From positions 10,542,001-10,606,000 of the forward strand of contig OX485803.1 in assembly GCA_950295325.1 (NCBI GenBank): a DNA stretch of 64,000 bases. The letters are read 5' to 3'. The notes under the pieces are model-generated. The model searched no databases, had not been told where the DNA came from, and saw only the letters and a list, made by a program, of their open reading frames with translations. Of this stretch, positions 1 to 64,000 are shown in pieces. The position numbers were made by a program, and so were the translations under genes. The number at the start of each line of letters is the position of its first letter. Position 1 is the stretch's first letter. The stretch is from Polytrichum commune (taxonomy: Eukaryota; Streptophyta; Polytrichopsida; Polytrichales; Polytrichaceae).

Positions 1-297
1 GGCAAACTTTTGCCCAAAGTCCAATAGTCCCCCTTCAATCTTACAATCTTATGGATCATTTGATGGTAAATTAGAAACAATGATTAAATGTTATGACATA
101 TATTATAGACTTAGATGCTTATGAGTTACATCCGGGGGATGAAAAATCTTCAACAACTTTATTAATGAAGACTAGGATTTTACATTATACATATGATAAG
201 GGTTCATTATTATTCAAAACTATACTTGTATACTTATGTTAATGACTATATATGAATGTAATTTTTCTACATATACATATTGTCACTTGTATTTTTA

Positions 298-1060
298 TCA
301 TTGAACTGTACGTGTATTGCTTGACTTTACAAAAAAAAAAGGTTGTATATAGGGGTTTTTAGAGTTTGTAGCGTATGCACGTGGTTCGTAGTTTTTAATG
401 AAAGGTGCACCCCCCCGGGACATCACCTTCCTTTCCATGTCCTCTCCTAGCATCCCACCATTCATAGGTAGGATTTCAATCAACATGTCTTTGAGATTGT
501 CATCATTAACACTCCGGGTAGTTCTTTTATAGGAAAGAAGCTTGAAGATTGTTTTTAATACATGCATGATGTAGTAGTGGACTGAAAAACATGAGGTGTT
601 GTTATTGGTGGTTGCCTCATCTGCATATATTGCAATGTAGCTTGTATTGTGTAAGACCTCCTTGGTGTTCTCTGCCACGGTGTGGTGGAGCGCACCAACG
701 ATCTCCCAACTAGAATTATTTGACTAATGTTTGCAGGGCATGTTCTTCACTTGCAAGAATTGGTACATACCCTGCATTGCATTCTACTCAAGAAAAAGGT
801 GCCCTTGCTGTAGTATACAGAACACAATGGAGAATTGATCCAACTTCTCCTTGCGGTGGACCCTAGCACCAGCCTGCTCTTGTCAAGAACTGTGTTTGGA
901 CCATGGCCCATGTTAAGGAGCTAATTTCTTCCATGTCCGCAATCCTTCAACAAATGTAACCATTCCAATGGGAATTCCATGACCAAGTTTCTTGCCTTCC
1001 TCCTCTTGGCACGCTTGAACAATCCATCAATTTTGGGTTGCAACAAGACTTCCTTACACC
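298..1060 (-). pseudogene. hAT-like transposase fragment
   Basis: Broken transposase remnant on the minus strand. Near 620-740 the frame reads WEIVGALHHTVAENTKEV and then YIAIYADEATT followed by SVHYYI. This is the segment around the first catalytic acidic residue seen in plant hAT-like or DUF4371-type transposases. The same frame continues upstream across an in-frame TAG near 710-725, with a likely F-x-V-K-N-x-P segment before it. A further stretch near 990-1060 reads QPKIDGLFKRAKRRK, the kind of N-terminal tail that precedes such domains. Several stops and frame losses separate the pieces, so no functional protein is expected. The family call comes from memory of motif layout, not from a search; another transposase superfamily is possible. 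Confidence 0.5.
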
Positions 1061-3319
1061 CTAAAACCCTAAACCCAATACGATCCTCATTGCAAGACAA
1101 TATCTACATCCCCCTTAGACATGCAGGAAAAAAGACCAAGAATGCTAGAGAAATCAAATACAAGCAAAAATGAAGGGGGTGGAGTGGGACTTAACCTGCA
1201 TTCTTGTACTTGGAAGTTGGCAATGCCCACAAGGATCCCTATTGCACCATCTATTGTTCGTAGCCACTTACATATCAAAGATTAAGACGTTGGACATGGA
1301 AAAATTTGATCTAAAATCCTCACTGTTGCCTGCCCATGAATCCTCCCTCCTGTATTACCCCCACCCCCCTAGAGGCATACATTTAAACATTGAGACCACA
1401 TTGTTTGAACCAGGTGCAAGCTTCCACGCACATACACAACCACTTCTTACATAAGAGGCACATCAACATACGCTAAACCCATGTGCACAAAGGAGATGAT
1501 GATAGGAGCATTGGACGAATGGAAAGTTGGTTGTGGCAATGTGGCCAACTTATTGCGGGAGACATGTGCAGGCGTAATAGAAGGGGAAGTGGGGCGGAGG
1601 TTGGACGGAGCTGGGCTTGGCAAGAGGGAGAAAGGTCTAAGGAGTGCGGGATGTGAATGAAGGTTGAATGGCACCAACCACGATGTCACTCCCTCCTCTT
1701 AACCATCGCACCTTGGCCCATCCGAGGGCAGAGGAGTTGCCTACCTGACGAATGCACGTTGGAGTGGTGGCCATGTTCGGGTAGTGAGGGATCTTGCTGC
1801 TATAGAAGCCCATCAACGTCTTGCCTTAGGGCGAAGTGCCCTAGCACCCTTCTGTTGATATTTCCGACATGGTTGAAATGATAGAAGGGTGAAATTGTCT
1901 CTCACATGAAATGGAATGGGAAGGAGTGTGAAGAATATTGAAGCTGGTGGTTTCTTCGACAAATTGGTTGATATGAGAAGATAAGAGATGGCAAGACATA
2001 TATTTACTGATTGTAATCATGGTTTTATCTGTGGCAGCCCATTTATCGACCAAAAATCCACTGTGGCAAACAGCTACAGGGGATTTAGACTGGTCATTTT
2101 GCAGCTTTTTGGTCCTCAGGAGCCTCATTGATATATGTTGCAGATTTTAGCATTGATCGAAGTGCTCTGAAAAATTAGTGCATAGCCTCTCAACTACTGG
2201 GGGAGAATCTTGTAACCAAAGTGCAAGAGATTGTTAGGATGGTAACTGGGAAATGGTACAGACAGGGACTTCCTCAAAGCCGCCACCTTGACACAAATTA
2301 GGTCTTGCACTTATGTGATCTACTGTTATATATACCAAAGGAGATTTGTTGGTTAATTCCCATGGAACTTTAGCCACCTTTAGCATATCCATTCCACTCA
2401 CATTTGTCACATGAACAATTGAAGCAATGCAGGCAAGGCTGCAACACACCTAAAGCAAACCTCAAACATTGTCGTAGATTTGGGTACGACAACAAAAAAG
2501 AAAACCTTTGTTATCATGGTTATGCAACTGGAACAAAACTTCCAAGAATGCTCGCCGAATCTTCCCTCTCAACAGTCTGAATATAAACTTGGAATACTCA
2601 TTATTAATTATTCTCATTGTGACCATATTAACAAGTTTACACATGTCCTGATAATAGTAAGGTGTTTTATGACAATTTCGAGGAAATGCAATTTGCATGT
2701 TTTGTGATCGCCCGGGATTGGGTAGGTGATTCCAAGTGGGTGAGGTACACAATTTGTAGACTACGTCACATCGAATTTTAGTATTGCTGAGCTTTTTTTG
2801 ATTAGGATCCACTGTTTAGCAGGTAGAAGTCTCAGAGAATATAAGTCTCATTGACTTTGAAATTGTAACCAACGACCAGACATCACTGACGCCAATCCAA
2901 CCCGAAATGACCAAAGCTCAGAGAGTAGAGTATATAGATCTATGAAGCCTTGTGTCCAACTATCAACAATCTTTGGACAAGTAAAGTTAGAAATAGTAGT
3001 ATATCGTCTTACCTGAACGTCTCTAGAACTAAATCACAGAAATCCTGACTTCTCTACACTTCACAAAGAAAGTTTTAAAAGAAAAACAATAATCTACTGT
3101 CACAGGCATTTGCTCATCAGATCAAAAAAGGTAGAGGTAAATTCCTGGTGGTAGAAAAATGTGCTCTTTATGTCAGATTCCTCCGGTTCAGGTATATGGA
3201 AAAAACAAAGAAACCATATTTACATCTATGGCTACATACACAGCAATATCACTCTGCTCCTCCCTGACTGTTGAATCAATACAAACCATTGAGCTTCAAG
3301 AGTGCCTTTAGATTAGAAA
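1061..3319. other. No gene seen
   Basis: About 2.2 kb without an open frame that I can support as coding on either strand. The short open frames present have no recognisable motif and no matching splice sites. The last few hundred bases probably include the 3' untranslated region of the minus-strand gene that ends at 3320. Confidence 0.5.
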
Positions 3320-6164
3320 CTAAATCTTTTCCACAAGCAGCTGCATCCATTTCTTGGCATTTGCAAAAGACTCCTCATCACCTTGAAGAACAAACCATGT
3401 TGAGGTTATTCTTGAGACCTGATCCCCAAACAAACCCCAAAGGATTTGCTACATCAGAGATTGAGTATTGTGTCAAGATCTCGCTAGAATGCCTCAGAAT
3501 GCTAACATGGATTGTGAAGCATGCTCATGTACAAAAGAGGACATACCAGGCCTGACATCTCCATTTCAAACACAGTCTCCCCAGAGAGTTGAATTGGTCC
3601 AGAGCTATTTTTTTCCTTAGCATAAACTTGTGCATTTATTGGAAATGTCATTGTCCATGTTCCACAAAGCCAGCGCTTGTCTGAACCACAAAGACATGCC
3701 AGAGTTATCAGTTTCCATCTCTTCTAGGAATTGCTCTTTTCTTATGTATACTAATATGCATTTGGTCCAGTATGAAACTCATGAATAGAACATGTTTCAG
3801 AGAAGGCACATCCTGATCATTTAGAAGTACATACTTGTTGCAGTAGACATTGCACTGAGAATTCAACACTACATAACCATTGGGGAGGATAAACAGGCAG
3901 AAGGAAAGGTATTCTTCAATTCAAAGTTAGACTTAGGCTTTCCTAACAGACTCCTTCATGGACTATTAACAAGGTGGTCAAGAAGCTTTTAAAAACATGA
4001 AGGATCATGAAATTTGGACTTTTGAAATCTTTTGGGTATGTATGGACATACCATGGTTTTCACTTAAACTTTCGTAGTAGATTTCATGTAAGCTGATTAA
4101 GCCCTTGACTTCCACAATCGCTTGTAGCCAATCAACAAACCTGTTTGAACAGAGGAAATAAAATGATTGACCAGGATCTGACATGGGTGTCCAGGCATAC
4201 AGAAGGCCGTGCGCTACTGTTAACAATTTAATTTTTATTATAATTAGTTCTTTTGTTTCAAGAAGTGGCATCCCAAATACCAACTTTTTCAAATCCTAAT
4301 CACCTAGACCGATATAACCATTCACAGCAAAGGATAGCATAACCTTTTTACAAGTTTATCATTAGAATTTATGCATAAAAATGATGTTATCCACCTAAAT
4401 TATCCACCTATTCAAGATGGGCTCTCATACCTATACAGGTACATGTGATATCTGGTGGCATCTCTTGACATTCTGAAGCAAAGCCATGTTGCTCCTTTTC
4501 CATTTCTAGCCTCGCTTGCACACCTCTCAGATTTAAATGAAATGCTTGCAATTTGAATCGTTCCAGACAAATGGTTGCATGTCCTTGAAATGATTCTGAT
4601 TGCATGGGAGCTCAGTAAAGCTACTTAAGAATGATATGCGGAAATTCTCTTGTCACTTCCAAAATTCTAGACAGGTATAGATAAACGAATGATCTAATGA
4701 TTAGAATTTTGACTGACTTGTATAAGCCAAATTGATCTCTGCCAAAGCAGCAGAGTTACAATTCCACAAACACTCAAGGTACACAGGTGTGATGTCAAAC
4801 TAGCCAGATTACGAGTTGGACATACTTGTTGATCCCACATAAGTTGATAATGGGGTTCTGAAACTCCACTGAGGAGCTCAACCTTGAGCACATGGAATGA
4901 ATTTTATCAAGGTCCAGGTGTCCACACAAAATGTCCTTCAAAGAGTACATCAGTGATTCAACTTTGTCCCGCATGTCCGCTTCTGTATCCAACAAAGAGG
5001 TGCCCACTCCACAGGGAGTCATAACCAACGAGGAAAAAAAGAGGAAGAAACACAAAGGAATATTCTAACCTAGAACCTCAGATGCTTCCAGATAGAGCAC
5101 TCGGACAATCTAGATACAAAGACAACAGAGAGGAAAAGCAGTTTGCAACTTCAGAGTATAGCTTTCTAAGTGAACTCCAACCATGAACTTTTGCTTTCCA
5201 AGAATTTTGCTTCTAAGAAAATGAATCACTGAGAATGTGTTGCTTGACTATCACAGGTTTCAAGAAGTAGGTTTACGCGGAACAATATTCGTGATTAACA
5301 CCTTGTGCAGAAATAGGCGGGGCTGGCACGTACTGAGGAGGTCCCTCATCTTTCTCGATGATATTAACGTCCCCCAGGTATGGATCCCAAGCTAAATCTG
5401 TCCAGATAAGAAGCAGAGCAACAAAATATGAGTACTAACACCTCTGCTGGCCTTAAATCATAGACTGCTGCAAAGCCAATAATCATAACCGACCTTTACT
5501 GATGCATCAATAACAACAAGCATAACCAACCTTCAAATATGGCGTCCAACGACTTATTTTGCAGATGTGCAACGTCCTTGACGTTGGCTTCGTAGTCATT
5601 GATACCTTCAGACGTCGACGACCCTGGCTGATCCGAGCGAACGTTGTTATAGAAAATGCATCTAAAATTCATGCTACAGGTGAGAGCTGCGGACCAGCCA
5701 CACATATCACATGGTCTTTCGAGAAATTTGAATAATTTCAGTACTAGTCCTGACAACTAGCCCCTTTTAGTGAACCTTAATGAAGTTCAAACTGAATTTA
5801 CAATGTCATCAAGCGCTTCTGTCAAAAGCCTTACAGCAAACAACCTACAACACGTTCATCTCCATACCCGTAGTATGAGAATAGAGCTTGCATTTACAGA
5901 CTCACTGAACATATTGTGCACTGAACATCGTGTAAGAACATGAAAGATTCATTAGCTTGGAACCCCACATACAGACGAGAATTTAGCGAGTAGTTTAGGT
6001 GTTACATTGTCATCGCTGTTTATATGACCCCCGAACTCATATTCAGCAGGATGTGATGGACCAGGCCAGAGACTCATGGGATCTGCAGTAGATGCGCCCA
6101 TCATTTCTTTGTCGAAGAAACCACCATCTTCAGACACAGCCCTCGGCAGACTCCTCCTGTCCAT
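3320..6164 (-). CDS. Eight-exon gene, 338-residue protein of unknown function
   Basis: I do not recognise the family. Exons by splice sites, in order of transcription: 6164-5973, 5627-5531, 5397-5302, 4982-4826, 4583-4431, 4140-4052, 3680-3547, 3418-3320. They sum to 1017 nt, an exact multiple of three, and intron phases (0,1,1,2,2,1,0) match at every junction; all introns are GT-AG and 128-371 bp. The product starts MDRRSLPRAVSEDGG and ends QLLVEKI. The N-terminal 130 residues are acidic and proline-rich and probably disordered (DLAWDPYLGDV, PPQYVPAPP). The rest looks globular, with RYHMYLYRFVDWLQ, RWLCGTWTMTFP and RITSTWFVLQGD suggesting an alpha/beta fold. No signal peptide or membrane segment is visible. 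The start is the first ATG after an apparent acceptor near 6173, which implies a non-coding leader exon. The exon 2 acceptor is the least certain junction. Confidence 0.7.
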
Positions 6165-7473
6165 CCCAGCTCCTGTGAGAAGCACATTCATCCTTCTATC
6201 TGACCATGTCAAAAATGCACAGCACCAGATATCTATGCTGGAAATTCCTTTCCGTTCTCAGGCAATGTGTTCAGACTCATGAAATCTGGTAGGATGTAAT
6301 CTCAAAGTGAGCAAATTGCTTCACCTAAATGTATGAATGTGTTTTAAGATTTGATGAATTCATTGAGGATAGGTGGCAAGTTGATGTCTCATGCATAATG
6401 AGTCAAAGTGTTTCTTGCTTGTTTGGTAATTGGGTCACGTTTGGCTTTCAAGAATTACCTCGTGCCAATCGTCAACCAAGTTCCCTCGAAGGAGGATGGG
6501 AGCTGCGTCATCTCAACTCTGCTTCCGCTTCCGTAATCTTGCCCTTGCCCTTGCCCCTTCAATGTCCTGGTGAAATTCGCATGACTGCAAGAAAACAGCA
6601 CCCGGGAACACATTGCCGCCATTGCCGCCATTGCCGACCACGTCGCAACTGCGAAATCTGCACAACGGCTACAATTGGAGCGATGTAGTGCACGCAGGGT
6701 TTAGGGTTAAGAGTGTAGCTGAAATTAATGCGATGAGCGGGAGTCTCTCCACTTGGCCAATTTCTACCTGTAAGTCATTCATTGTATCGCCAACCTCCCA
6801 GGCAAGTTCAGTTACCACATCTTAGTTTCCCAGGGTTTCCTTGCATCTCCTGAGTCCTGAGCACCCCGAGAATCACAAGGTAGACATTTGCTCAAATCTG
6901 GTCACCCAAATCTGGTTCTCGCAGTGCCCGGCCTTCCATATGGTAGCAAGAGCTTGTGAATAAATGATTCTCAGAGAATGGTCGAGTTTCTCGCTCTCTC
7001 TACTGAAAGCAATTAACTTCCTAAGGAGTTGTCACGACTCAAATTGAAGATTACAGAAAGTGCCTTCCCTATTACACCTAATTAAGTCGCAAATCAAGCC
7101 GGCTACCTACTAATGCCTCTTTAAAAGCACCTAATTATTCGGAACCTAGAAATCAATCTGACGTGGAAATACTCGAATAGTGTGGAAATCCGAGTGGAGT
7201 GCCTCCGTGGCATTGCAGGTAGCCAGCCACCCACTCACACTCACCAGCCTTTCAATTCCTTCCTCAACCGCAACCGTAATCCTCAATCTCATTCCTCCCC
7301 TCCCTCCCCTCCCTCCCCCTCCCCTACAGGCAGACAGCATTTCAACCTCACCTCACCTCAATCCCAACATCACGGAAACACAAAATTCTTGCCCCAAGAA
7401 CCAGAACCAGAAGAAGCAGAATCAGAATAAGAAGAAAACAGAGGAGGGAGGATAAGTGAGAGGAGCAATTGCG
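6165..7473. promoter_or_regulatory. Divergent intergenic region between the unknown gene and CCB1
   Basis: The two host genes are transcribed away from each other across about 1.3 kb, so this interval should contain both promoters, the leader exon and intron of the minus-strand gene and the CCB1 5' leader. The 100 bases before CCB1 contain pyrimidine-rich runs of ctcccct type around 7300-7325, followed by an A/G-rich leader, as is common in plant leaders. I see no convincing TATA box. The open frames here (for example 6329-6688) have no supporting features. Confidence 0.4.
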
Positions 7474-10400
7474 ATGAGTGCGATGCAGGCACTGGCACCG
7501 CTGCCATTTACTTGCCACATTCCTCCCCTCTTGCAAGGGCGGGCCACGATTTCTGCCTCCTCGGCATCACGAGGCTTCATCCTCCGGACGCAATTCCAGA
7601 GCATTCGAAGGGATGCAGGTCGAGGTGGAGTTACAGTGGCAGCAGCAGCATCAGCAGAGGAGGCGGTGGAAAGGATAAGCAATAGCAGCAGCAGTAGTAG
7701 CAGTTGTAGTGGTAGTAGTAGTAGTAGTAGTAGTAATGGTGGGAGTAGTTTTGTTGAGGTGGAGAGAAGAAGGGATGTAGGTGTGCCTTTGGTTCTGTAT
7801 AGTGTGGCTCCGTTGTTTGCTTTGGCGGAGGCTGCTGGCTACTCGCAAGCTAGCTACTACACTTCCCTCGGCCTGTTCCTACTGTCATTGCCCGGTGTAT
7901 GGTCGCTTGTCAAGCGAGCCACCAAATCCAAGGTATGTGGCTGATTGCTTTGTTCATATGTCTCAATGTTTGTCAAATTGGTTAGCAATCCTTTTTGGAT
8001 ACTTCTCCTTCCCTTCATTTTGATTATGGCAACGAATGTGGATACTTGATGAGTAGCTGTGGGAATTGTGGGTAGAATTGAATATTGGACATTAGTACAC
8101 CTTTTTAAGAACCATTTCGTTTAAGAGAGTGAGGTGCTGCTGTAATTCAATGAGTAAACGGCGGGCAAGGAAAGGCTAGGCAACCATAAATCTTCACGAT
8201 TGCGCCACATTTTTGTGCACCACCATTCGAGCTTCATTGCAATGTGAAGTTTCGATGTCAACCTCACAAGTAAATCTGTAAATGTACCCTGTCGATAAGA
8301 TTGGCAATGTTTGTGTGTGGACTGTGAGTGAATTGCTCTTTTCTGAAACTGAATGCTAGGAGCGATTGTGATTACCTGATGAGTAGCTGTGGAAATTGTG
8401 GATGGAATTGAATCCTGAACATTAGATTTCAGTCTTAGAAATGGAGCTGCTGCTGTGATTTAAAGACTGAAACAGTGGGCAAGCAAAGCCTAGGCAACAA
8501 TCTTTTTGATTATTACGCCACATTGTCGTGCACCACGATTTGAAGTTCATTGCAATGTGAAGCTTCGATGTCAACCTCATCATGAAACTTGTCAATGTAC
8601 CCTGTACATAACATTGAGAGGATTGCTGTGGTGCTTTTCTTCATAGTGTACTCAACTTTAGCCTCCGAAAGGATTTATCTAGTAATAATGCCTGTGTAGG
8701 GGTTGCCATGACCTTTATTATCCGTTCCTGAGATGTAGAAATGGGTGCACAGATTGTGAAGAAGACGTTCTCAGTGCCAGGCGCAACAACTGGACAAGGC
8801 AAATCTCCGAAGCAGATTGCAGGGGAGATTACTTCCTTCTTCACTCGCAGCAATTTCAATGTGGCGAGCAGAGGCGATACTGTCACGTATGTACTCTTTC
8901 TGGATTGTGTCATTGTCTGAGTGGTCGAAGCAATGATGAGTTTATGCCAACTTAGGGTTAAGGCCAACTCTTGCACAAGATAAGTTTGTTGCTTCGCTTC
9001 TTGAGTTCACCTCTCAAAGTCATCCAGGACATCGTTGAGGATTTAGTGTCACAATTACAACCTTCAGCGACTCATTTGTTGAGTTGATGAGATAATTGAA
9101 AGCTTCTAAATTTCTGCATATGTTAGGTTTCAGATAATTGTTGGAGACCGTTTTACTCAAGCGGATGCTTCCAATAATTGTTTTTACCATGAGAGAATTC
9201 AGTCTCTTGAATGCAGACATACTGTGAGGATATCTCATCTTGCAATCTTTGTTTGTTCACCACCTTAGTCACTTGCATAGCCAACTCATGCAATGCCGAT
9301 CGTGAAGGTCTGATAGGATTGGAATGTCATTCAAGTGTAATGATTTAGTGTCACCAAGCATAACCAATTGTTGGAGACTGTCTTATACGAGCTGATGCTT
9401 CCAACAATTGTATTCACAATGAGAGGATTTAGTCTCTTAAAGGCAAGCATACTGGGGATATCTCATCATGAAATCTACGATTGTTCGCCACCTTAGTCAG
9501 TTGCATAGCTAAGTCTACAATGATGAATGTGAAGGTCTGATGAAATTGTAATGTTTTCCAAGTGGAGTAATAAGAGTCATGTTGTCATGTAGGTAACACC
9601 CATGAGGTCATTGGCCATTCATGCTGTTTGGCTTGGTGCATTGGCTGTTTCATTCATTGGGCTACTTGAGTTTGACGCAAAACATAGCCTTGTGCACAAC
9701 ATATTGAAGATAGTGGATGCATGGCAGGTTTGAAGGAGTGATGACAGCAAGTCGAGGGCAAGCAGCTTTCTTGACCTTCTGCACGCTGGTGAGCTTAGGC
9801 AGTGCTGGTCTTGTGCTCTCCATCGCTTTACCAGACATTGGAGAAAAGGCTTATTACATCACACTTCTCAGCCCTCTTGCGTAAGATTCATCTCTTCTTC
9901 CAAGTTTGCTTTTCTCTTCATTACCACTAAGAATTGTACTCTTCAGTACTAAGATGATGCCAGGAATTAGTACCACATGCACTAAATGGGATAATAACTG
10001 TAGCATCATCTTAGTACTTCATTTCCTTAGTACCACTTCATTGCCTTCAACCCAGTTGAGGTGAAATTGCAAACACCATATCAGAGACACTCTTGAAGAG
10101 TTCAAGCAACTTGCACATAATACCATAGCATCTCCTTAGTACTTCATTCTCTTTGCAGCATTTTATTGTCTTCCACCTGCTTGAGATGAAATTGCAAACA
10201 CCATATAATTTACACTCTAGAAAAGTTCCAGAAACTTGTACATAATACCTCTAGCATCAACATAGTACTTCATTTCCTCTGTAGCACTTCCCTGTCTTTA
10301 ACCCATTTAAGGTGAAGTTTAAACACCATATCATAGATACTCTAGAAATGTTCCAGCAACTTGTACATCGTCTTTGTTGAAGGGGGCTTTTTGTCTTGCA

Positions 10401-10588
10401 GGGGAGTGTACTACTGGAGGAGGGCAACTAGAACAGAGCAAATTCAGGTCAAGATTGTAGTGGCAGATGATGAGACTTCAAGTGACGTTACTGTTCAAGG
10501 CGATGATGAACAAATCGACCGAATGCGTCGCGAACTCGGGTACATGGAGAAAGGCATGGTATATGTGAAGGGTATTCTTGAGCAGTGA
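7474..10588 (+). CDS. CCB1: Cofactor assembly of complex C subunit B, CCB1, chloroplastic
   Basis: Thylakoid membrane protein of the CCB pathway, which attaches haem ci covalently to cytochrome b6 during cytochrome b6f assembly. Exons 7474-7932, 8753-8886, 9728-9880 and 10402-10588 total 933 nt and encode 310 residues, with matching phases (0,2,2) and GT-AG introns. Residues 1-60 look like a chloroplast transit peptide. Residues 70-92 are a serine run written with agc/agt triplets. The conserved part starts near residue 104: LYSVAPLFALAEAAGYSQAS, YYTSLGLFLLSLPGVWSLVK, a soluble segment with KKTF, ITSFFTR and FEG, then hydrophobic FLTFCTLVSLGSAGLVLSIA and ITLLSPLAGVYYW, and the end GMVYVKGILEQ. 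This matches Arabidopsis CCB1 (At3g26710) as I remember it, in order and in splice positions. The frame also opens from a GTG at 7456, but 7474 is the first ATG. Confidence 0.93.
8048..8620 (+). repeat. Tandem duplication in CCB1 intron 1 (330-bp period)
   Basis: Two diverged direct copies begin with gatgagtagctgtgg at 8048 and at 8378. They share the later landmarks gcaatgtgaag(t/c)ttcgatg and aatgtaccctgt. The second copy runs into the region just before exon 2. Divergence is roughly 20 percent by eye, so the duplication is old. Confidence 0.85.
9020..9590 (+). repeat. Tandem duplication in CCB1 intron 2 (230-bp period)
   Basis: ttggagac(c/t)gt at 9141 and 9371 opens two direct copies that share cgatgcttcca-type sequence, atgagag(a/g)att(c/t)agtctctt, gatatctcatc and gtgaaggtctgat. 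The copies lie wholly inside the intron between exons 2 and 3. Confidence 0.85.
9960..10375 (+). repeat. Triple tandem repeat in CCB1 intron 3 (about 125-bp period)
   Basis: Three direct copies carry tagtacttcatt at about 10011, 10136 and 10262, each followed by a pyrimidine-rich stretch, gaggtgaaattgcaaacaccatat-like sequence and a (t/c)actct-gaa-agttc-agcaacttg(c/t)aca block. The last copy ends close to the exon 4 acceptor. Confidence 0.85.
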
Positions 10589-11838
10589 GGTATTCAGGCT
10601 TTGTAGACATTGCTAATGATTATGACAAATTTTTGGCAGACAACCACTTTTTGATTACGGGTCGTATTTAATTAGAGCATTGGATTATTCTCATGCGGCT
10701 TGTAGTTGGTGCGGCACTTCGAATTCTTCCCACAGCTCAGGGAAGTTAAGGTAGTATGACAGCAACAAAGCATGGAGTTGGGATGAGAAATACAGATCGT
10801 CCATGTCTGAGGGACAGCTGAAATGGAGTAAAATCTGTATCAATCTCCACAGTCTTCCACGTTTGTTTAGATGGGACTTGGGAACATTTTAGATTTTGTG
10901 GATCAAATGTATATTTTCTGGAGTTTACTAAACTTTTCCCCTGAATTAGCACAGTACTGTTTTATGACAAGTATGTGATGAATCACCTTAACAGATGAAT
11001 CAAGACAGTGGATTTGATAGTGCTGAGATTCCACAGGTGCTCCTATCCTCTCATCCAGTTGGTAAATGCTTACATGTTTTGATAGAGCATCTACAAGCGT
11101 TTGTCCACTCCGTAATCATTGAAGGATTATGGACTTTGGTGAAGCTTTTCATATTATATGAGTTCACTATGCCATGTGTATGAATTCTCAAAGAAGGGGC
11201 TTCAAGATGACTCATTTGGGACCTAAAACCAGTCATATTCATATCCCCTTGAGGCTTCCATACATTAATCAACAAGCTTGGTGTGCTTCCTTTCTATATT
11301 TGTCCAATATGTAAGAGTTTAAAAAAACTATTTAACAGTCAAAAGGTAAATGGCGGGGCCTACAGCAACTGGTGGGAAACGGCCCATTATTAACCAAAAG
11401 CCTGATGTTTATCAAAATTAACTTGTTTAAGTAACCTCTAAACAAGTGTTATGAGCCACATGGCTTCACATAATGGGCATACACTATTATAATCATAACG
11501 ACTATTGCATCGTGTCACCTTCATGGCCCACTTGCCTCTCCAAGTAAACCACTTACATTGCAAGCTTGTTATGGATGTTGAAGATGGGTAATTGTTTGCC
11601 ATTCTTGACTCATGAGGAGGATGGTGCGATAGTTTGTAACTGACGGGCCCTGATGAACACTAACTATAGTCCAGATATTTGCCATTCCCCACCTTCATAC
11701 ATTTTACATGCATGTTAAATATAAATGTAAAGGATGTTTTAGCAATTGCCTGAAATAAGTCAAGACTAAGCTAGTTTAGCTAAGAATTAGTCTAGACTAG
11801 GATATTAGTTGCACTGGAACTAAGAAAACTAGGAAGGT
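10589..11838. other. CCB1 3' region, no further gene seen
   Basis: About 1.25 kb between the CCB1 stop and the left target duplication of the Harbinger-type element. It holds the CCB1 3' untranslated region. The short open frames present show no coding signs, and I see no repeat of note. Confidence 0.5.
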
Positions 11839-11966
11839 TTAGAGCGTCCCCACCAGCGGAGGTATAAAGCGGTTGAACGGCACTCCTGGAATTACGGTGC
11901 CCGGGACGCCAAGTTGCAACGTCCACCAGTCGACACTAACGCCATAAAGGGTGTCGGGTCGGGCAT

Positions 11967-13025
11967 TTGGGAGGAGTTCTTCGGGTATATTGGCCTCGGG
12001 TACCGTGCTCGCCCCGCCAACGCCATCCGGCAGTTCACCTTTTCTTGGACTTATTCCACCATGTCAGGACGGGGGGGGGGGATGTACCTGCAACGGGTGG
12101 GAGAACCAGGAAGGGCAAGAACTTCTGCCCGGAGGAGGAAGAACAGTGCTGCCGAAGTTTTATGCATACTTCAACAGACTCCAGGAGAGGGATAGGGCAG
12201 AAGAATGCACATTTTTGGATCAATATAGCAACTCACTATGCTAGGCACAAACCAGAGGGAGGAGCTGATCGTGTTGCTAGGTCTCTAGAGACTAAATGGT
12301 CCGACATCAAGCAATTTGTCGCCAAATTCTGTGGTTGCTATCAGTCAGTGAGAGATTTGAATGAGAGTGGGAAAAGTGAGGATGATTTCGTATTAGATGC
12401 TATGACCTTGTACAAGCAAAAATGTGGGAAGCCTTTTGTTCTAAAACATTGCTGGTTGTTGTTAAAGACATATCCTAGGTTTGCAGCAATATTTATGGGG
12501 AAGTGAAAGAGTCAAGGGTTAGATCCGCCCTCAAGAGAGGGGCTGCCTGTTGATCGTCGCGATCTGCTCTCCCCCAATGGCCAGGCCCCCTCCACCGAAT
12601 CGCCACCTGCACAGACAAGGCCACAGGGTGCTAAGTCTTCAAAAATGGAGCATGCACATGGTAAGGGTAAGGAGCAAGCTTTGCGTGCTAATGCAAAAGC
12701 TACAATCGACTTTGCTGCTGCTACATTGAAGAAAACTGAGCAAATTGCTCAGCAAAATACATTTAGTTTGTTTACACTAGAGGATAAGAACATTACCTGT
12801 GACCTTGCTAGACAGTGGCTCCATCTCCGCAGGACCCAAGAGCTTGCAAAGCTCAAGGCCCAGGTTGCTGCCGAGCAAGCTGCCGAGGTTGCTGCCTCCA
12901 ACGTGCCTCCTCCTCCTCGCGTTGGAGTCTGCTCCTCCCCCAACAACACTTCTCCTGCACCTGCACCAACACAAACACAACACCTAGGAAACGTAGGCAT
13001 TGATGAGGACATCAATCTCCTTTAG
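11967..13025 (+). pseudogene. Harbinger ORF1-type Myb/SANT-like protein, interrupted by TGA
   Basis: The supported domain starts near 12100 with GKNFCPEEEEQCCRSFMHTS and continues through QKNAHFW, KWSDIKQFVAKFCGCY, SGKSEDDFVLDAM and the end motif GKPFVLKHCWLLLK. This order is typical of the Myb/SANT-like (NAM-associated) DNA-binding proteins that plant PIF/Harbinger elements encode beside their nuclease and that assist binding to the terminal repeats. A TGA at 12504-12506 breaks the frame. The same frame then continues through a proline-rich linker and an alanine- and lysine-rich, probably coiled-coil C terminus to TAG at 13023-13025. With only one visible defect this copy is young, or the stop may be a polymorphism. 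The exact N terminus is unclear: 11967 is only the first in-frame start. Confidence 0.72.
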
Positions 13026-13831
13026 TGGGGGAGAGATGTTAGTAGCACCCTTAACTTGGAGGCAATGTCCTCCACATTATGTACTTGTTCATTTTCGCTT
13101 AAGGCAATAAAGTTCAACTTTAGTGGTGCAAAGAGAAAAGTATAAGATGAGGTCCTAGTCTTGTACTTGTGCTTGGTTAGTGGAAGAGGGAGGAATATAT
13201 ATGCTAAACTAGGTTGGGTAGGCCGAGTAATGGGGACCATGGCTTAGAGGGGTCTTGGATAAAACCAAAAACCTCTTAGCCATGGTCTTGTCCGGGCGGG
13301 GGCAAGGTGATGGCGCGTGCTTATAAAAGTGCAACCCACGAGCCAATGCGAGTTGGCGCATGGGCGTCATGAACCCATGTCTCGAAAGAGCAAAGTGGGA
13401 GCCAAGTCGGGCGGGACTTGGCATCACCCCCGTGCGATCGAGACGTGGCTTAACAAAGGAAAGCCATCTCGGAGTGGCAACCGAGGCAACTTAGTAGAAG
13501 CGTTGAGGTCCAACCTAGTTGTGTCAAAATGATAGAGTTAGGCTAGTGGAGCCTAACTTGGGTGGCCCCAAAGGAAGGGTCACCCAAGTAAGTCTCAAAG
13601 TAGGTGAGTCTAGTGTAGTTTAGGTCCTTGGACAAGATGTCCGGGGTTTTCCTAAACGGACCACCTAGGATCGACACCTTTGAGACTTTGCCAAATTTGA
13701 AGATGCATTGTGGGGGTAGCGCCCTAAAGAAAACACAATGCCACACCAAGAGAGGATGGCAACTTGAGAATTGGTGTGCCCGACTATAAGTATAGTCGAT
13801 GAGGGCATCGACTCCATTTGGTGGGGGTGAG
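13026..13831. other. Element interior, nothing recognised
   Basis: About 0.8 kb between the broken Myb/SANT-like gene and the LTR-like repeat, inside the Harbinger-type element. No frame with protein motifs is visible on either strand. This is where a nuclease gene might have been expected, and none is seen. Confidence 0.45.
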
Positions 13832-14772
13832 TGTCGCGCACCTCTCCATGAGGAGTGCCTGCAACACCATGGGCACAAGGGGGACCCCGGAGTGACACCC
13901 GGGACTTGTGACGCCATTGGTGAGAGGGACCAAGTGATCCTAAGGTGGGTGAGGGCCCCGGGCGTTTAGAACGCCTCCCACCCACAAAGACTAGGAGTCA
14001 TGAGGGTAAAGCCATAAGCTATGAGTAGCTTATGGCGTCCCGATTCTAGAATGCTAAAGAACACCTCAATCTGAGGTGTGAGCTAGGAGATATGGCACTT
14101 TGAGTGGGATGCTGTCCCGGGACAGCGCCCTGGAACAGCAGGGGCCTGGGAGTGGCTCCCGGGACTGCAAAGGTTTAAACAGGCATAACTTCCTCAATAC
14201 TTGCCCGAATAGGGCAAGTGAGGTGTCCATAGGGATCTACGTGAAATGTAGATGACGATAGAGTGGTTGGTTGTTAGATTCAGAGACCGCACGTGGAAGT
14301 TATGAAGGTCTGAAGCTGCAGGGAGGCTTCTAGACCCAGCGGCTAAGGGAAAATGTCTACTTGGCCCCAACTCTTGGTAGAGAGACAAAAGGGATGTTGA
14401 CGGTGGGGGAGGGGCCCCGCCAAAAGTCCTAGAGGCTTATATGGGTGAGGCGGCTTTGCCGACCGACCCCCCCCGGAGCATACTTGGCAATGTGCTCCGG
14501 GTGGTTGTAGTGTTGTCCTAGCAACACTATGACCAAGTAGGGAGTGGACTTCCATGGATGGAAGTCCACCTTAGCGATGGGTTACCTACTAAGGGGAAAG
14601 AGTCCCGAATGCATGTGTAGGAGGGTTTGGTGACCAAATATGGGATTGAAGGTCCGCGGTTTTGGGAGCTAACCATGCATGTGCGTGGGATGTGCAGGTT
14701 AGCGCTCGGGACACTTGCTAGAGTTGGAAAGCGATTGAGCTAAGTGGAGAAAAACTAGCAAGGGTCGCGACA
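13832..14772 (-). repeat. LTR-like repeat, inverted copy of 55298-56259
   Basis: The segment starts TGTCGCGCACCTCTCC and ends GGTCGCGACA. It is the reverse complement of 55298-56259 with moderate divergence; shared landmarks include the ggaagtccac block, the agggcaagtgaggcg-like block and gggacagcgcc. The ends TGTCGC/GCGACA fit an LTR. No clear 5-bp target duplication is visible here, so one end may be displaced. No gene is encoded. Confidence 0.6.
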
Positions 14773-14999
14773 TCGCTAATAGGCATGTTTCCTCTCAACA
14801 AATTCACACACCCTCTGCTCACAATTCGTACACACCTCAACCCTCATGGTTGCAGGGTTTAGGTAGTAGGATTTAGGAATGTCAGTAGCTTTTGCACTTA
14901 GGACTGTAACTCAATGATTTCAAACACATCATTTGAATTTGTCCACATTGGAGTGTATTCTGTGTTGCTCTACTTATGTGCATTACTCTCTGCCTAATT

Positions 15000-15790
15000 C
15001 AATATCCTCTCAATCCACAAAGCCCTCTCTGCCTAATTCAATCACACAAAACCCTCTGCCTAAACACAACTAACTCTCAACCTGATGCATTGTAACCTCA
15101 ACCTATTACTAATAAACTCTCAACCTGCTTTCAATTTAAACCTCAACCTGCAAGGAAATTAACCCCTTAGCCTAAAGCCAAACTCTCAACCTTCAATCAC
15201 ACAAAGCCTCAGAGTTAAGCAAACTAACTCTCAACCTGCAATATAATTAAGCCCTCAGCCTAAACACAATCGCTCTCAACTTGATGCAATGTAATTAAGC
15301 CCTGATGCTATGTAGCTCTCAACCTACTTTCAATTTAAGCCTCAACATGCAAGCAAATTAGTACACATCCTAAAGCAAATGAACAACCTTCAACCACACA
15401 AAGCCCTCAGCCTAAACTAAACCCACTCTCAACGTGATGCAATGTAATTAAGCCATACTGCTATGTATCTCTCAACCTGCTTTTAACATAATTACTTACA
15501 CAATCACTCTAAACCTGATGCAATGTAATTAAGCCTTGATGCTATGTATCTCTCAACATGCTTTCATGTTAAGCCTCAACTTGCAAGCAAATTAGTACAC
15601 AGCCTAAAGCAAATGAACAACCTTCAACCACACAAAGCCCTCAGCCTAAACTAGGACCCACTCTCAACCTGATGCAATGTAATTAAGCCCTGATGCTATG
15701 TATCTCTCAACCTGCTTTTAATATAATCACTCACACAATCACTCTCAACCTGATGCAATGTAATTAAGCTGATGCTATGTATATCTCAAC
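15000..15790 (+). repeat. Diverged minisatellite with higher-order pattern
   Basis: Repeated blocks of ctctcaacctgatgcaatg, taattaagccctgatgctat and cacaaagccctcagcctaaa occur in varying order. The anchor gatgcaatgtaattaag recurs near 15281, 15436, 15518, 15670 and 15752. The block lies inside the Harbinger-type element, just before the 49-bp array. Confidence 0.8.
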
Positions 15791-15837
15791 CATCCCCACA
15801 GAATAAATGAGCCAAGACAAAGAAAAAAAATAAAGAC

Positions 15838-16232
15838 ATAAATAGCGGTCTTTGCAAAAAACATAGGTAGAGGTAAAACGTTTTACATAAATAGCGGTCT
15901 TTGCAAAAAACATAGGTAGAGGTAAAACGTTTTACATAAATAACGGTCTTTGCAAAAAACATAGGTAGAGGTAAAATGTTTTACACAAATAGCGGTCTTT
16001 GCAAAAAACATAGGTAGAGGTAAAACGTTTTACATAAATAGCGGTTTTTGCAAAAAACATAGGTAGAGGTAAAACGTTTTACATAAATAGCGGTCTTTGC
16101 AAAAAACATAGGTAGAGGTAAAACGTCTTTACATAAATAGCGGTCTTTGCAAAAAACATAGGTAGAGGTAAAACATCTTTACATAAATAGCGGTCTTTGC
16201 AAAAAACATAGGTAGAGGTAAAACGTCTTTAC
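15838..16232 (+). repeat. 49-bp tandem array, eight copies
   Basis: The unit begins ataaatagcggtctttgc and ends gtaaaacgttttac. Starts are at 15838, 15887, 15936, 15985, 16034 and 16083; from there the units are one base longer because the last ones end tctttac. Copies differ at only one to three positions, so the array expanded recently compared with the old minisatellite beside it. Confidence 0.95.
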
Positions 16233-17640
16233 ATAAATAGTTACTTTTATAGTTACTTTTACTTCGCTTAGTAATATATAGTTACTTTTACTTAACAATC
16301 CTCCTCGAAGGAATAAGTAACTAATAATTTAATCTAGTGATTGGTCTCTAGATTAGTGTGAAAAAGAACTCAAAAGATTAGTGTGAGGATGAGAACAAAA
16401 CGTACGAAGATATTTGGAGAATCAATGAAACTTTGAGAGAAGTGTTATGTGAGAGCAAATTGATTGAAGGAAATAAAATTATCTCTCTCTCTCTCTCTTT
16501 CAAGCGGAAGCTATCTTTGATCTCCTCAAAAGGGAAATTATTACTTACATATATTGAGTGATTGAGTGACAAAGACTTACTTGCATTATGAAAAAGACAC
16601 TTTGTGCTCAACTCTTGAAATTAAGATAAAACTTATGATACATGTGATGAAGATTATGTGACTTATACATGAGTGTCATATTGATGTTATATTAAATGCT
16701 TTCATTGGAATGATAATAAGAATGATATAGATAACATTGACATTAATAAAACAAAGATTGATTGATTGATGACTTACAATTATTGTTATTGAAACATTGA
16801 TGCTTAAAGTTTCTTTGTGAGTTGTTGAATGTCATTACAATTGAAGAGTTAACAATTTGAGAGAAGAGTTGTCTCTCTTGAGCAAAACTCAAGAAGTCAA
16901 AATATAGATAAAAATAAAAGTAAAAGATAAAAGATAAAGAATTGGTGGACGTTCGATATAGTCATGGACGATTCGAAGCTTTAAGATTATAGTAATGATT
17001 TATTTTCATTTAATAGTTATATAAATATAAATATATAAAAAATAGATTAAAGATAAAGATAAAAAATAAAAAATAAAAGCCATCAAATTATAGAAATAAC
17101 TTTGTATAAAAATAAATCTATGAATAGAAGATAAAATATAAAGATAAAAGGTAAAGCATTGGTAGCCGTTCGACCCAAACATTACTCCGGATGACCCTAA
17201 TTTCCATTTAATTGATTCCGAAGTAGTGTAGACCATTTCATCAAAGATGATTTTAAACCCTTAACCTATAGGGGGTGGAGTTTTGTTTTAATGTTGGAGG
17301 TCTACAATCATGATATCTCTATCTTTAAGATAAGCGAAATTGATCTAAGATGATTAGTAAATTCAAATCTTACACACACCCATTTAATTATGAACCCGTA
17401 TCCAGATGGTTTAGGTAGGACAACCCTAAACATTAGACCATGTTGCAGTGGTCCATATATTAATTAGATACAAGAAAAATGCCCAAATTAACGAATGTAG
17501 TGATATTAGTGTTACAATGTTGTTTTATTTCATTGCCTCGCGGGGAAACCCTAAACCCATATCAATATGGTTTATGTAGGAAGATCCAAACAATAGACCA
17601 TGTTGTTGTGGTCCATATATCAAGTTGAGAGAAGGGGAAG
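16233..17640. other. AT-rich interior of the Harbinger-type element
   Basis: Strongly AT-rich DNA with long runs of aaagataaaa type (about 16900-17160) and a (ct)n run near 16485. There is a short near-repeat of the phrase tagaccatgttg(c/t)(a/t)gtggtccatatat at about 17436 and 17596. No protein-coding frame can be supported. Confidence 0.5.
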
Positions 17641-17950
17641 TCTCAAATTAACGAGGTATTTTAGTATCCGGGCGGAGAACCGAAAGGGATCGGGCAAGGC
17701 ATCGGGCATGGAATCGGTATCCGGGCAAGGCATCGGGCAAGGGGGTAATCCCGGGCGGGGGCCGGCCTCGAAGAAGGGCATGTACCCGAGCTAGTGGGCT
17801 CCAAAAATATGTCGGGTAAACCCACACTATGCCCGGGGTGCCACCGGTGCAATTATGCCCGGGGCAGTGCCCGGTCTAGTGGGGATGCTCTTAGAAGGTT
17901 TAGTTAAGCTTACTTAAGGAGTAATTATCCTTAACTTATGAAAGCAACTA

Positions 17951-18507
17951 CAGTAAACTCCCACTTAAGTACGCACCCGTTTAAGTATGCATCCCGGTTA
18001 AATGCACAATATTTTTGACAAAAATCAGGGTTCATAGTTTATTGTATGAACATGTCATGCAGAGTCATTTGCCGCGAATGCATGAATTTTTTACATTTGA
18101 CATTCAATGTTAGTTTGTTAACGTTTCGTTGAAACGTCTCACACGATCGTCATAGTTCATTGTGCATATGTCCAACTTCCATTTAGGGTTTTGGCATCAT
18201 TAGACATTAGCATCGTTCGTTGCAATATGTTCTCCTAATTGTCCCAAACTTTCTAGATGGTGCCTTCACTGACTTCATACTCCCGCACGAGCGCCCGCCT
18301 GCTCGGCACGTTTGGCTTGCTCAACTTTGCAATGATTTCACATCGTTGGGCTTCGGTCAAGCGGTTTACCTTAGGTTTCATCTGTTTCATGTTGTGATTC
18401 ATTGAATCAGAGGGTCTAGAAAGTGATATGAGTAAAGTACGCACCTACCAACTAAGTGCGCACCAACGGCTCCGGTTCAAAGTGCGTACTTAAGTGGGAG
18501 ATTACTG
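17951..18507 (-). mobile_element. Pogo/Tigger-type non-autonomous element, copy 1
   Basis: The left end CAGTAAACTCCCACTTAAGT and the right end, read inward as CAGTAATCTCCCACTTAAGT, form an inverted repeat of about 28 bp. TA flanks both ends (17949-17950, 18508-18509), as expected for the Tc1/mariner-pogo group. The 557-bp element keeps a piece of a CENPB/psq-like DNA-binding domain on the minus strand. It sits only 58 bp beyond the right end of the Harbinger-type element. Confidence 0.85.
18253..18411 (-). pseudogene. Tigger/pogo helix-turn-helix remnant, copy 1
   Basis: The minus strand reads LTEAQRCEIIAKLSKPNVPS and, further on, REYEVSEGTI, then a TAG followed in frame by KVWDN. This is the N-terminal psq/CENPB-type helix-turn-helix of pogo/Tigger transposases, which binds the element ends. 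No DDE domain follows, and stops interrupt the frame. Its survival inside a short deletion derivative is unusual, because such elements commonly keep only their ends. Confidence 0.75.
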
Positions 18508-19093
18508 TAGTAGGCTAAGATATAGAGAACTCTAGTTCTTTGAGGCACAGGGGAGCTACAAATGTGAAGAGGAGGGGAGCATGCCAATATTCATTGTTCT
18601 TCATGTTGTTTGCTCTCAAGTCTCCTCTCCATAGCTCATGGTGGGGTGGTGCGTCCCCCAGACACTAACCCACAGTAACAACCTAACTTGTGATAAATGT
18701 TATGTCAGTTGTAAATAAGTTAGGTCCAGGAAGTCACACATTATTGCACAACCCGAGGTCAATATATATCAAGGCTCAAGGGTTGGGCACATGGCTTGGG
18801 CTTCCACAGCCCAACACATTTTTTGTGGGGTTGTGGTCAAATCTTTAGTGACATCTAAGGTCTCCTTTCCAACTGAAAACTAAGGACCTCTACTAGAAAG
18901 TTTGTACAACACTACCATTGTGGGTTGATGCTCATCTTCAAAACTAATCTCGGAATCGATCCAAATACTTTTCATCCGCTTTGTCTACAACCATTCACTC
19001 TATATAATGTTTATAAATTAGGCCTCAACAAATTGTGGGTTGAAGTATCATAAGTTGATGAAAGATCTTGAGAGTTATTCATCATTCTACTAC
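18508..19093. other. Intergenic, nothing recognised
   Basis: AT-rich spacer between two small transposons. No coding frame and no repeat of note were seen. Confidence 0.45.
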
Positions 19094-19391
19094 ACCGTTT
19101 ATGGTATATAGTGTCACATGCGTAATAGCGTCACTTATCCTATTTTGAAGCATATGCTATGTTACATTGATGATTTAACAACTTCACCATAAGTGTTGTC
19201 TCATGACACTTGACGTTCAAGTGCGCTTACTAATATCTTGGCATGAGTACGTTCAATAATGTTATGAGATGGATGTCTATGTTCCACAATGGTCTACAAG
19301 TTGACTAAAGTGTACACAAATGGCACTTGCCATTAGTGTAGCTTAGGCCCTTCGCAAATAGTGTATGTGACACAAAATACCATAAACGGTG
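19094..19391. mobile_element. Small inverted-repeat element, 298 bp
   Basis: The left end CACCGTTTATGGTA and the right end TACCATAAACGGTG are perfect inverted repeats of 14 bp, and the similarity continues inward (tagtgtcacatgcg against gtatgtgacac). TACTA lies on both sides and may be a 5-bp target duplication. No coding sequence. The superfamily is not clear from this. Confidence 0.75.
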
Positions 19392-20144
19392 TACTATATT
19401 TAGCATACAATTATATTATTGGGCCTTCTCTTTGACCATGATTTCCATCAAAAGGGATTACCTATGGACTTTTGTGCAATGATCGTAGAGAATTGGCTTC
19501 TACACTAATTAGTATTAATAATGTGGACCACAGTAATTTTCTAAAGCTCGTGCTATTTCTCATAATGAGAATACATGTGGGTCACATTAATTTTCATCCC
19601 ATGCTAGATTTGTAGTAGAAAATTAGTATGGGTCCCCATGGGTCACATTACTTGTTTCTCTAGAAAACTATGTAGGTACTTATTTTATTTGTGCTACTTT
19701 TGTCCTATAAATAATATTCAATATGTTGGTCAAAAGTCTATATGAAGACTTAGGGGAAGAGCCGAGGTCTTGAACCCACATTAATTCCACCTTGACTAGT
19801 AAATTAGTGTGGCCCATGTTAATTTTTTCCACACTAATTTCCTACCCACATTATCATGGCTATTTAGTGTAGTTACAAATCATCTAGTTTGATTTCCCAT
19901 AAAACTGGTTAAAAATTTAAAACTTTGGGAAATGAACCAAAGCATATTTTGGGTATATTACTATTTTAAGGAAACATTAAAGGAATAACCAAATCATTTC
20001 AATGAATAACATATTGATAATGGGGAAGTAAGGACATCCATCAAGTTGGCTCAAATTTCTCTCCGACATTGTTTGTGACGAGAAATGACATGTTAAATAT
20101 GCAAGTGCAAATTTCTAGGATTCCAAAGATTTAAAGTATATAAC
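19392..20144. other. Intergenic, nothing recognised
   Basis: About 750 bases of AT-rich DNA without a coding frame. Variants of the phrase tgtgg(g/c)(t/c)c(a/c)cattaatttt recur between 19510 and 19830 (for example 19567 and 19810) and may be a degraded repeat. Confidence 0.4.
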
Positions 20145-20147
20145 TTA

Positions 20148-20592
20148 GGGGCGGTTTACACTATGGACCATGAAGTTGTCCCACGTAAGAGGCCTATTTT
20201 GCGTGGGACGACTTCATGGGACGACTTCCATGGTCCGAGTTACTAAAATATTAGTTTTCATGGTTCATGGGCCCTTCACTAGGTGTAAACCGAATGTGGA
20301 CCATGAAGAATGACCAAGCACCAAAAAGGCTTAAAACGGCATTTTTCTGACATGGGCCCTTGCTCTTTTTCCCGGACCACCTCTTTTGCTTGTCCCAACG
20401 GAAAACCCGTTGGACCATGGCAGTGGATAGAGTAGGCTTAAAAAATAATATTTTGTGGACCTCAACCTCTGTGGTCACTCTGCCATTTTTTCCTTGGTGT
20501 AAACCCAAGTCGTCCCGGGACGACTTCAACGTCCAATCACATCGCTTAGACGGCCGTGGGACGACTTCATGGTCCATAGTATAAACCTCCCC
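20148..20592. mobile_element. Harbinger/Tourist-like MITE, 445 bp, TTA target duplication
   Basis: The left end GGGGCGGTTTACACTATGGA and the right end, read inward as GGGGAGGTTTATACTATGGA, continue into about 40 bp of inverted repeat ending near gaagt(t/c)gtcccac. TTA flanks both sides (20145-20147, 20593-20595). No coding sequence. The interior carries further inverted copies of the atggtcca/tggaccat phrase, so the transcript would fold into a long hairpin. Confidence 0.85.
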
Positions 20593-21053
20593 TTAAATCC
20601 ATCTCACAATTGTCAGAAGTTGGACTTCTATAAGATGGATGGGTGCATTATTTATAGGTTTTTAGAAATTTTGAGCTACACAATTGTGGGTCTAATCACC
20701 TTAACTCTACAAGCTAGGCCCCAACCAACATTACCAAGGTAAAGGGGTCTAGTAAAAACCTATTAATTTACCCATAGATTTGTGGGTAACTTGTCTCAGG
20801 TTGGTCCCCCTAGACTAATTCGGGGCTTCTAATGCTAATTACGGGGTCATCTAATCTAGAAAACGAATAATACAAATTAAATTATAAATACTACCTTGAG
20901 TAATGTTGGTGGGGCCCACCTCAAAGATGCCATGGGTGTCTAGCCCTAGCCTACACGATGTCATCAAATATGAGGCCCACATACCTTCTTAAGAGCATCT
21001 CTGCTCATAAAGCTACCACCAAGTGATTATCATTAGCTTTGAAGATCCTTTAA

Positions 21054-21635
21054 GGGGTTGTGTTACACCATGAACCATGAAGTCATCCCAAGGCCTTGTA
21101 AAATCTATAATTAGCTGTTGAACTTGTTTGGGACCAATTCAATTTACACCAAGAAAAAAATGTCAAAGTGACCATGGAGTTCAATGTCCCCCAAAGACAT
21201 ATTTTAAGGCCTACATTATCCACTGACATGGTTCAACAAGTTTGCGGTGCGAGAGGCAAAATAGGTGCTCTAGTGGAAAAAGACAGGGGTCCATGGCAAA
21301 GAAATATTGTTATAATAAAAATATAATGAATTTTTTTGGGGGAAGAAAAGATGAAGCCAAAAAAAGACAAGACAAAATAATGGTCAAACTTGAACTTCCT
21401 CAAAATTGGCCTTTTGGGAAATATATCAAAAAAATTAGGACATGCATTTTTTTGGTGCATGGTTATTCCTATTGGTCCACATTCGGTTTACACCTAGTGA
21501 GGGGCCCAAAGGCTTTGTAAATTGATTTTCTAAGAAATCGGACCATGGAAGTTGGACCATGAAGTCAGACCATGCAAAAATGCCATATTCCATGGTCCAT
21601 GATCCGACTTCATGGTCCATGGTGTAAACTAGCCC
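21054..21635. mobile_element. Harbinger/Tourist-like MITE, 582 bp, TAA target duplication
   Basis: The left end GGGGTTGTGTTACACCATGA and the right end, read inward as GGGCTAGTTTACACCATGGA, share the gaccatgaagtc core with the MITE at 20148, so the two are relatives. TAA flanks both ends (21051-21053 and 21636-21638), fitting the TWA target of Harbinger elements. No coding sequence. Confidence 0.75.
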
Positions 21636-21638
21636 TAA

Positions 21639-22150
21639 TGCAAACTAACATGATATGTCCCACCGATTTAAAAGCCCCTAATATGTGTATCTAAAAATAT
21701 CATTGTCCACCAAATACATCATAGAGGCCCTCTCTCACCTAACCAAGTATGACACATTGAACGCCTCTTTAGAGCCTCTATATTATAATCAACTGTTAAT
21801 GAAAAGTTTGGATATATATGGACTTTGGAGGTAGGCCATAGCATGCAATTTTGCTATAAAAGAGTGCTAAAAGTGGATGATATAGTCTAGCCTTGATATG
21901 AGTTGCCATGGTAAGTGTTTAAAATCGCATATGTGTTAAGGAAACTTGTGCTCAAACCCCAAAAGAAATCCAAAACATACACTAAGTTTTGATTGTTAAG
22001 TGTTAACAAAATTTATAAAAAATGTACTTCTTTGTTTGATGAAATCACCTCGATAAGTGTTAATTTGGATAAAGTGAGGCTATGAAGTTTTATAACTTGG
22101 ATGAAATTGACTAAAAATTCTAACCCTAATCCTTAAACCCTACTACCGTC
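21639..22150. other. Intergenic, nothing recognised
   Basis: About 500 bases before the Tigger transposase tail. Part may be the eroded upstream portion of that transposase, but I see no motif of it. Confidence 0.4.
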
Positions 22151-22525
22151 TTGGAACAACTGGCATGGGTATCTATAGGGAGTAAAATTGGACCCACTAT
22201 GAATGCACATGAGTTCATCAATCATGAGCTGGAATTTGATCTAAATAATCCTTACATACTTACTGAGAAGGAAATTATAGGTATGCTTGATGACAAAGAT
22301 GGTGTTATTGATAATGAACCCATTGAAGAAGTTGATAATGTGCAAATTGATGATGTGGTAGATAAAGTATGATTCAAGGATGCTAAAAGTGCATTAGTGA
22401 CCTTGATTCAATATTTGGAATAAAGACCTACTGATGTTACACCTCTCATCTAGAGCATTTTAACACTTAAAAAAGAAACAAGATCTCAACAAACTACTTT
22501 AGATTCGTTCTTCCATTACGCTTAG
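22151..22525 (+). pseudogene. Pogo/Tigger transposase C-terminal tail
   Basis: The frame reads an acidic segment (EKEIIGMLDDKDG, DDVVDKV), then after stops SALVTLIQYLE, and ends QQTTLDSFFHYA. Tigger/CENPB-type transposases end in this way: an acidic linker, a short leucine-rich helix with a YLE/YLEQQ motif, and a final QTTLDSFF-like peptide. In-frame TGA (22370-22372), TAA and TAG codons break it. No catalytic domain is present in the 500 bases upstream. It lies on the strand opposite to the helix-turn-helix remnant in the neighbouring element at 22624, so the two are not parts of one gene. Confidence 0.65.
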
Positions 22526-22623
22526 ATGTATGATGACATTCATATCTTATATATTTTCATCCTTTGTTTACATAAGTGTTAACTTTTTAAAGATTCCAAA
22601 GTCACATAAGTGTCATGCGTGTA

Positions 22624-23181
22624 CAATAATCTCACACTAAAGTATGCACCCGTTTAAGTACGCATCCCAGTTAAGTGCGCAATGTTTTTGACAAAAATCA
22701 AGGTTCATAGTTTATTGTATGAACATGTCATGCGGAGTCATTTGCTGCAAATGCATGAATTTTTTACACTTGACAAACAATGTTAATTTGTTAACGTTTC
22801 GTTGAAATGTCTCAAACAATTGCCGTAGTTCATCATACATATGTCTAACTTCTGTTTAGGGTTTTGGCAACATTAGACATTAGCGTTGTTCGTTGCAATA
22901 TGTTCTCATGATTGTCCCAGACTTTCCAGATGGCGCCTTCACTGACTTCATACTCCCGCCCTAGCGCCTGCTTGCTCGGTGCGTTCGGCTTGCTCAACTT
23001 TGCAATAATTTCACATTGTTGGGCTTTGGTCGAGTGGGTTACCTCAGGTTTCATTCATTTCTTGTTGCGATTCATTGAATTAGAGGGTCTAGAAAGCGAT
23101 ATGAGTAAAATAACGCACCTACCAACTAAGTGCGCACCAACGGCTCCAGTTCAAAGTGCATACTTAAGCGGGAGATTACTA
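22624..23181 (-). mobile_element. Pogo/Tigger-type non-autonomous element, copy 2
   Basis: A 558-bp relative of the element at 17951, similar along its whole length and in the same orientation. The left end is degraded (CAATAATCTCACACTAAAGT) and the right end reads gcgggagattacta. TA flanks both ends. It also keeps the helix-turn-helix remnant on the minus strand. Confidence 0.8.
22845..23054 (-). pseudogene. Tigger/pogo helix-turn-helix remnant, copy 2
   Basis: The minus strand reads KAQQCEIIAKLSKPNAPS, then REYEVSEGAIWKVWDNHENI, open over 69 codons without the stops seen in copy 1. It is the DNA-binding part of a pogo/Tigger transposase without a catalytic domain. The two copies together give a better consensus of the lost autonomous parent than either alone. 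Confidence 0.75.
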
Positions 23182-23619
23182 TAAGTGTTACAAATTGTAT
23201 ACGATACCCCCCATAAGTGTTAAAGTGTTAACACCACATAAAGTGTTACAAGGTGGACTGTAGTGGTCCGTTTGCCGCTCCATGAGTGGAGATGCTCTAA
23301 ATTAAGCTCCTCATCAAAGGGAGAACAAAGACAAAAGTGCCAACAAAGTGTTCGGTCGGATAGGAAGACCCACAAAGGTCAGCAATTGTCGAAGTTTGAC
23401 TATCCCAAGTTGGATCTGGTTTCTTGGGGTTGATCATAGCTTAGAGCTGCTGTGCGAAGAGAGACTCCAGGCATCTCATCGACTGTGACTAGAATTTGGA
23501 TTTGCAGTTGCCGAGTCGGAGAGCTCCTTGGACTCAGGTTTTGTGTCTGTGTGGCGCTTCGTTTCTCACAGTGGCTTTATCACAATTCTTAAAGTTCAAT
23601 TTTCTCGAATAGGTGGACC
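23182..23619. other. GST upstream region, distal part
   Basis: About 440 bases before the duplicated promoter block. No coding frame. It includes a near-direct repeat of (c/a)ataagtgtta(c/a)a around 23180-23240. Confidence 0.4.
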
Positions 23620-24330
23620 TTCTGCAATTGCAATTGGTTTCTCGGTTTCTGTCGTTTGAATTGGTTGTGTTCCATCACTAGTGTTTTTGATCACCTTCAT
23701 TGTGTGATTTTACTTTTTGATTCGCTGCTTCGTGTCGTGTGTATTCTTCACCTCCCTAAAGATCAACAACGGCTGCACGAATCAAGCGTTTGAATTTGCA
23801 GACCTTTAAAGACTTGTATTGAAGTGTTGAACTCAATCTCTCATGTGGACAAGGCCATCGACATAGCCATGGCCATGAACCCTCTATTTTGTCTTGGAAG
23901 TCAAGGTGCAGATTTGTTAGTCGAGGAAACTACTAGGTATCCTAAGTTAGCCCGTTCGCTTAGCTGACGATCAAGCCAAGTTAAAAGCCTCGGTTGTCAC
24001 AGCGGCTTTCAAAGAGTTGTGTTGAAAGTTGATGGAGTGCAGGGTTGTTCATAGCGGTTGATTTGGACTATTGCTAGAATCATCGCATGTGGTTTCTCTG
24101 TAATCTGTCCTTGAGATGGCTGTGACCCATCAATAGTGTTCCGATCACCTGGGTTGTGTCTTTACTCTGCATAATCTAGTTCAAGTGGTGTAATTCCTCA
24201 CCTTCCTACAGAATACGAACGGCTGCAGAAATCGAGCGTCTGAAATTCAGTCTTCGGATTAGAATTGAAGTATTGATGAGCTCAAATTTAAGACAAGGCC
24301 GCCAGCGATGGCCATGACCATAGATCGCAC
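23620..24330 (+). repeat. Diverged tandem duplication upstream of the GST
   Basis: Two direct copies about 450 bp apart. Shared landmarks are tggttctc(g/t)gt..tctgt, ccatca(c/a)tagtgtt..gatcacc, a(c/g)aacggctgca(c/g)(a/g)aatc(a/g)agcgt, gaattgaagt-like sequence and gacaaggcc..atggcc. The block ends about 100 bases before the GST start codon, so it probably covers the promoter or leader and may be what is left of a duplicated first exon region. Confidence 0.65.
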
Positions 24331-24430
24331 TTCTTCATTAGCCCATTTGTCCAACTAATACTCAAGTCATGTAATTAAAACTCTGTACTGGATGTTACAG
24401 GCGAGGTGAACCAAAGAACCGGGAGCACCC

Positions 24431-27052
24431 ATGGTGATGAAGTTCTATGGCACGCCCACTGCAAATAACCAGCGGCCAATCATCCCGCTCTTCGAGGCAG
24501 GGGTAAGCTTGCATACTACCGTAGGATTATGCGTGGTTCAACACTTCGAGTGCCGAAGGGTGATTTCCACGTAGGATTTAAGTAATCTTGACCAATATGT
24601 ATACGACATGTGTCACCATTCATCTAAGATTTAATTAATTTGTGTCAAACCAGATAGCACACTGCGGTACTTCTGTGATTACTTGAAATCTATTCCCTCG
24701 CCCTCTTACTAGACAAGATTTTGATGATGTTCATGACCTTACAGACGGCTAAACAAACTTTGCAATATATATCTTGAAATAATAACTTGGCCATTTATAG
24801 CATGGACTGTATTGTACTTCTCCTCCGACTGTATGTATCCTGCTGGATTAGCACCGAGAGTGTTGATGACTTTGAGTTGTGATGGTGGTGGAAGGATGTG
24901 TACTATTCAGACACTGCGTTTGTTTCTTATCATGTCAATTACAGTTTGAACATTTTGTGATGCATTGGTTTCTAGTGCATTACATTAAACTGGAAATTGG
25001 ATGTAAACACCAACTGGTGACTATGACGTACATGTCAAATGATTTTGGAGCTCTTCTGACATGCCTGTACCGTGATCCATTTTTAAGGTGGACATAAAGA
25101 AGGTGGAGTTCGTGAAGATTAACTTGATGAAGGGCGAACACAAGCAGCCTGAATTTCTGGCTAAGAATGTAAGTCTATGTTGTGTGGTTTGTTTGGCCCC
25201 TCCTCACTTGGAACTTGTAGAGATGTTTATACTGGTTATGTTGCAACTTATTAGTGCTCACAAATAAAAACCGCTTCACCATGAAAACAATTTAGGTGAG
25301 CTGATCTTGTTTGTTACAATTGCAGCCGTTTGGAAAAACGCCATGCTTCCAAGATGGTGACCTCATCCTCTTCGGTAAGATCATTAAAAGTCCTCAACTT
25401 CAGGTTTCAGGTTTCACGTCCCAGAATCTGATTTGAGATGCAGATGCTATAAAAGGTCAAAGTAAAAAATTCTTTCTTTAGGTGATCACATAGGCTTTCC
25501 CAATTGTGTTAACTACTAAACTTAGAAGGTCTTTAAATACATATCTTGTGGACATAGTCCAATCTCATTGTGATACGTATCTTTTTGGTGTCCGTTCTTA
25601 AGCTACAAGCCGTGCCATAAGTTACATATCTAAAACCAACAAATAACATAAAACTAAGACTACGTACGTTTGAAGCCCCCCAAATGTACGCATGTGATAC
25701 ATAGTCTTAGTTTTAGGTTTAGTGTTGGTTATGGGTAAATTTACCTTATATCACTCAAATATAGGTGATCAAGAGGAGTGTGACCACATACCAAAGGTAT
25801 GTTAGGATTGTATTCCAAGATGCAAGCAAAGTACTAAAGACCACATGAATTTGTTCCACCTCAATAAGGACCAATGTGGGTGTTAATTGGTTTATGTTCC
25901 ATGTTCTCCAACTTCTATCGATCACACAATGAAATTTGTGTTGCATTAGCAAACCTAAAATGAAGCATTAGCAAAATATTAAATTGAGAATCGCACCTCC
26001 CCTGTTTAGTTATGGTTAAATTGGAAGTTCATGTTTGTTGATTCCTTACCTGAAGTCATAGATCCTCCTAATTGTGTTCACTATTGAGTGTGGAGTAGTT
26101 CATAAAATATGCAGACATAGTGGACAATCTATTTTAAACATGTGCCTTTATGGTGTTTGTTCTTCGATCCTCACCTAACCACACACTAATCAGATTAAGA
26201 AAAGCAACTCAATGACACACACATACCTTAAAACTAAACTAAGATAGATGTGGCTCCAACAACAAATACTAAAAAGACATGTGTTCAAACAAGGTTTGAC
26301 TACATGCCCAAAATATGATCACCGTTCTAGACTCAATAGTCAACATAATTGGGGGGACCTACATGACCACTTTGATCAACACGAGAATCTTCACTTTGAT
26401 AATGAAGAAGATATCCATATGAGCTCTAAAATTACAAGAGAAGAAGCATTTGGCTCGGTTTCGATTTGCTAACCATCTTGTAGTCATTGCCTGCTCCATA
26501 TCCTAGGAGAACTGGCCTTATTTGGAAAGTAATCATTTATGTAAGACCCATTGACCTTATTGCTGTGACGATCTGGACCTTTGTTGGATTTCAGAGTCTC
26601 GGGCCATTGCAAGGTACCTAGCCGAGAAATACCAGCACCAGGGAGTGCCACTGCTGGGCAAGACCCTGCACGAAAAGGCTCTCATCGACCAGTGGTGTGA
26701 AGTGGAGGGCCAGAACTTCAACAGAGAGGTTGGAACAATGTTCGGGGAAATATTCCTCGCCACCAGAGTGCAGAATCGACCGGTCAATGAAGCGCTCGTG
26801 GCTGCCTGCCTCGCAAAGACTGGGGAGATCTTCGACATCTACGAGAAGCAGTTATCCAAGAACAAATTCATTGCCGGTGATTCATACAGCCTCGCAGATT
26901 TGTTCCACATTCCATTGCTCAACAGATTGATGGAAACGAAGAGGGATATCTTCACAGGCCGCCCACACGTTTTGGCGTGGGCCGAAAATCTGATAGCGCG
27001 TCCTGCGTACCAGAAGACACTGGAAGCAGTTACGTTGTTGAGCAGCGAATGA
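24431..27052 (+). CDS. Glutathione S-transferase, phi class, atypical active site
   Basis: Cytosolic enzyme family that conjugates glutathione to electrophiles or acts as a ligand carrier. Exons 24431-24502, 25088-25168, 25326-25374 and 26595-27052 give 660 nt and 219 residues, a normal length for phi GSTs, with phases 0,0,1 and GT-AG introns. The N-terminal thioredoxin fold begins MVMKFYGTPTANNQRP. PFGKTP keeps the cis-proline, and ESRAIARYLAEKY holds the glutathione-binding Glu-Ser. The helical C domain has the N-capping motif in FIAGDSYSLADL, then RPHVLAWAENLIARPAY. Phi GSTs normally have the catalytic serine two residues after the first proline of the G-x-P-x-S motif. Here that position (residue 11) is alanine, so thiol activation may be weak or use Thr10. 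The start is the ATG at 24431; a second in-frame ATG follows at 24437. Confidence 0.9.
25490..26250. repeat. Repeated, partly palindromic block in GST intron 3
   Basis: Intron 3 is about 1.2 kb, far longer than the others. It contains an inverted repeat (ataaaactaagactacgtac at about 25648 against atacatagtcttagttttag at about 25698) and two diverged copies of a segment with aattgtgtt(a/c)actactaa / ggacatagt..caatct / tggtgt(c/t)(c/t)gttctt near 25500-25600 and 26075-26170. This suggests old MITE-type insertions. No coding frame. Confidence 0.6.
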
Positions 27053-27485
27053 ATGAATGAAGGAAGGAATTCAGGGGGAATAAGCTTACCAAAAATTAGG
27101 TCATGATCGGATGTCTAGGTGCTTGAACATCATACATAACTATACTAGTAAGTAGCATATGTTAAAACTGCCCCACACACATCCGAAAGGAGAGTTAAAT
27201 AATTGGATGGGACCATGGTGCCATGTGAAAATTGGGGGCATTCGAACCGTGCTTTTGTTCTAGACCAGACAAGCCAGTTTGTCTCGATCCTACGCAAGTC
27301 TTGTATTATGTATTGTGTACGACTTCTCTGTGGTGAATTTGCTTGTTTTACAAAGAGTTTGGTTACTAATGAAATTTACCATCATGTTATTCAATTGTAT
27401 GAATGATGTGAGATGATGTATCACTAAACACTACATTAGGTAATTTGAGACTTTTTGGGCATTTTGAGACATTTACATACTCTTT
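27053..27485. other. GST 3' region, nothing further recognised
   Basis: The 3' untranslated region of the GST and following spacer. aat(g/a)aa-like poly(A) signals occur near 27055 and 27370. No other feature seen. Confidence 0.45.
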
Positions 27486-28160
27486 GGTAAGATGAATTCA
27501 CAAGAGTGTAAATTCAATTTCATGATTTTGTAAACCAATTTAGCATTAGGTTCTACCAATTACATTGGAATCATGAACCATGTTCATTTTATAAACAACC
27601 AATTTAACTTGAACTTTCAACCGATTTCACTACATGTTGTGAATAATATCATGAATTGTATTACTGTATTTCACAAAGAACGGTACATGATGTGTATGAT
27701 TCTCCTCATGGCTCCCCACGATTAGCTCTACCAAGAATTTGATCGACCTCTCTTATCCAACCTTGGACCATGTTTGTAGTGGTTGTTTGTATGTCATCAT
27801 TTAATGTGACCTAATACTCCTATGGTAAGATGAATTCAAAGAAGCGCAAACTCAATCTCATGATCTTACAAACCAATTTAGCAATAGGTTCTGCCAATTT
27901 CATTGGAATCATGAACCAAGTTCATTATATAGACAACCAATATAACTTGAATTTTCCACCAATTTCACTACATGTTGTGAACAAATTTCATGATTTGGTA
28001 CCCATGATATTCACAACTTCACAAAAACAATTCCACAAAATCAATGAACTACATAACTTTATTTCACAAAGAACAATTAATGATGTATAAGATTCTCCTA
28101 GTCGCTCCCCATGACCAGCTCTACCAAATTTCAATTGACCTCTCTTATCCAACCTAGGAC
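27486..28160 (+). repeat. Tandem duplication, 338-bp period
   Basis: ggtaagatgaattca opens copies at 27486 and 27824. Both continue with aaaccaatttagca(t/a)taggttct, ttcactacatgttgtgaa and finally ctcttatccaacct(t/a)ggaccatgt. The open frame at 27830-28090 is the second copy and has no protein motif; the first copy is not open in the same way, which argues against coding. Confidence 0.85.
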
Positions 28161-28199
28161 CATGTCCCCAATGCTTGTTTCCAAATCGATTCTAGTGTC

Positions 28200-28810
28200 A
28201 AACCTAGTATGAAGACAATGTTTGGAGGCTCTTACCAACAAGCAGATCATGCAACAACCACACACCGCACTCCAAACAGATTTTGCGCTCTATTCATGCA
28301 GTCAACACTCTTCCCACAATCACAATGCCCTCTCAAATCCACAAGATTGCGCATTCCAACTATATTGGGTTTGTGTTGCTTGCTTTGATGTATAATAATC
28401 AAAGACCATAAAAGAACCAGCTTTGAGGTACTATAATGAAAGACCAAAGAAAATCCACGTCAAGGCTAGAGGCTTCTAAGTAAGGAAAAAACAAAGAGGA
28501 ACCAATGAACAATGAGAAAGCAAAGAATGTGAAACAAGAAGGCAAGAAGTTGAGAATACAAAAACCGTAGAGTGTGAAAAGATTCATGAAATTGGTTTGG
28601 AAGATTCATGAAGTTGCTAGAGGTAAAGGTCCATTATTATGAGATTGAGGTGTGGCACATGTCAAGTCCGTTTAGAAGAATCATGAACTAATTTACAAGG
28701 TTCATGAAATTGGTAGATCACTCTGGTAATATTGACTGGAAGGTTCGTGAACTAGCTTGAAACCTTCATGAAAATGAGGTTGCACTTCTGTGAAGTCATC
28801 TTACCAAAGG
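28200..28810 (+). repeat. Uninterrupted paralogue of the 30655-33330 insertion site
   Basis: This stretch is a diverged copy of the DNA that flanks the hAT-like element at 30875-33148. Matching landmarks are tttggaggctct(t/c)accaaca, gtgaaaagattcatgaaattgg, gttgctagaggtaaaggtcc and, past the insertion point, gagattgaggtgtg(g/c)cacatg and ttgcacttctgtgaagtcat. Here ggtccatt occurs once and runs straight into attatgag, so this is the empty state of the insertion site. Confidence 0.85.
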
Positions 28811-28826
28811 ACTAATGTTCGATGAT

Positions 28827-29290
28827 TTAGAGATCATTATGTTGGACATGGCTTTTGATGTGTCTGAATACCCATTCTACATCATTGAGAAATGGACTAT
28901 ATGATGGAAAACTGAAGTAGATGTGTTTAACATCTTCAAAACCTTGTTGTATTTCACAAGATTTGTGGAATGGGACATTGTCCATGAGGATGAACCATGG
29001 TGTGAAAGAATTCTAAGAACTTGTTTGTATTGTAGGCACCACTTGTGACATTGTGTGCAATGACTCCTTTATGATCAACGACCAAAGATAAATTTGACCC
29101 CTTTGAGTTGGACAAATTCATTGGCATTTTTGTCCTCGACGAGCCCTTCCAAATCAATGTGTCAAATGTATAGTTTAACATCATCCACGTATACATCATC
29201 AACCATATTGCCACCGAGGTCTAAAAACTTTTGGCACCACTCTATATGCTTTCTAAGACGTTCTTCATTGTTATAATCATCCGGATCATA
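28827..29290 (-). pseudogene. IS630/Tc1-like (DDE_3) transposase, frameshifted
   Basis: Three minus-strand segments line up in family order. EERLRKHIEWCQKFL lies before the catalytic core. LSLVVDHKGVIAH then NTNKFLEFF covers a block normally found between the first and second catalytic residues. After a frame change near 28990-29000, FILMDNVPFHKS carries the second aspartate (MDN) and PSYSPFLNDVEWVFRHIK the acidic third residue in the N-x-V-E position. The stop is TAA at 28827-28829. The frame also slips near 29130-29170. This is the cut-and-paste transposase of the Tc1/mariner-IS630 superfamily and it is inactive. I did not locate terminal repeats or TA duplications for it. Confidence 0.75.
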
Positions 29291-29940
29291 GCACACCAAC
29301 TTGAGGGTATATCCAACTTGACTTCAGTTGGCTTTTGAAACACAATTGATAGATACATGGCATGGGAATTGAAAAGCTTCATTCATCCAACAATGGAGAG
29401 ATTCTATAGTGATGTTTGGATCTGCATCAAGAATGTCTACTAACCATTGAATGTGCTTAACTTGTAAAATTGGATAGCAAAAACCGCCTCTATGTTTGGG
29501 CATTAATTAACCATTTTTTTCAAAAGCTTTAGCTATGCTCTTAATAGTTTCATAAATATAACCATAACGTTCATTCGTGTTAGCATAAAATAAGTCCTCA
29601 TTAAAAATAGAATGCATGAGTCGTGAGTGAAGTGCATCATCTATGTGATTATATTTACGCGAACAACTAGGCTTATCTATTGAATTGAACCAGTTTAGAA
29701 AAAAAAAACTATAACCTTAACTGAACAAAATATTATTTGTAACTCATAAGCAACACCAATATTAACCCAAATCAACAGAAAGCAACGCAGTGCACATTCT
29801 TTCCAATCACTTCCAATCAAGAAACAAACAAAGAAGAACAATGAATAGCTCACAATCAAATCCTTAACCAACACGGAACATAGCCTTCAATCGAAATATT
29901 ATATCAGGCAATATGAAAGAGAGCAAGTCCAAGTAAGGTA
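29291..29940. other. Intergenic, nothing recognised
   Basis: About 650 bases, AT-rich. The first part may be the eroded N-terminal half of the IS630-like transposase, but no motif can be shown. Confidence 0.4.
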
Positions 29941-30300
29941 GGGGTGGCAATTTCCGTGCGGGTCCTAAAGTCAACCCCTATGTCGGAAGCACCTTTGAAG
30001 GTGCTTTTACCGTTCTCAGCGCTGCCAGCATTTCATTGGCTGCCAGCGGTCGGTTTAATACTGCCAGTGGTCAGTTTTAGAAATCCACCATGTGGATATA
30101 CCACGTACCCTATGTGCGAGTGTTGGTCACTCTACAAGGTTTCCTTTAAAATTTTGTAGGAAATCATAAACATGCCGGAAATTTTTTATTTTTTCATAGT
30201 TGCTCTTGCACCAGCTTTGCGGAGCGCTCAAGATTTATAAAAAAATAGTTTCAGCATCCCAACTAGGCACATCTAAAATTTGGACGGAAATAGCCACCCC
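29941..30300. mobile_element. MITE, 360 bp, TA flanks
   Basis: The left end GGGGTGGCAATTTCCG and the right end, read inward as GGGGTGGCTATTTCCG, match in 15 of 16 positions. TA lies directly outside both ends (ggta/tacc). The interior has short hairpins such as gaagcacctttgaaggtgctt and no coding sequence. Possible superfamilies are Tc1/mariner (Stowaway-like) by target, but the end sequence is not one I know. Confidence 0.8.
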
Positions 30301-30866
30301 TACCTTAGTACGCGTATGCTTCAAAGAGATGCAATGACAAGGGTAGTAACATTTACAACAATAACATAAACATAACCTGTAAAGAAAGCATTAGAATTTG
30401 TGAAGAAATATAGTATATATAAAAGCTAACTATGTTTATGATATAGCAGTATGAGAAATTGTGAAGTAAAAGAATGCCGAGAAATTGTTACAATGCCATA
30501 CAATGTGTAGCAATAAGGAAGAAAAAAAATTGTCAATTTTGTTGGGTCGCGCAAAAAAGGCCTTGAGGTAGGAAACCATTACAAAATCTCATGAGAGGAA
30601 CTTGAGCATGATTGAGAACTAGATCAACACATTAGAGAAACTAGAGAGATGTATGTGGGCACACAAAGTCGCTTCCAAATTTATTCTACTGTCAGACCTA
30701 GTACAAAGATAATATTTGGAGGCTCTCACCAACAATTAGATGCTAGAAAACGAGAAGGCAAAAGAAAGCAAAATGAGGAGATGAGAAGTTGAGAATACAA
30801 AAACCATAGAATGTGAAAAGATTCATGAAATTGGCTTGGAAGATTCATGAAGTTGCTAGAGGTAAA
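30301..30866. other. Spacer, then left flank of the hAT-like insertion
   Basis: The first 350 bases show nothing recognisable. From about 30655 the sequence becomes the paralogue of 28200-28630 described under the empty site. Confidence 0.5.
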
Positions 30867-30874
30867 GGTCCATT

Positions 30875-33148
30875 CCCGGGTAGTTCACTTAGTGCATTTT
30901 TAAAATGATATGCGGCATAATATAGGGAGGATTAAATTTGTTTGACATAAAAATTATAAAGGAATTCCAAATAATGAAGGGTCCATGAAAAGTAGACAAT
31001 CCCATTACAAGTAATGTAGATAGGTTTAAAATGTGGGCCATTTCTTTTTGTGAAAATAATATAAGGGCTAAAAATAAGGATCCTAGGATGTGTGTTTAGT
31101 AGGATCATTTTTTAACGCATGCCTCATGAGGGATGGATGAAGAATGGCTCATCGTTTGCCCAAAATGGATGAAAATTGTAGTGCCCATTACTAGTCGTCT
31201 TCTTGCACTGTCCTTTGTAAAATACACTTAGGGTTTTGTTTCTTCCCTGAGTCCGTTGTGTTTTGGGCAATGTTGAAGCTCCTCCTCATTGAAGATTATG
31301 ATAACAAAGTCCAACAAGTATGTCTTGTTATAGTTGGTTAGGATCTCCTTTGTAGAGTCTCCTTTGTAACTGCTTTAGGATTAGGGGCGGCCGTGAAGTT
31401 CCGTAGAGAGTTTTGATTTTCTTGGCTGAAGGTCTTACAATTGTTTTGGAGGCGGTTTAGGGTTTAGACTTTCCGTGTGTGGCTTGTGATTGATTGTTCC
31501 GCTTGTGCTAGGGCGGTTATGTTGGTGTTTACGGATGGCAACTCAAGTGAAGATGTGGACTATGAAGGGCAAGTCTATTGTGCTGCAACATTACAACAAG
31601 TTTAAGGTTTTTGAGAGGAAATGTACGCCTCGCTTAGGGAAACGTATGCCTCGCTCATAATACTTTGTCCGTCATGGTGATGGTTCGGTTGACAATATGG
31701 GAGTCTAGGTAACCCTTACTCTTAGATCTTGATGTTTGTAATTTTTTGTCATGAATCGTTTCTTTCTTTGGTGCATGATTGGACACTAAGGTATGGGACA
31801 TGCTTACATAAGCTTGTTTTATTTTGCATACGCCAAACCCACTTGCACACACTTGTAGGGAATCACAAGACTTCTACATAGCTGCAATGGTTGCAGTTTT
31901 TTTTGTGTTTGGGTCAAACTTTTACGGAGCGGGTGTTGTGTTTGTGAATACACACTCACTCTTGTTGTGTTTTCACCCTAAACCTTTTTTTTTATTCGTG
32001 AAGGTTATGTTCTATGGGCTGTAAAACTGTAGATTTTACACGGGTAGATCACTTAGTGCATTTTTAAAACGACGTGCGGCATAATATAGAGAGGATCAAA
32101 ATCATTTGAAATAAAAATTATAAAGGAATTCCAAATAATGAAGGGGGCATTAAATGTAGACAATCCCATTATAAGTAAGTTAGATGAACATAAAACGTGG
32201 GCCATTATTTTTTTGTAAAATGAATATAAGGGCTGAAGATAAGGATCCTAGAAGGATCCTATGTGTTTTCATCATAACAATGTTTGCAATGGTATTACTT
32301 TGCTATGGTCTCCTATGTGTTTTCTTCATAACTCTGTTTGCAATGGTATTATTGCTTGCACCCTTCTTTGTTTCCATGCTTTCCCTCAACACTCGTCAAT
32401 TGCGTTAGGAAGTAGATTAGCTTTTATTACTTAAAAGGAATATAGAGTACAAAAAATTGCAGTGACTTGGACAATATAAGTAATGGAAGGGTGCAAACAA
32501 ATGGGACATTTTTGAAATTTAAGTAATTATAGGGAGGCTTTAATTCAACCCTTGAAGGTAAATAGCCCCAAAACAAAAACCCCCAGCCGCACGTGGTGCA
32601 CAAAAATGCCTTAGAGTGATCTACCCGTGAGATTTTAAAGCAAATTTTAAATTGCATTATGCTTAAGTATCATTGTGTACTTCATCACTTGCAATTGTAT
32701 GATATCATTCAGGTTATGGTCTTGGAATCATATGCATCATGTTATCATACTTGTACTTCTGTGATGTTGATAACGATACATATATTTTGCACAAGTCAAG
32801 ATTTGTTTTGGTAAGCACAAGTCTTTCACCTGTATGATAAGCTTTTGCACTGAGTTATTGTAATGATATGTATGCTTTACGCCTTTTTGTTGCCATGTTT
32901 TTTCCCACCACTTTTGCAATGCATACACTTTTAAAATTAAAATTAATTAATTAAAAAGGAATAGACTACAAAAATTTGCAATGCCATGGGCAGTATAAGT
33001 AATGGTAGGGTGCAAACAAATAGGCCATTTTAGAGAATTAAGTAATTATAGGAAGCTTTTAATTCGTGCCTTGGAGGTAAACAACCCTTAACCAAATACC
33101 CCTCCACCACACATGGTACACAAAATCCTACAAAGTGACATACCCGAG
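30875..33148 (+). mobile_element. hAT-like element, 2.27 kb, 8-bp target duplication GGTCCATT
   Basis: The left end CCCGGGTAGTTCACTTAGTG and the right end, read inward as CTCGGGTATGTCACTTTGTA, are related inverted ends. GGTCCATT is present on both sides (30867-30874 and 33149-33156), the 8-bp duplication typical of hAT elements. The empty paralogue near 28637 has it once. The element contains a nested insertion of a close relative at 32039-32629. I found no transposase frame in the remaining interior. Confidence 0.88.
32039..32629 (+). mobile_element. Nested hAT-like element, 591 bp, 8-bp duplication AGATTTTA
   Basis: The left end CACGGGTAGATCACTTAGTG and the right end, read inward as CACGGGTAGATCACTCTAAG, are flanked by AGATTTTA on both sides (32031-32038 and 32630-32637). 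The first 200 and last 200 bases are close copies of the ends of the host element at 30875-33148, so a member of the family inserted into another member. The ends of the inner copy are better preserved, in line with its later arrival. The centre has a repeated phrase tcctatgtgttttc(a/t)tcataac and no gene. Confidence 0.92.
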
Positions 33149-33330
33149 GGTCCATTATCATGAAATTGAGGTGTGCCACATGTCAAATCAGTTTAAGAGA
33201 ATCATGAACTAATATACAAGGTTTATGAAATTGGTAGAACATTGCGGTAGCATGGTTTGGAAGGTTCATGAACTAGCTTGGAACCATCATGAAATTGAGT
33301 TTGCACTTCTGTGAAGTCATCTCACTGAAT

Positions 33331-34889
33331 GAACATATAAGAACATAGAAAATATCAAATAAATATTAGGGAATGGTGTGTGAAACTCAAACATGCCAAC
33401 ACTTAAGAGTTGTGATCTACATCAATTCATGTACAAATGAAGACACAACTCAATTAAGAACTCAAATTAAGATGGTTTTGGTAAGGCAACCCAAACATGA
33501 GACAACATTGGAGGAAAATAGAGACATTCATATTACAAGAAACAAAAAAATGCAAGGTTTGGTCAGAGAAATTAAGTAGCTAACGAATGCTAGACAACCA
33601 TTATTAAAGAGTGTGACATAAACTAAGCCTACTTGTGTACAAGGTCTATGTTAACGGTGGCCTTTCTAGCTTTGGCCGCCACTTCTTTTTCTTTTGCCCC
33701 CACTTCTTTTGCTCACATGGCCATGGCCTCTACATTCCGAAAAATCTTTGTTCCGCGGCTGTACCCAAGGTCAGGAAGCGGGCCCACTATGGGACATTTA
33801 GGAGACCAATGGGAGGCCAAATCATAGGAGGATGAGTTTAAATGGGATGTCATTTGGGAAGAAAATTGCCTTGCACTTCTACGTAGGGCGTAAAAACACT
33901 CCGATTCAATGGATAAGGCGCCCTCAGGACGGGTTGGTACTAGATTGGACACAACCTACAAACTGACGGAACAAGAGGGGTTACTTTGAGGAGGAAGACT
34001 AAAACCTATGATAGACAAAAGGAATGGAGGAACGAAAGAAGGGAAATGCAACTTGGCATAGGCTATAGTGTACCTTGAGATGTGTGATGGTTGGCGCCTT
34101 TGAGTGGTGACAGGGATGGTGAGGGGCAGACAATTTGTTTGGATGGGGGTTGCCCACAATGCCGACATCCAAGGGCTCCTTGGAGTAATTGTTTGTGGAT
34201 GTTGCATCATAGGTTGTGTCATAGATGAGGCGTGAGCCCAAAAAGTTGTACTCACATGTTAATTAATCCTAAAATAAAGTATCTTGGAAGTAAGAAGCAA
34301 GTAAAGGAGGTGAGAATCACCCAAGCAATAAGAGAAAAGCCAAAAGCTAAATAAAGCTACAATAAGATAGGCTAAGTGGGAAGGCGGAGTCAAAAAGCAA
34401 TGGAAGGACAAGAGGAGAGGTCAAGTCGTTTTTTTTCTCCAGGCGGCCTCAAGATGCCGGGCAGCGCGACAAAAAAGGCGGAGCTTGGAGGGGTCTCGGG
34501 AGGTAGGGGAAAGAGAAGCTCATTAGAGGGAGAGAGAGGAAGCACTAGGTGTGGAATGAGGAAGCCATGCCGCTGCTTAGAATTTTTTTTCCGTTTTTCA
34601 GTACTTCCGAGCACCCCCACTTCAAGACCTTGTATGCACGAATTGAAGATGGTGATTCTTAGGTAGAGGGAATAGAGGGTAGATGGGTGGCATCTAGAAA
34701 AACAATTTGAAGGTAGGAGAATGGTGAGAACTAGCGGCAGGCGGAGTCCAGGTTAGGCCGAGCACTCAGTGCGGCACGAAACAAGCGGCAGAAGAGGTTT
34801 TCCTTCGGGGACGGGACCCTAGGTGGTGGAGGCCAGAGGCAACAAATACTGGTTCTTGGATCGGAGCATTTGCACTTGCGAATCCTAGC
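33331..34889. other. Intergenic, nothing recognised
   Basis: About 1.5 kb. Open frames on both strands (for example 33633-33827 and 34390-34620) are low in complexity and unsupported. A purine-rich stretch near 34430-34560 gives the appearance of frames. I would not annotate a gene here. Confidence 0.45.
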
Positions 34890-35300
34890 CACGGGTAGAT
34901 CACTCCATTGTCAAGTTGAACACCACGTGCGACCAAAAAAAATCTTCTTTTGGTAAGTTGCACCACAAAAATGGATCAAAATTTTATCAATTTTTTTTCA
35001 TGAGTAGATATACATAGTACCTATGACATAGGTAAAAGTGGTAACTAAATCTGATGATTTGGTTTTTTTCATAAAACATACCGTTTCTAACTAGAATGAC
35101 ACAGAATTGAACTAAAACATTTATTAAAATAAAATAAAAATGACTATATATATATATAATATATATAAATGATACTATCAATGGTTATGTATATGTGGAA
35201 AAATATCATAAATTTTAAAATTATATATGGCATGTAATATTGGGGTAGCAAACTATGTCCGCACGTGGTGTCAACTTGACAATGAAGTGACCTCCCTGTG
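34890..35300 (+). mobile_element. hAT-like MITE, 411 bp, 8-bp duplication ATCCTAGC
   Basis: The left end CACGGGTAGATCACTCCATT and the right end, read inward as CACAGGGAGGTCACTTCATT, extend to about 41 bp of imperfect inverted repeat ending cacgtgcg. ATCCTAGC flanks both ends (34882-34889 and 35301-35308). The interior is AT-rich with a (ta)n run near 35143-35168. It is an inverted relative of the copy at 53466 and shares its first bases with the nested element at 32039. Confidence 0.93.
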
Positions 35301-35308
35301 ATCCTAGC

Positions 35309-36533
35309 GTGAACTAGAGGAGGGGACAACTTCCGCGTGGGCCACATTTCACACTCGATGCTAGCACTGAGAAGGGAGCGAGCAACAAACCGAGAGACCC
35401 TGCTGTAGATTCGGTGTTTGCGAGTGATTGAAACGCCGAAGCGACTAAGGAAGAATGGGGAGGAGTTATCAACTTAGGATGTCCAGGCTGATAGGACTGA
35501 ATGAAGCGCGACAGGATGATGTCAGGCAAGGAGGATGGCGCCACAAGGTCTTAGTCAAAGGGAGCGAGGCACTGGGTCGGCAACGACTCCCAAAGTCATC
35601 CTCAGTGCTGACCCCCACCAAGCCCTCACCAGCTAAGTTTCTTTTTTTTCTTGTTGTTTTTTGTTGTCAGCGATAGTCACAATAAGTGGTTGCGCTGTGG
35701 GATCTCATTGGGTCGTTGTTGGGTTGCCATTGTGTGTACACAATCACCATTTTGCGAGCAAATGTGGGTGGTTTGGGCTTTAGGGTTCAGGTGAAGGGGC
35801 TGCTTTGGTTGTCTTCTTTGTCACCGCTAAGGGTGGGGGGGACAAGTATGAGTTCATGCTGTCGGAAACCCAATGGTTACAGAATGGCTAAAGTTGTTCT
35901 AGGATAATGGTTAGGCCCTTAAATCATGGACATCAATCTACGTCGTGAGGGGGGAGGCTATGTGCAAGAGGCAACTGTGAGGGATTTTGTTAGTCCGCAG
36001 GGTAGATATAATAATTTATTATACATGGTTCTCTATAAATGTGTAGGAAGGTGAGAGGAATGGGTGCTTGATCTTGCCTGGTCTTGGACACCAATTCATC
36101 AACCCCCCGCACACCGAAGTCGATCTAAACTGTGAGCGAGTGCTAGATTAGTGCACTGAGAACCTTGGTCCAACCCATACCGAGCAGGGTGAGTGAGGAG
36201 ATATGTGTCAGTAGTGAACAATGAGGAGATTGAGAGTTGAGTAATCTTTGATGGGGATGCTAAAAACCTTCAACTCAAGACGGGAATTCCCGCTGGGTAG
36301 GCGAAACTAACAAAAAAAATGGGAAAGAAAAGACTAATCAACTTTCTGGATTCTAGGCCTTTGAATGGTATGTCAACATAATGAAAGAAAAGAAAAATTA
36401 CGCCTGTACATTGTACCGGCATGAATGTGAGCCCGTTATCCAAATGTTTAACACGGCGAGCCGTGTTGTCACATAAGGAGTTATGCCTCTTGTGGGAGGT
36501 GGGCTCTGTTAGTTTGTAATGTTCGGTCCCGTT
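35309..36533. other. Intergenic, nothing recognised
   Basis: About 1.2 kb up to the 3' end of the non-LTR retrotransposon. No supported coding frame. The base composition is balanced, and it switches to strongly G+T-rich on this strand from about 36590, marking the retrotransposon body. No long T run marks a poly(A) tail at the boundary. Confidence 0.45.
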
Positions 36534-37225
36534 TTAGGGTGGTGCGACGGTATTTTGTTTATTGTCTAGTTTTCTTTTGTTAAGTACAAGGTATGTTAAG
36601 TATTTAATGGCATTTTGGTGTATGTTTTTCATGAGAGTTTTGACGTTAGATTTTGGTATTTTGAGGTCCGTTAGCCTTGTGATGGATTGTTCGTGTATGG
36701 CGCCTCTTACGCCGGCTGTGATAGTTATGAGGGGATTTGTTTTCCAGCCTTTGCTCCGTATAGCATTGATTAGTGGGTCGTATTTTGTATGTTTTTGTGT
36801 GAGTGCTTGTTCCGGGAATCTGTCATGGCAATATGTGAATTCAATGAATTGTATTGTGTGGGCGGGTGAGGTTATAAGGGGTGTTGAGGCTTGGTTTGGG
36901 GCTCCTAGTATACAAAGAATGTCTGGTCGTAGTCTTGCTTGGCATTGGCATTGTGCTTGTGGGCATGTGCATTCTAGAAGCCATTCTGGGACCGTTTGTT
37001 GTTGATTTATGTTATTGAGGTTTCCTGCATTTGTTAATGTGTAGTATCTTGTGTGTTTGTTGGCTTGTAGTGTTTGTGTGATGAGGTGAACCGCGTTGTT
37101 GTGGCGGGCTATTCTTAGGCCTTTTAGATAGGGATGTTCGCACATTGATAGTAGATGTGGCCATGTGTCTCTATCATTTTTGTGGCATAGTGTGCAATTG
37201 GGGTTTTGGAATTTGAGGGGCCAAA
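36534..37225 (-). pseudogene. C-terminal CCHC motif and restriction-like endonuclease domain of the retrotransposon
   Basis: The segment has CTLCHKNDRDTWPHLLSMC (C-x2-C-x9-H-x4-C), then about 90 residues later ARLRPDILCILGAP, then IQFIEFTYCHDRFPEQAL with a following lysine (TQKHTKYDPL). A CCHC finger, then R-P-D, then an acidic residue beside a hydrophobic strand, is the pattern of the restriction-like (PD-D/ExK) endonuclease at the C terminus of R2-type and Dualen-type elements. The CCHC alone would not separate this from L1, whose C terminus is similar; the RPD...E pair is the distinguishing part. The stop is at 36534-36536. The join to the RNase H segment needs a frame change in the A/T runs at 37221-37237. 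Confidence 0.6.
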
Positions 37226-38173
37226 AAATGTTTTTTTCTGTGATTACCCATATATTGGGCATATCTGAATTTTAGTGTTTGGGTGATTTGAGCGTCTGTT
37301 ATTTTTGTGTTTTTCCAAAAGTGGTTGGAGAGTTTTTGATTTATATGGTCGTTGGTTAACCATTTTTCTACATATGGAAATTTGTGTTGGGCATGGGTTT
37401 TTTCTCGGTTGGTGTGTTCTTTTAGTATGAATTTGTGAATATTTCTGATAGCTCCATCGTGGGTGGCGGTTGGGCAACTTGCTAGCCAGTACGGTGTGGC
37501 GTGTGCCAGGTGGATGTGTGGGGTGTTGGTTGGTTTTTCTTGGAGGTTTCCTTCGTTGGCTAGTATATCCGCTTTTTCGTTTCCCACAATTCCTGTGTGG
37601 GCTCGTACTTTGTGGATGTGAATGGAGTGTGGGGTCCAATAGATTTGTTGTATTATGGCTGCTATGAGGAGTTTATCGGGGTGGTGATGTTGTGAGGTTG
37701 GGCGTTGTATATGGTTGTTAATTAAGTATATACTGTTAAGGCTATCTGTGAATATGTGTGTGTCCATTTGGGTAGTTTGTATGGTTTTGACCGCTATGAG
37801 CATGGCGTTGAGTTCTGCTCTGAGTATGTTTTGGTATCCCGGTAGTCTCTCTGAGATTTGGATGTCTTGGTGGGGACTATATACTCCGGAGCCGGCCGTG
37901 TTGCCTATTATTTGGCCTTCCGAGTTTTTCGATGGGGGGATGAATGATCCGTCGGTGTATATGCATTGTTGTGGTTGGTATTTAGGGGGGTGTTGGTTGT
38001 AGTATTTATTTGGTAAAGGCATTGGAGTGGGGGTTGTTGTTACGGGAGTATCTATTTTGGGAGCATTTTTCCATGTATTTGAGAATTTGATATGGTAGTT
38101 TGGTGTAGTGGGTTTGATGGGGTAGGTGTCAATGTGTGTGTTAGTGGTTTGTTTTAGTGCGTGTGTGAGTGCC
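37226..38173 (-). pseudogene. Retrotransposon RNase H domain
   Basis: RNase H1-type fold with all four acidic positions present: YTDGSF (first Asp), ILRAELNAML (Glu), IFTDSLNSIY (second Asp) and GNEKADILANEG (third Asp), with histidine in RAHTG before the last. It degrades RNA in RNA-DNA hybrids during retrotransposition. The frame stays open upstream of the first ATG (38022) as far as the C run. About 90 residues after the domain, a segment ending near KFRYAQYMGN leads to the CCHC region. The frame closes at 37174 only because of the shift near 37230. Confidence 0.85.
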
Positions 38174-38191
38174 GGGGGGGGGGGGGGGGGG
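38174..38191 (-). repeat. 18-base homopolymer (C on the coding strand) at a frame change
   Basis: Eighteen consecutive G on the plus strand, read as C in the retrotransposon and as a proline run. The upstream domain and the RNase H domain are each open up to this run but lie in different frames. Gain or loss of one or two bases here would join them. It may be a true mutation, a polymorphic run or an assembly error. Confidence 0.9.
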
Positions 38192-39010
38192 TTGTTAGGT
38201 TCGGTGCTAAATGTGTTTGGCTATGTATACAAATTATTGAGACTAGGGATGGTTCTTCGTAGTGGTAGTATTTTGGCCATTCGGGCGTGGGGTTGTATTG
38301 TATTGTGTGTGGAGGGATAGTGGCTAATATGTGTATGTCTCCCTTTGTTGAGATTGGGAATTGTTGTGGCGTCCAATCATTGTGGTTGATTATGAGGATA
38401 GTTATTGTGTCTATGTCTTCCTTAGCCGCCATACGGGCCCAATGGATGGCTTCTATCGTGGTGTTGTAGTCCGTGGGGTGTGCGAGGCCAATACCTTTCC
38501 ATCTAGAAGATTGGGCATGACCCAAGGAGCCAAAGATTTTATCTCGGTTGTGGGGGGAGTAAAAGTGTGTGAGTTGGGTGGGGCACGTGAGGGGGGATGA
38601 GTAGTATGAGTGTGTGATGTTAAATGATTCTATTAATATCTTGGTGATTGTTGGGTGTAGTGTGTGGTGAAGGTTGTTTGGTAGTGTGTTTTTTGGTTTT
38701 TTCTTAGGAAGGATTGTGATGTATCTTTGTATAAGCCATAGTACTTCTGTTTCAAAATTTTGGGGTGGGGGTTGGATTTCATTGATTAAGTGGGTATGGT
38801 TGTTATGTGAGAATTGATCCCAAAGCCATTGTAGTCTTTCAATGGTAAGGGTAGCCATGTATTTGCCTGAGGAGTCGTATATGTTGGCTTCCGAGGCTTG
38901 TATTTGGATGGTAGGTTGGGTCGTTTGTATGTCTTTATCGGGGTTGCATTCGTGTATAGATAGTGTTAGATTGGTAATTCTTCGGGGTGGGTGTACATAT
39001 TTGTTATCTT
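38192..39010 (-). pseudogene. Unassigned domain between reverse transcriptase and RNase H
   Basis: An open stretch of about 270 codons continuous with the retrotransposon polyprotein after a frame change near 39010; the frame is open from about 39003 although its first ATG is at 38858. The best-looking motifs are FGSLGHAQSSRWKGIGLAHP, EAIHWARMAAKEDIDTITIL and IINHNDWTP. Together they look like an alpha/beta domain with two strand-helix units, perhaps nucleotide- or SAM-binding. I do not recognise it with certainty; I have the impression that similar segments occur beside reverse transcriptases of green algae. The cysteine protease reported for Dualen is not evident here. Confidence 0.5.
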
Positions 39011-41199
39011 TTGTTTGTTTGTGGTTGAGAAAGTTGGTGTATGTTTGTATGTTTTGTTGGGGTGTGATGGTATTGTGTTATGCGTAGTATGTTATGTTCA
39101 AGGAGGATGTTATCTGGGTGAATTAGTTCTTCTTCTGTGCGCCATTGTTGGGAGATTCCTTGTGGTAGTTGCCATTGGCATAGGTACATTCGTTTTATGG
39201 CTTGTGCTCCCCATTTGTCTTTTCGGATGTTGGTTTTGTCATTGATTATTTTTTGGATGGGTTGCCCTAGTGTGGGTTGTGAGGTTATGGTTGGTGTGTT
39301 AGAGGTATGAGGGTCTTGAGGGAGGGACGTGGGTATTGTGATGGTTGGAGTAGGGAATAATATTGTGGCTTGTTGGAGGGCTTCTTTGATGAGTTTTGGG
39401 GCGTGTTTATATTTGGCTTGGAATTCTTGTGGGGTGAGGATGGTTTTTGTGTCGGGGTTTTGGATTTGGGGTAGCGTGGTGATGCCGTATATGTAGAGTT
39501 TATTTAAATATTTTTGGGTTTTGGTTATGGAATTTTCCATGAGGTTGGCGTAGTTGGGATTAGTTGTCCATGTTTGTTCTAAAGGTGTCTTTCTAATGGG
39601 GAATGATCGTTTTGCGGAGGTGACATGTATTTCATATTCCCTCTCGAGGAGAAATAACGTTCGGGCTATGGGCGATCTTATGCATGCTTGTTGCTTGAGT
39701 TTAGGTAGGTGGAGCGAGCCACCATATTTGGCCGTAATATGTTTTGTGAGTCCTTGGTAGATGATGCCTAATTGCCCGGGATCGTTAAGGGCTTGGATTA
39801 ATTGTTGGCCTATGCATCTTACATAGTCCGGTAGTAGGGAAGTTGCATTGATTCCAAAGTTTTCGTGAGGGAGGTGAGTGAGGATATTGGCCGTGCTTTT
39901 GGGGATGTGGCATATGTCTTTGGTTAACTTACTAATTATTTTGTCCAATTTGTTAATGTCCGGTTTGGAAAATGGGACTGCATAGTATGCGTATGCTATG
40001 CGAGGTTTAATGACCGTGTTTAGGATTTTTATTTTTTGTGTAAGGCTAGCCGGTGAGTTAGCTAACAATTGACTTTGTTGTTTGACTTTATTTAATGTTG
40101 CTTCTTTTTGTAGATTCCATTTAAGTGATGGTGTCAATTGTATGCCTAGGTATGTGTAGGATTCATTTTGGGTGAGGATGGGGAAATTTTGTGATTTGTA
40201 CGTGATATATTGGGATTGGATGTAGGCTTTGAAGGTATTGGGCTTGAGTTTAGATTTATTAGGGCACCCGGTGATGGCGCACTTTGAGAGGTTGAGATCC
40301 ATGTAGGACCATTCCGCATATTTTTGTAATTTGATGATTTGTGTTTGAATGTTTTGGATGTTGTCCGTGAGGATGGCTAAGTCATCGGCGTATGCCGTGG
40401 TGGTACACGTAGAATGGGAGGTATTGAAGTGGTATCCTACATCATCTTTCTCTAGCCATGTTAGGAGTGGTTCAAGAAAGATAATGAATAAATATGGACT
40501 AAGGGTGTCTTCTTGTATCGTCCCTCTACTTATTCTTATTGGGGGGGTTGTTCCGAAGTGGCTCCCCGCGAAGGAGGTGGAGGAATTTTCATATATGTTG
40601 CCCACTATTTCAACCGCGTCTAGGGGGTAGCCTACGTCTTCCATTAGGGCGAGGAGACGGGCGTGGTCTATGGATCCAAATGCATTTCGGAAGTCTATGT
40701 AGGTTAAATATATGTCTTGTGTAGTAAGTTTGGCATCTTCTAGGGCCGCTATGATGGTTTGAATTTGGCGTGATGTATTTCGTTGTGGTCGAAAGCCTTC
40801 TTGGCTAAAGTGGAGTAATCTATGTTGCTCTCCATAGTTCGTTAGTAATGTGGTTAGTGTGCTTGTGTAGAATTTATAGATCGTGTTGGCTAATGCTATT
40901 GGTCTATAGTTGGCTAGGTGGGTCGGGTCGTCTTTTTTGTGTAGTAATATTGTTTTACTGTGTTTCCAATGGTGCGGGATTGTCTTTTGTTTGTAACAAT
41001 GGGTAAAGAAGAGGAAAAGGAGATTGTACCATTGCAGTGGGAGTGCTTTGAGTATGTCATTAGGAATGTTATCCGGGCCGGGGGCTTTCCCTCTTGTTAA
41101 TCGCTTGATGCAACAATCGTATATTTCTCTAGTAAATTGGTAGGTTATTTGTGTATTTGGGGGGCCTCTCTTATCTAGGATGAAGCCTTGTTGTGAATG
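39004..41199 (-). pseudogene. Retrotransposon reverse transcriptase
   Basis: Non-LTR reverse transcriptase, which copies element RNA at the nicked target. Motifs in order: KAPGPDNIPNDILKALP, ANYRPIALANTIYKF, SQEGFRPQRNTSRQI, YIDFRNAFGSIDHARL (first catalytic Asp), RGTIQEDTLSPYLFIIFLEP, TAYADDLAIL (YADD at 40392-40381) and YTYLGIQLTPSLKW (thumb). In the B motif the usual IQGD or PQGD glycine is glutamate, which would probably harm activity. The frame is open for 730 codons after the TGA at 41202-41200; its first in-frame ATG is not until 40644. The C-terminal part (thumb and connection) runs to TAA at 39004, just past the point where the next domain continues in another frame. Confidence 0.92.
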
Positions 41200-41254
41200 T
41201 CATGGATATTTACGGACTGCACATGTGTATGTGTTTGGGTGGTCCGTGACGTCA

Positions 41255-42327
41255 TCATATAAAGGGGTTTGTCTTTGAAATGATTGTTGTTGTGTGTGGT
41301 ATATTTCTTGGGCTATGTCTTGGGGGGTTGACAAGAATTTGTCCGTGTATATTTTGGAGGCAATCTAGGGAGTTGTTGGTTGTCGGGTTAAATATTTTTT
41401 TGTGGATGGTTTTGGGTTTGCTATTAAGTAGGGCTCTATATTTTGTAATGGTTATTTTACAATTGGTAGATGTTTGTTTAGTGATGATTTTGTGGGCTTC
41501 GTTCTTGGCATTTTTACCGATCTTGGCGAGTTCTTCTACCCAATTATGTAAGTCCACGGGGTTGGTAGGTAATGGTGGGATATTAGGTGCTTGGATTAAT
41601 TGAAGGGATATGATGTCCGGTTCGTTGTGAAGGTGGGTGAGGGGGTATTGACATGTGGCTCTTATGGCTTTGCGAATGGTATGGTGTGCTTTTAGTAGTC
41701 GTTTCCATTTCTTTTGTTGCGTTCTAGGGAGGAAACCTCCTTGGTTCTTGATTCTATTAGGTAAGGGCGGGGTAGGTTTTGTCATACAAGTGTGTTCAAT
41801 ACATCGATTTAGGGAGGCGATGATTGATTGAAGTGTAGTTTGTGCGTTCTCCCATTGTGTGCGTGTGAGGTGATCATGTTGGAGAATTTTTGTGAGGTCT
41901 TCTATTGCTAAGTTTTGTTTTTCTAGGAATGTGATTTGTAGGGTTTGGAGGCTTTTGGGGGGTATGGGATATGTGATACGAGGTTGGTTTGTGGGTGTAT
42001 TGTGGTCTTTGATGATTATGCTATTTGGGTTTAGTTGGAGTTGGACCGGGTAGTGGTCCGAGTTTTGGTTGAGGTTAGTTATTGTATGGCTTATGAGATT
42101 TGGAGTGTGGGAAGTGTTAGTGTAAAAACCATCTATGTGACTTGTGGATGTGTAGTTGTGGCCTCCTTGTCTTGTGAGTGATTGTGGGTTAGGAACCGCC
42201 TTGAGGTTGTTGGCTTGTGTGAAGCGGGCCCATTCTTGGTCGTTGTGGTTGGGTGGTGTAGGGATGCCATTATATATTCTACCTTTGAGTAAAATATCTC
42301 GATTGAAGTCTCCTCCGATCCTAATAT
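41255..42327 (-). pseudogene. AP endonuclease C-terminal half and linker to reverse transcriptase
   Basis: After the frame change near 42320 the segment opens with GGDFNRDILLKG, then TSTSHIDGFY and QNSDHYPVQL. These are the last three motifs of the AP/exonuclease III-type endonuclease (GDFN, SxID, SDH). A linker follows with RIKNQGGFLPRTQQKKWKRL, up to a second frame change near 41365. Between there and the TGA at 41202-41200 the coding continues in another frame (YDDVTDHPNTYT). With the N-terminal half in the preceding long frame, all catalytic residues of the nuclease remain recognisable. Confidence 0.85.
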
Positions 42328-45300
42328 TGTTTGGTGATTAGCGTATTGGGTCATGAGGGTAACGATATGATTTTGAATGTCCGGTATAAGGTGTATGTCT
42401 TGGGGATGTGTTGGCATATACATATTTAATAGAAGTATTGGTGTTAAGGGTTTGTTGTTGATTAGGATGGCTTGGAGGTATGGTGATATGTGACTCGGGG
42501 TTGGGATTTTGGCGATGTTTTCGTTTGTATATATTGATTTGGGTATCATGGTAAGTATGTCACCTCTTGTTTGTGTGGGTCCGGAGTATCTATTATGTTT
42601 TTGTGTCATGTTGTTGGAATTGTTGTATATTAGTTTGTAGTTTTGTAGTTGGCGGTCTATGTATGATGTGGATTTTGTTTTTGGGATTTTGGTTTCTTGG
42701 ATAAGGATGATGTAAGGGTCTGGGTGCAATTTTCTTGTTAACTCTTGGATACCGGGTAGGCTAGTGCTAATGCATCCGGTATTCCAGGTGATTATGTTTA
42801 AGGTTTGAGTTTGGGGGTTGTTTGGTCTTATGTCACTAGGTGGTGTGTGTTGGTTGTTTGTTGGTCGTGTGGTAGGGTGGTGTCCTAGTATAGGTTGGGT
42901 GCATTTGGTTAGTTCTTGTAATATTTTTGTTGGGAGTTGAGGTAGTTTTGTCCTTAGATTATTTAGAGTTATAGGTATTCCTCTGGCTATTTTGTCATTA
43001 ATGTTGGAGTATGCTTGTGTTATGGTTGTTGTGGTGGTGTACATGAGGGGGTAGTTATTTATGTGTGTTGGTGTTGAGTGTGTGTCTATGGGAAGTGCTT
43101 GGAGTCTCCTTAGGATGGTTAGGTATCTTGGGTCTAGTTTTGTGGTCATTAATTGGTTACAAACTTGTGGTAGTGGGCTATATACTATTATGAGTGCATA
43201 TCGTATGTGGTGTGTTGGATATTGTGAGAGGAGTAGACTATGTGTTCGCAGATGTGTTAGTGCTAGATTTTGGGGATTAGTGGTGGTGTGTGAAAGATGA
43301 GGTTCGAATAGTTTTTCTAAGTGTGTGTATTGGGGTTTGGGTGTTAATGTGTTGGGTAGGAAGTATTGTTTTTGTCTTTTTGTATATGCTTGGGGAAGAT
43401 TCCTGAGTATGTTGTATATTGGTCCCGGGTTAAGTTGGATGTCTCCGCTCAAGAGGATGAGTATAGAGTTATTCCATGTGTAATATTGTATGGGTTTGTT
43501 TTTAGAAGTTTTGAGGTGTGAGTATGTTAAATTGTGGTTCTCATATCTTGTGTTAGGGTGGTATTCCCTTATAGGTTGTGTAAGGTTTATGTTGATGTGT
43601 GTTTGAGGACCCGGGTTTGTTTGTATATCACCACCTAGTAGGATGATTATTGAGTTGTTCCATGTGTAGTATTTGATGGCCTTGCTTTTGGGTTTTTTAA
43701 GATTGATGTGGGTTATATGTTGAAAGTTGCCTATGTATGTTATGGTATTGATGGGTATGATTGGGGTTTCAAGGTATATTAGTGGTATGGTTGAAAGGGT
43801 GTTTATTGTGTTGTGCTTGTTGTTGTGGTTATTATATGGTGAAGTAGTGGAGGCTTTGTGATGTGAGTGAATGTAAGTGATTATATCCGAGGATTGTGTA
43901 TATTGGGTAGTAGGAGAGTAACTAAGTCCTATTATGATCATGATGCTTATTGTTGCTAGTTTGTATATGTGGTGTGGTAGGTTGGACCGTTGGGCAAATT
44001 GCTTATTGGAATTAGTATGTGTGTGTTTTTGGTGGGAGGCATTGTGTATGTGGGTGTGAGTTTTTGAGTGAATCCGAATTGTGAGTGTAGACTCTTTTTT
44101 ATAGAGATAGTAAAAAAGACAATACATATAGTATAGAATGGGTTTTGCGTGTAAATTCCTCATAGAGGTTGGAGGGGAGTGGATGCGAGTTGTGTAAATG
44201 AGAAATAATATTTTCTCTTTATTATATAGAAAATACAAAATACAACATATAAGGGCTATGGACCATTGATGGTGTTGCATGTGGCTACTATCCATTAAAG
44301 TTGTTTGGTCCTTGATGGTGAATTTGTGGGTTACCGTGTAAGCCCGGGGGGCTTGGAGGGGGAGTGGTGGGGCAGTCACATTGTGTCCTTGCGGTAGCGG
44401 GGGTTGGGCGGTCCTTTGTAGGATTTCCGGTGCGGCGGCGGAGAGGCCGTTAACTAAACCTTGCATACGAAGGTTTGATTGTTGGAATTCGTGAGCAATC
44501 GTCCCGAAGAGCGCTTGGAGGTTGGCGGTGTGATGTGTGATCGTTGCCGTAGTCGCCTCGAACCTCTGGTCCGTGTGGTTGTTGATGGAGGTGGTTAGTG
44601 TGCCAAACTTTTCATCCAACTTGTCTTCGAGCTCCTTCATGGTTTTGGTGAGGTACTTTTCGGTAAGGGGAGGGTGAGAATTCGTGGCATTGCTCATGGC
44701 TTGGATTTTTTCCGCTATCACCTCCCGCACGGGTGCTTGTGCTAGTCGAATTGCCATTTTGTTGGGGTCCGTGCCGTCGATGCTTCCACGATGTGGGATG
44801 AAGTTGACACGTCGTCCAAGGATGTAGGTAGATTTGTGAAGCCACTCCGTGTAGACCGCGGTGTTGAGGCATTGTATATGGCACCAACCCGCTTGCTTGT
44901 CGGTGTGGGGTGGGTTGTTGTTGCCGAAGCTAATGCCCACTATGTTGTCCGCTCCAAATGTGTGCTTGATGACCTTTGAGATGGTAATTTGTGTCTCTCG
45001 TTGTGGAAGATTGTTAGCAATAAGTGTGGTGCTAATGCGGAGCTCCGATGGGTTGCCGCCGCCTCGGTCGCGGGTGATGCTAACTTGGAGTTTCTCATGG
45101 TTGTAGGTGAGGCCCTCCGTTAGTATGTTGTCTCTTGCTTCTTCCGTGGTTAGGGTGAGAAAAACATAGTTCTTATCTATCTCCGGTTTAGTAAGCCCCA
45201 TAAACTCATGTTGCTTGCCTATGTAATAGCTCTCATGTACTAACTTTTCAAAGATATTGAATGCATGCTCATGACGGAGGGTCTCCCCTTTAAGGTGGAG

Positions 45301-46185
45301 GCGAAGATTGCTAGCCTTTGTGACTAATTCATATATTTTCTCTACTTTGCCTATCATCTTCTCTCCATCATCCATTTGCATGACAAATGCTCGGTCACCT
45401 CTAAGGAGTGCTAGTCCATCTTTCTTGGGGTGGAGTAAGTGCACTTTTATGAAGCCCGCCCAATTCTTGGTAACGGCATTGATTCCTATGTCAAGGGGGT
45501 TAGAGTACGTGTTACCAAGTGGGATGTCCATTTGTTGAAGCCGTTCTAGACATGCACTCCTCGCCTCGTGTCGACTAATCTCCTTGAAGCCGTGGTCGAA
45601 GCGGATGGTGATGTGGAAACCTTCGGATAGGCTGGTGGTTGGGTCGATCTTTTCTTGTCTTGGTACTTGGGTGAAGTGGAGGTGGTGTCCCGGGACCGCA
45701 TCCGGTCTCTCGTTCGGGTAGCACATTTGAGGTACGTGGGGGAATGCCCTACGGATGGTGCGGAAATCAAGAATCTCCCTTGAAGGGGTCCCATTCTTAG
45801 TGAACTCCTCATTGGTGCGTGACTCTCTTATGATATCGGCTCCGCTATGTAGTGCCATGGCCTCATGAATCGGGAAGCCTAGCCACATATGTGATACGAT
45901 GTCAATGCTTGGGATTGCTTCTTTTCTCCGTGTGCTTTGTTGCTTGCTCGTGTCGGAGTTGAATGTGTGTTCACCCATCTCGCTCTTCCTTCTTTTGGCG
46001 CTTTGAGTGTCGGTGGTTTTGGTCTTGTGTATGGATGTCGGGGGGGTCCTATCGGCTAGGTTGATGGCGTCTAGACGTGACATCGGTATGGCGGCTTGAT
46101 TGGGGGTGGCCATGTAATCGTCTCTTGATGTTGAAAGTTGAAGTGAGCTCCCTCCGTGCTCGGGGGAGACATCAACTAATTGCAT
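42133..46185 (-). CDS. Retrotransposon ORF1-2A-2A-endonuclease polyprotein, 1350 codons
   Basis: The longest open frame of the window. Residues 60-90 are basic. Residues 383-466 look like an RRM-type fold (RISTTLIANNLPQRE, then AGWCHIQCL and GRRVNFIPH). Residues 508-575 form a likely coiled coil, so residues 1-620 resemble a non-LTR ORF1 protein that binds RNA as an oligomer. Residues 641-708 hold two related aromatic, hydrophobic units (ILYFLYNKEK and CLFYYLYKKE). Two 2A-like motifs end at residues 860 and 922 inside a duplicated 62-residue module. The AP endonuclease starts near 1129 (LNIITWNTGC, ILIQETKI, LLLNMYMPT). After residue about 1286 the frame is shifted, so the final 65 residues are not native. 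I infer that the 2A sites would release the ORF1 protein, a short 62-residue peptide and the enzyme part. Confidence 0.8.
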   Translation of the reverse strand: MQLVDVSPEHGGSSLQLSTSRDDYMATPNQAAIPMSRLDAINLADRTPPTSIHKTKTTDTQSAKRRKSEMGEHTFNSDTSKQQSTRRKEAIPSIDIVSHMWLGFPIHEAMALHSGADIIRESRTNEEFTKNGTPSREILDFRTIRRAFPHVPQMCYPNERPDAVPGHHLHFTQVPRQEKIDPTTSLSEGFHITIRFDHGFKEISRHEARSACLERLQQMDIPLGNTYSNPLDIGINAVTKNWAGFIKVHLLHPKKDGLALLRGDRAFVMQMDDGEKMIGKVEKIYELVTKASNLRLHLKGETLRHEHAFNIFEKLVHESYYIGKQHEFMGLTKPEIDKNYVFLTLTTEEARDNILTEGLTYNHEKLQVSITRDRGGGNPSELRISTTLIANNLPQRETQITISKVIKHTFGADNIVGISFGNNNPPHTDKQAGWCHIQCLNTAVYTEWLHKSTYILGRRVNFIPHRGSIDGTDPNKMAIRLAQAPVREVIAEKIQAMSNATNSHPPLTEKYLTKTMKELEDKLDEKFGTLTTSINNHTDQRFEATTATITHHTANLQALFGTIAHEFQQSNLRMQGLVNGLSAAAPEILQRTAQPPLPQGHNVTAPPLPLQAPRAYTVTHKFTIKDQTTLMDSSHMQHHQWSIALICCILYFLYNKEKILFLIYTTRIHSPPTSMRNLHAKPILYYMYCLFYYLYKKESTLTIRIHSKTHTHIHNASHQKHTHTNSNKQFAQRSNLPHHIYKLATISIMIIIGLSYSPTTQYTQSSDIITYIHSHHKASTTSPYNNHNNKHNTINTLSTIPLIYLETPIIPINTITYIGNFQHITHINLKKPKSKAIKYYTWNNSIIILLGGDIQTNPGPQTHININLTQPIREYHPNTRYENHNLTYSHLKTSKNKPIQYYTWNNSILILLSGDIQLNPGPIYNILRNLPQAYTKRQKQYFLPNTLTPKPQYTHLEKLFEPHLSHTTTNPQNLALTHLRTHSLLLSQYPTHHIRYALIIVYSPLPQVCNQLMTTKLDPRYLTILRRLQALPIDTHSTPTHINNYPLMYTTTTTITQAYSNINDKIARGIPITLNNLRTKLPQLPTKILQELTKCTQPILGHHPTTRPTNNQHTPPSDIRPNNPQTQTLNIITWNTGCISTSLPGIQELTRKLHPDPYIILIQETKIPKTKSTSYIDRQLQNYKLIYNNSNNMTQKHNRYSGPTQTRGDILTMIPKSIYTNENIAKIPTPSHISPYLQAILINNKPLTPILLLNMYMPTHPQDIHLIPDIQNHIVTLMTQYANHQTILGSEETSIEIFYSKVEYIMASLHHPTTTTKNGPASHKPTTSRRFLTHNHSQDKEATTTHPQVT
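43420..43446 (-). other. 2A-like motif 2 (GDIQLNPGP)
   Basis: Second copy, 62 codons downstream of the first, preceded by NNSILILLS. The preceding residues YYTWNNS occur in both copies, so the whole module was duplicated. The site lies about 207 codons before the endonuclease domain. Confidence 0.8.
43606..43632 (-). other. 2A-like motif 1 (GDIQTNPGP)
   Basis: Codons for GDIQTNPGP, preceded by a hydrophobic NNSIIILLG. The 2A consensus is D-(V/I)-E-x-N-P-G-P; only Glu to Gln differs, a change I recall in 2A-like sites of animal non-LTR elements. In working 2A sites the ribosome fails to join the last Gly-Pro pair and continues, giving two proteins. Confidence 0.8.
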
Positions 46186-47451
46186 GTCGATGTCTTAGTC
46201 TTGTGATGGAGAGGCCTTCTCCTTCAAATTAATGGGTTGGCTTGCTTGTTGGTCATTGTCTCTCTCCTCCTCTTCTTCACTATAGCTCTCTAATAGGGCT
46301 CTCCTTCGGGATCCGCTTCTTGTCTTCACTCCTTCACTGCTCCTAGTCTCTATGCCCATGGGTCTGCTCCCGGTTCCACTAGCCGTTCGGGTGCCTAGCC
46401 TGAGCCTGTTTAATCGATTCCCTGGCCTGGCTCCGGAGTAGTGCTTGCCGGCATTCTAGAGCCCTACCCCTTCCTGGATGCCCTCGGTGCCTCCTTCCTG
46501 GCCGCCTCCTTCTGGTCCCCTCCCTCTGGTGTTTTCGGTGCGGCATTCTCCCTGGCCGCCTCCTTCTGGTCCCCGACTCCGGCTAACTTCGGTGTTGGGA
46601 GCTCTGCCGTCGCTCCTGCCTGTGTGTCGATCTCTGTGCTGTGAATCTTGGGTTTTCTGTGGAGCTCCTGTGCTGGGGCCGCCTCTGGTTCGGACTGTTG
46701 CTCCGTCCATGCTCATTGTGGGGAGATCTTGAAGCTCTGTATTGGGGGCCATGCTGACTTGTGGGAATGAGTGAGGAAGATGAGTGAGAGGGTGTTGAGG
46801 GGATGGGGGTATTTGAGTGCTTGGGTGTGGTGTAGCAGGTGAGTGGCTGTTTGTGATTTTTGGGCATGTGAATTGGTTTGTGAGGTGGGCTTTGGGTGCA
46901 TCGGCATTGTTGGGGGTTTGTGTATGTCTTGTGTGTTTTTTGGTGGTTTTCTTACAGGGGAGCTGCTGGGCCTTTTCTAAATGGAGAAGCAAGAGGCTCC
47001 GATGTGATTTTTTTGGAGGTAAGTTTATAGATAGTTTGTTTCTTGTATTTTGGTGATTTTTGGTGGAGGTGAGGGTTTGGTGAGTGCTTGTGGTTTTGCT
47101 TACCATTGTGTGTGTGGGCTTGTGTTGTGTGGGTGATGGTGGAGACATTGGCGTGCATGTGGTGCAATCCGATCTTGGAGGTGGCTCTTGGTGGACGCTT
47201 GAGGGTGGGGTTGTGAGGATTGATAGTGGGGAGAGGTAGTTTGATGAGTGATTTTGTGGTTTTGCCTTTGGAGGGGAGGAGTGGTAGCTTGATGGAGGTG
47301 TTGAGTGTTGGAGGTAGTGTGGTAGGTAGACTCTTGGGTAGAATTTTGATGAGTGAGCATTGTAGATTATTGAGTGGTAGCTTCTTAGTGGGTAGATTGT
47401 AGGTGGTGCCTTTGGTGAGTGATAGCTTGGTGAATAGAGAGTGTGGGTAGG
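46186..47451 (-). other. 5' region of the retrotransposon, low-complexity
   Basis: About 1.3 kb upstream of the long frame with the same A+C bias on the minus strand. An open frame runs here (46456-47490) but begins inside the neighbouring LTR-like element and is rich in Pro, His, Thr and Ser with a short RGPEGGGQ repeat. Direct repeats of ggccgcctccttctggtccc lie near 46500 and 46555. It is probably the 5' untranslated and promoter region, and coding is not supported. Confidence 0.45.
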
Positions 47452-48096
47452 TGTGAGCCCAAAATTGATGCCCACATTGGTTGTTAACACTTGTAAAACA
47501 TTACAAGTGGTGTTTTGGTGATTTATGATTATTCACAAAAATATAAAAAGAGTGAAGCTTGAAGAAAATTTTGTTTGAAGCATTAGGCTTTTGTGGAGTG
47601 GATTTAAGTAGGAGAAGGACAAACCTTGGTAAAGTGTGGTAGGTAGAAAACCAAGGTTAGTTAAATGTTTGAATTAGGATCCTTGTTGATCATTTGAGGG
47701 AGGAAGGCTTAGGAGATAGGATAAGAGCCTACAAAGTAGGAGGAAATCTCGAGGGCTTATCGTAAGCCTTGAGGGTGCTCACCCCCTCAAACTCACTATA
47801 TAATCCCTCATTCTTCCCTCACTTATCCTCTCTTTCCTTCGTACTCCTTGACACTCCACGTGTTATAAGTGTGGGTGAGTGGAAAGCAAGATAGGAGCAC
47901 GTGTGTATGTATGGATGTAAGGTTAGGAGCCAAAGCTAGTTGGCCTTGAAGAGGGCTTGACCTCTTGTTAGTAATAGTTGGGCGTGAATGATTTAAAGTT
48001 CAATTTATGGCTTTGTTTGAATACTTGGATTTACATTGATTAGCCTTATACTTATGCGGATGTGCAAAGTCTCTTATTGGAGCATTTAGTTTTGTT

Positions 48097-48535
48097 GGAC
48101 TTCATATGAATTTTTGAGAGCCAAAAAACCGAGACTATGTCCAAACTTCCAAAAACTAGTGAAAAAGTATAGATTCAAAGGGAACAGCGTAGAATTGCGA
48201 CCATATACTTTGTGGCAGTAGAAATATTATTGCATATTCATGTACAGGACTTCATTACCTATCCATGGATACCAAGAACTCATTTTTTGGACTTCATATG
48301 AATTTTTGAGAGCCAAAAAACCGAGACTATGTCCAAACTTCCAAAAACTAGTGAAAAAGTGTAGATTCAAAGGGAACAGCGTAGAATTGCGACCATATAC
48401 TTTGTGGCAGTAGAAATATTATTGCATATTCATGTAGAGGACTTCATTACCTATCCATGGATATCAAGAACTCATTTTTTGGACTTCATATGAATTTTTG
48501 AGGGCCAAAAAACCGAGACTATGTCCAAACTTCCA
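48097..48535 (+). repeat. 192-bp tandem repeat, 2.3 copies
   Basis: Units start with ggacttcatatgaatttttg at 48097, 48289 and 48481. The first two are full length and nearly identical (a handful of substitutions, for example tgtacagg against tgtagagg). The third stops after about 55 bases. Confidence 0.97.
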
Positions 48536-48545
48536 AACTTCGAGA

Positions 48546-49600
48546 TTAAGGAGTGTAAGAAGACATAGTATAGACTTGGCTAAGTTGCGTATATTCCAAC
48601 GATAGATTGGAATCATACATTGTGTTACAAAGAGAAAAATCTCTACATGTCATTATAAACTTCTCCATTCGGGCTAAGACGAAATTGAAGGGTGGAGGCT
48701 TTTTGGTGACAGTAGGTATTGATGGGAATGTATTGTGGTGTGTGCAAGCATACAAGATAATGGTGCTTATGAGCACCCATTTTGTAAAGAAGAGTGAAAC
48801 CCTATTTGTGTTGATGGGTGTTGGTGAAGCTTCGCTCCTTCCTTCCTTGCCTCTTAAGTTTAGATCTAGGCTTTTGCTCCTGTCTCCGCTGCTATGGTGT
48901 CTTGTTTCGACCTCTTGGAATATACTTGCCCTACTCTGTTGATCTGCTTGCTTCGGGCGTCGGTGGGCGCCGCTTAGGGTTGTTACTGGCTCCTGTTTCG
49001 TTCGGCCATTCGGCTCTGGTTCTCTTCTGTTCTGCTCCGGCTTTCTCCTGGCTCTCTCCGGCACTCTTCTGTCGCTCTCCGACGCTCCCCTGGTTGCGCT
49101 CTCCTGGCTCTCTCTCATCGCCGCCTCCCCGGCATCATGAAAGATGAATGACAACAACGCTCCCAGGGCCGCTTTACACCTAGAGGCCGGGCCAATTCCC
49201 CTTGAGGCCAATTGCATGAAATTTCAGCCCAACATAATGATGCCTAACTGGTCCGGCCGAATGGACAAGGACAGAGGGCAAGACACCACTCGGTGAGTTG
49301 CGCAAGGCACTAATCCTGTAGGGTTGCTTTTGTCATGATTGGCACTAGTATTATTAATTAGTTGGCAGTCCATAAAGAGTGTGTTGTGAATGCAGGTTGA
49401 AGCGGGGGGAGCGAGGCAAACTAGGTGCGAGGTTCGGTAGTGCTGGTAGTCACTGGACATCGCAAAGGCCGCAGTTGAAATTCCAGGATTGGGACCGCTG
49501 CTGGAGTTAACCGGTGGTGATTGTTGTTGTAGCCAAACGGGGAAACAGTGGAAGCTTGTAGGCTTAGATTGTAGGGCCATGGAATTGTTGTAGGGCAGGG
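48546..49600. other. Unassigned stretch inside element A
   Basis: Open frames exist on both strands (48546-49217 minus, 48607-48942 plus) but none has a motif. The pyrimidine-rich block 48990-49135 (repeated ctctcctggc / ctccgg(c/a)) explains the long frames. I would not call a gene. Confidence 0.4.
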
Positions 49601-50509
49601 GTTAGTGGGAAGGGATAGACTGCCATACGTGAAGTTTAACAGTAGGCAAGGAAAGGAGTTGGGGAGGTTGAGTGCCTCATTGACTTGGTGTTTGGTTCAA
49701 GAGTTTCCAAGTGCTACCCAAGTATTTGTGAATGCTTGCACACCTTAAATAAAAGGGTGTTATACACACCACTTCACTCACAATTGAATGGAATGAAGAT
49801 GCATGTGTAAGTGATGACCTAGGATGTGTGAAGAAGGATTCCCCACCCGGACTAGGACGCATTCAAGGGGAGGTAAGGATTCTTGCTCACAAGAGGCTTT
49901 GCAAGTTGAAATCAGTGATGGCTTGGACCGAGTCCTTGGAGAGCTAGTGGACAAGACAAAAACCAAAATACAGGGAGGAGGGGAAGAAGGGGGGATATAT
50001 GTAAGCACCAATATATATATGCAAAGCACAGTTACACACAACCAAAAAAACTATCCCAAGAAAGTTTATTTATATTTTGTTTGAGTGTTATGAGCCCAAA
50101 ATGAGTGCTCATATTTGTTTTATGTTTAGAATTGCAATTAGAGTGTTATTCAAACAATCAAAAGTTTAAAAAGAGTGAGGCTTGGTGTGGATTTATGTTT
50201 AGGCCTTAAGCCATTTTGTGTGGTGAATTAAAAGCTTAGTGACATTAGGGAGTGTTTTGATTAGAGGAGTAGTGCTTGATGAGGCAAGGGGAAGTGCCTT
50301 TGACTTAATTGTTTGAATTAGAACGTGTTCTTGTTGGTTTAGGAGGTAATGAGTTAATGAATAGGATAAGGTCCTACTAAGTAGGAGAAGGCTAAGGAGG
50401 TTGTGGTTTGGGTGCCCTCCCTCCTTCCTTCCTCCTCTCTCTCATTCTCTCTCTCCCTCTTGGAGGTGTGTGTGTGGGAGTGTGTATGTGGTGTAGTGTG
50501 TTAGAGAAT

Positions 50510-50951
50510 AAATTTGATTAGGGGGAAGTTAGAGAATAGGTTTGATTAGGAGGAAATTAGATAATAGATTTGAGTAGGGGGACTTAGAGGATAGATTGGA
50601 TTAGGGGTAGTTTAGAAGATAGATTTGATTAGGAGGAGCCTAGAAAATCATATTATTAAGGTTGCAAGGCTTATTGGGCAACTGCCGGTTGTGGGTTGAG
50701 GTTGCAAGGTTTATTGGGCAGCTGCAGCTACTGTTTTAAGGTTGCAAGCTTACTGGAGCAGCTGTCGGCTACGGGTGAGGTTGCAAGGTTTACTGGGGCA
50801 GCTGCAGCTACTGTTTTGAAGCTGCCGGCTACTGGTAAGGTTGCAAGCTTACTGGAGCAGCTGCCAGCTACGGGTGAGGTTGCAAAGTTTACTGGGGTAG
50901 CTGCAGCTATTGTTTTGAGGTTGCCGGCTACTTGTGAGATTGCAAGGTTTA
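50510..50951 (+). repeat. Tandem arrays in element B (left part)
   Basis: First a short array of gattaggggg(a)-ag-tagataatagattt-like units (50515-50640), then units of about 60 bp built on gaggttgcaaggtttactgg, ggcagctgcagctactgttt and cggctacggg. The open frame 50696-50956 merely reads through this repeat. Confidence 0.85.
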
Positions 50952-51689
50952 TGTGAGCCCAAAATGGCGCTCACATGTGTTCTTAACCCTTCAAAACCAT
51001 TAGAAGTTATGTTTTGATGTTTTATGATTATCCACAAAAATATAAAAAGAGTGAAGCTTGAATAAAGTTATGTTTAGTCATTAGGCTAGTGTTGAAAGGA
51101 TTTATTAGAAGTAGATAGCGTGAAGAAGTTCCTTAGTTAGGTGAGCGTAGGGAGTGGTGAACCAAGGGTAGTTCATTGGTTTAAATGTTTGAATTAGGAT
51201 CTATGTTGTTAATTTAAGAGACAAAGGCTTAGAAGATAGGATGAGAGCCTACAAAGTAGGAAATGATTACAAGGGCTTATTTTGAGGGTGCTCACCTACT
51301 CCCTCTCAACTCACTATATAAACCTTCACTTTTCTTTCTCTCATCATCTTTTCCTTCGTGCTCCTTGGCACCCCACGTGTTATAAGTGTGGGTGTGGAAA
51401 GCAAGAACGGAGCACATGAGCGTGCAAGGTCTCAAGGTGAAGAACCAAGACTAATTCACCTTGAAGTTAGTTTGACATTTGTTAGGAGTAGTCTTTGGTT
51501 GAGACATTTAGAGCTTAGCTTGTTGTATGTGACTTATAGAATTTAAATTCATGATATTTAGATTTATAGTGTTTGGAATCATGACATTTAGAATTGTAGC
51601 ATCCACATTCATGTTGAATTTAAAGCTCTCTCTCTCCTCTAAGAAGTTGAGCTCTTAGAGCTTTGGGAAGTACAATGTTTAGTCAGAGG

Positions 51690-51875
51690 GTAGGTTGCTG
51701 GAAATACAGTATTTAGTTGTTGGAAATACAATATTTAGTTGTTGGAAATACAGTATTTAGTTGCTGGAAATACATTGTTTAGTCAGAGGGTAGGTTGCTG
51801 GAGATACAATATTTAGTTGTTGGAAATATAATATTTAATCGGAGGGTAGGTTGCTGGAAATACAGTATTTAGTTC
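51690..51875 (+). repeat. Short tandem repeat in element C
   Basis: About seven units of (g)ttg(c/t)tggaaatacagtattta, some with the insertion gtcagagggtagg. The array lies downstream of the hairpin, the same relative place where the other family members carry their own, unrelated arrays. Confidence 0.9.
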
Positions 51876-52151
51876 AGAAATTAGACAACTGGGACATTAG
51901 ATTGGGTCATAGTTAGTTAACAAGAATATTACCTAATGCTAATTATGTTATGAGCATTTAGCTAAGGGGTTGACTACAAGACATTATAAGGTGATATCAA
52001 GGGGGAAAACTTGTAATTAAGTTGTTGGGATTGTAATCAAGCACTTAAAGGTGCCATGGCGAAGAATGAACGAACTTGGGAGTGAATGACGAAGAATTGC
52101 GGAAGAGGATGTAACGCTAAGTGATGAGAGTAATGAGTGTTTTTTTAACAC

Positions 52152-52346
52152 TTGTGTGCTCATCACATGGAGTCAACAAATCACAACTTCAGCGAGGTGA
52201 TGAACACTAGTGAAGAATCAACGGCCAGAACTAAGGTTTCAAGAAGGAAGTCTTTAAGAGCATGTGTAGCTAAGGCCGTGGGATGGACCCTTGAGGCGGC
52301 CAATGCTATGCCCACTCAAGAAAATTACATTAATAAAACATCATGA
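52152..52346 (+). CDS. Small conserved open frame in element C, 64 residues
   Basis: Function unknown. The central part reads ESTARTKVSRRKSLRACVAK followed by AVGWTLEAA. The small frame in element D (58111-58323) has the same core, ESTART..RR..SLRACVAK..GWTLEA, but the codons differ at many third positions (tct/tcc, aga/agg, gca/gct, aag/aaa, acc/acg, ctt/tta, gag/gaa, gcg/gca), with only an AV/VA swap in the core. That pattern indicates selection on the protein at some time in the ancestry of these elements. The core is basic with an amphipathic look and one cysteine. The start at 52152 is simply the first ATG; the flanks of the core are not conserved. Confidence 0.6.
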   Translation: MCAHHMESTNHNFSEVMNTSEESTARTKVSRRKSLRACVAKAVGWTLEAANAMPTQENYINKTS

Positions 52347-52475
52347 CTTAAGAGAAGTTGAGGGTTCATTGAGATGGGACTTATATCTTATGTTGCTACT
52401 TTTGGTGTGACACATGTGAGTCTCAAAACCATCACCCGGACTAGGACGCTTAAGGGTGGTAGGTTTGGCCTCACA

Positions 52476-52670
52476 GTTTACTGAGCAGCTGCAGCTACTG
52501 TTTTAAGGTTGCAAGCTTACTGGAGCAGCTGCCGGCTGCGGGTGAGGTTGCAAGGTTTACTGGGCAGCTGCAGCTACTGTTTGAGGCTGTTGGCTACGGG
52601 TGAGGTTGCAAGGTTTATTGGGGCAGCTGCAGCTACTGTTTTGAGGCGGCCGGCACTTGTAAGGTGAATT
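52476..52670 (+). repeat. Tandem array in element B (right part)
   Basis: Continuation of the 60-bp-type array of element B after the nested element C: gtttactgagcagctgcagctactgttttaaggttgcaag and further units. The unit sequence matches 50695-50951, so the two halves were one array before element C inserted. Confidence 0.9.
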
Positions 52671-53053
52671 AGTAGGGCAACTTCAAGGCTTAACGCTAGG
52701 CCTTTAGTGACTTGGGTAGATGATTAAGGAGGAACCTTATTGATAATAAAGGGAGAAGCCGTAGTGCTATATTGGACTAAATGATAGTTAGTTGATTGGG
52801 TTGTTACTTAATGTTACTTTAGATAATTAGTTCATTAGTAAGATAGTAGAACAGGAGGTGAGGATTGTGATGATAGAGAAGAGCGTTTGTCAACGCTTGT
52901 AATATTATCGTGGAATGGATTGGTGTGCAATGATTAATGAGGAAATGTGATGGGTTTTTACGAATTGGCAAGAGGGAGTTATGTAAACATGAATGTGATC
53001 CCCATTCCCTCACCCGGACTAGGACGCTTAAGGGTGGGCGGTTTGGCCTCACA

Positions 53054-53465
53054 AGCATACAACTCTTTGTACATGTAGTCTTCTAGAATTCATTTTAGCG
53101 TGCCTCAATCGCTCATCAATAATACAAAAACAATTACACTCAAGACAACAATTGTGAACTTTCAATGCAATATATTACAAAGATTTTACCCTTAACAAAT
53201 ACAATGTGATTGACTATAAGCTCAAACCACCCGACCATAGGAGAGAGATAAAAGAAAGATCCCCTCTCCTCCCCCAAGCTCTCTCTTATATCCCACAAAG
53301 AGACTCCTAGTCTTATCCATCTTTATTCATAGTATCTAATAGATACTTTCAGAAGTCTCAAGTCATACTAAACTTAGATCCAAGTTCCCTTATCTATATA
53401 CATAAATCATTTCACCGTATGATTTGTCTAATTCCAACTTGATTCATTCATCCAATATTCTTGTT
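53054..53465. other. Intergenic, nothing recognised
   Basis: About 400 bases between element B and the hAT-like MITE. No coding frame or repeat seen. Confidence 0.45.
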
Positions 53466-53875
53466 CACGGGGAGGTCACTTCATTGTCAAGTTGACACCA
53501 CGTGCGGACAAAGTTTGCTACCCCTATATTACATGCCATATATATTTTTTAAATTTATGATATTTTTTCTACATATACATAACCATTGATAGTATCTTTT
53601 GTATATTTTTTTGAAATTTTTAGTCATCTTAATTTTTTTTAGTAATTTTTTTAGTTCAATTTTGTGTCATTCTAGTTAGAAACGGTATGTTTTATGAAAA
53701 AAATAAATCACCAAATTTAGTTACCACTTTTGACTATGTCATAGGTCCTGTGTATATCTACTCATGAAAAAAAATTGATAAAATTTTGACCCATTTTGGT
53801 GGTGCAACTTACCAAAAGAAGATTTTTTTTGGTCGCACGTGGTGTTCAACTTGACAATGGAGTGACCTACCCGTG
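53466..53875 (-). mobile_element. hAT-like MITE, 410 bp, 8-bp duplication TTCTTGTT
   Basis: Inverted relative of 34890-35300, about 90 percent alike by eye. The ends are CACGGGGAGGTCACTTCATT and, read inward, CACGGGTAGGTCACTCCATT. TTCTTGTT flanks both sides (53458-53465 and 53876-53883). The intact 8-bp duplication shows an independent insertion. Confidence 0.93.
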
Positions 53876-53883
53876 TTCTTGTT

Positions 53884-54157
53884 GGAACAGTCTAATTCCA
53901 ACTTGATTCATCTATCCATTAAGAGTTGACTAACTCCAATGAATAACATCCATCCGCTAGGAGTTGTCTAACTCTAGTTCATATCTTCTAGTTGGAGTTG
54001 TCTAACTCCAACACAAAGATCTTCCATCAAGAGTTGTCTAACTCCCGCGCACAATATGTCTATGGGATATCTAGCCCATTTCTTCCTCTAGAGTTGTCTG
54101 ACTCCAATCACCATTTGCTCACATGCTAAATACATTAAAGCATGATTAGTCATCAAA
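53884..54157 (+). repeat. Interspersed gagttgtct(a/g)actcc phrase
   Basis: The phrase gagttgtctaactcc or a close variant recurs at about 53990, 54030 and 54082 with spacing near 40-50 bases, together with related taattccaacttgattcat sequence near 53890. It is a degenerate local repeat without coding potential. Confidence 0.6.
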
Positions 54158-54158
54158 C

Positions 54159-54318
54159 ACCATATTCGAAATTTTGGGAGATTTCCAGTCTCCCAATTTG
54201 ATGACAGTTTAGGTGGAGTCGACCTAAAATGTACCCAGTGAGTACATTTTAGGTCGACTCAACCTAAACTGTATTTTCCCAAAATCATGGAATTTTCCCA
54301 AAATTTCGAATATGGTGT
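54159..54318. repeat. Fold-back element, 160 bp, with nested palindrome
   Basis: The outer arms acaccatattcgaaattttggg and its reverse complement close a near-perfect inverted repeat. Inside lies a second palindrome, acagtttaggt..gtcgacctaaaatgtac, facing gtacattttaggtcgac..acctaaactgt around the loop ccagtgag. A single strand would form one long hairpin. It could be a very short MITE or a small-RNA source. Confidence 0.85.
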
Positions 54319-55297
54319 TATCAATTTTTTCCCAATCCATCAATCAATAAATCTCTTCATTAAAACACCACTAGGGTATATCACATTCATGTATCTATCC
54401 CATATTCGATTTTTCTATATGAATTGGGGGACGGGGAGCATGAAAATATCTCCCAAGGTTTATCCAAAATCATTCCTTGACCTTCCCAACCATCCAAATG
54501 GGTATACTATGTAGTTGGAGGTGGGGTTGAAAATGTTCTTGAAGGGGTTGTTCTTACCATGAGCGTCTTGTCACGGGTGGGCTGCAAATTGTAGGGACAC
54601 TATATCATGGTGGGACACTATATTATGGGACTATATCATAGTCCCATAATATGGGTTTCAACACCTTCAAGCATGGTTCGTAGGCTTCTTTACAACTCTG
54701 CCCTCCGGGATCAACAACATCATGCACTATACTTGCCCTAGAACCATGCAAGGGGGCTCAATCCCATGAATATGAACTCTACGATAGCATGGGTGTTCTC
54801 CAATTTCTTGAAGCTCTAGATGGTTATGCATTGTTTGGATTGGTCAATTTGAAGGAAATGGCGGAGTCCAGGCCGCAAGTAAACAAGCTTGTTCTTGATG
54901 TACGACGGGAGCCCGTTGTGGTCCATGTTCTCAGGATTAGAGAAGGACCTTGTTGGGGAACTAGGACAATGCACACATGTTGAAGACGATGGGCAAAGTG
55001 AAAGGAAGAAGATCAGCAGCCAATGGAGAGAAGGTCAGCAGTCGAAGAAGAAGATCAACAACCAAGACAGGCGAAGCGGACACCAAAAACAGAATCCAGA
55101 ATAACCAACACAGATAAAGCAGCAACATTAGGTATTAAGCAGCACCAAGAGCATGACAAAGTGAAGTAACACCAGAGAGAAGCAGTGCGAGGGAGCAACA
55201 TACACCAAAACCGGGATCAACACAACATTTCAATGAACAAGCACTGGGGGGCAAGCGAAGGCGAGATCAATAAAATGAACAAACATTGAGGCAAGCG
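54319..55297. other. Intergenic, nothing recognised
   Basis: About 1 kb. A short repeat of (g/t)ggg(a)c(a)ctatat(c/t)at(a/g) lies near 54595-54655. The open frames 54789-54983 and 54889-55104 have no motif and no splice support. A/C-rich low-complexity sequence fills 55080-55290. Confidence 0.4.
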
Positions 55298-56259
55298 TGT
55301 CGCAACCCTTGCTAGCCCCCCTTGACCATCTTGCCAATTTTCATTCCTAGCAAAGGTTATGAGCGCTAACCCTTCGCATACCGCCATGCTAATGGTTAGC
55401 TCCTCCTACCCCGGACCTTATAGTTCATAGGAGGGGAACCAACCCTCCTACTTTGCATTCGGGACTCACCCCCTTAATCGGTAACCAATCCTTAGATGTG
55501 GACTTCCATCCATGGAAGTCCAATCTCATGTTGATCATCGCATTGCCGGAGCAACACTACAACAACCCGAACCATACTAGGCAACTATGGCCTCACGTTG
55601 GGCCAAAGCCCATGGAGGCCGTGCCGTTCGGCCTCGGGTGGGTGAGGCCACACCACCTCACCCATATAAGCCTCTAGGACTCTACGCAGGGCCCCTACCC
55701 CACCGTCAAGAGACCTCTTGTCTCTCTACCAAGAGTTGGGGCCAAGTAGACATTTTCCCTTAGCTGCTGGGCCTAGAATCCCCCAGCAGCTTCAGACGAT
55801 CATAACTTCCTTGTTTGATGTCTGATGCTAACAAGCAACCGCTCCATCGTCATCTTCGCTTTATGTAAATGCTTATGGACGCCTCACTTGCCCCATTCGG
55901 GCAAGTATTGAGGAAGTTATGCCTGTTTGAACCTTGGCAGTCCCGGGAATCCCTCCCAGGCACTGCTGTACCAGGGCGCTGTCCCGGGATAGCGCCCCAC
56001 TCAAATTGCCATAACTCCTAGCTCACACCTCCGATTGAGATGTTCTTAAGCATTCTAGAATCACCACGTCATGAGCTACGCATACATCATGGCCTCACCC
56101 TCATGCCTCCTAGTCTCCGTGGGTGGGAGGCGTTCCCAACGCCCACACTAGGATCACTTGGGCCCTCTCACCAACGGCTCCACAAGTCCCGGGTGTCACT
56201 CCGGGGTCCCCCTTGTGCCCATGGTGTTTCGGGCACTCCTCATGGAGAGGTGCGCGACA
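55298..56259 (+). mobile_element. Solo-LTR-like element, 962 bp
   Basis: Begins TGTCGCAACCCTTGCTAGCC and ends GGAGAGGTGCGCGACA. AAGCG precedes and AAGCA follows, a probable 5-bp duplication with one later change. Its inverted relative lies at 13832-14772. Several local inverted repeats occur (for example gtggacttccatccatggaagtcca near 55498). No coding sequence, and no internal retrotransposon region is attached. Confidence 0.7.
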
Positions 56260-57559
56260 AAGCAAGAGAAGCAGGGAGAAAACAACGGGGAAGGTAGCGG
56301 CTAGTGGCAAAGAAAAATCACTGAAGGACAATAATACTGAGTACCATGGGACCAAGGGTGGTGTGAGCCCAAAAGGGTGCCCACATTTAGTCTTAGACCC
56401 TTGAAACGTTAGTTGATGCACTTTGAAGTAGCATGTTACTTCACAAAAATATAAAAAGAGTGAAATGTTAGTCTTAGAAGTACCATGTTGTAAGAGGCTA
56501 GGATGTGAGTTGTTATTGTGTTTTTACCTTCGGAAGGATTTGAGTGAATGAGGATAGGTAAGGAGAACTTGGATTGAGTAGTTAGTGAGTAGGCTAGTAC
56601 AAATGGATGGAGACAACCAAAGTGACTCAAGAGGCAAGTGCATTCGAATTGGGATGAATGGAGGATCACATGGAGCGCACAAGTGGACCACCTCATCATG
56701 GCCACTTAATGGGGAAGGCCCAAGGAAGAATGCAAGGTGGAGGATAAGCAAATTCTCAAAGCACCAATCAAATCACGAGTTAAGCATCGTGGTTTGAATT
56801 AAGTGGTGAGCGACGATTTGGGAAAGTAAGGGGAGAAAGTTATGGCGGCGGAAAGCGAAGGAGGCTAAGTTTGGGTTGAAGCATCCCAAGTTTGGTAAAG
56901 TGTGGTAGGTAGAAAGCCAAGGCTAGTTAAATGTTCGAATTAGGATCCTTGTTGATCATTTGAGGGAGGAAGGCTTAGAAGATAGGATTGGCGCCTACTA
57001 AGTAGGAGGAAATCTCAAGGGCTTATCGTGAGCCTTGAGGGTGCTCACCCCCTCAAGCTTACTATATAATCCCTCATTCTTCCCTCACTCATCCTCTCTT
57101 TCCTTTGTGCTCCAAGGCACCCCACGAGTTATAAGTGTGGGTGTGGGAAGCCATATTGGAGCACATGTGTGTGCTTAGTTTTTAGTTTGAGAGCCAAGGC
57201 TTGTTAGCCTTGAAGAGGGCTTGACCTCTTGGTAGAATTAGTGTTGACGTGAAGGATTTTAAAGTTAATTCATGATTCCAATTTGTGGTACTTAAAGTTC
57301 ATGTTTTGAATACACGTGGTTGCAAGTTCCATGTTTAAGAGTTGAGCACTTGATGTTGTGATGAGTGCAAAAATATACTTGTGTGGATTAGTTAGTCTTA
57401 GTGAAGTTAGGAAATTCTCTCTCCCCCTCTCCTCTCTAGGATTTTAGGATTTTAGGATTAGAGAAGAATTGTGTGATTAGAAAGGGGTTGTTAGTAGAAT
57501 TAGGGAAATTAGGTAGGAAGATTAGTTAAGGGCTTAAATAATTAGTGAGGTAGTTGGAG

Positions 57560-57835
57560 ATTACAACTACAAAGTTGTGGGTTCATGAAGGAGCTGGGTT
57601 TGTTTAGTTAGAAAGTAAAGAGCTGGGTTTATGAAGGACCTGGGTTTGTTTAGTTAGAAGCTAAGGAGCTGGGTTCATGAAGGAGCTGGGTTTATGAAGG
57701 AGCTGGGTTTATGAAGGAGCTGGGTTTGTTTAGTTAGAAGCTAAGAAGCTGGGTTTATGAAGGAGCTGGGTTTATGAAGGAGCTAGGTTTATGTAATTAG
57801 AAAGTAAAGAGATGGGTTCATGAAGGAGCTTAGTA
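57560..57835 (+). repeat. Tandem repeat in element D
   Basis: Units of tgaaggagctgggttta with occasional tgtttagttagaaagtaaag inserts, about twelve in all. Like the arrays of the sister elements, it lies between the conserved hairpin and the small open frame. Confidence 0.92.
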
Positions 57836-58110
57836 GATAGCCTACCTAATTAGCTCATAGACAAGTAGTTAGTTACATTATGCTAGTTAGTGTTATGTGT
57901 GGCTTTCACAAGTAAATGTATTTGAGATTGACTATAGAGAATGGTGTTTTTTTTAACACTTGCATCCTCTCTTTAAAAATAAACCACGTGCACAACTTAA
58001 TGGAGAATGTGGAGCACTCTCGCGATGGCAAGACAAAGGAAGCAAAGACCAAAGGTGCGAGGGAGAGATTGACATAAGTCACATAAGTATTTCTTAATAC
58101 TTAAAGGCTT

Positions 58111-58323
58111 ATGTACGGTATGGAGACACCAAGTGAGACCTCTTATAGTAGCGATACGGAATACACAAGTGATAGTTCAAGTGGTAGTATAGAGTCAACG
58201 GCACGGACTCCATTTAGGAGAGGGATATCCTTAAGGGCTTGTGTAGCTAAAGTAGCCGGATGGACGTTAGAAGCAAACAAAGACAAAATAGCACCCGAGC
58301 ATAAGGAGGTTAAAATAACATAG
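58111..58323 (+). CDS. Small conserved open frame in element D, 70 residues
   Basis: Counterpart of the frame at 52152-52346. It reads a serine- and threonine-rich acidic start (SYSSDTEYTSDSSSGS), then ESTARTPFRRGISLRACVAK and VAGWTLEANKDK. The shared core is about 27 residues and is kept despite many silent differences in DNA. No domain is recognised. The acidic and Ser-rich lead resembles nothing specific. It lies about 200 bases before the element's right end, as its counterpart does in element C, which supports a role tied to the element and not chance openness. Confidence 0.6.
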   Translation: MYGMETPSETSYSSDTEYTSDSSSGSIESTARTPFRRGISLRACVAKVAGWTLEANKDKIAPEHKEVKIT

Positions 58324-58553
58324 TTAACTTGTGCATTCTCCACATACGTATTGAAATCGTACATTGAGTTGTTAAAAGTGAAATTCCAGTTAAATCCAAG
58401 ACCACTTGAAGGGTGAACCTTGCACTATGGACTCATCCAAGTCCAAATCCAATACCGCGGAGGAATGTGAGCCCAAACCCACTACTCGGACTACGGACGC
58501 TTAAGGGTGGGGGGTTTGGCCTCACAGGTGGGGAATCTTTTTAACAACAAAAA

Positions 58554-58684
58554 CAAGACCAGGTACCACGAGGGTCTCGAACCTCGGCTTGGGTATTGGA
58601 CTGAGTATCAACCATCCTTAACCAAGGATTCACGTCCTCAACTTGGGTAACGGCTGGTCATCAACATGGTTACCACGAGGGTAG
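58554..58684 (-). ncRNA. Possible tRNA-like or SINE remnant with Pol III B box
   Basis: The minus strand contains GGTTCGAGACC at 58583-58573, an exact match to the RNA polymerase III B box (GGTTCGANNCC), with a short complementary stem around it (cgag...ctcg). A weak A-box-like segment lies upstream on the same strand. No full cloverleaf can be drawn. A related block taccacgagggta occurs near 58669, so this may be a tRNA-derived SINE fragment. Confidence 0.3.
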
Positions 58685-61600
58685 AGGCCACACAAGCTTA
58701 CTTTATGAGTAAAACCATTAAGTAAGCCTTCAATTAACCAATGAGCCACTTGCAAAATTATGTGTCACTTAAAGTTAGCAAGCCGTTATACAATTAGTAG
58801 GCCGCATCCACCATTAGTACATCACTTAAGATTAGTGAGTTAAGGCTACAATTAATAAACTTTTGAGAACAGTAGCCACTTAATGAACTATTTAGAATTT
58901 AGTAAGCCACATTGCAAGCCACTTAGGATGAATGGACTCTAGATCAACCAACTACCACTTAGGCCACATAGGTGAGATCAAACGGAGGTGGAAGTAAATA
59001 AGGCCAAGAAATGACTTCTTGGTTAGCCTTAGGAATTTTTACCATATCTAGATAATACATAGGTAGATTCTAGAATGCAGTCTACCACATTTTTTATTGT
59101 AAAAGAAGATGGAGTTATATGTATTCCCTTTGAGGATGTCCGGAAAAGCTATCTTCATCTTCTTAGAAAAATAAGAGATATAGGAATATAATAGGGTGGT
59201 ACATGTTAGACACCACCTTCTGCTATATATCGAGTCGGGATTAGAGTTACCATACCTTTTCACGACGATAGGCTACATGAGAGCTAGGTCCTTTGTATCT
59301 TTACCATTTTGGAATACAAGAGCTTGAAGCTCAAACCTTCTTCTTAGTTATTCAAGATAGAGTAATTGATAGCGTAGACATCATCAAGTTGATTATGTTT
59401 GAGAGAGTTGATGAGTGCCATGCATAGGAACTCACATGAGGTGATATAGACATATGAGTCAGAAATTGAATATGATTGAGAAATTTTTATAGAGCTTACA
59501 AGCTGTGAGACATTGTAAAAATTGAAAGGCAATTGTATAAGGAGTGAAATTATAAACATGAACATGTGGTGAGAGAAACTGTAGTAATGAAAGGCAATTG
59601 TGTAAGTGTGGAGAGATCATAGAAGTTCACATGAGGTGAGAGTATTCCAAGTTTATGATTGGAATGGTTTACCAAGAAAGACTCAAGAAAATTTAGCACT
59701 CATATGTGTAAGAGAGAATATCGGAAGGAGAATGTATGAGGTTGCATGCAAGGATGTTGATATTTGAATATGTGTAACTCTCTGAATCAATGTCGCTATG
59801 AGACTAAGAGTTATCAAGTTCTTGATATAAGCCAATCAAAATTTATTCCTTACATATCTATTTCATTCCACTACATTCTTATTATAATGATTCTTGAACT
59901 TACATAATCTATGTTTCATAATTATGATTGATTGCCTAAGATAATTAAATACGACGAGTGATATGACTATAAAGGGTGTCATGATATAATCTTTAAAATG
60001 ATAAAATTTGAGTATATGAATATATTACCAAGATTGTATGTTGTATTATTTATGCTCTAAAAATAGACTGTGAATGTTATAGCTAAACCTTAAAATAATT
60101 AAGAGCTCCACTAATTATAGAATATTCTTTATTCATAACTAGACTTGTGATATATTGATGGCACTAAATTTAGACTGACTGTTTATAGCTGAACTATCAT
60201 ACACTAAGATGTTGCACTATAAATAGAGTGTAATTGAGTTGTAGGAGAGATTGTAATACAACTATTATGAATGTGCTTAAAATAGACTGTACTACACATA
60301 GTTGTGGTATCCAAATGACATTGTTATGAGAAGAGGATTATTATAAGAAGGATTGAAATTTAAGAGGTCTTACTAAGTTGATAGAATGAGTCAAGGATGC
60401 CTCAAGAGTTGATAAGAAATTGGAAGGTTAGTAGAGGCATTACCACACATGTAAAGAGGAAATCTTCAGTACATGGAAAGAAAGTGTCTAACAACAATTT
60501 CAATATTATTAAGTTGTTATCCACACATGTTTTAATGGAAGAAGTTCCGGTAACATAGACTAACAATTAGGAGACTAGAAAATAAGAGTTGAGAGAGAAT
60601 TTTTTCTGGAACGAAAGGTAACTTGATTACTTGAAGAGATGTTACGTGCTTGTTATTTGGTTACTTGGCTACTTGTTTATTTAGCTACTTGATTACTTGG
60701 CAACTTGTTTATTTAACTACTTGATTACTTGGCAATTTGAAGAAAAGTTACGTGTTGCTTGAAGAAAGGCTACTTGGTTACTTGAAGAAGGTTATGTGCA
60801 ACTCAAGATACTTAGAAGAAAGGAGAAGATTTGTTACTTGGCTACTTACCAATTTTAGAAGAAGAGCTAATTTGTTACATGGTTACTTAGTTACTTAAGA
60901 TACTTAGTTATTGTAGAAATAGTGAACTAGTTACTTGAGAAGAAGAGGAGATAACTGCAACACGTGAAGAAGTTAGAACACTATGACACACGAAGAGAAG
61001 AGAACAAGATCTAGATCAAAATAGGAAGTAACACTCGAGCTTAAAGAGACAACTGCGGCACATGAAGAAGTTCAACACAAGAAGAAAGTTACAAACAAAT
61101 AAGTTGATAGATTAGAATCAACACTTGGTCAAACAAGACTACTTGAAGAGATATCATCAAGAAAAGAAGTTCACTAAAACAAAATATGACTTTTAAATTA
61201 TACTTAAAAATCCATCATGATGAATACAAGGTAGAGGAGCTTTTAAAAGAAGGGTCCAAAAAGAATGATTTATTTTCTAAAGCTCTATGTACAATTAATC
61301 TAGAATCCGGTATGAATGAACAATTCAACAAAATTGATATCGCACTGCAAAGGTCGAGCCTAGTTGCATGGAGGAGATCACGAGGGCATGAGGGGGCGAG
61401 GGCGAGTGTAGCGAGGAAGCAACCACACATTAACTAAACATGACCTAGGAAGTTTTGGTTGGCTGACCCAAATTGGGAGGATTCAATGAAATAGTATATC
61501 CCGGTAATGCTCGGTAGTTGCAGAAGCCTCCACCCCTCTGGCACTTGGTCTATTGTGCCACCGCCTTTGCCAATGCAATCAACAACTTGCTTCTGCACAA

Positions 61601-61926
61601 GTTGAATATCAAGCTCGTCTTCCAATCCACCCTCCACATGTGCATCATGGATTGGATCATCAACTGGGTTGGGAGTATAAGTATCACAAGTCCGTTGCGG
61701 GCCTTCATCATTTATGATTAGGGCTTTGCAAGCGTTATAATGTTGCTCTTAGCCACCTAGAGGTAGTTAGGCCTTGGCAAGGTAAGGTAAAAGGTAAACG
61801 GGTAATCTAGTTGAGCTACCTTAACCTTACCCATTACCCTACCCTATTGCTACTTGTTAACATTTACCGTTTACACTTACCCACATTTTTGAAAGGTAAT
61901 TACCCTGTGACATTGATTATTGTTTA
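58685..61926. other. AT-rich DNA without a supported gene
   Basis: About 3.2 kb. Short open frames (59048-59263, 59344-59565, 61186-61437) lack motifs. A degenerate tandem repeat built on ttggctacttg(t/a)tta(c/t)ttg(a/g) fills about 60620-60920. The last 200 bases are rich in aggtaa/ttacc phrases (61770-61880) and may be the 3' end of the hAT element. Confidence 0.45.
60620..60920 (+). repeat. Degenerate ttacttg repeat
   Basis: Units such as gattacttggc(a/t)acttg, tatttagctactt and gttacttgaagaa recur irregularly at 10-25 base spacing. No coding potential. Confidence 0.75.
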
Positions 61927-64000
61927 TCAAATGATTTCGGCCTCCCAAACAAGGCATTCAAATTGCGAATTCATCAATTCTACAACCCCATTGTCAAGGA
62001 TCTCGTCTTCCCAATGGTCTTGCTCGACTGCGATTTGATCAAAAATGGCAGCAACAATGTCACCGAGCACCTTCTCCATCTCGGCCGCTGCCTTAGCCCG
62101 ATTCGATGCTACCTTTATCACGCATGCGTCAATCCAAGACCGCAAGCACATTGTCTAAATAAACACGGACGATGACAGCGACTGCCTCACGGCCGTGAAC
62201 TCGCGTCCTGCCACGCTATTCACGCGCTCTGATGGCGTTGACGTTGCATGCGTGCCAAGGCAGTCTGCTGCCATCTGGTAATGTGCAGGAAACACATCCT
62301 TCCGCGCCATCCACCACTCCATCACGTCGATAAACGACGATGATGGGACGACGCCAAGGCTGAGGTATTTTTCAACCTCGTCACCAATCTCTTCCCCGAC
62401 GTTTTGCACCTGCTTGAACATGGCAATGAAGAGCGTATCGACATGATCAAGTAGAGGAGTCAGCGCGGCAACGATGTTCGAGTACCAACGCTAAATCAGA
62501 GAGCAAATTAGAGCTGTGATTTGGCCCATTGCCGCAGGATCGGTCGGCTGTGGTAGCTACAGGTTTAGGTACGCGGCCACGATAGCCGGTTCTTGAACAA
62601 GAAGCTTCTCGTACTGCTTTAGCTTCGCCTTCATGCCGGTAGCCGTTAGGTCCTGAGCAATACCTTTGAGCGCTATCTCTCCATTATCGTAGTGTTTGAT
62701 GAGATGTGTGATGGATGCGGACACCAAATCCAGAGATGTTTTGCGATTAGCCACCAACGATTCCATAACCTGCCGGGGTGGACGCAGGAACGCAGTCACA
62801 CCAGCAATACGTTCCCATTGTTCATCAGACAACACACCAACGCCAATTTCGTTGTTGTAAAGATTCATGATGTGATCCACTGGAACCCTCTTGCTGAAGG
62901 CATCGCTACCCATTTCATGGGTCGAGTTCCACATCGTTGGACAATCTTGATGTGTTGGTTCTTTGCTCGCGAAACCAGCCAGATCAGCTTCGCGACGATA
63001 TGCTTGGCGCATGGTCTTGCTACGACGAATACATACAAGTGCCTGCCGGAGTTGTGCATTGATGTCTTTGATGCGCATCAACACCTTCAAAACAACTAGC
63101 TGAACGGAATGGTCGGCGCAATGGACGTGATTGCATGAGCGCATATGTTCGTATCCGACTGTAGCATTGATCAGCTAGAACATGTGCTTCACGGCAGCAG
63201 TCGCATCAGAGTCGTTGTCACTCACGACATTTAACAGTTTGGTTAGCACGTTCAATCCCATCCCCTTCAAATGCTCGAAAAGGTCTTTAGCAATGCGCAC
63301 GCCAACGCCACGTCCACTCGTAACGTCGATGATGGTCAACAACAAGCTCTTCGACTTGGTTGTGACAGTGTCGATCCAATGTGTAGTCACAACATAGAAC
63401 CTTTTCAAATTGCGGTTTGACCACCCATCCAACGTCAATGAGATAGCGACATTTAATGAAGAGAAGAATGCAGCCAACAAAGTCCTTGCGATCAGGTACA
63501 ACTCCATGATGCGCCTAAGGATTGTGCGTGTCGATGGTGGCGAGTACCCATTTGTCAGAGATTGCAATAGTTCCTTGAATCGAGTGCCTCCTGCCGCTCG
63601 AAATGAGATGTCTCCACCAATGACAAAATCAACAACAACATTCTCGTATTTACGACCAACATGATCTGGAAAGGACATTGGTTTTAGTGTTGTTTGTACC
63701 AAAATGTCGGAACCTGGGGCAGACGATACCTTGTCGCTACCAGCATGGGAAAAACCGTGCTTGCTGGAGAGATGGGCCTTCCAACCAGAGCAGTTTGTCT
63801 TGCTCGCGAACCATTTCTTGCAGTGGCCGCATTGGCGCTTCCCCTTTTATGCCAAGGGATCGCCCTCCATCCAACCATGGGTGTGCGCCCAGGAAAATTC
63901 CCCACGAGCACGCTTGCGTTTTGTGGGCCAGGGTTGTGCGACCGGCATCCGCCAAATCAATCACCACAACATCGGAATGGGATCCGACATCGTTGCTGAT
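61927..64000 (-). pseudogene. hAT transposase with BED finger, five in-frame stops
   Basis: Cut-and-paste transposase of the hAT superfamily, continuing towards or past the window end. In order: BED-type zinc finger with CGHCKKWFASKTNCSGWKAH and the matching H of SSKHGFS; ISLTLDGWSNRNLKRFYVVT, which carries the first catalytic Asp; NVVSDNDSDATAAVKHM with the second Asp block; RSCNHVHCADHSVQLVVLKV; the hAT dimerisation region with VMEWWMARKD, FPAHYQMAADCLGTHATSTP and SERVNSVAG. One frame runs through all of this without any frameshift, interrupted by TAA (63849-63847) and TAG at 63177-63175, 62559-62557, 62493-62491 and 62157-62155, and it ends with TGA at 61929-61927. A short acidic tail follows the dimerisation domain. 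Terminal repeats were not found. Confidence 0.9.

Follow-up and report, generated by a model that had tools for sequence, protein, structure and literature searches.

2A-like sequences have reportedly been found (Heras 2006; Odon 2013) in L1Tc-type trypanosome elements and in animal APE-type non-LTR elements, in which they presumably lie near the enzyme part. Multiple in-frame 2A-NPGP sites of variable number have been described in picornaviruses of the Paavivirinae, located before the replication proteins at a plastic point and separated by tracts of approximately 50-150 amino acids that have no matches outside related viruses (PMC11512398). A study on sea urchin NOD-like receptors describes an N-terminal 2A signal sequence with a hydrophobic lead that tested as active in both mammalian and plant cells (PMC4981915). 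Besides, a 2026 survey found nothing to indicate that plant viruses naturally use StopGo, though StopGo works in plant cells (PMC12846837).

An earlier note on the DNA studied here reported two 2A-like motifs with a spacing of 62 codons, both of which follow YYTWNNS and a hydrophobic lead. A scan of the six frames of the window (i.e., the whole stretch of 64,000 nucleotides analysed) found both as described, on the minus strand, with GDIQTNPGP at 43632-43606 and GDIQLNPGP at 43446-43420, and with I/L-rich residues between YYTWNNS and each NPGP motif. With their leads, they form the modules 2A1 (YYTWNNSIIILLGGDIQTNPGP; 43606..43671, minus strand) and 2A2 (YYTWNNSILILLSGDIQLNPGP; 43420..43485, minus strand), and the inter-2A segment of 62 codons (P...G; 43423..43608, minus strand) is predicted to be released as a peptide. 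Two further NPGP motifs in the window (57635-57646 and 63924-63935) have a stop codon a few residues upstream of each. From the ATG of the second open reading frame (ORF2) to the second 2A, a distance of 876 nt, the coding frame has no stop, the two alternative frames have 19 and 18, and an open frame of the same length was obtained in 0 of 500 dinucleotide shuffles. When the two 22-codon cores (YYTWNNS...NPGP) were compared, 13 synonymous differences at 15 synonymous sites and 4 nonsynonymous differences at 51 sites were found, against 16.1/19.5 and 35.9/76.5, respectively, for the 32 codons preceding the cores. These values indicate that the core peptide has been kept, and not the DNA or the lead-in. 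Since the two modules seem to be of different history, selection would have acted on each of them in its own lineage rather than on the two jointly.

The frame holding both motifs (46194-42133, minus strand; 1353 amino acids) had been taken as a single frame of 1350 codons, which is misleading, as its length of 1353 codons is due to a fusion of ORF1 and ORF2 in this copy. The 3' part of ORF1 (44291..46194, minus strand; frame of P0001), which is less G-poor than ORF2, is similar to the ORF1-type relatives P0018 and P0019, and these terminate shortly past ...PLPLQAPPGF. The ORF1 tail of the relatives (PPGLHGNPQIHHQGPNNFNG, with two stops, ending in FNG) lies in the window in a different frame, just downstream of a run of C (44346..44351, minus strand) at which the ORF1 frame is lost by a one-base length change and ORF1 becomes fused to the ORF2 frame. 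The ORF2 ATG (44295-44293) overlaps the stop TAG of the ORF1 tail (44290-44288) within 44288..44295 of the minus strand (ATGGATAG / AUGGAUAG), and the leaders of P0024, P0025, P0007 and P0006 align starting at this methionine. The 2A pair is thus located within ORF2, after a leader of approximately 220 residues, and it does not join ORF1 to the enzyme part in one normal frame, as previously supposed, because the ORF1 relatives stop after a tail that is framed elsewhere here. A native polyprotein with the order ORF1-2A-2A-enzyme was ruled out on the same grounds, i.e., an ORF1 tail and stop in another frame. As far as P0018 and P0019 show, the fusion would be a feature of this copy. Translation of ORF2 would start, presumably by reinitiation, at this AUG within the overlap; in other systems, including the non-LTR element SART1, stop and start codons that overlap or lie close together serve coupled reinitiation (PMC5972666). 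In P0053, too, an ORF1-like tail seems to continue into a leader; judged by eye, its single frame holds an ORF1-like tail, a leader, a piece from the middle of the post-2A domain, a second leader with a 2A and then the beginning of yet another leader, an order that points to heavy reshuffling or to a chimaeric contig.

Downstream of the ORF2 ATG on the minus strand, the leader (43633..44295; approximately 220 codons before 2A1) has a second half in common with P0020 (57/81 identical, z 30, 100 shuffles). The second 2A is followed by a conserved unannotated domain of approximately 207 codons (42802..43422), an interval with no Pfam match in P0006, P0008, P0010, P0014 and P0028. Next lies an AP-type endonuclease region with linker (41258..42801), frameshifted near 42330, which matches P0006 across two frames. 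The broken endonuclease frames of the window have no Pfam match, and PF03372 and/or PF14529 exceed the cut-off in P0006, P0008, P0010 and P0028. Frames for the reverse transcriptase (39007..41199; PF00078, E 5.4e-28) and RNase H (37177..38220; PF00075, E 7.1e-17) follow, and the element runs on in broken frames to the last long frame, which ends at 36534. The window element appears to be a decayed non-LTR retrotransposon, with a broken endonuclease and further frame breaks. A reverse transcriptase together with an AP endonuclease in ORF2, as in APE-type elements, is found when RVT_1 and RNase H of the window are taken with the endonuclease Pfam families of the relatives; the best PDB matches of the reverse transcriptase are R2 proteins, a match that does not place the clade (L1, I, Ingi, CR1 ...). 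The search for target-site duplications found no exact word of at least 12 bases common to 35901-36540 and 46801-54000.

Some further observations were made on this element. A PF12237 PCIF1_WW match, unexpected in a retrotransposon, lies between the reverse transcriptase and RNase H (38508-38774, minus strand; E 4.5e-8, 33.3 bits versus a cut-off of 31.1), in a frame with 0 PDB sequence matches; we take this family to be one of cap methyltransferases. The ORF2 strand is very G-poor (7-12% G, up to 42% A, with 21% G in ORF1; 37177-46194, minus strand), and the GC skew of the plus strand reaches 0.58. Upstream of ORF1, several direct repeats approximately 3.5 kb apart (47459-47961 and 50958-51476; 70-93% identical) may represent a duplicated 5' region or the remains of an earlier copy, and a tandem repeat of 192 bp (2.3 copies, 98% alike) is found at 48091-48537.

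Outside the element, the window has a GST exon whose matches include several chains labelled as phi-class or GSTF. A CCB1-like exon matches over 28 residues (E 8.2e-5, below the curated cut-off). We assume both families (GST phi-class/GSTF and CCB1) to be typical of plants, and with these plant nuclear genes in the window, the DNA looks plant-derived. Two long frames at 62557-63846 (minus strand), one of them with a weak BED zinc-finger match under the cut-off, have by eye the look of a hAT-type transposase. Frames at 11940-13025 (plus strand) have a weak NAM-associated match under the cut-off, and are, in our judgement, reminiscent of plant trihelix or PIF/Harbinger-type genes. The Rfam search gave 0 hits and the tRNA scan 0.

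Three protein searches yielded 50 relatives (P0006-P0055) on contigs of about 1.3-27 kb, P0018 and P0019 being of ORF1 type, so that relatives and window frame together gave 49 ORF2-type proteins, which were scanned with a site pattern that tolerates changes in NPGP. At least one 2A-like site is present in 35 of the 49 proteins, and NPGP is intact in 38 of the 43 sites; the other 14 proteins start at or past the site, and in P0033 and P0044 the sequence near it is altered. In the predicted proteins of the relatives, some of which are cut short, the last site starts anywhere between residues 4 and 616. The distance from the last 2A (Pro) to the endonuclease motif ITWN is 205-218 residues in all 25 measurable proteins. 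The search words included the 2A region, so site-bearing proteins may be overrepresented, an effect not expected for the constant distance. Viral contigs searched with the reverse transcriptase and with the profile gave 4 and 31 pattern-matching stretches, respectively, and genome contigs searched with the profile gave 35, with 0 relatives by tblastn in each case. The presence of 2A-like motifs in a retrotransposon of plant-like DNA is upheld; the motifs are conserved in relatives, with more than one site in 7 of the 35 site-spanning proteins.

Both window sites have the core D-I-Q-x-N-P-G-P, which agrees with the canonical StopGo core D(V/I)ExNPGP except for Q instead of E at position 14 (PMC12846837). 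According to this survey, H14 is >95% active, E14Q is cited at 56% or 26% activity, and viruses have almost exclusively E at this position, with Q under the survey's threshold (PMC12846837). Among the 43 sites of relatives and window, position 14 is E in 17, Q in 15, H in 10 and K in one. Upstream, IIILLGG-D and LILLSG-D, with L-rich residues and (S/G/C)G before D, resemble by eye StopGo motifs 2 and 6, for which the survey gives an L-rich lead and (A/S/C)G before D12 (PMC12846837); in 2A1, the place of the A, S or C is taken by G. The residue before the G of position 11, itself fixed by the search pattern, is S in 16, G in 13, C in 11, H in 2 and R in one of the 43 sites. Skipping at the window sites is likely, perhaps partial at the Q sites, and a series of two partly active sites would release more enzyme than a single site. 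An arrangement of weak (Q14) sites one after the other could also determine how much of the enzyme is free and how much leader-anchored.

The reduced activity of E14Q and the hydrophobic lead would also suit motifs that are kept for another reason, e.g., because the hydrophobic run acts at a membrane or as a signal, with skipping weak or absent. We consider this very improbable, as NPGP is kept in most sites and position 14 is E, Q or H in 42 of 43, H being highly active in the published tests. No alternative function of NPGP is known to us in such a setting. The hydropathy peak of the window leader is reached by 48 of 300 shuffles of that leader, so that the targeting function proposed earlier for the hydrophobic lead remains putative. 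In 7 of 17 leaders the peak is reached by at most 15 of 300 shuffles, and P0014, P0022 and P0030 are without a peak above the listed level; leader hydrophobicity is therefore suggestive only.

Two or three sites are stacked in 7 of the 35 proteins, i.e., the window, P0020 (three sites), P0021, P0022, P0027, P0028 and P0029. At least two intact NPGP motifs are present in five of these seven; the second site of P0022 is NPAP, and both sites of P0027 are changed. The spacing of 62 codons is not fixed, since stacked relatives have sites 85-234 residues apart (P0020, 85 and 128; P0021, 191; P0028, 140; P0029, 233) and P0006, the nearest enzyme relative, has a single 2A. As the relatives are on short contigs, chimaeric assembly or dead copies could account for some of the stacking. 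P0020 and P0028, which come from separate contigs, have both the joint (58/130) and the enzyme (87/128) in common, which argues against an assembly chimaera there. Segments following a 2A match the enzyme N-terminus in 7 of 9 tested (best of four references, 0/500 shuffles); the first segment of P0020 is weaker (5/500 shuffles) and that of the window is not significant (42/500).

In P0021 and P0027, leader-2A units are repeated with 116/180 and 101/146 identical residues (z 52 and 42), and these stacks look like direct duplications. The window pair might likewise have arisen by local duplication of a leader-2A unit inside the element's own lineage, and an old event of this kind would also leave near-saturated synonymous change. 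This is unlikely for the window, where site 1 is closer to site 1 of P0020 (38/41) than to window site 2 (25/41) and the enzymes of the two elements are distant (38/117); on these site identities and enzyme distance, in-place duplication was rejected as the main account of the pair. Protein self-BLAST for internal repeats gave no off-diagonal hits, and segment-against-segment alignment was used instead. Leader-start repeats seen by eye in the window and P0006 scored 47 and 50, respectively, and did not exceed the best of their shuffles (50 and 53); those tried in P0050, P0023 and P0053 failed the controls as well.

The affinities of the window ORF2 switch between the two 2A sites. The second half of its leader together with 2A1 is 94/121 identical to P0020, against only 38/117 for the enzymes, and its enzyme is 125/136 identical to P0006, with leaders far more diverged yet detectably alike (46/148). 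Window site 2, the site of this enzyme lineage, is closer to P0006 (30/41 upstream, 36/40 downstream) than to P0020 site 1 (25/41), and P0020 site 2 is outside its 14 best matches. Across the inter-2A segment, identity to P0006 rises from 11/40 to 24/40 and 36/40 in successive stretches. The enzyme tree comprises 43 of the 49 rows, P0022, P0027 and P0029 having been removed by hand and P0053-P0055 being too short, and has SH-aLRT as the only support. In it, the window groups with P0006 at 100, and P0020, which fills 35% of the columns, groups with P0028 at 93 within the other main clade (100). The module tree of 41 columns resolves little, with 3 of 39 branches starred.

We regard it as probable that the locus is a decayed non-LTR element with a skipping 2A in ORF2, in which the pair results from a leader-2A module joined upstream of a resident 2A. 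The module of the other lineage would most likely have joined just upstream of 2A2, an order and direction of exchange that we infer from the identities, with the 62-residue segment as the joint. The free peptide, which the earlier note expected to be released if the pair is active, is then probably a joint remnant left between the incoming leader-2A and the resident 2A, as the identity to P0006 shifts across it. It might instead be the functional product of a dedicated tandem 2A cassette between leader and enzyme, given that both cores are intact and in frame and that P0020 also has two close sites behind a similar leader; window ORF2 residues 110-293 align with both of these family-1-type sites (124/184, one 23-residue gap), so that the two-site layout may be, at least partly, older than the switch near 2A2. 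The variable spacing in stacked relatives, the single site of P0006 and the shift of identity inside the inter-2A segment make such a cassette quite unlikely.

The ORF2 product would begin with a leader of low conservation, which is followed by a 2A-like site and then by an enzyme polyprotein (unannotated domain, endonuclease, reverse transcriptase, RNase H). The ribosome would most likely skip the Gly-Pro bond at the 2A, so that leader and enzyme separate and the enzyme always begins with the same Pro. With the leader cut loose, leaders may be lengthened, exchanged and stacked without harm to the enzyme. We tentatively propose, as an idea that may well prove wrong, that the 2A acts as an evolutionary insulator that frees the enzyme from its upstream part, with leader-2A modules being swapped between distant families and stacked. 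The resulting ORF2s would carry one, two or three natural StopGo sites, and a plant genome would hold at least one such ORF2.

2A sequences in non-LTR elements and multiple 2As in picornaviruses (PMC11512398) are already known. In the literature searched, which did not extend to some key 2A papers, we found no plant retrotransposon described as having stacked 2A sites; the plant-like setting, the stacking in a retrotransposon ORF2 and the exchange at the 2A boundary were not met there. Genomic elements that keep one or sometimes several 2A sites in plant-like DNA would be a natural plant-side source of the motif, with E, Q or H where viruses have almost only E, and would show modular recombination made tolerable by a protein cut at the joint. 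Compared with the L1Tc-type and animal APE-type elements, the present one is alike in having a 2A-like site in a non-LTR element, and appears to differ in its plant-like host DNA, its several sites per ORF and the leader exchange at the 2A boundary. The sea urchin receptors share an N-terminal 2A with a hydrophobic lead, but are cellular immune receptors with N-terminal 2A-like sequences of 26 residues (PMC4981915), whereas the leaders found here are much longer and any targeting by them is putative. The Paavivirinae (PMC11512398) resemble our elements in their variable number of in-frame 2As with intervening tracts; those are animal RNA viruses, while here a retrotransposon is concerned, and the segment behind an upstream 2A retains part of the enzyme N-terminus in the majority of the stacked relatives.
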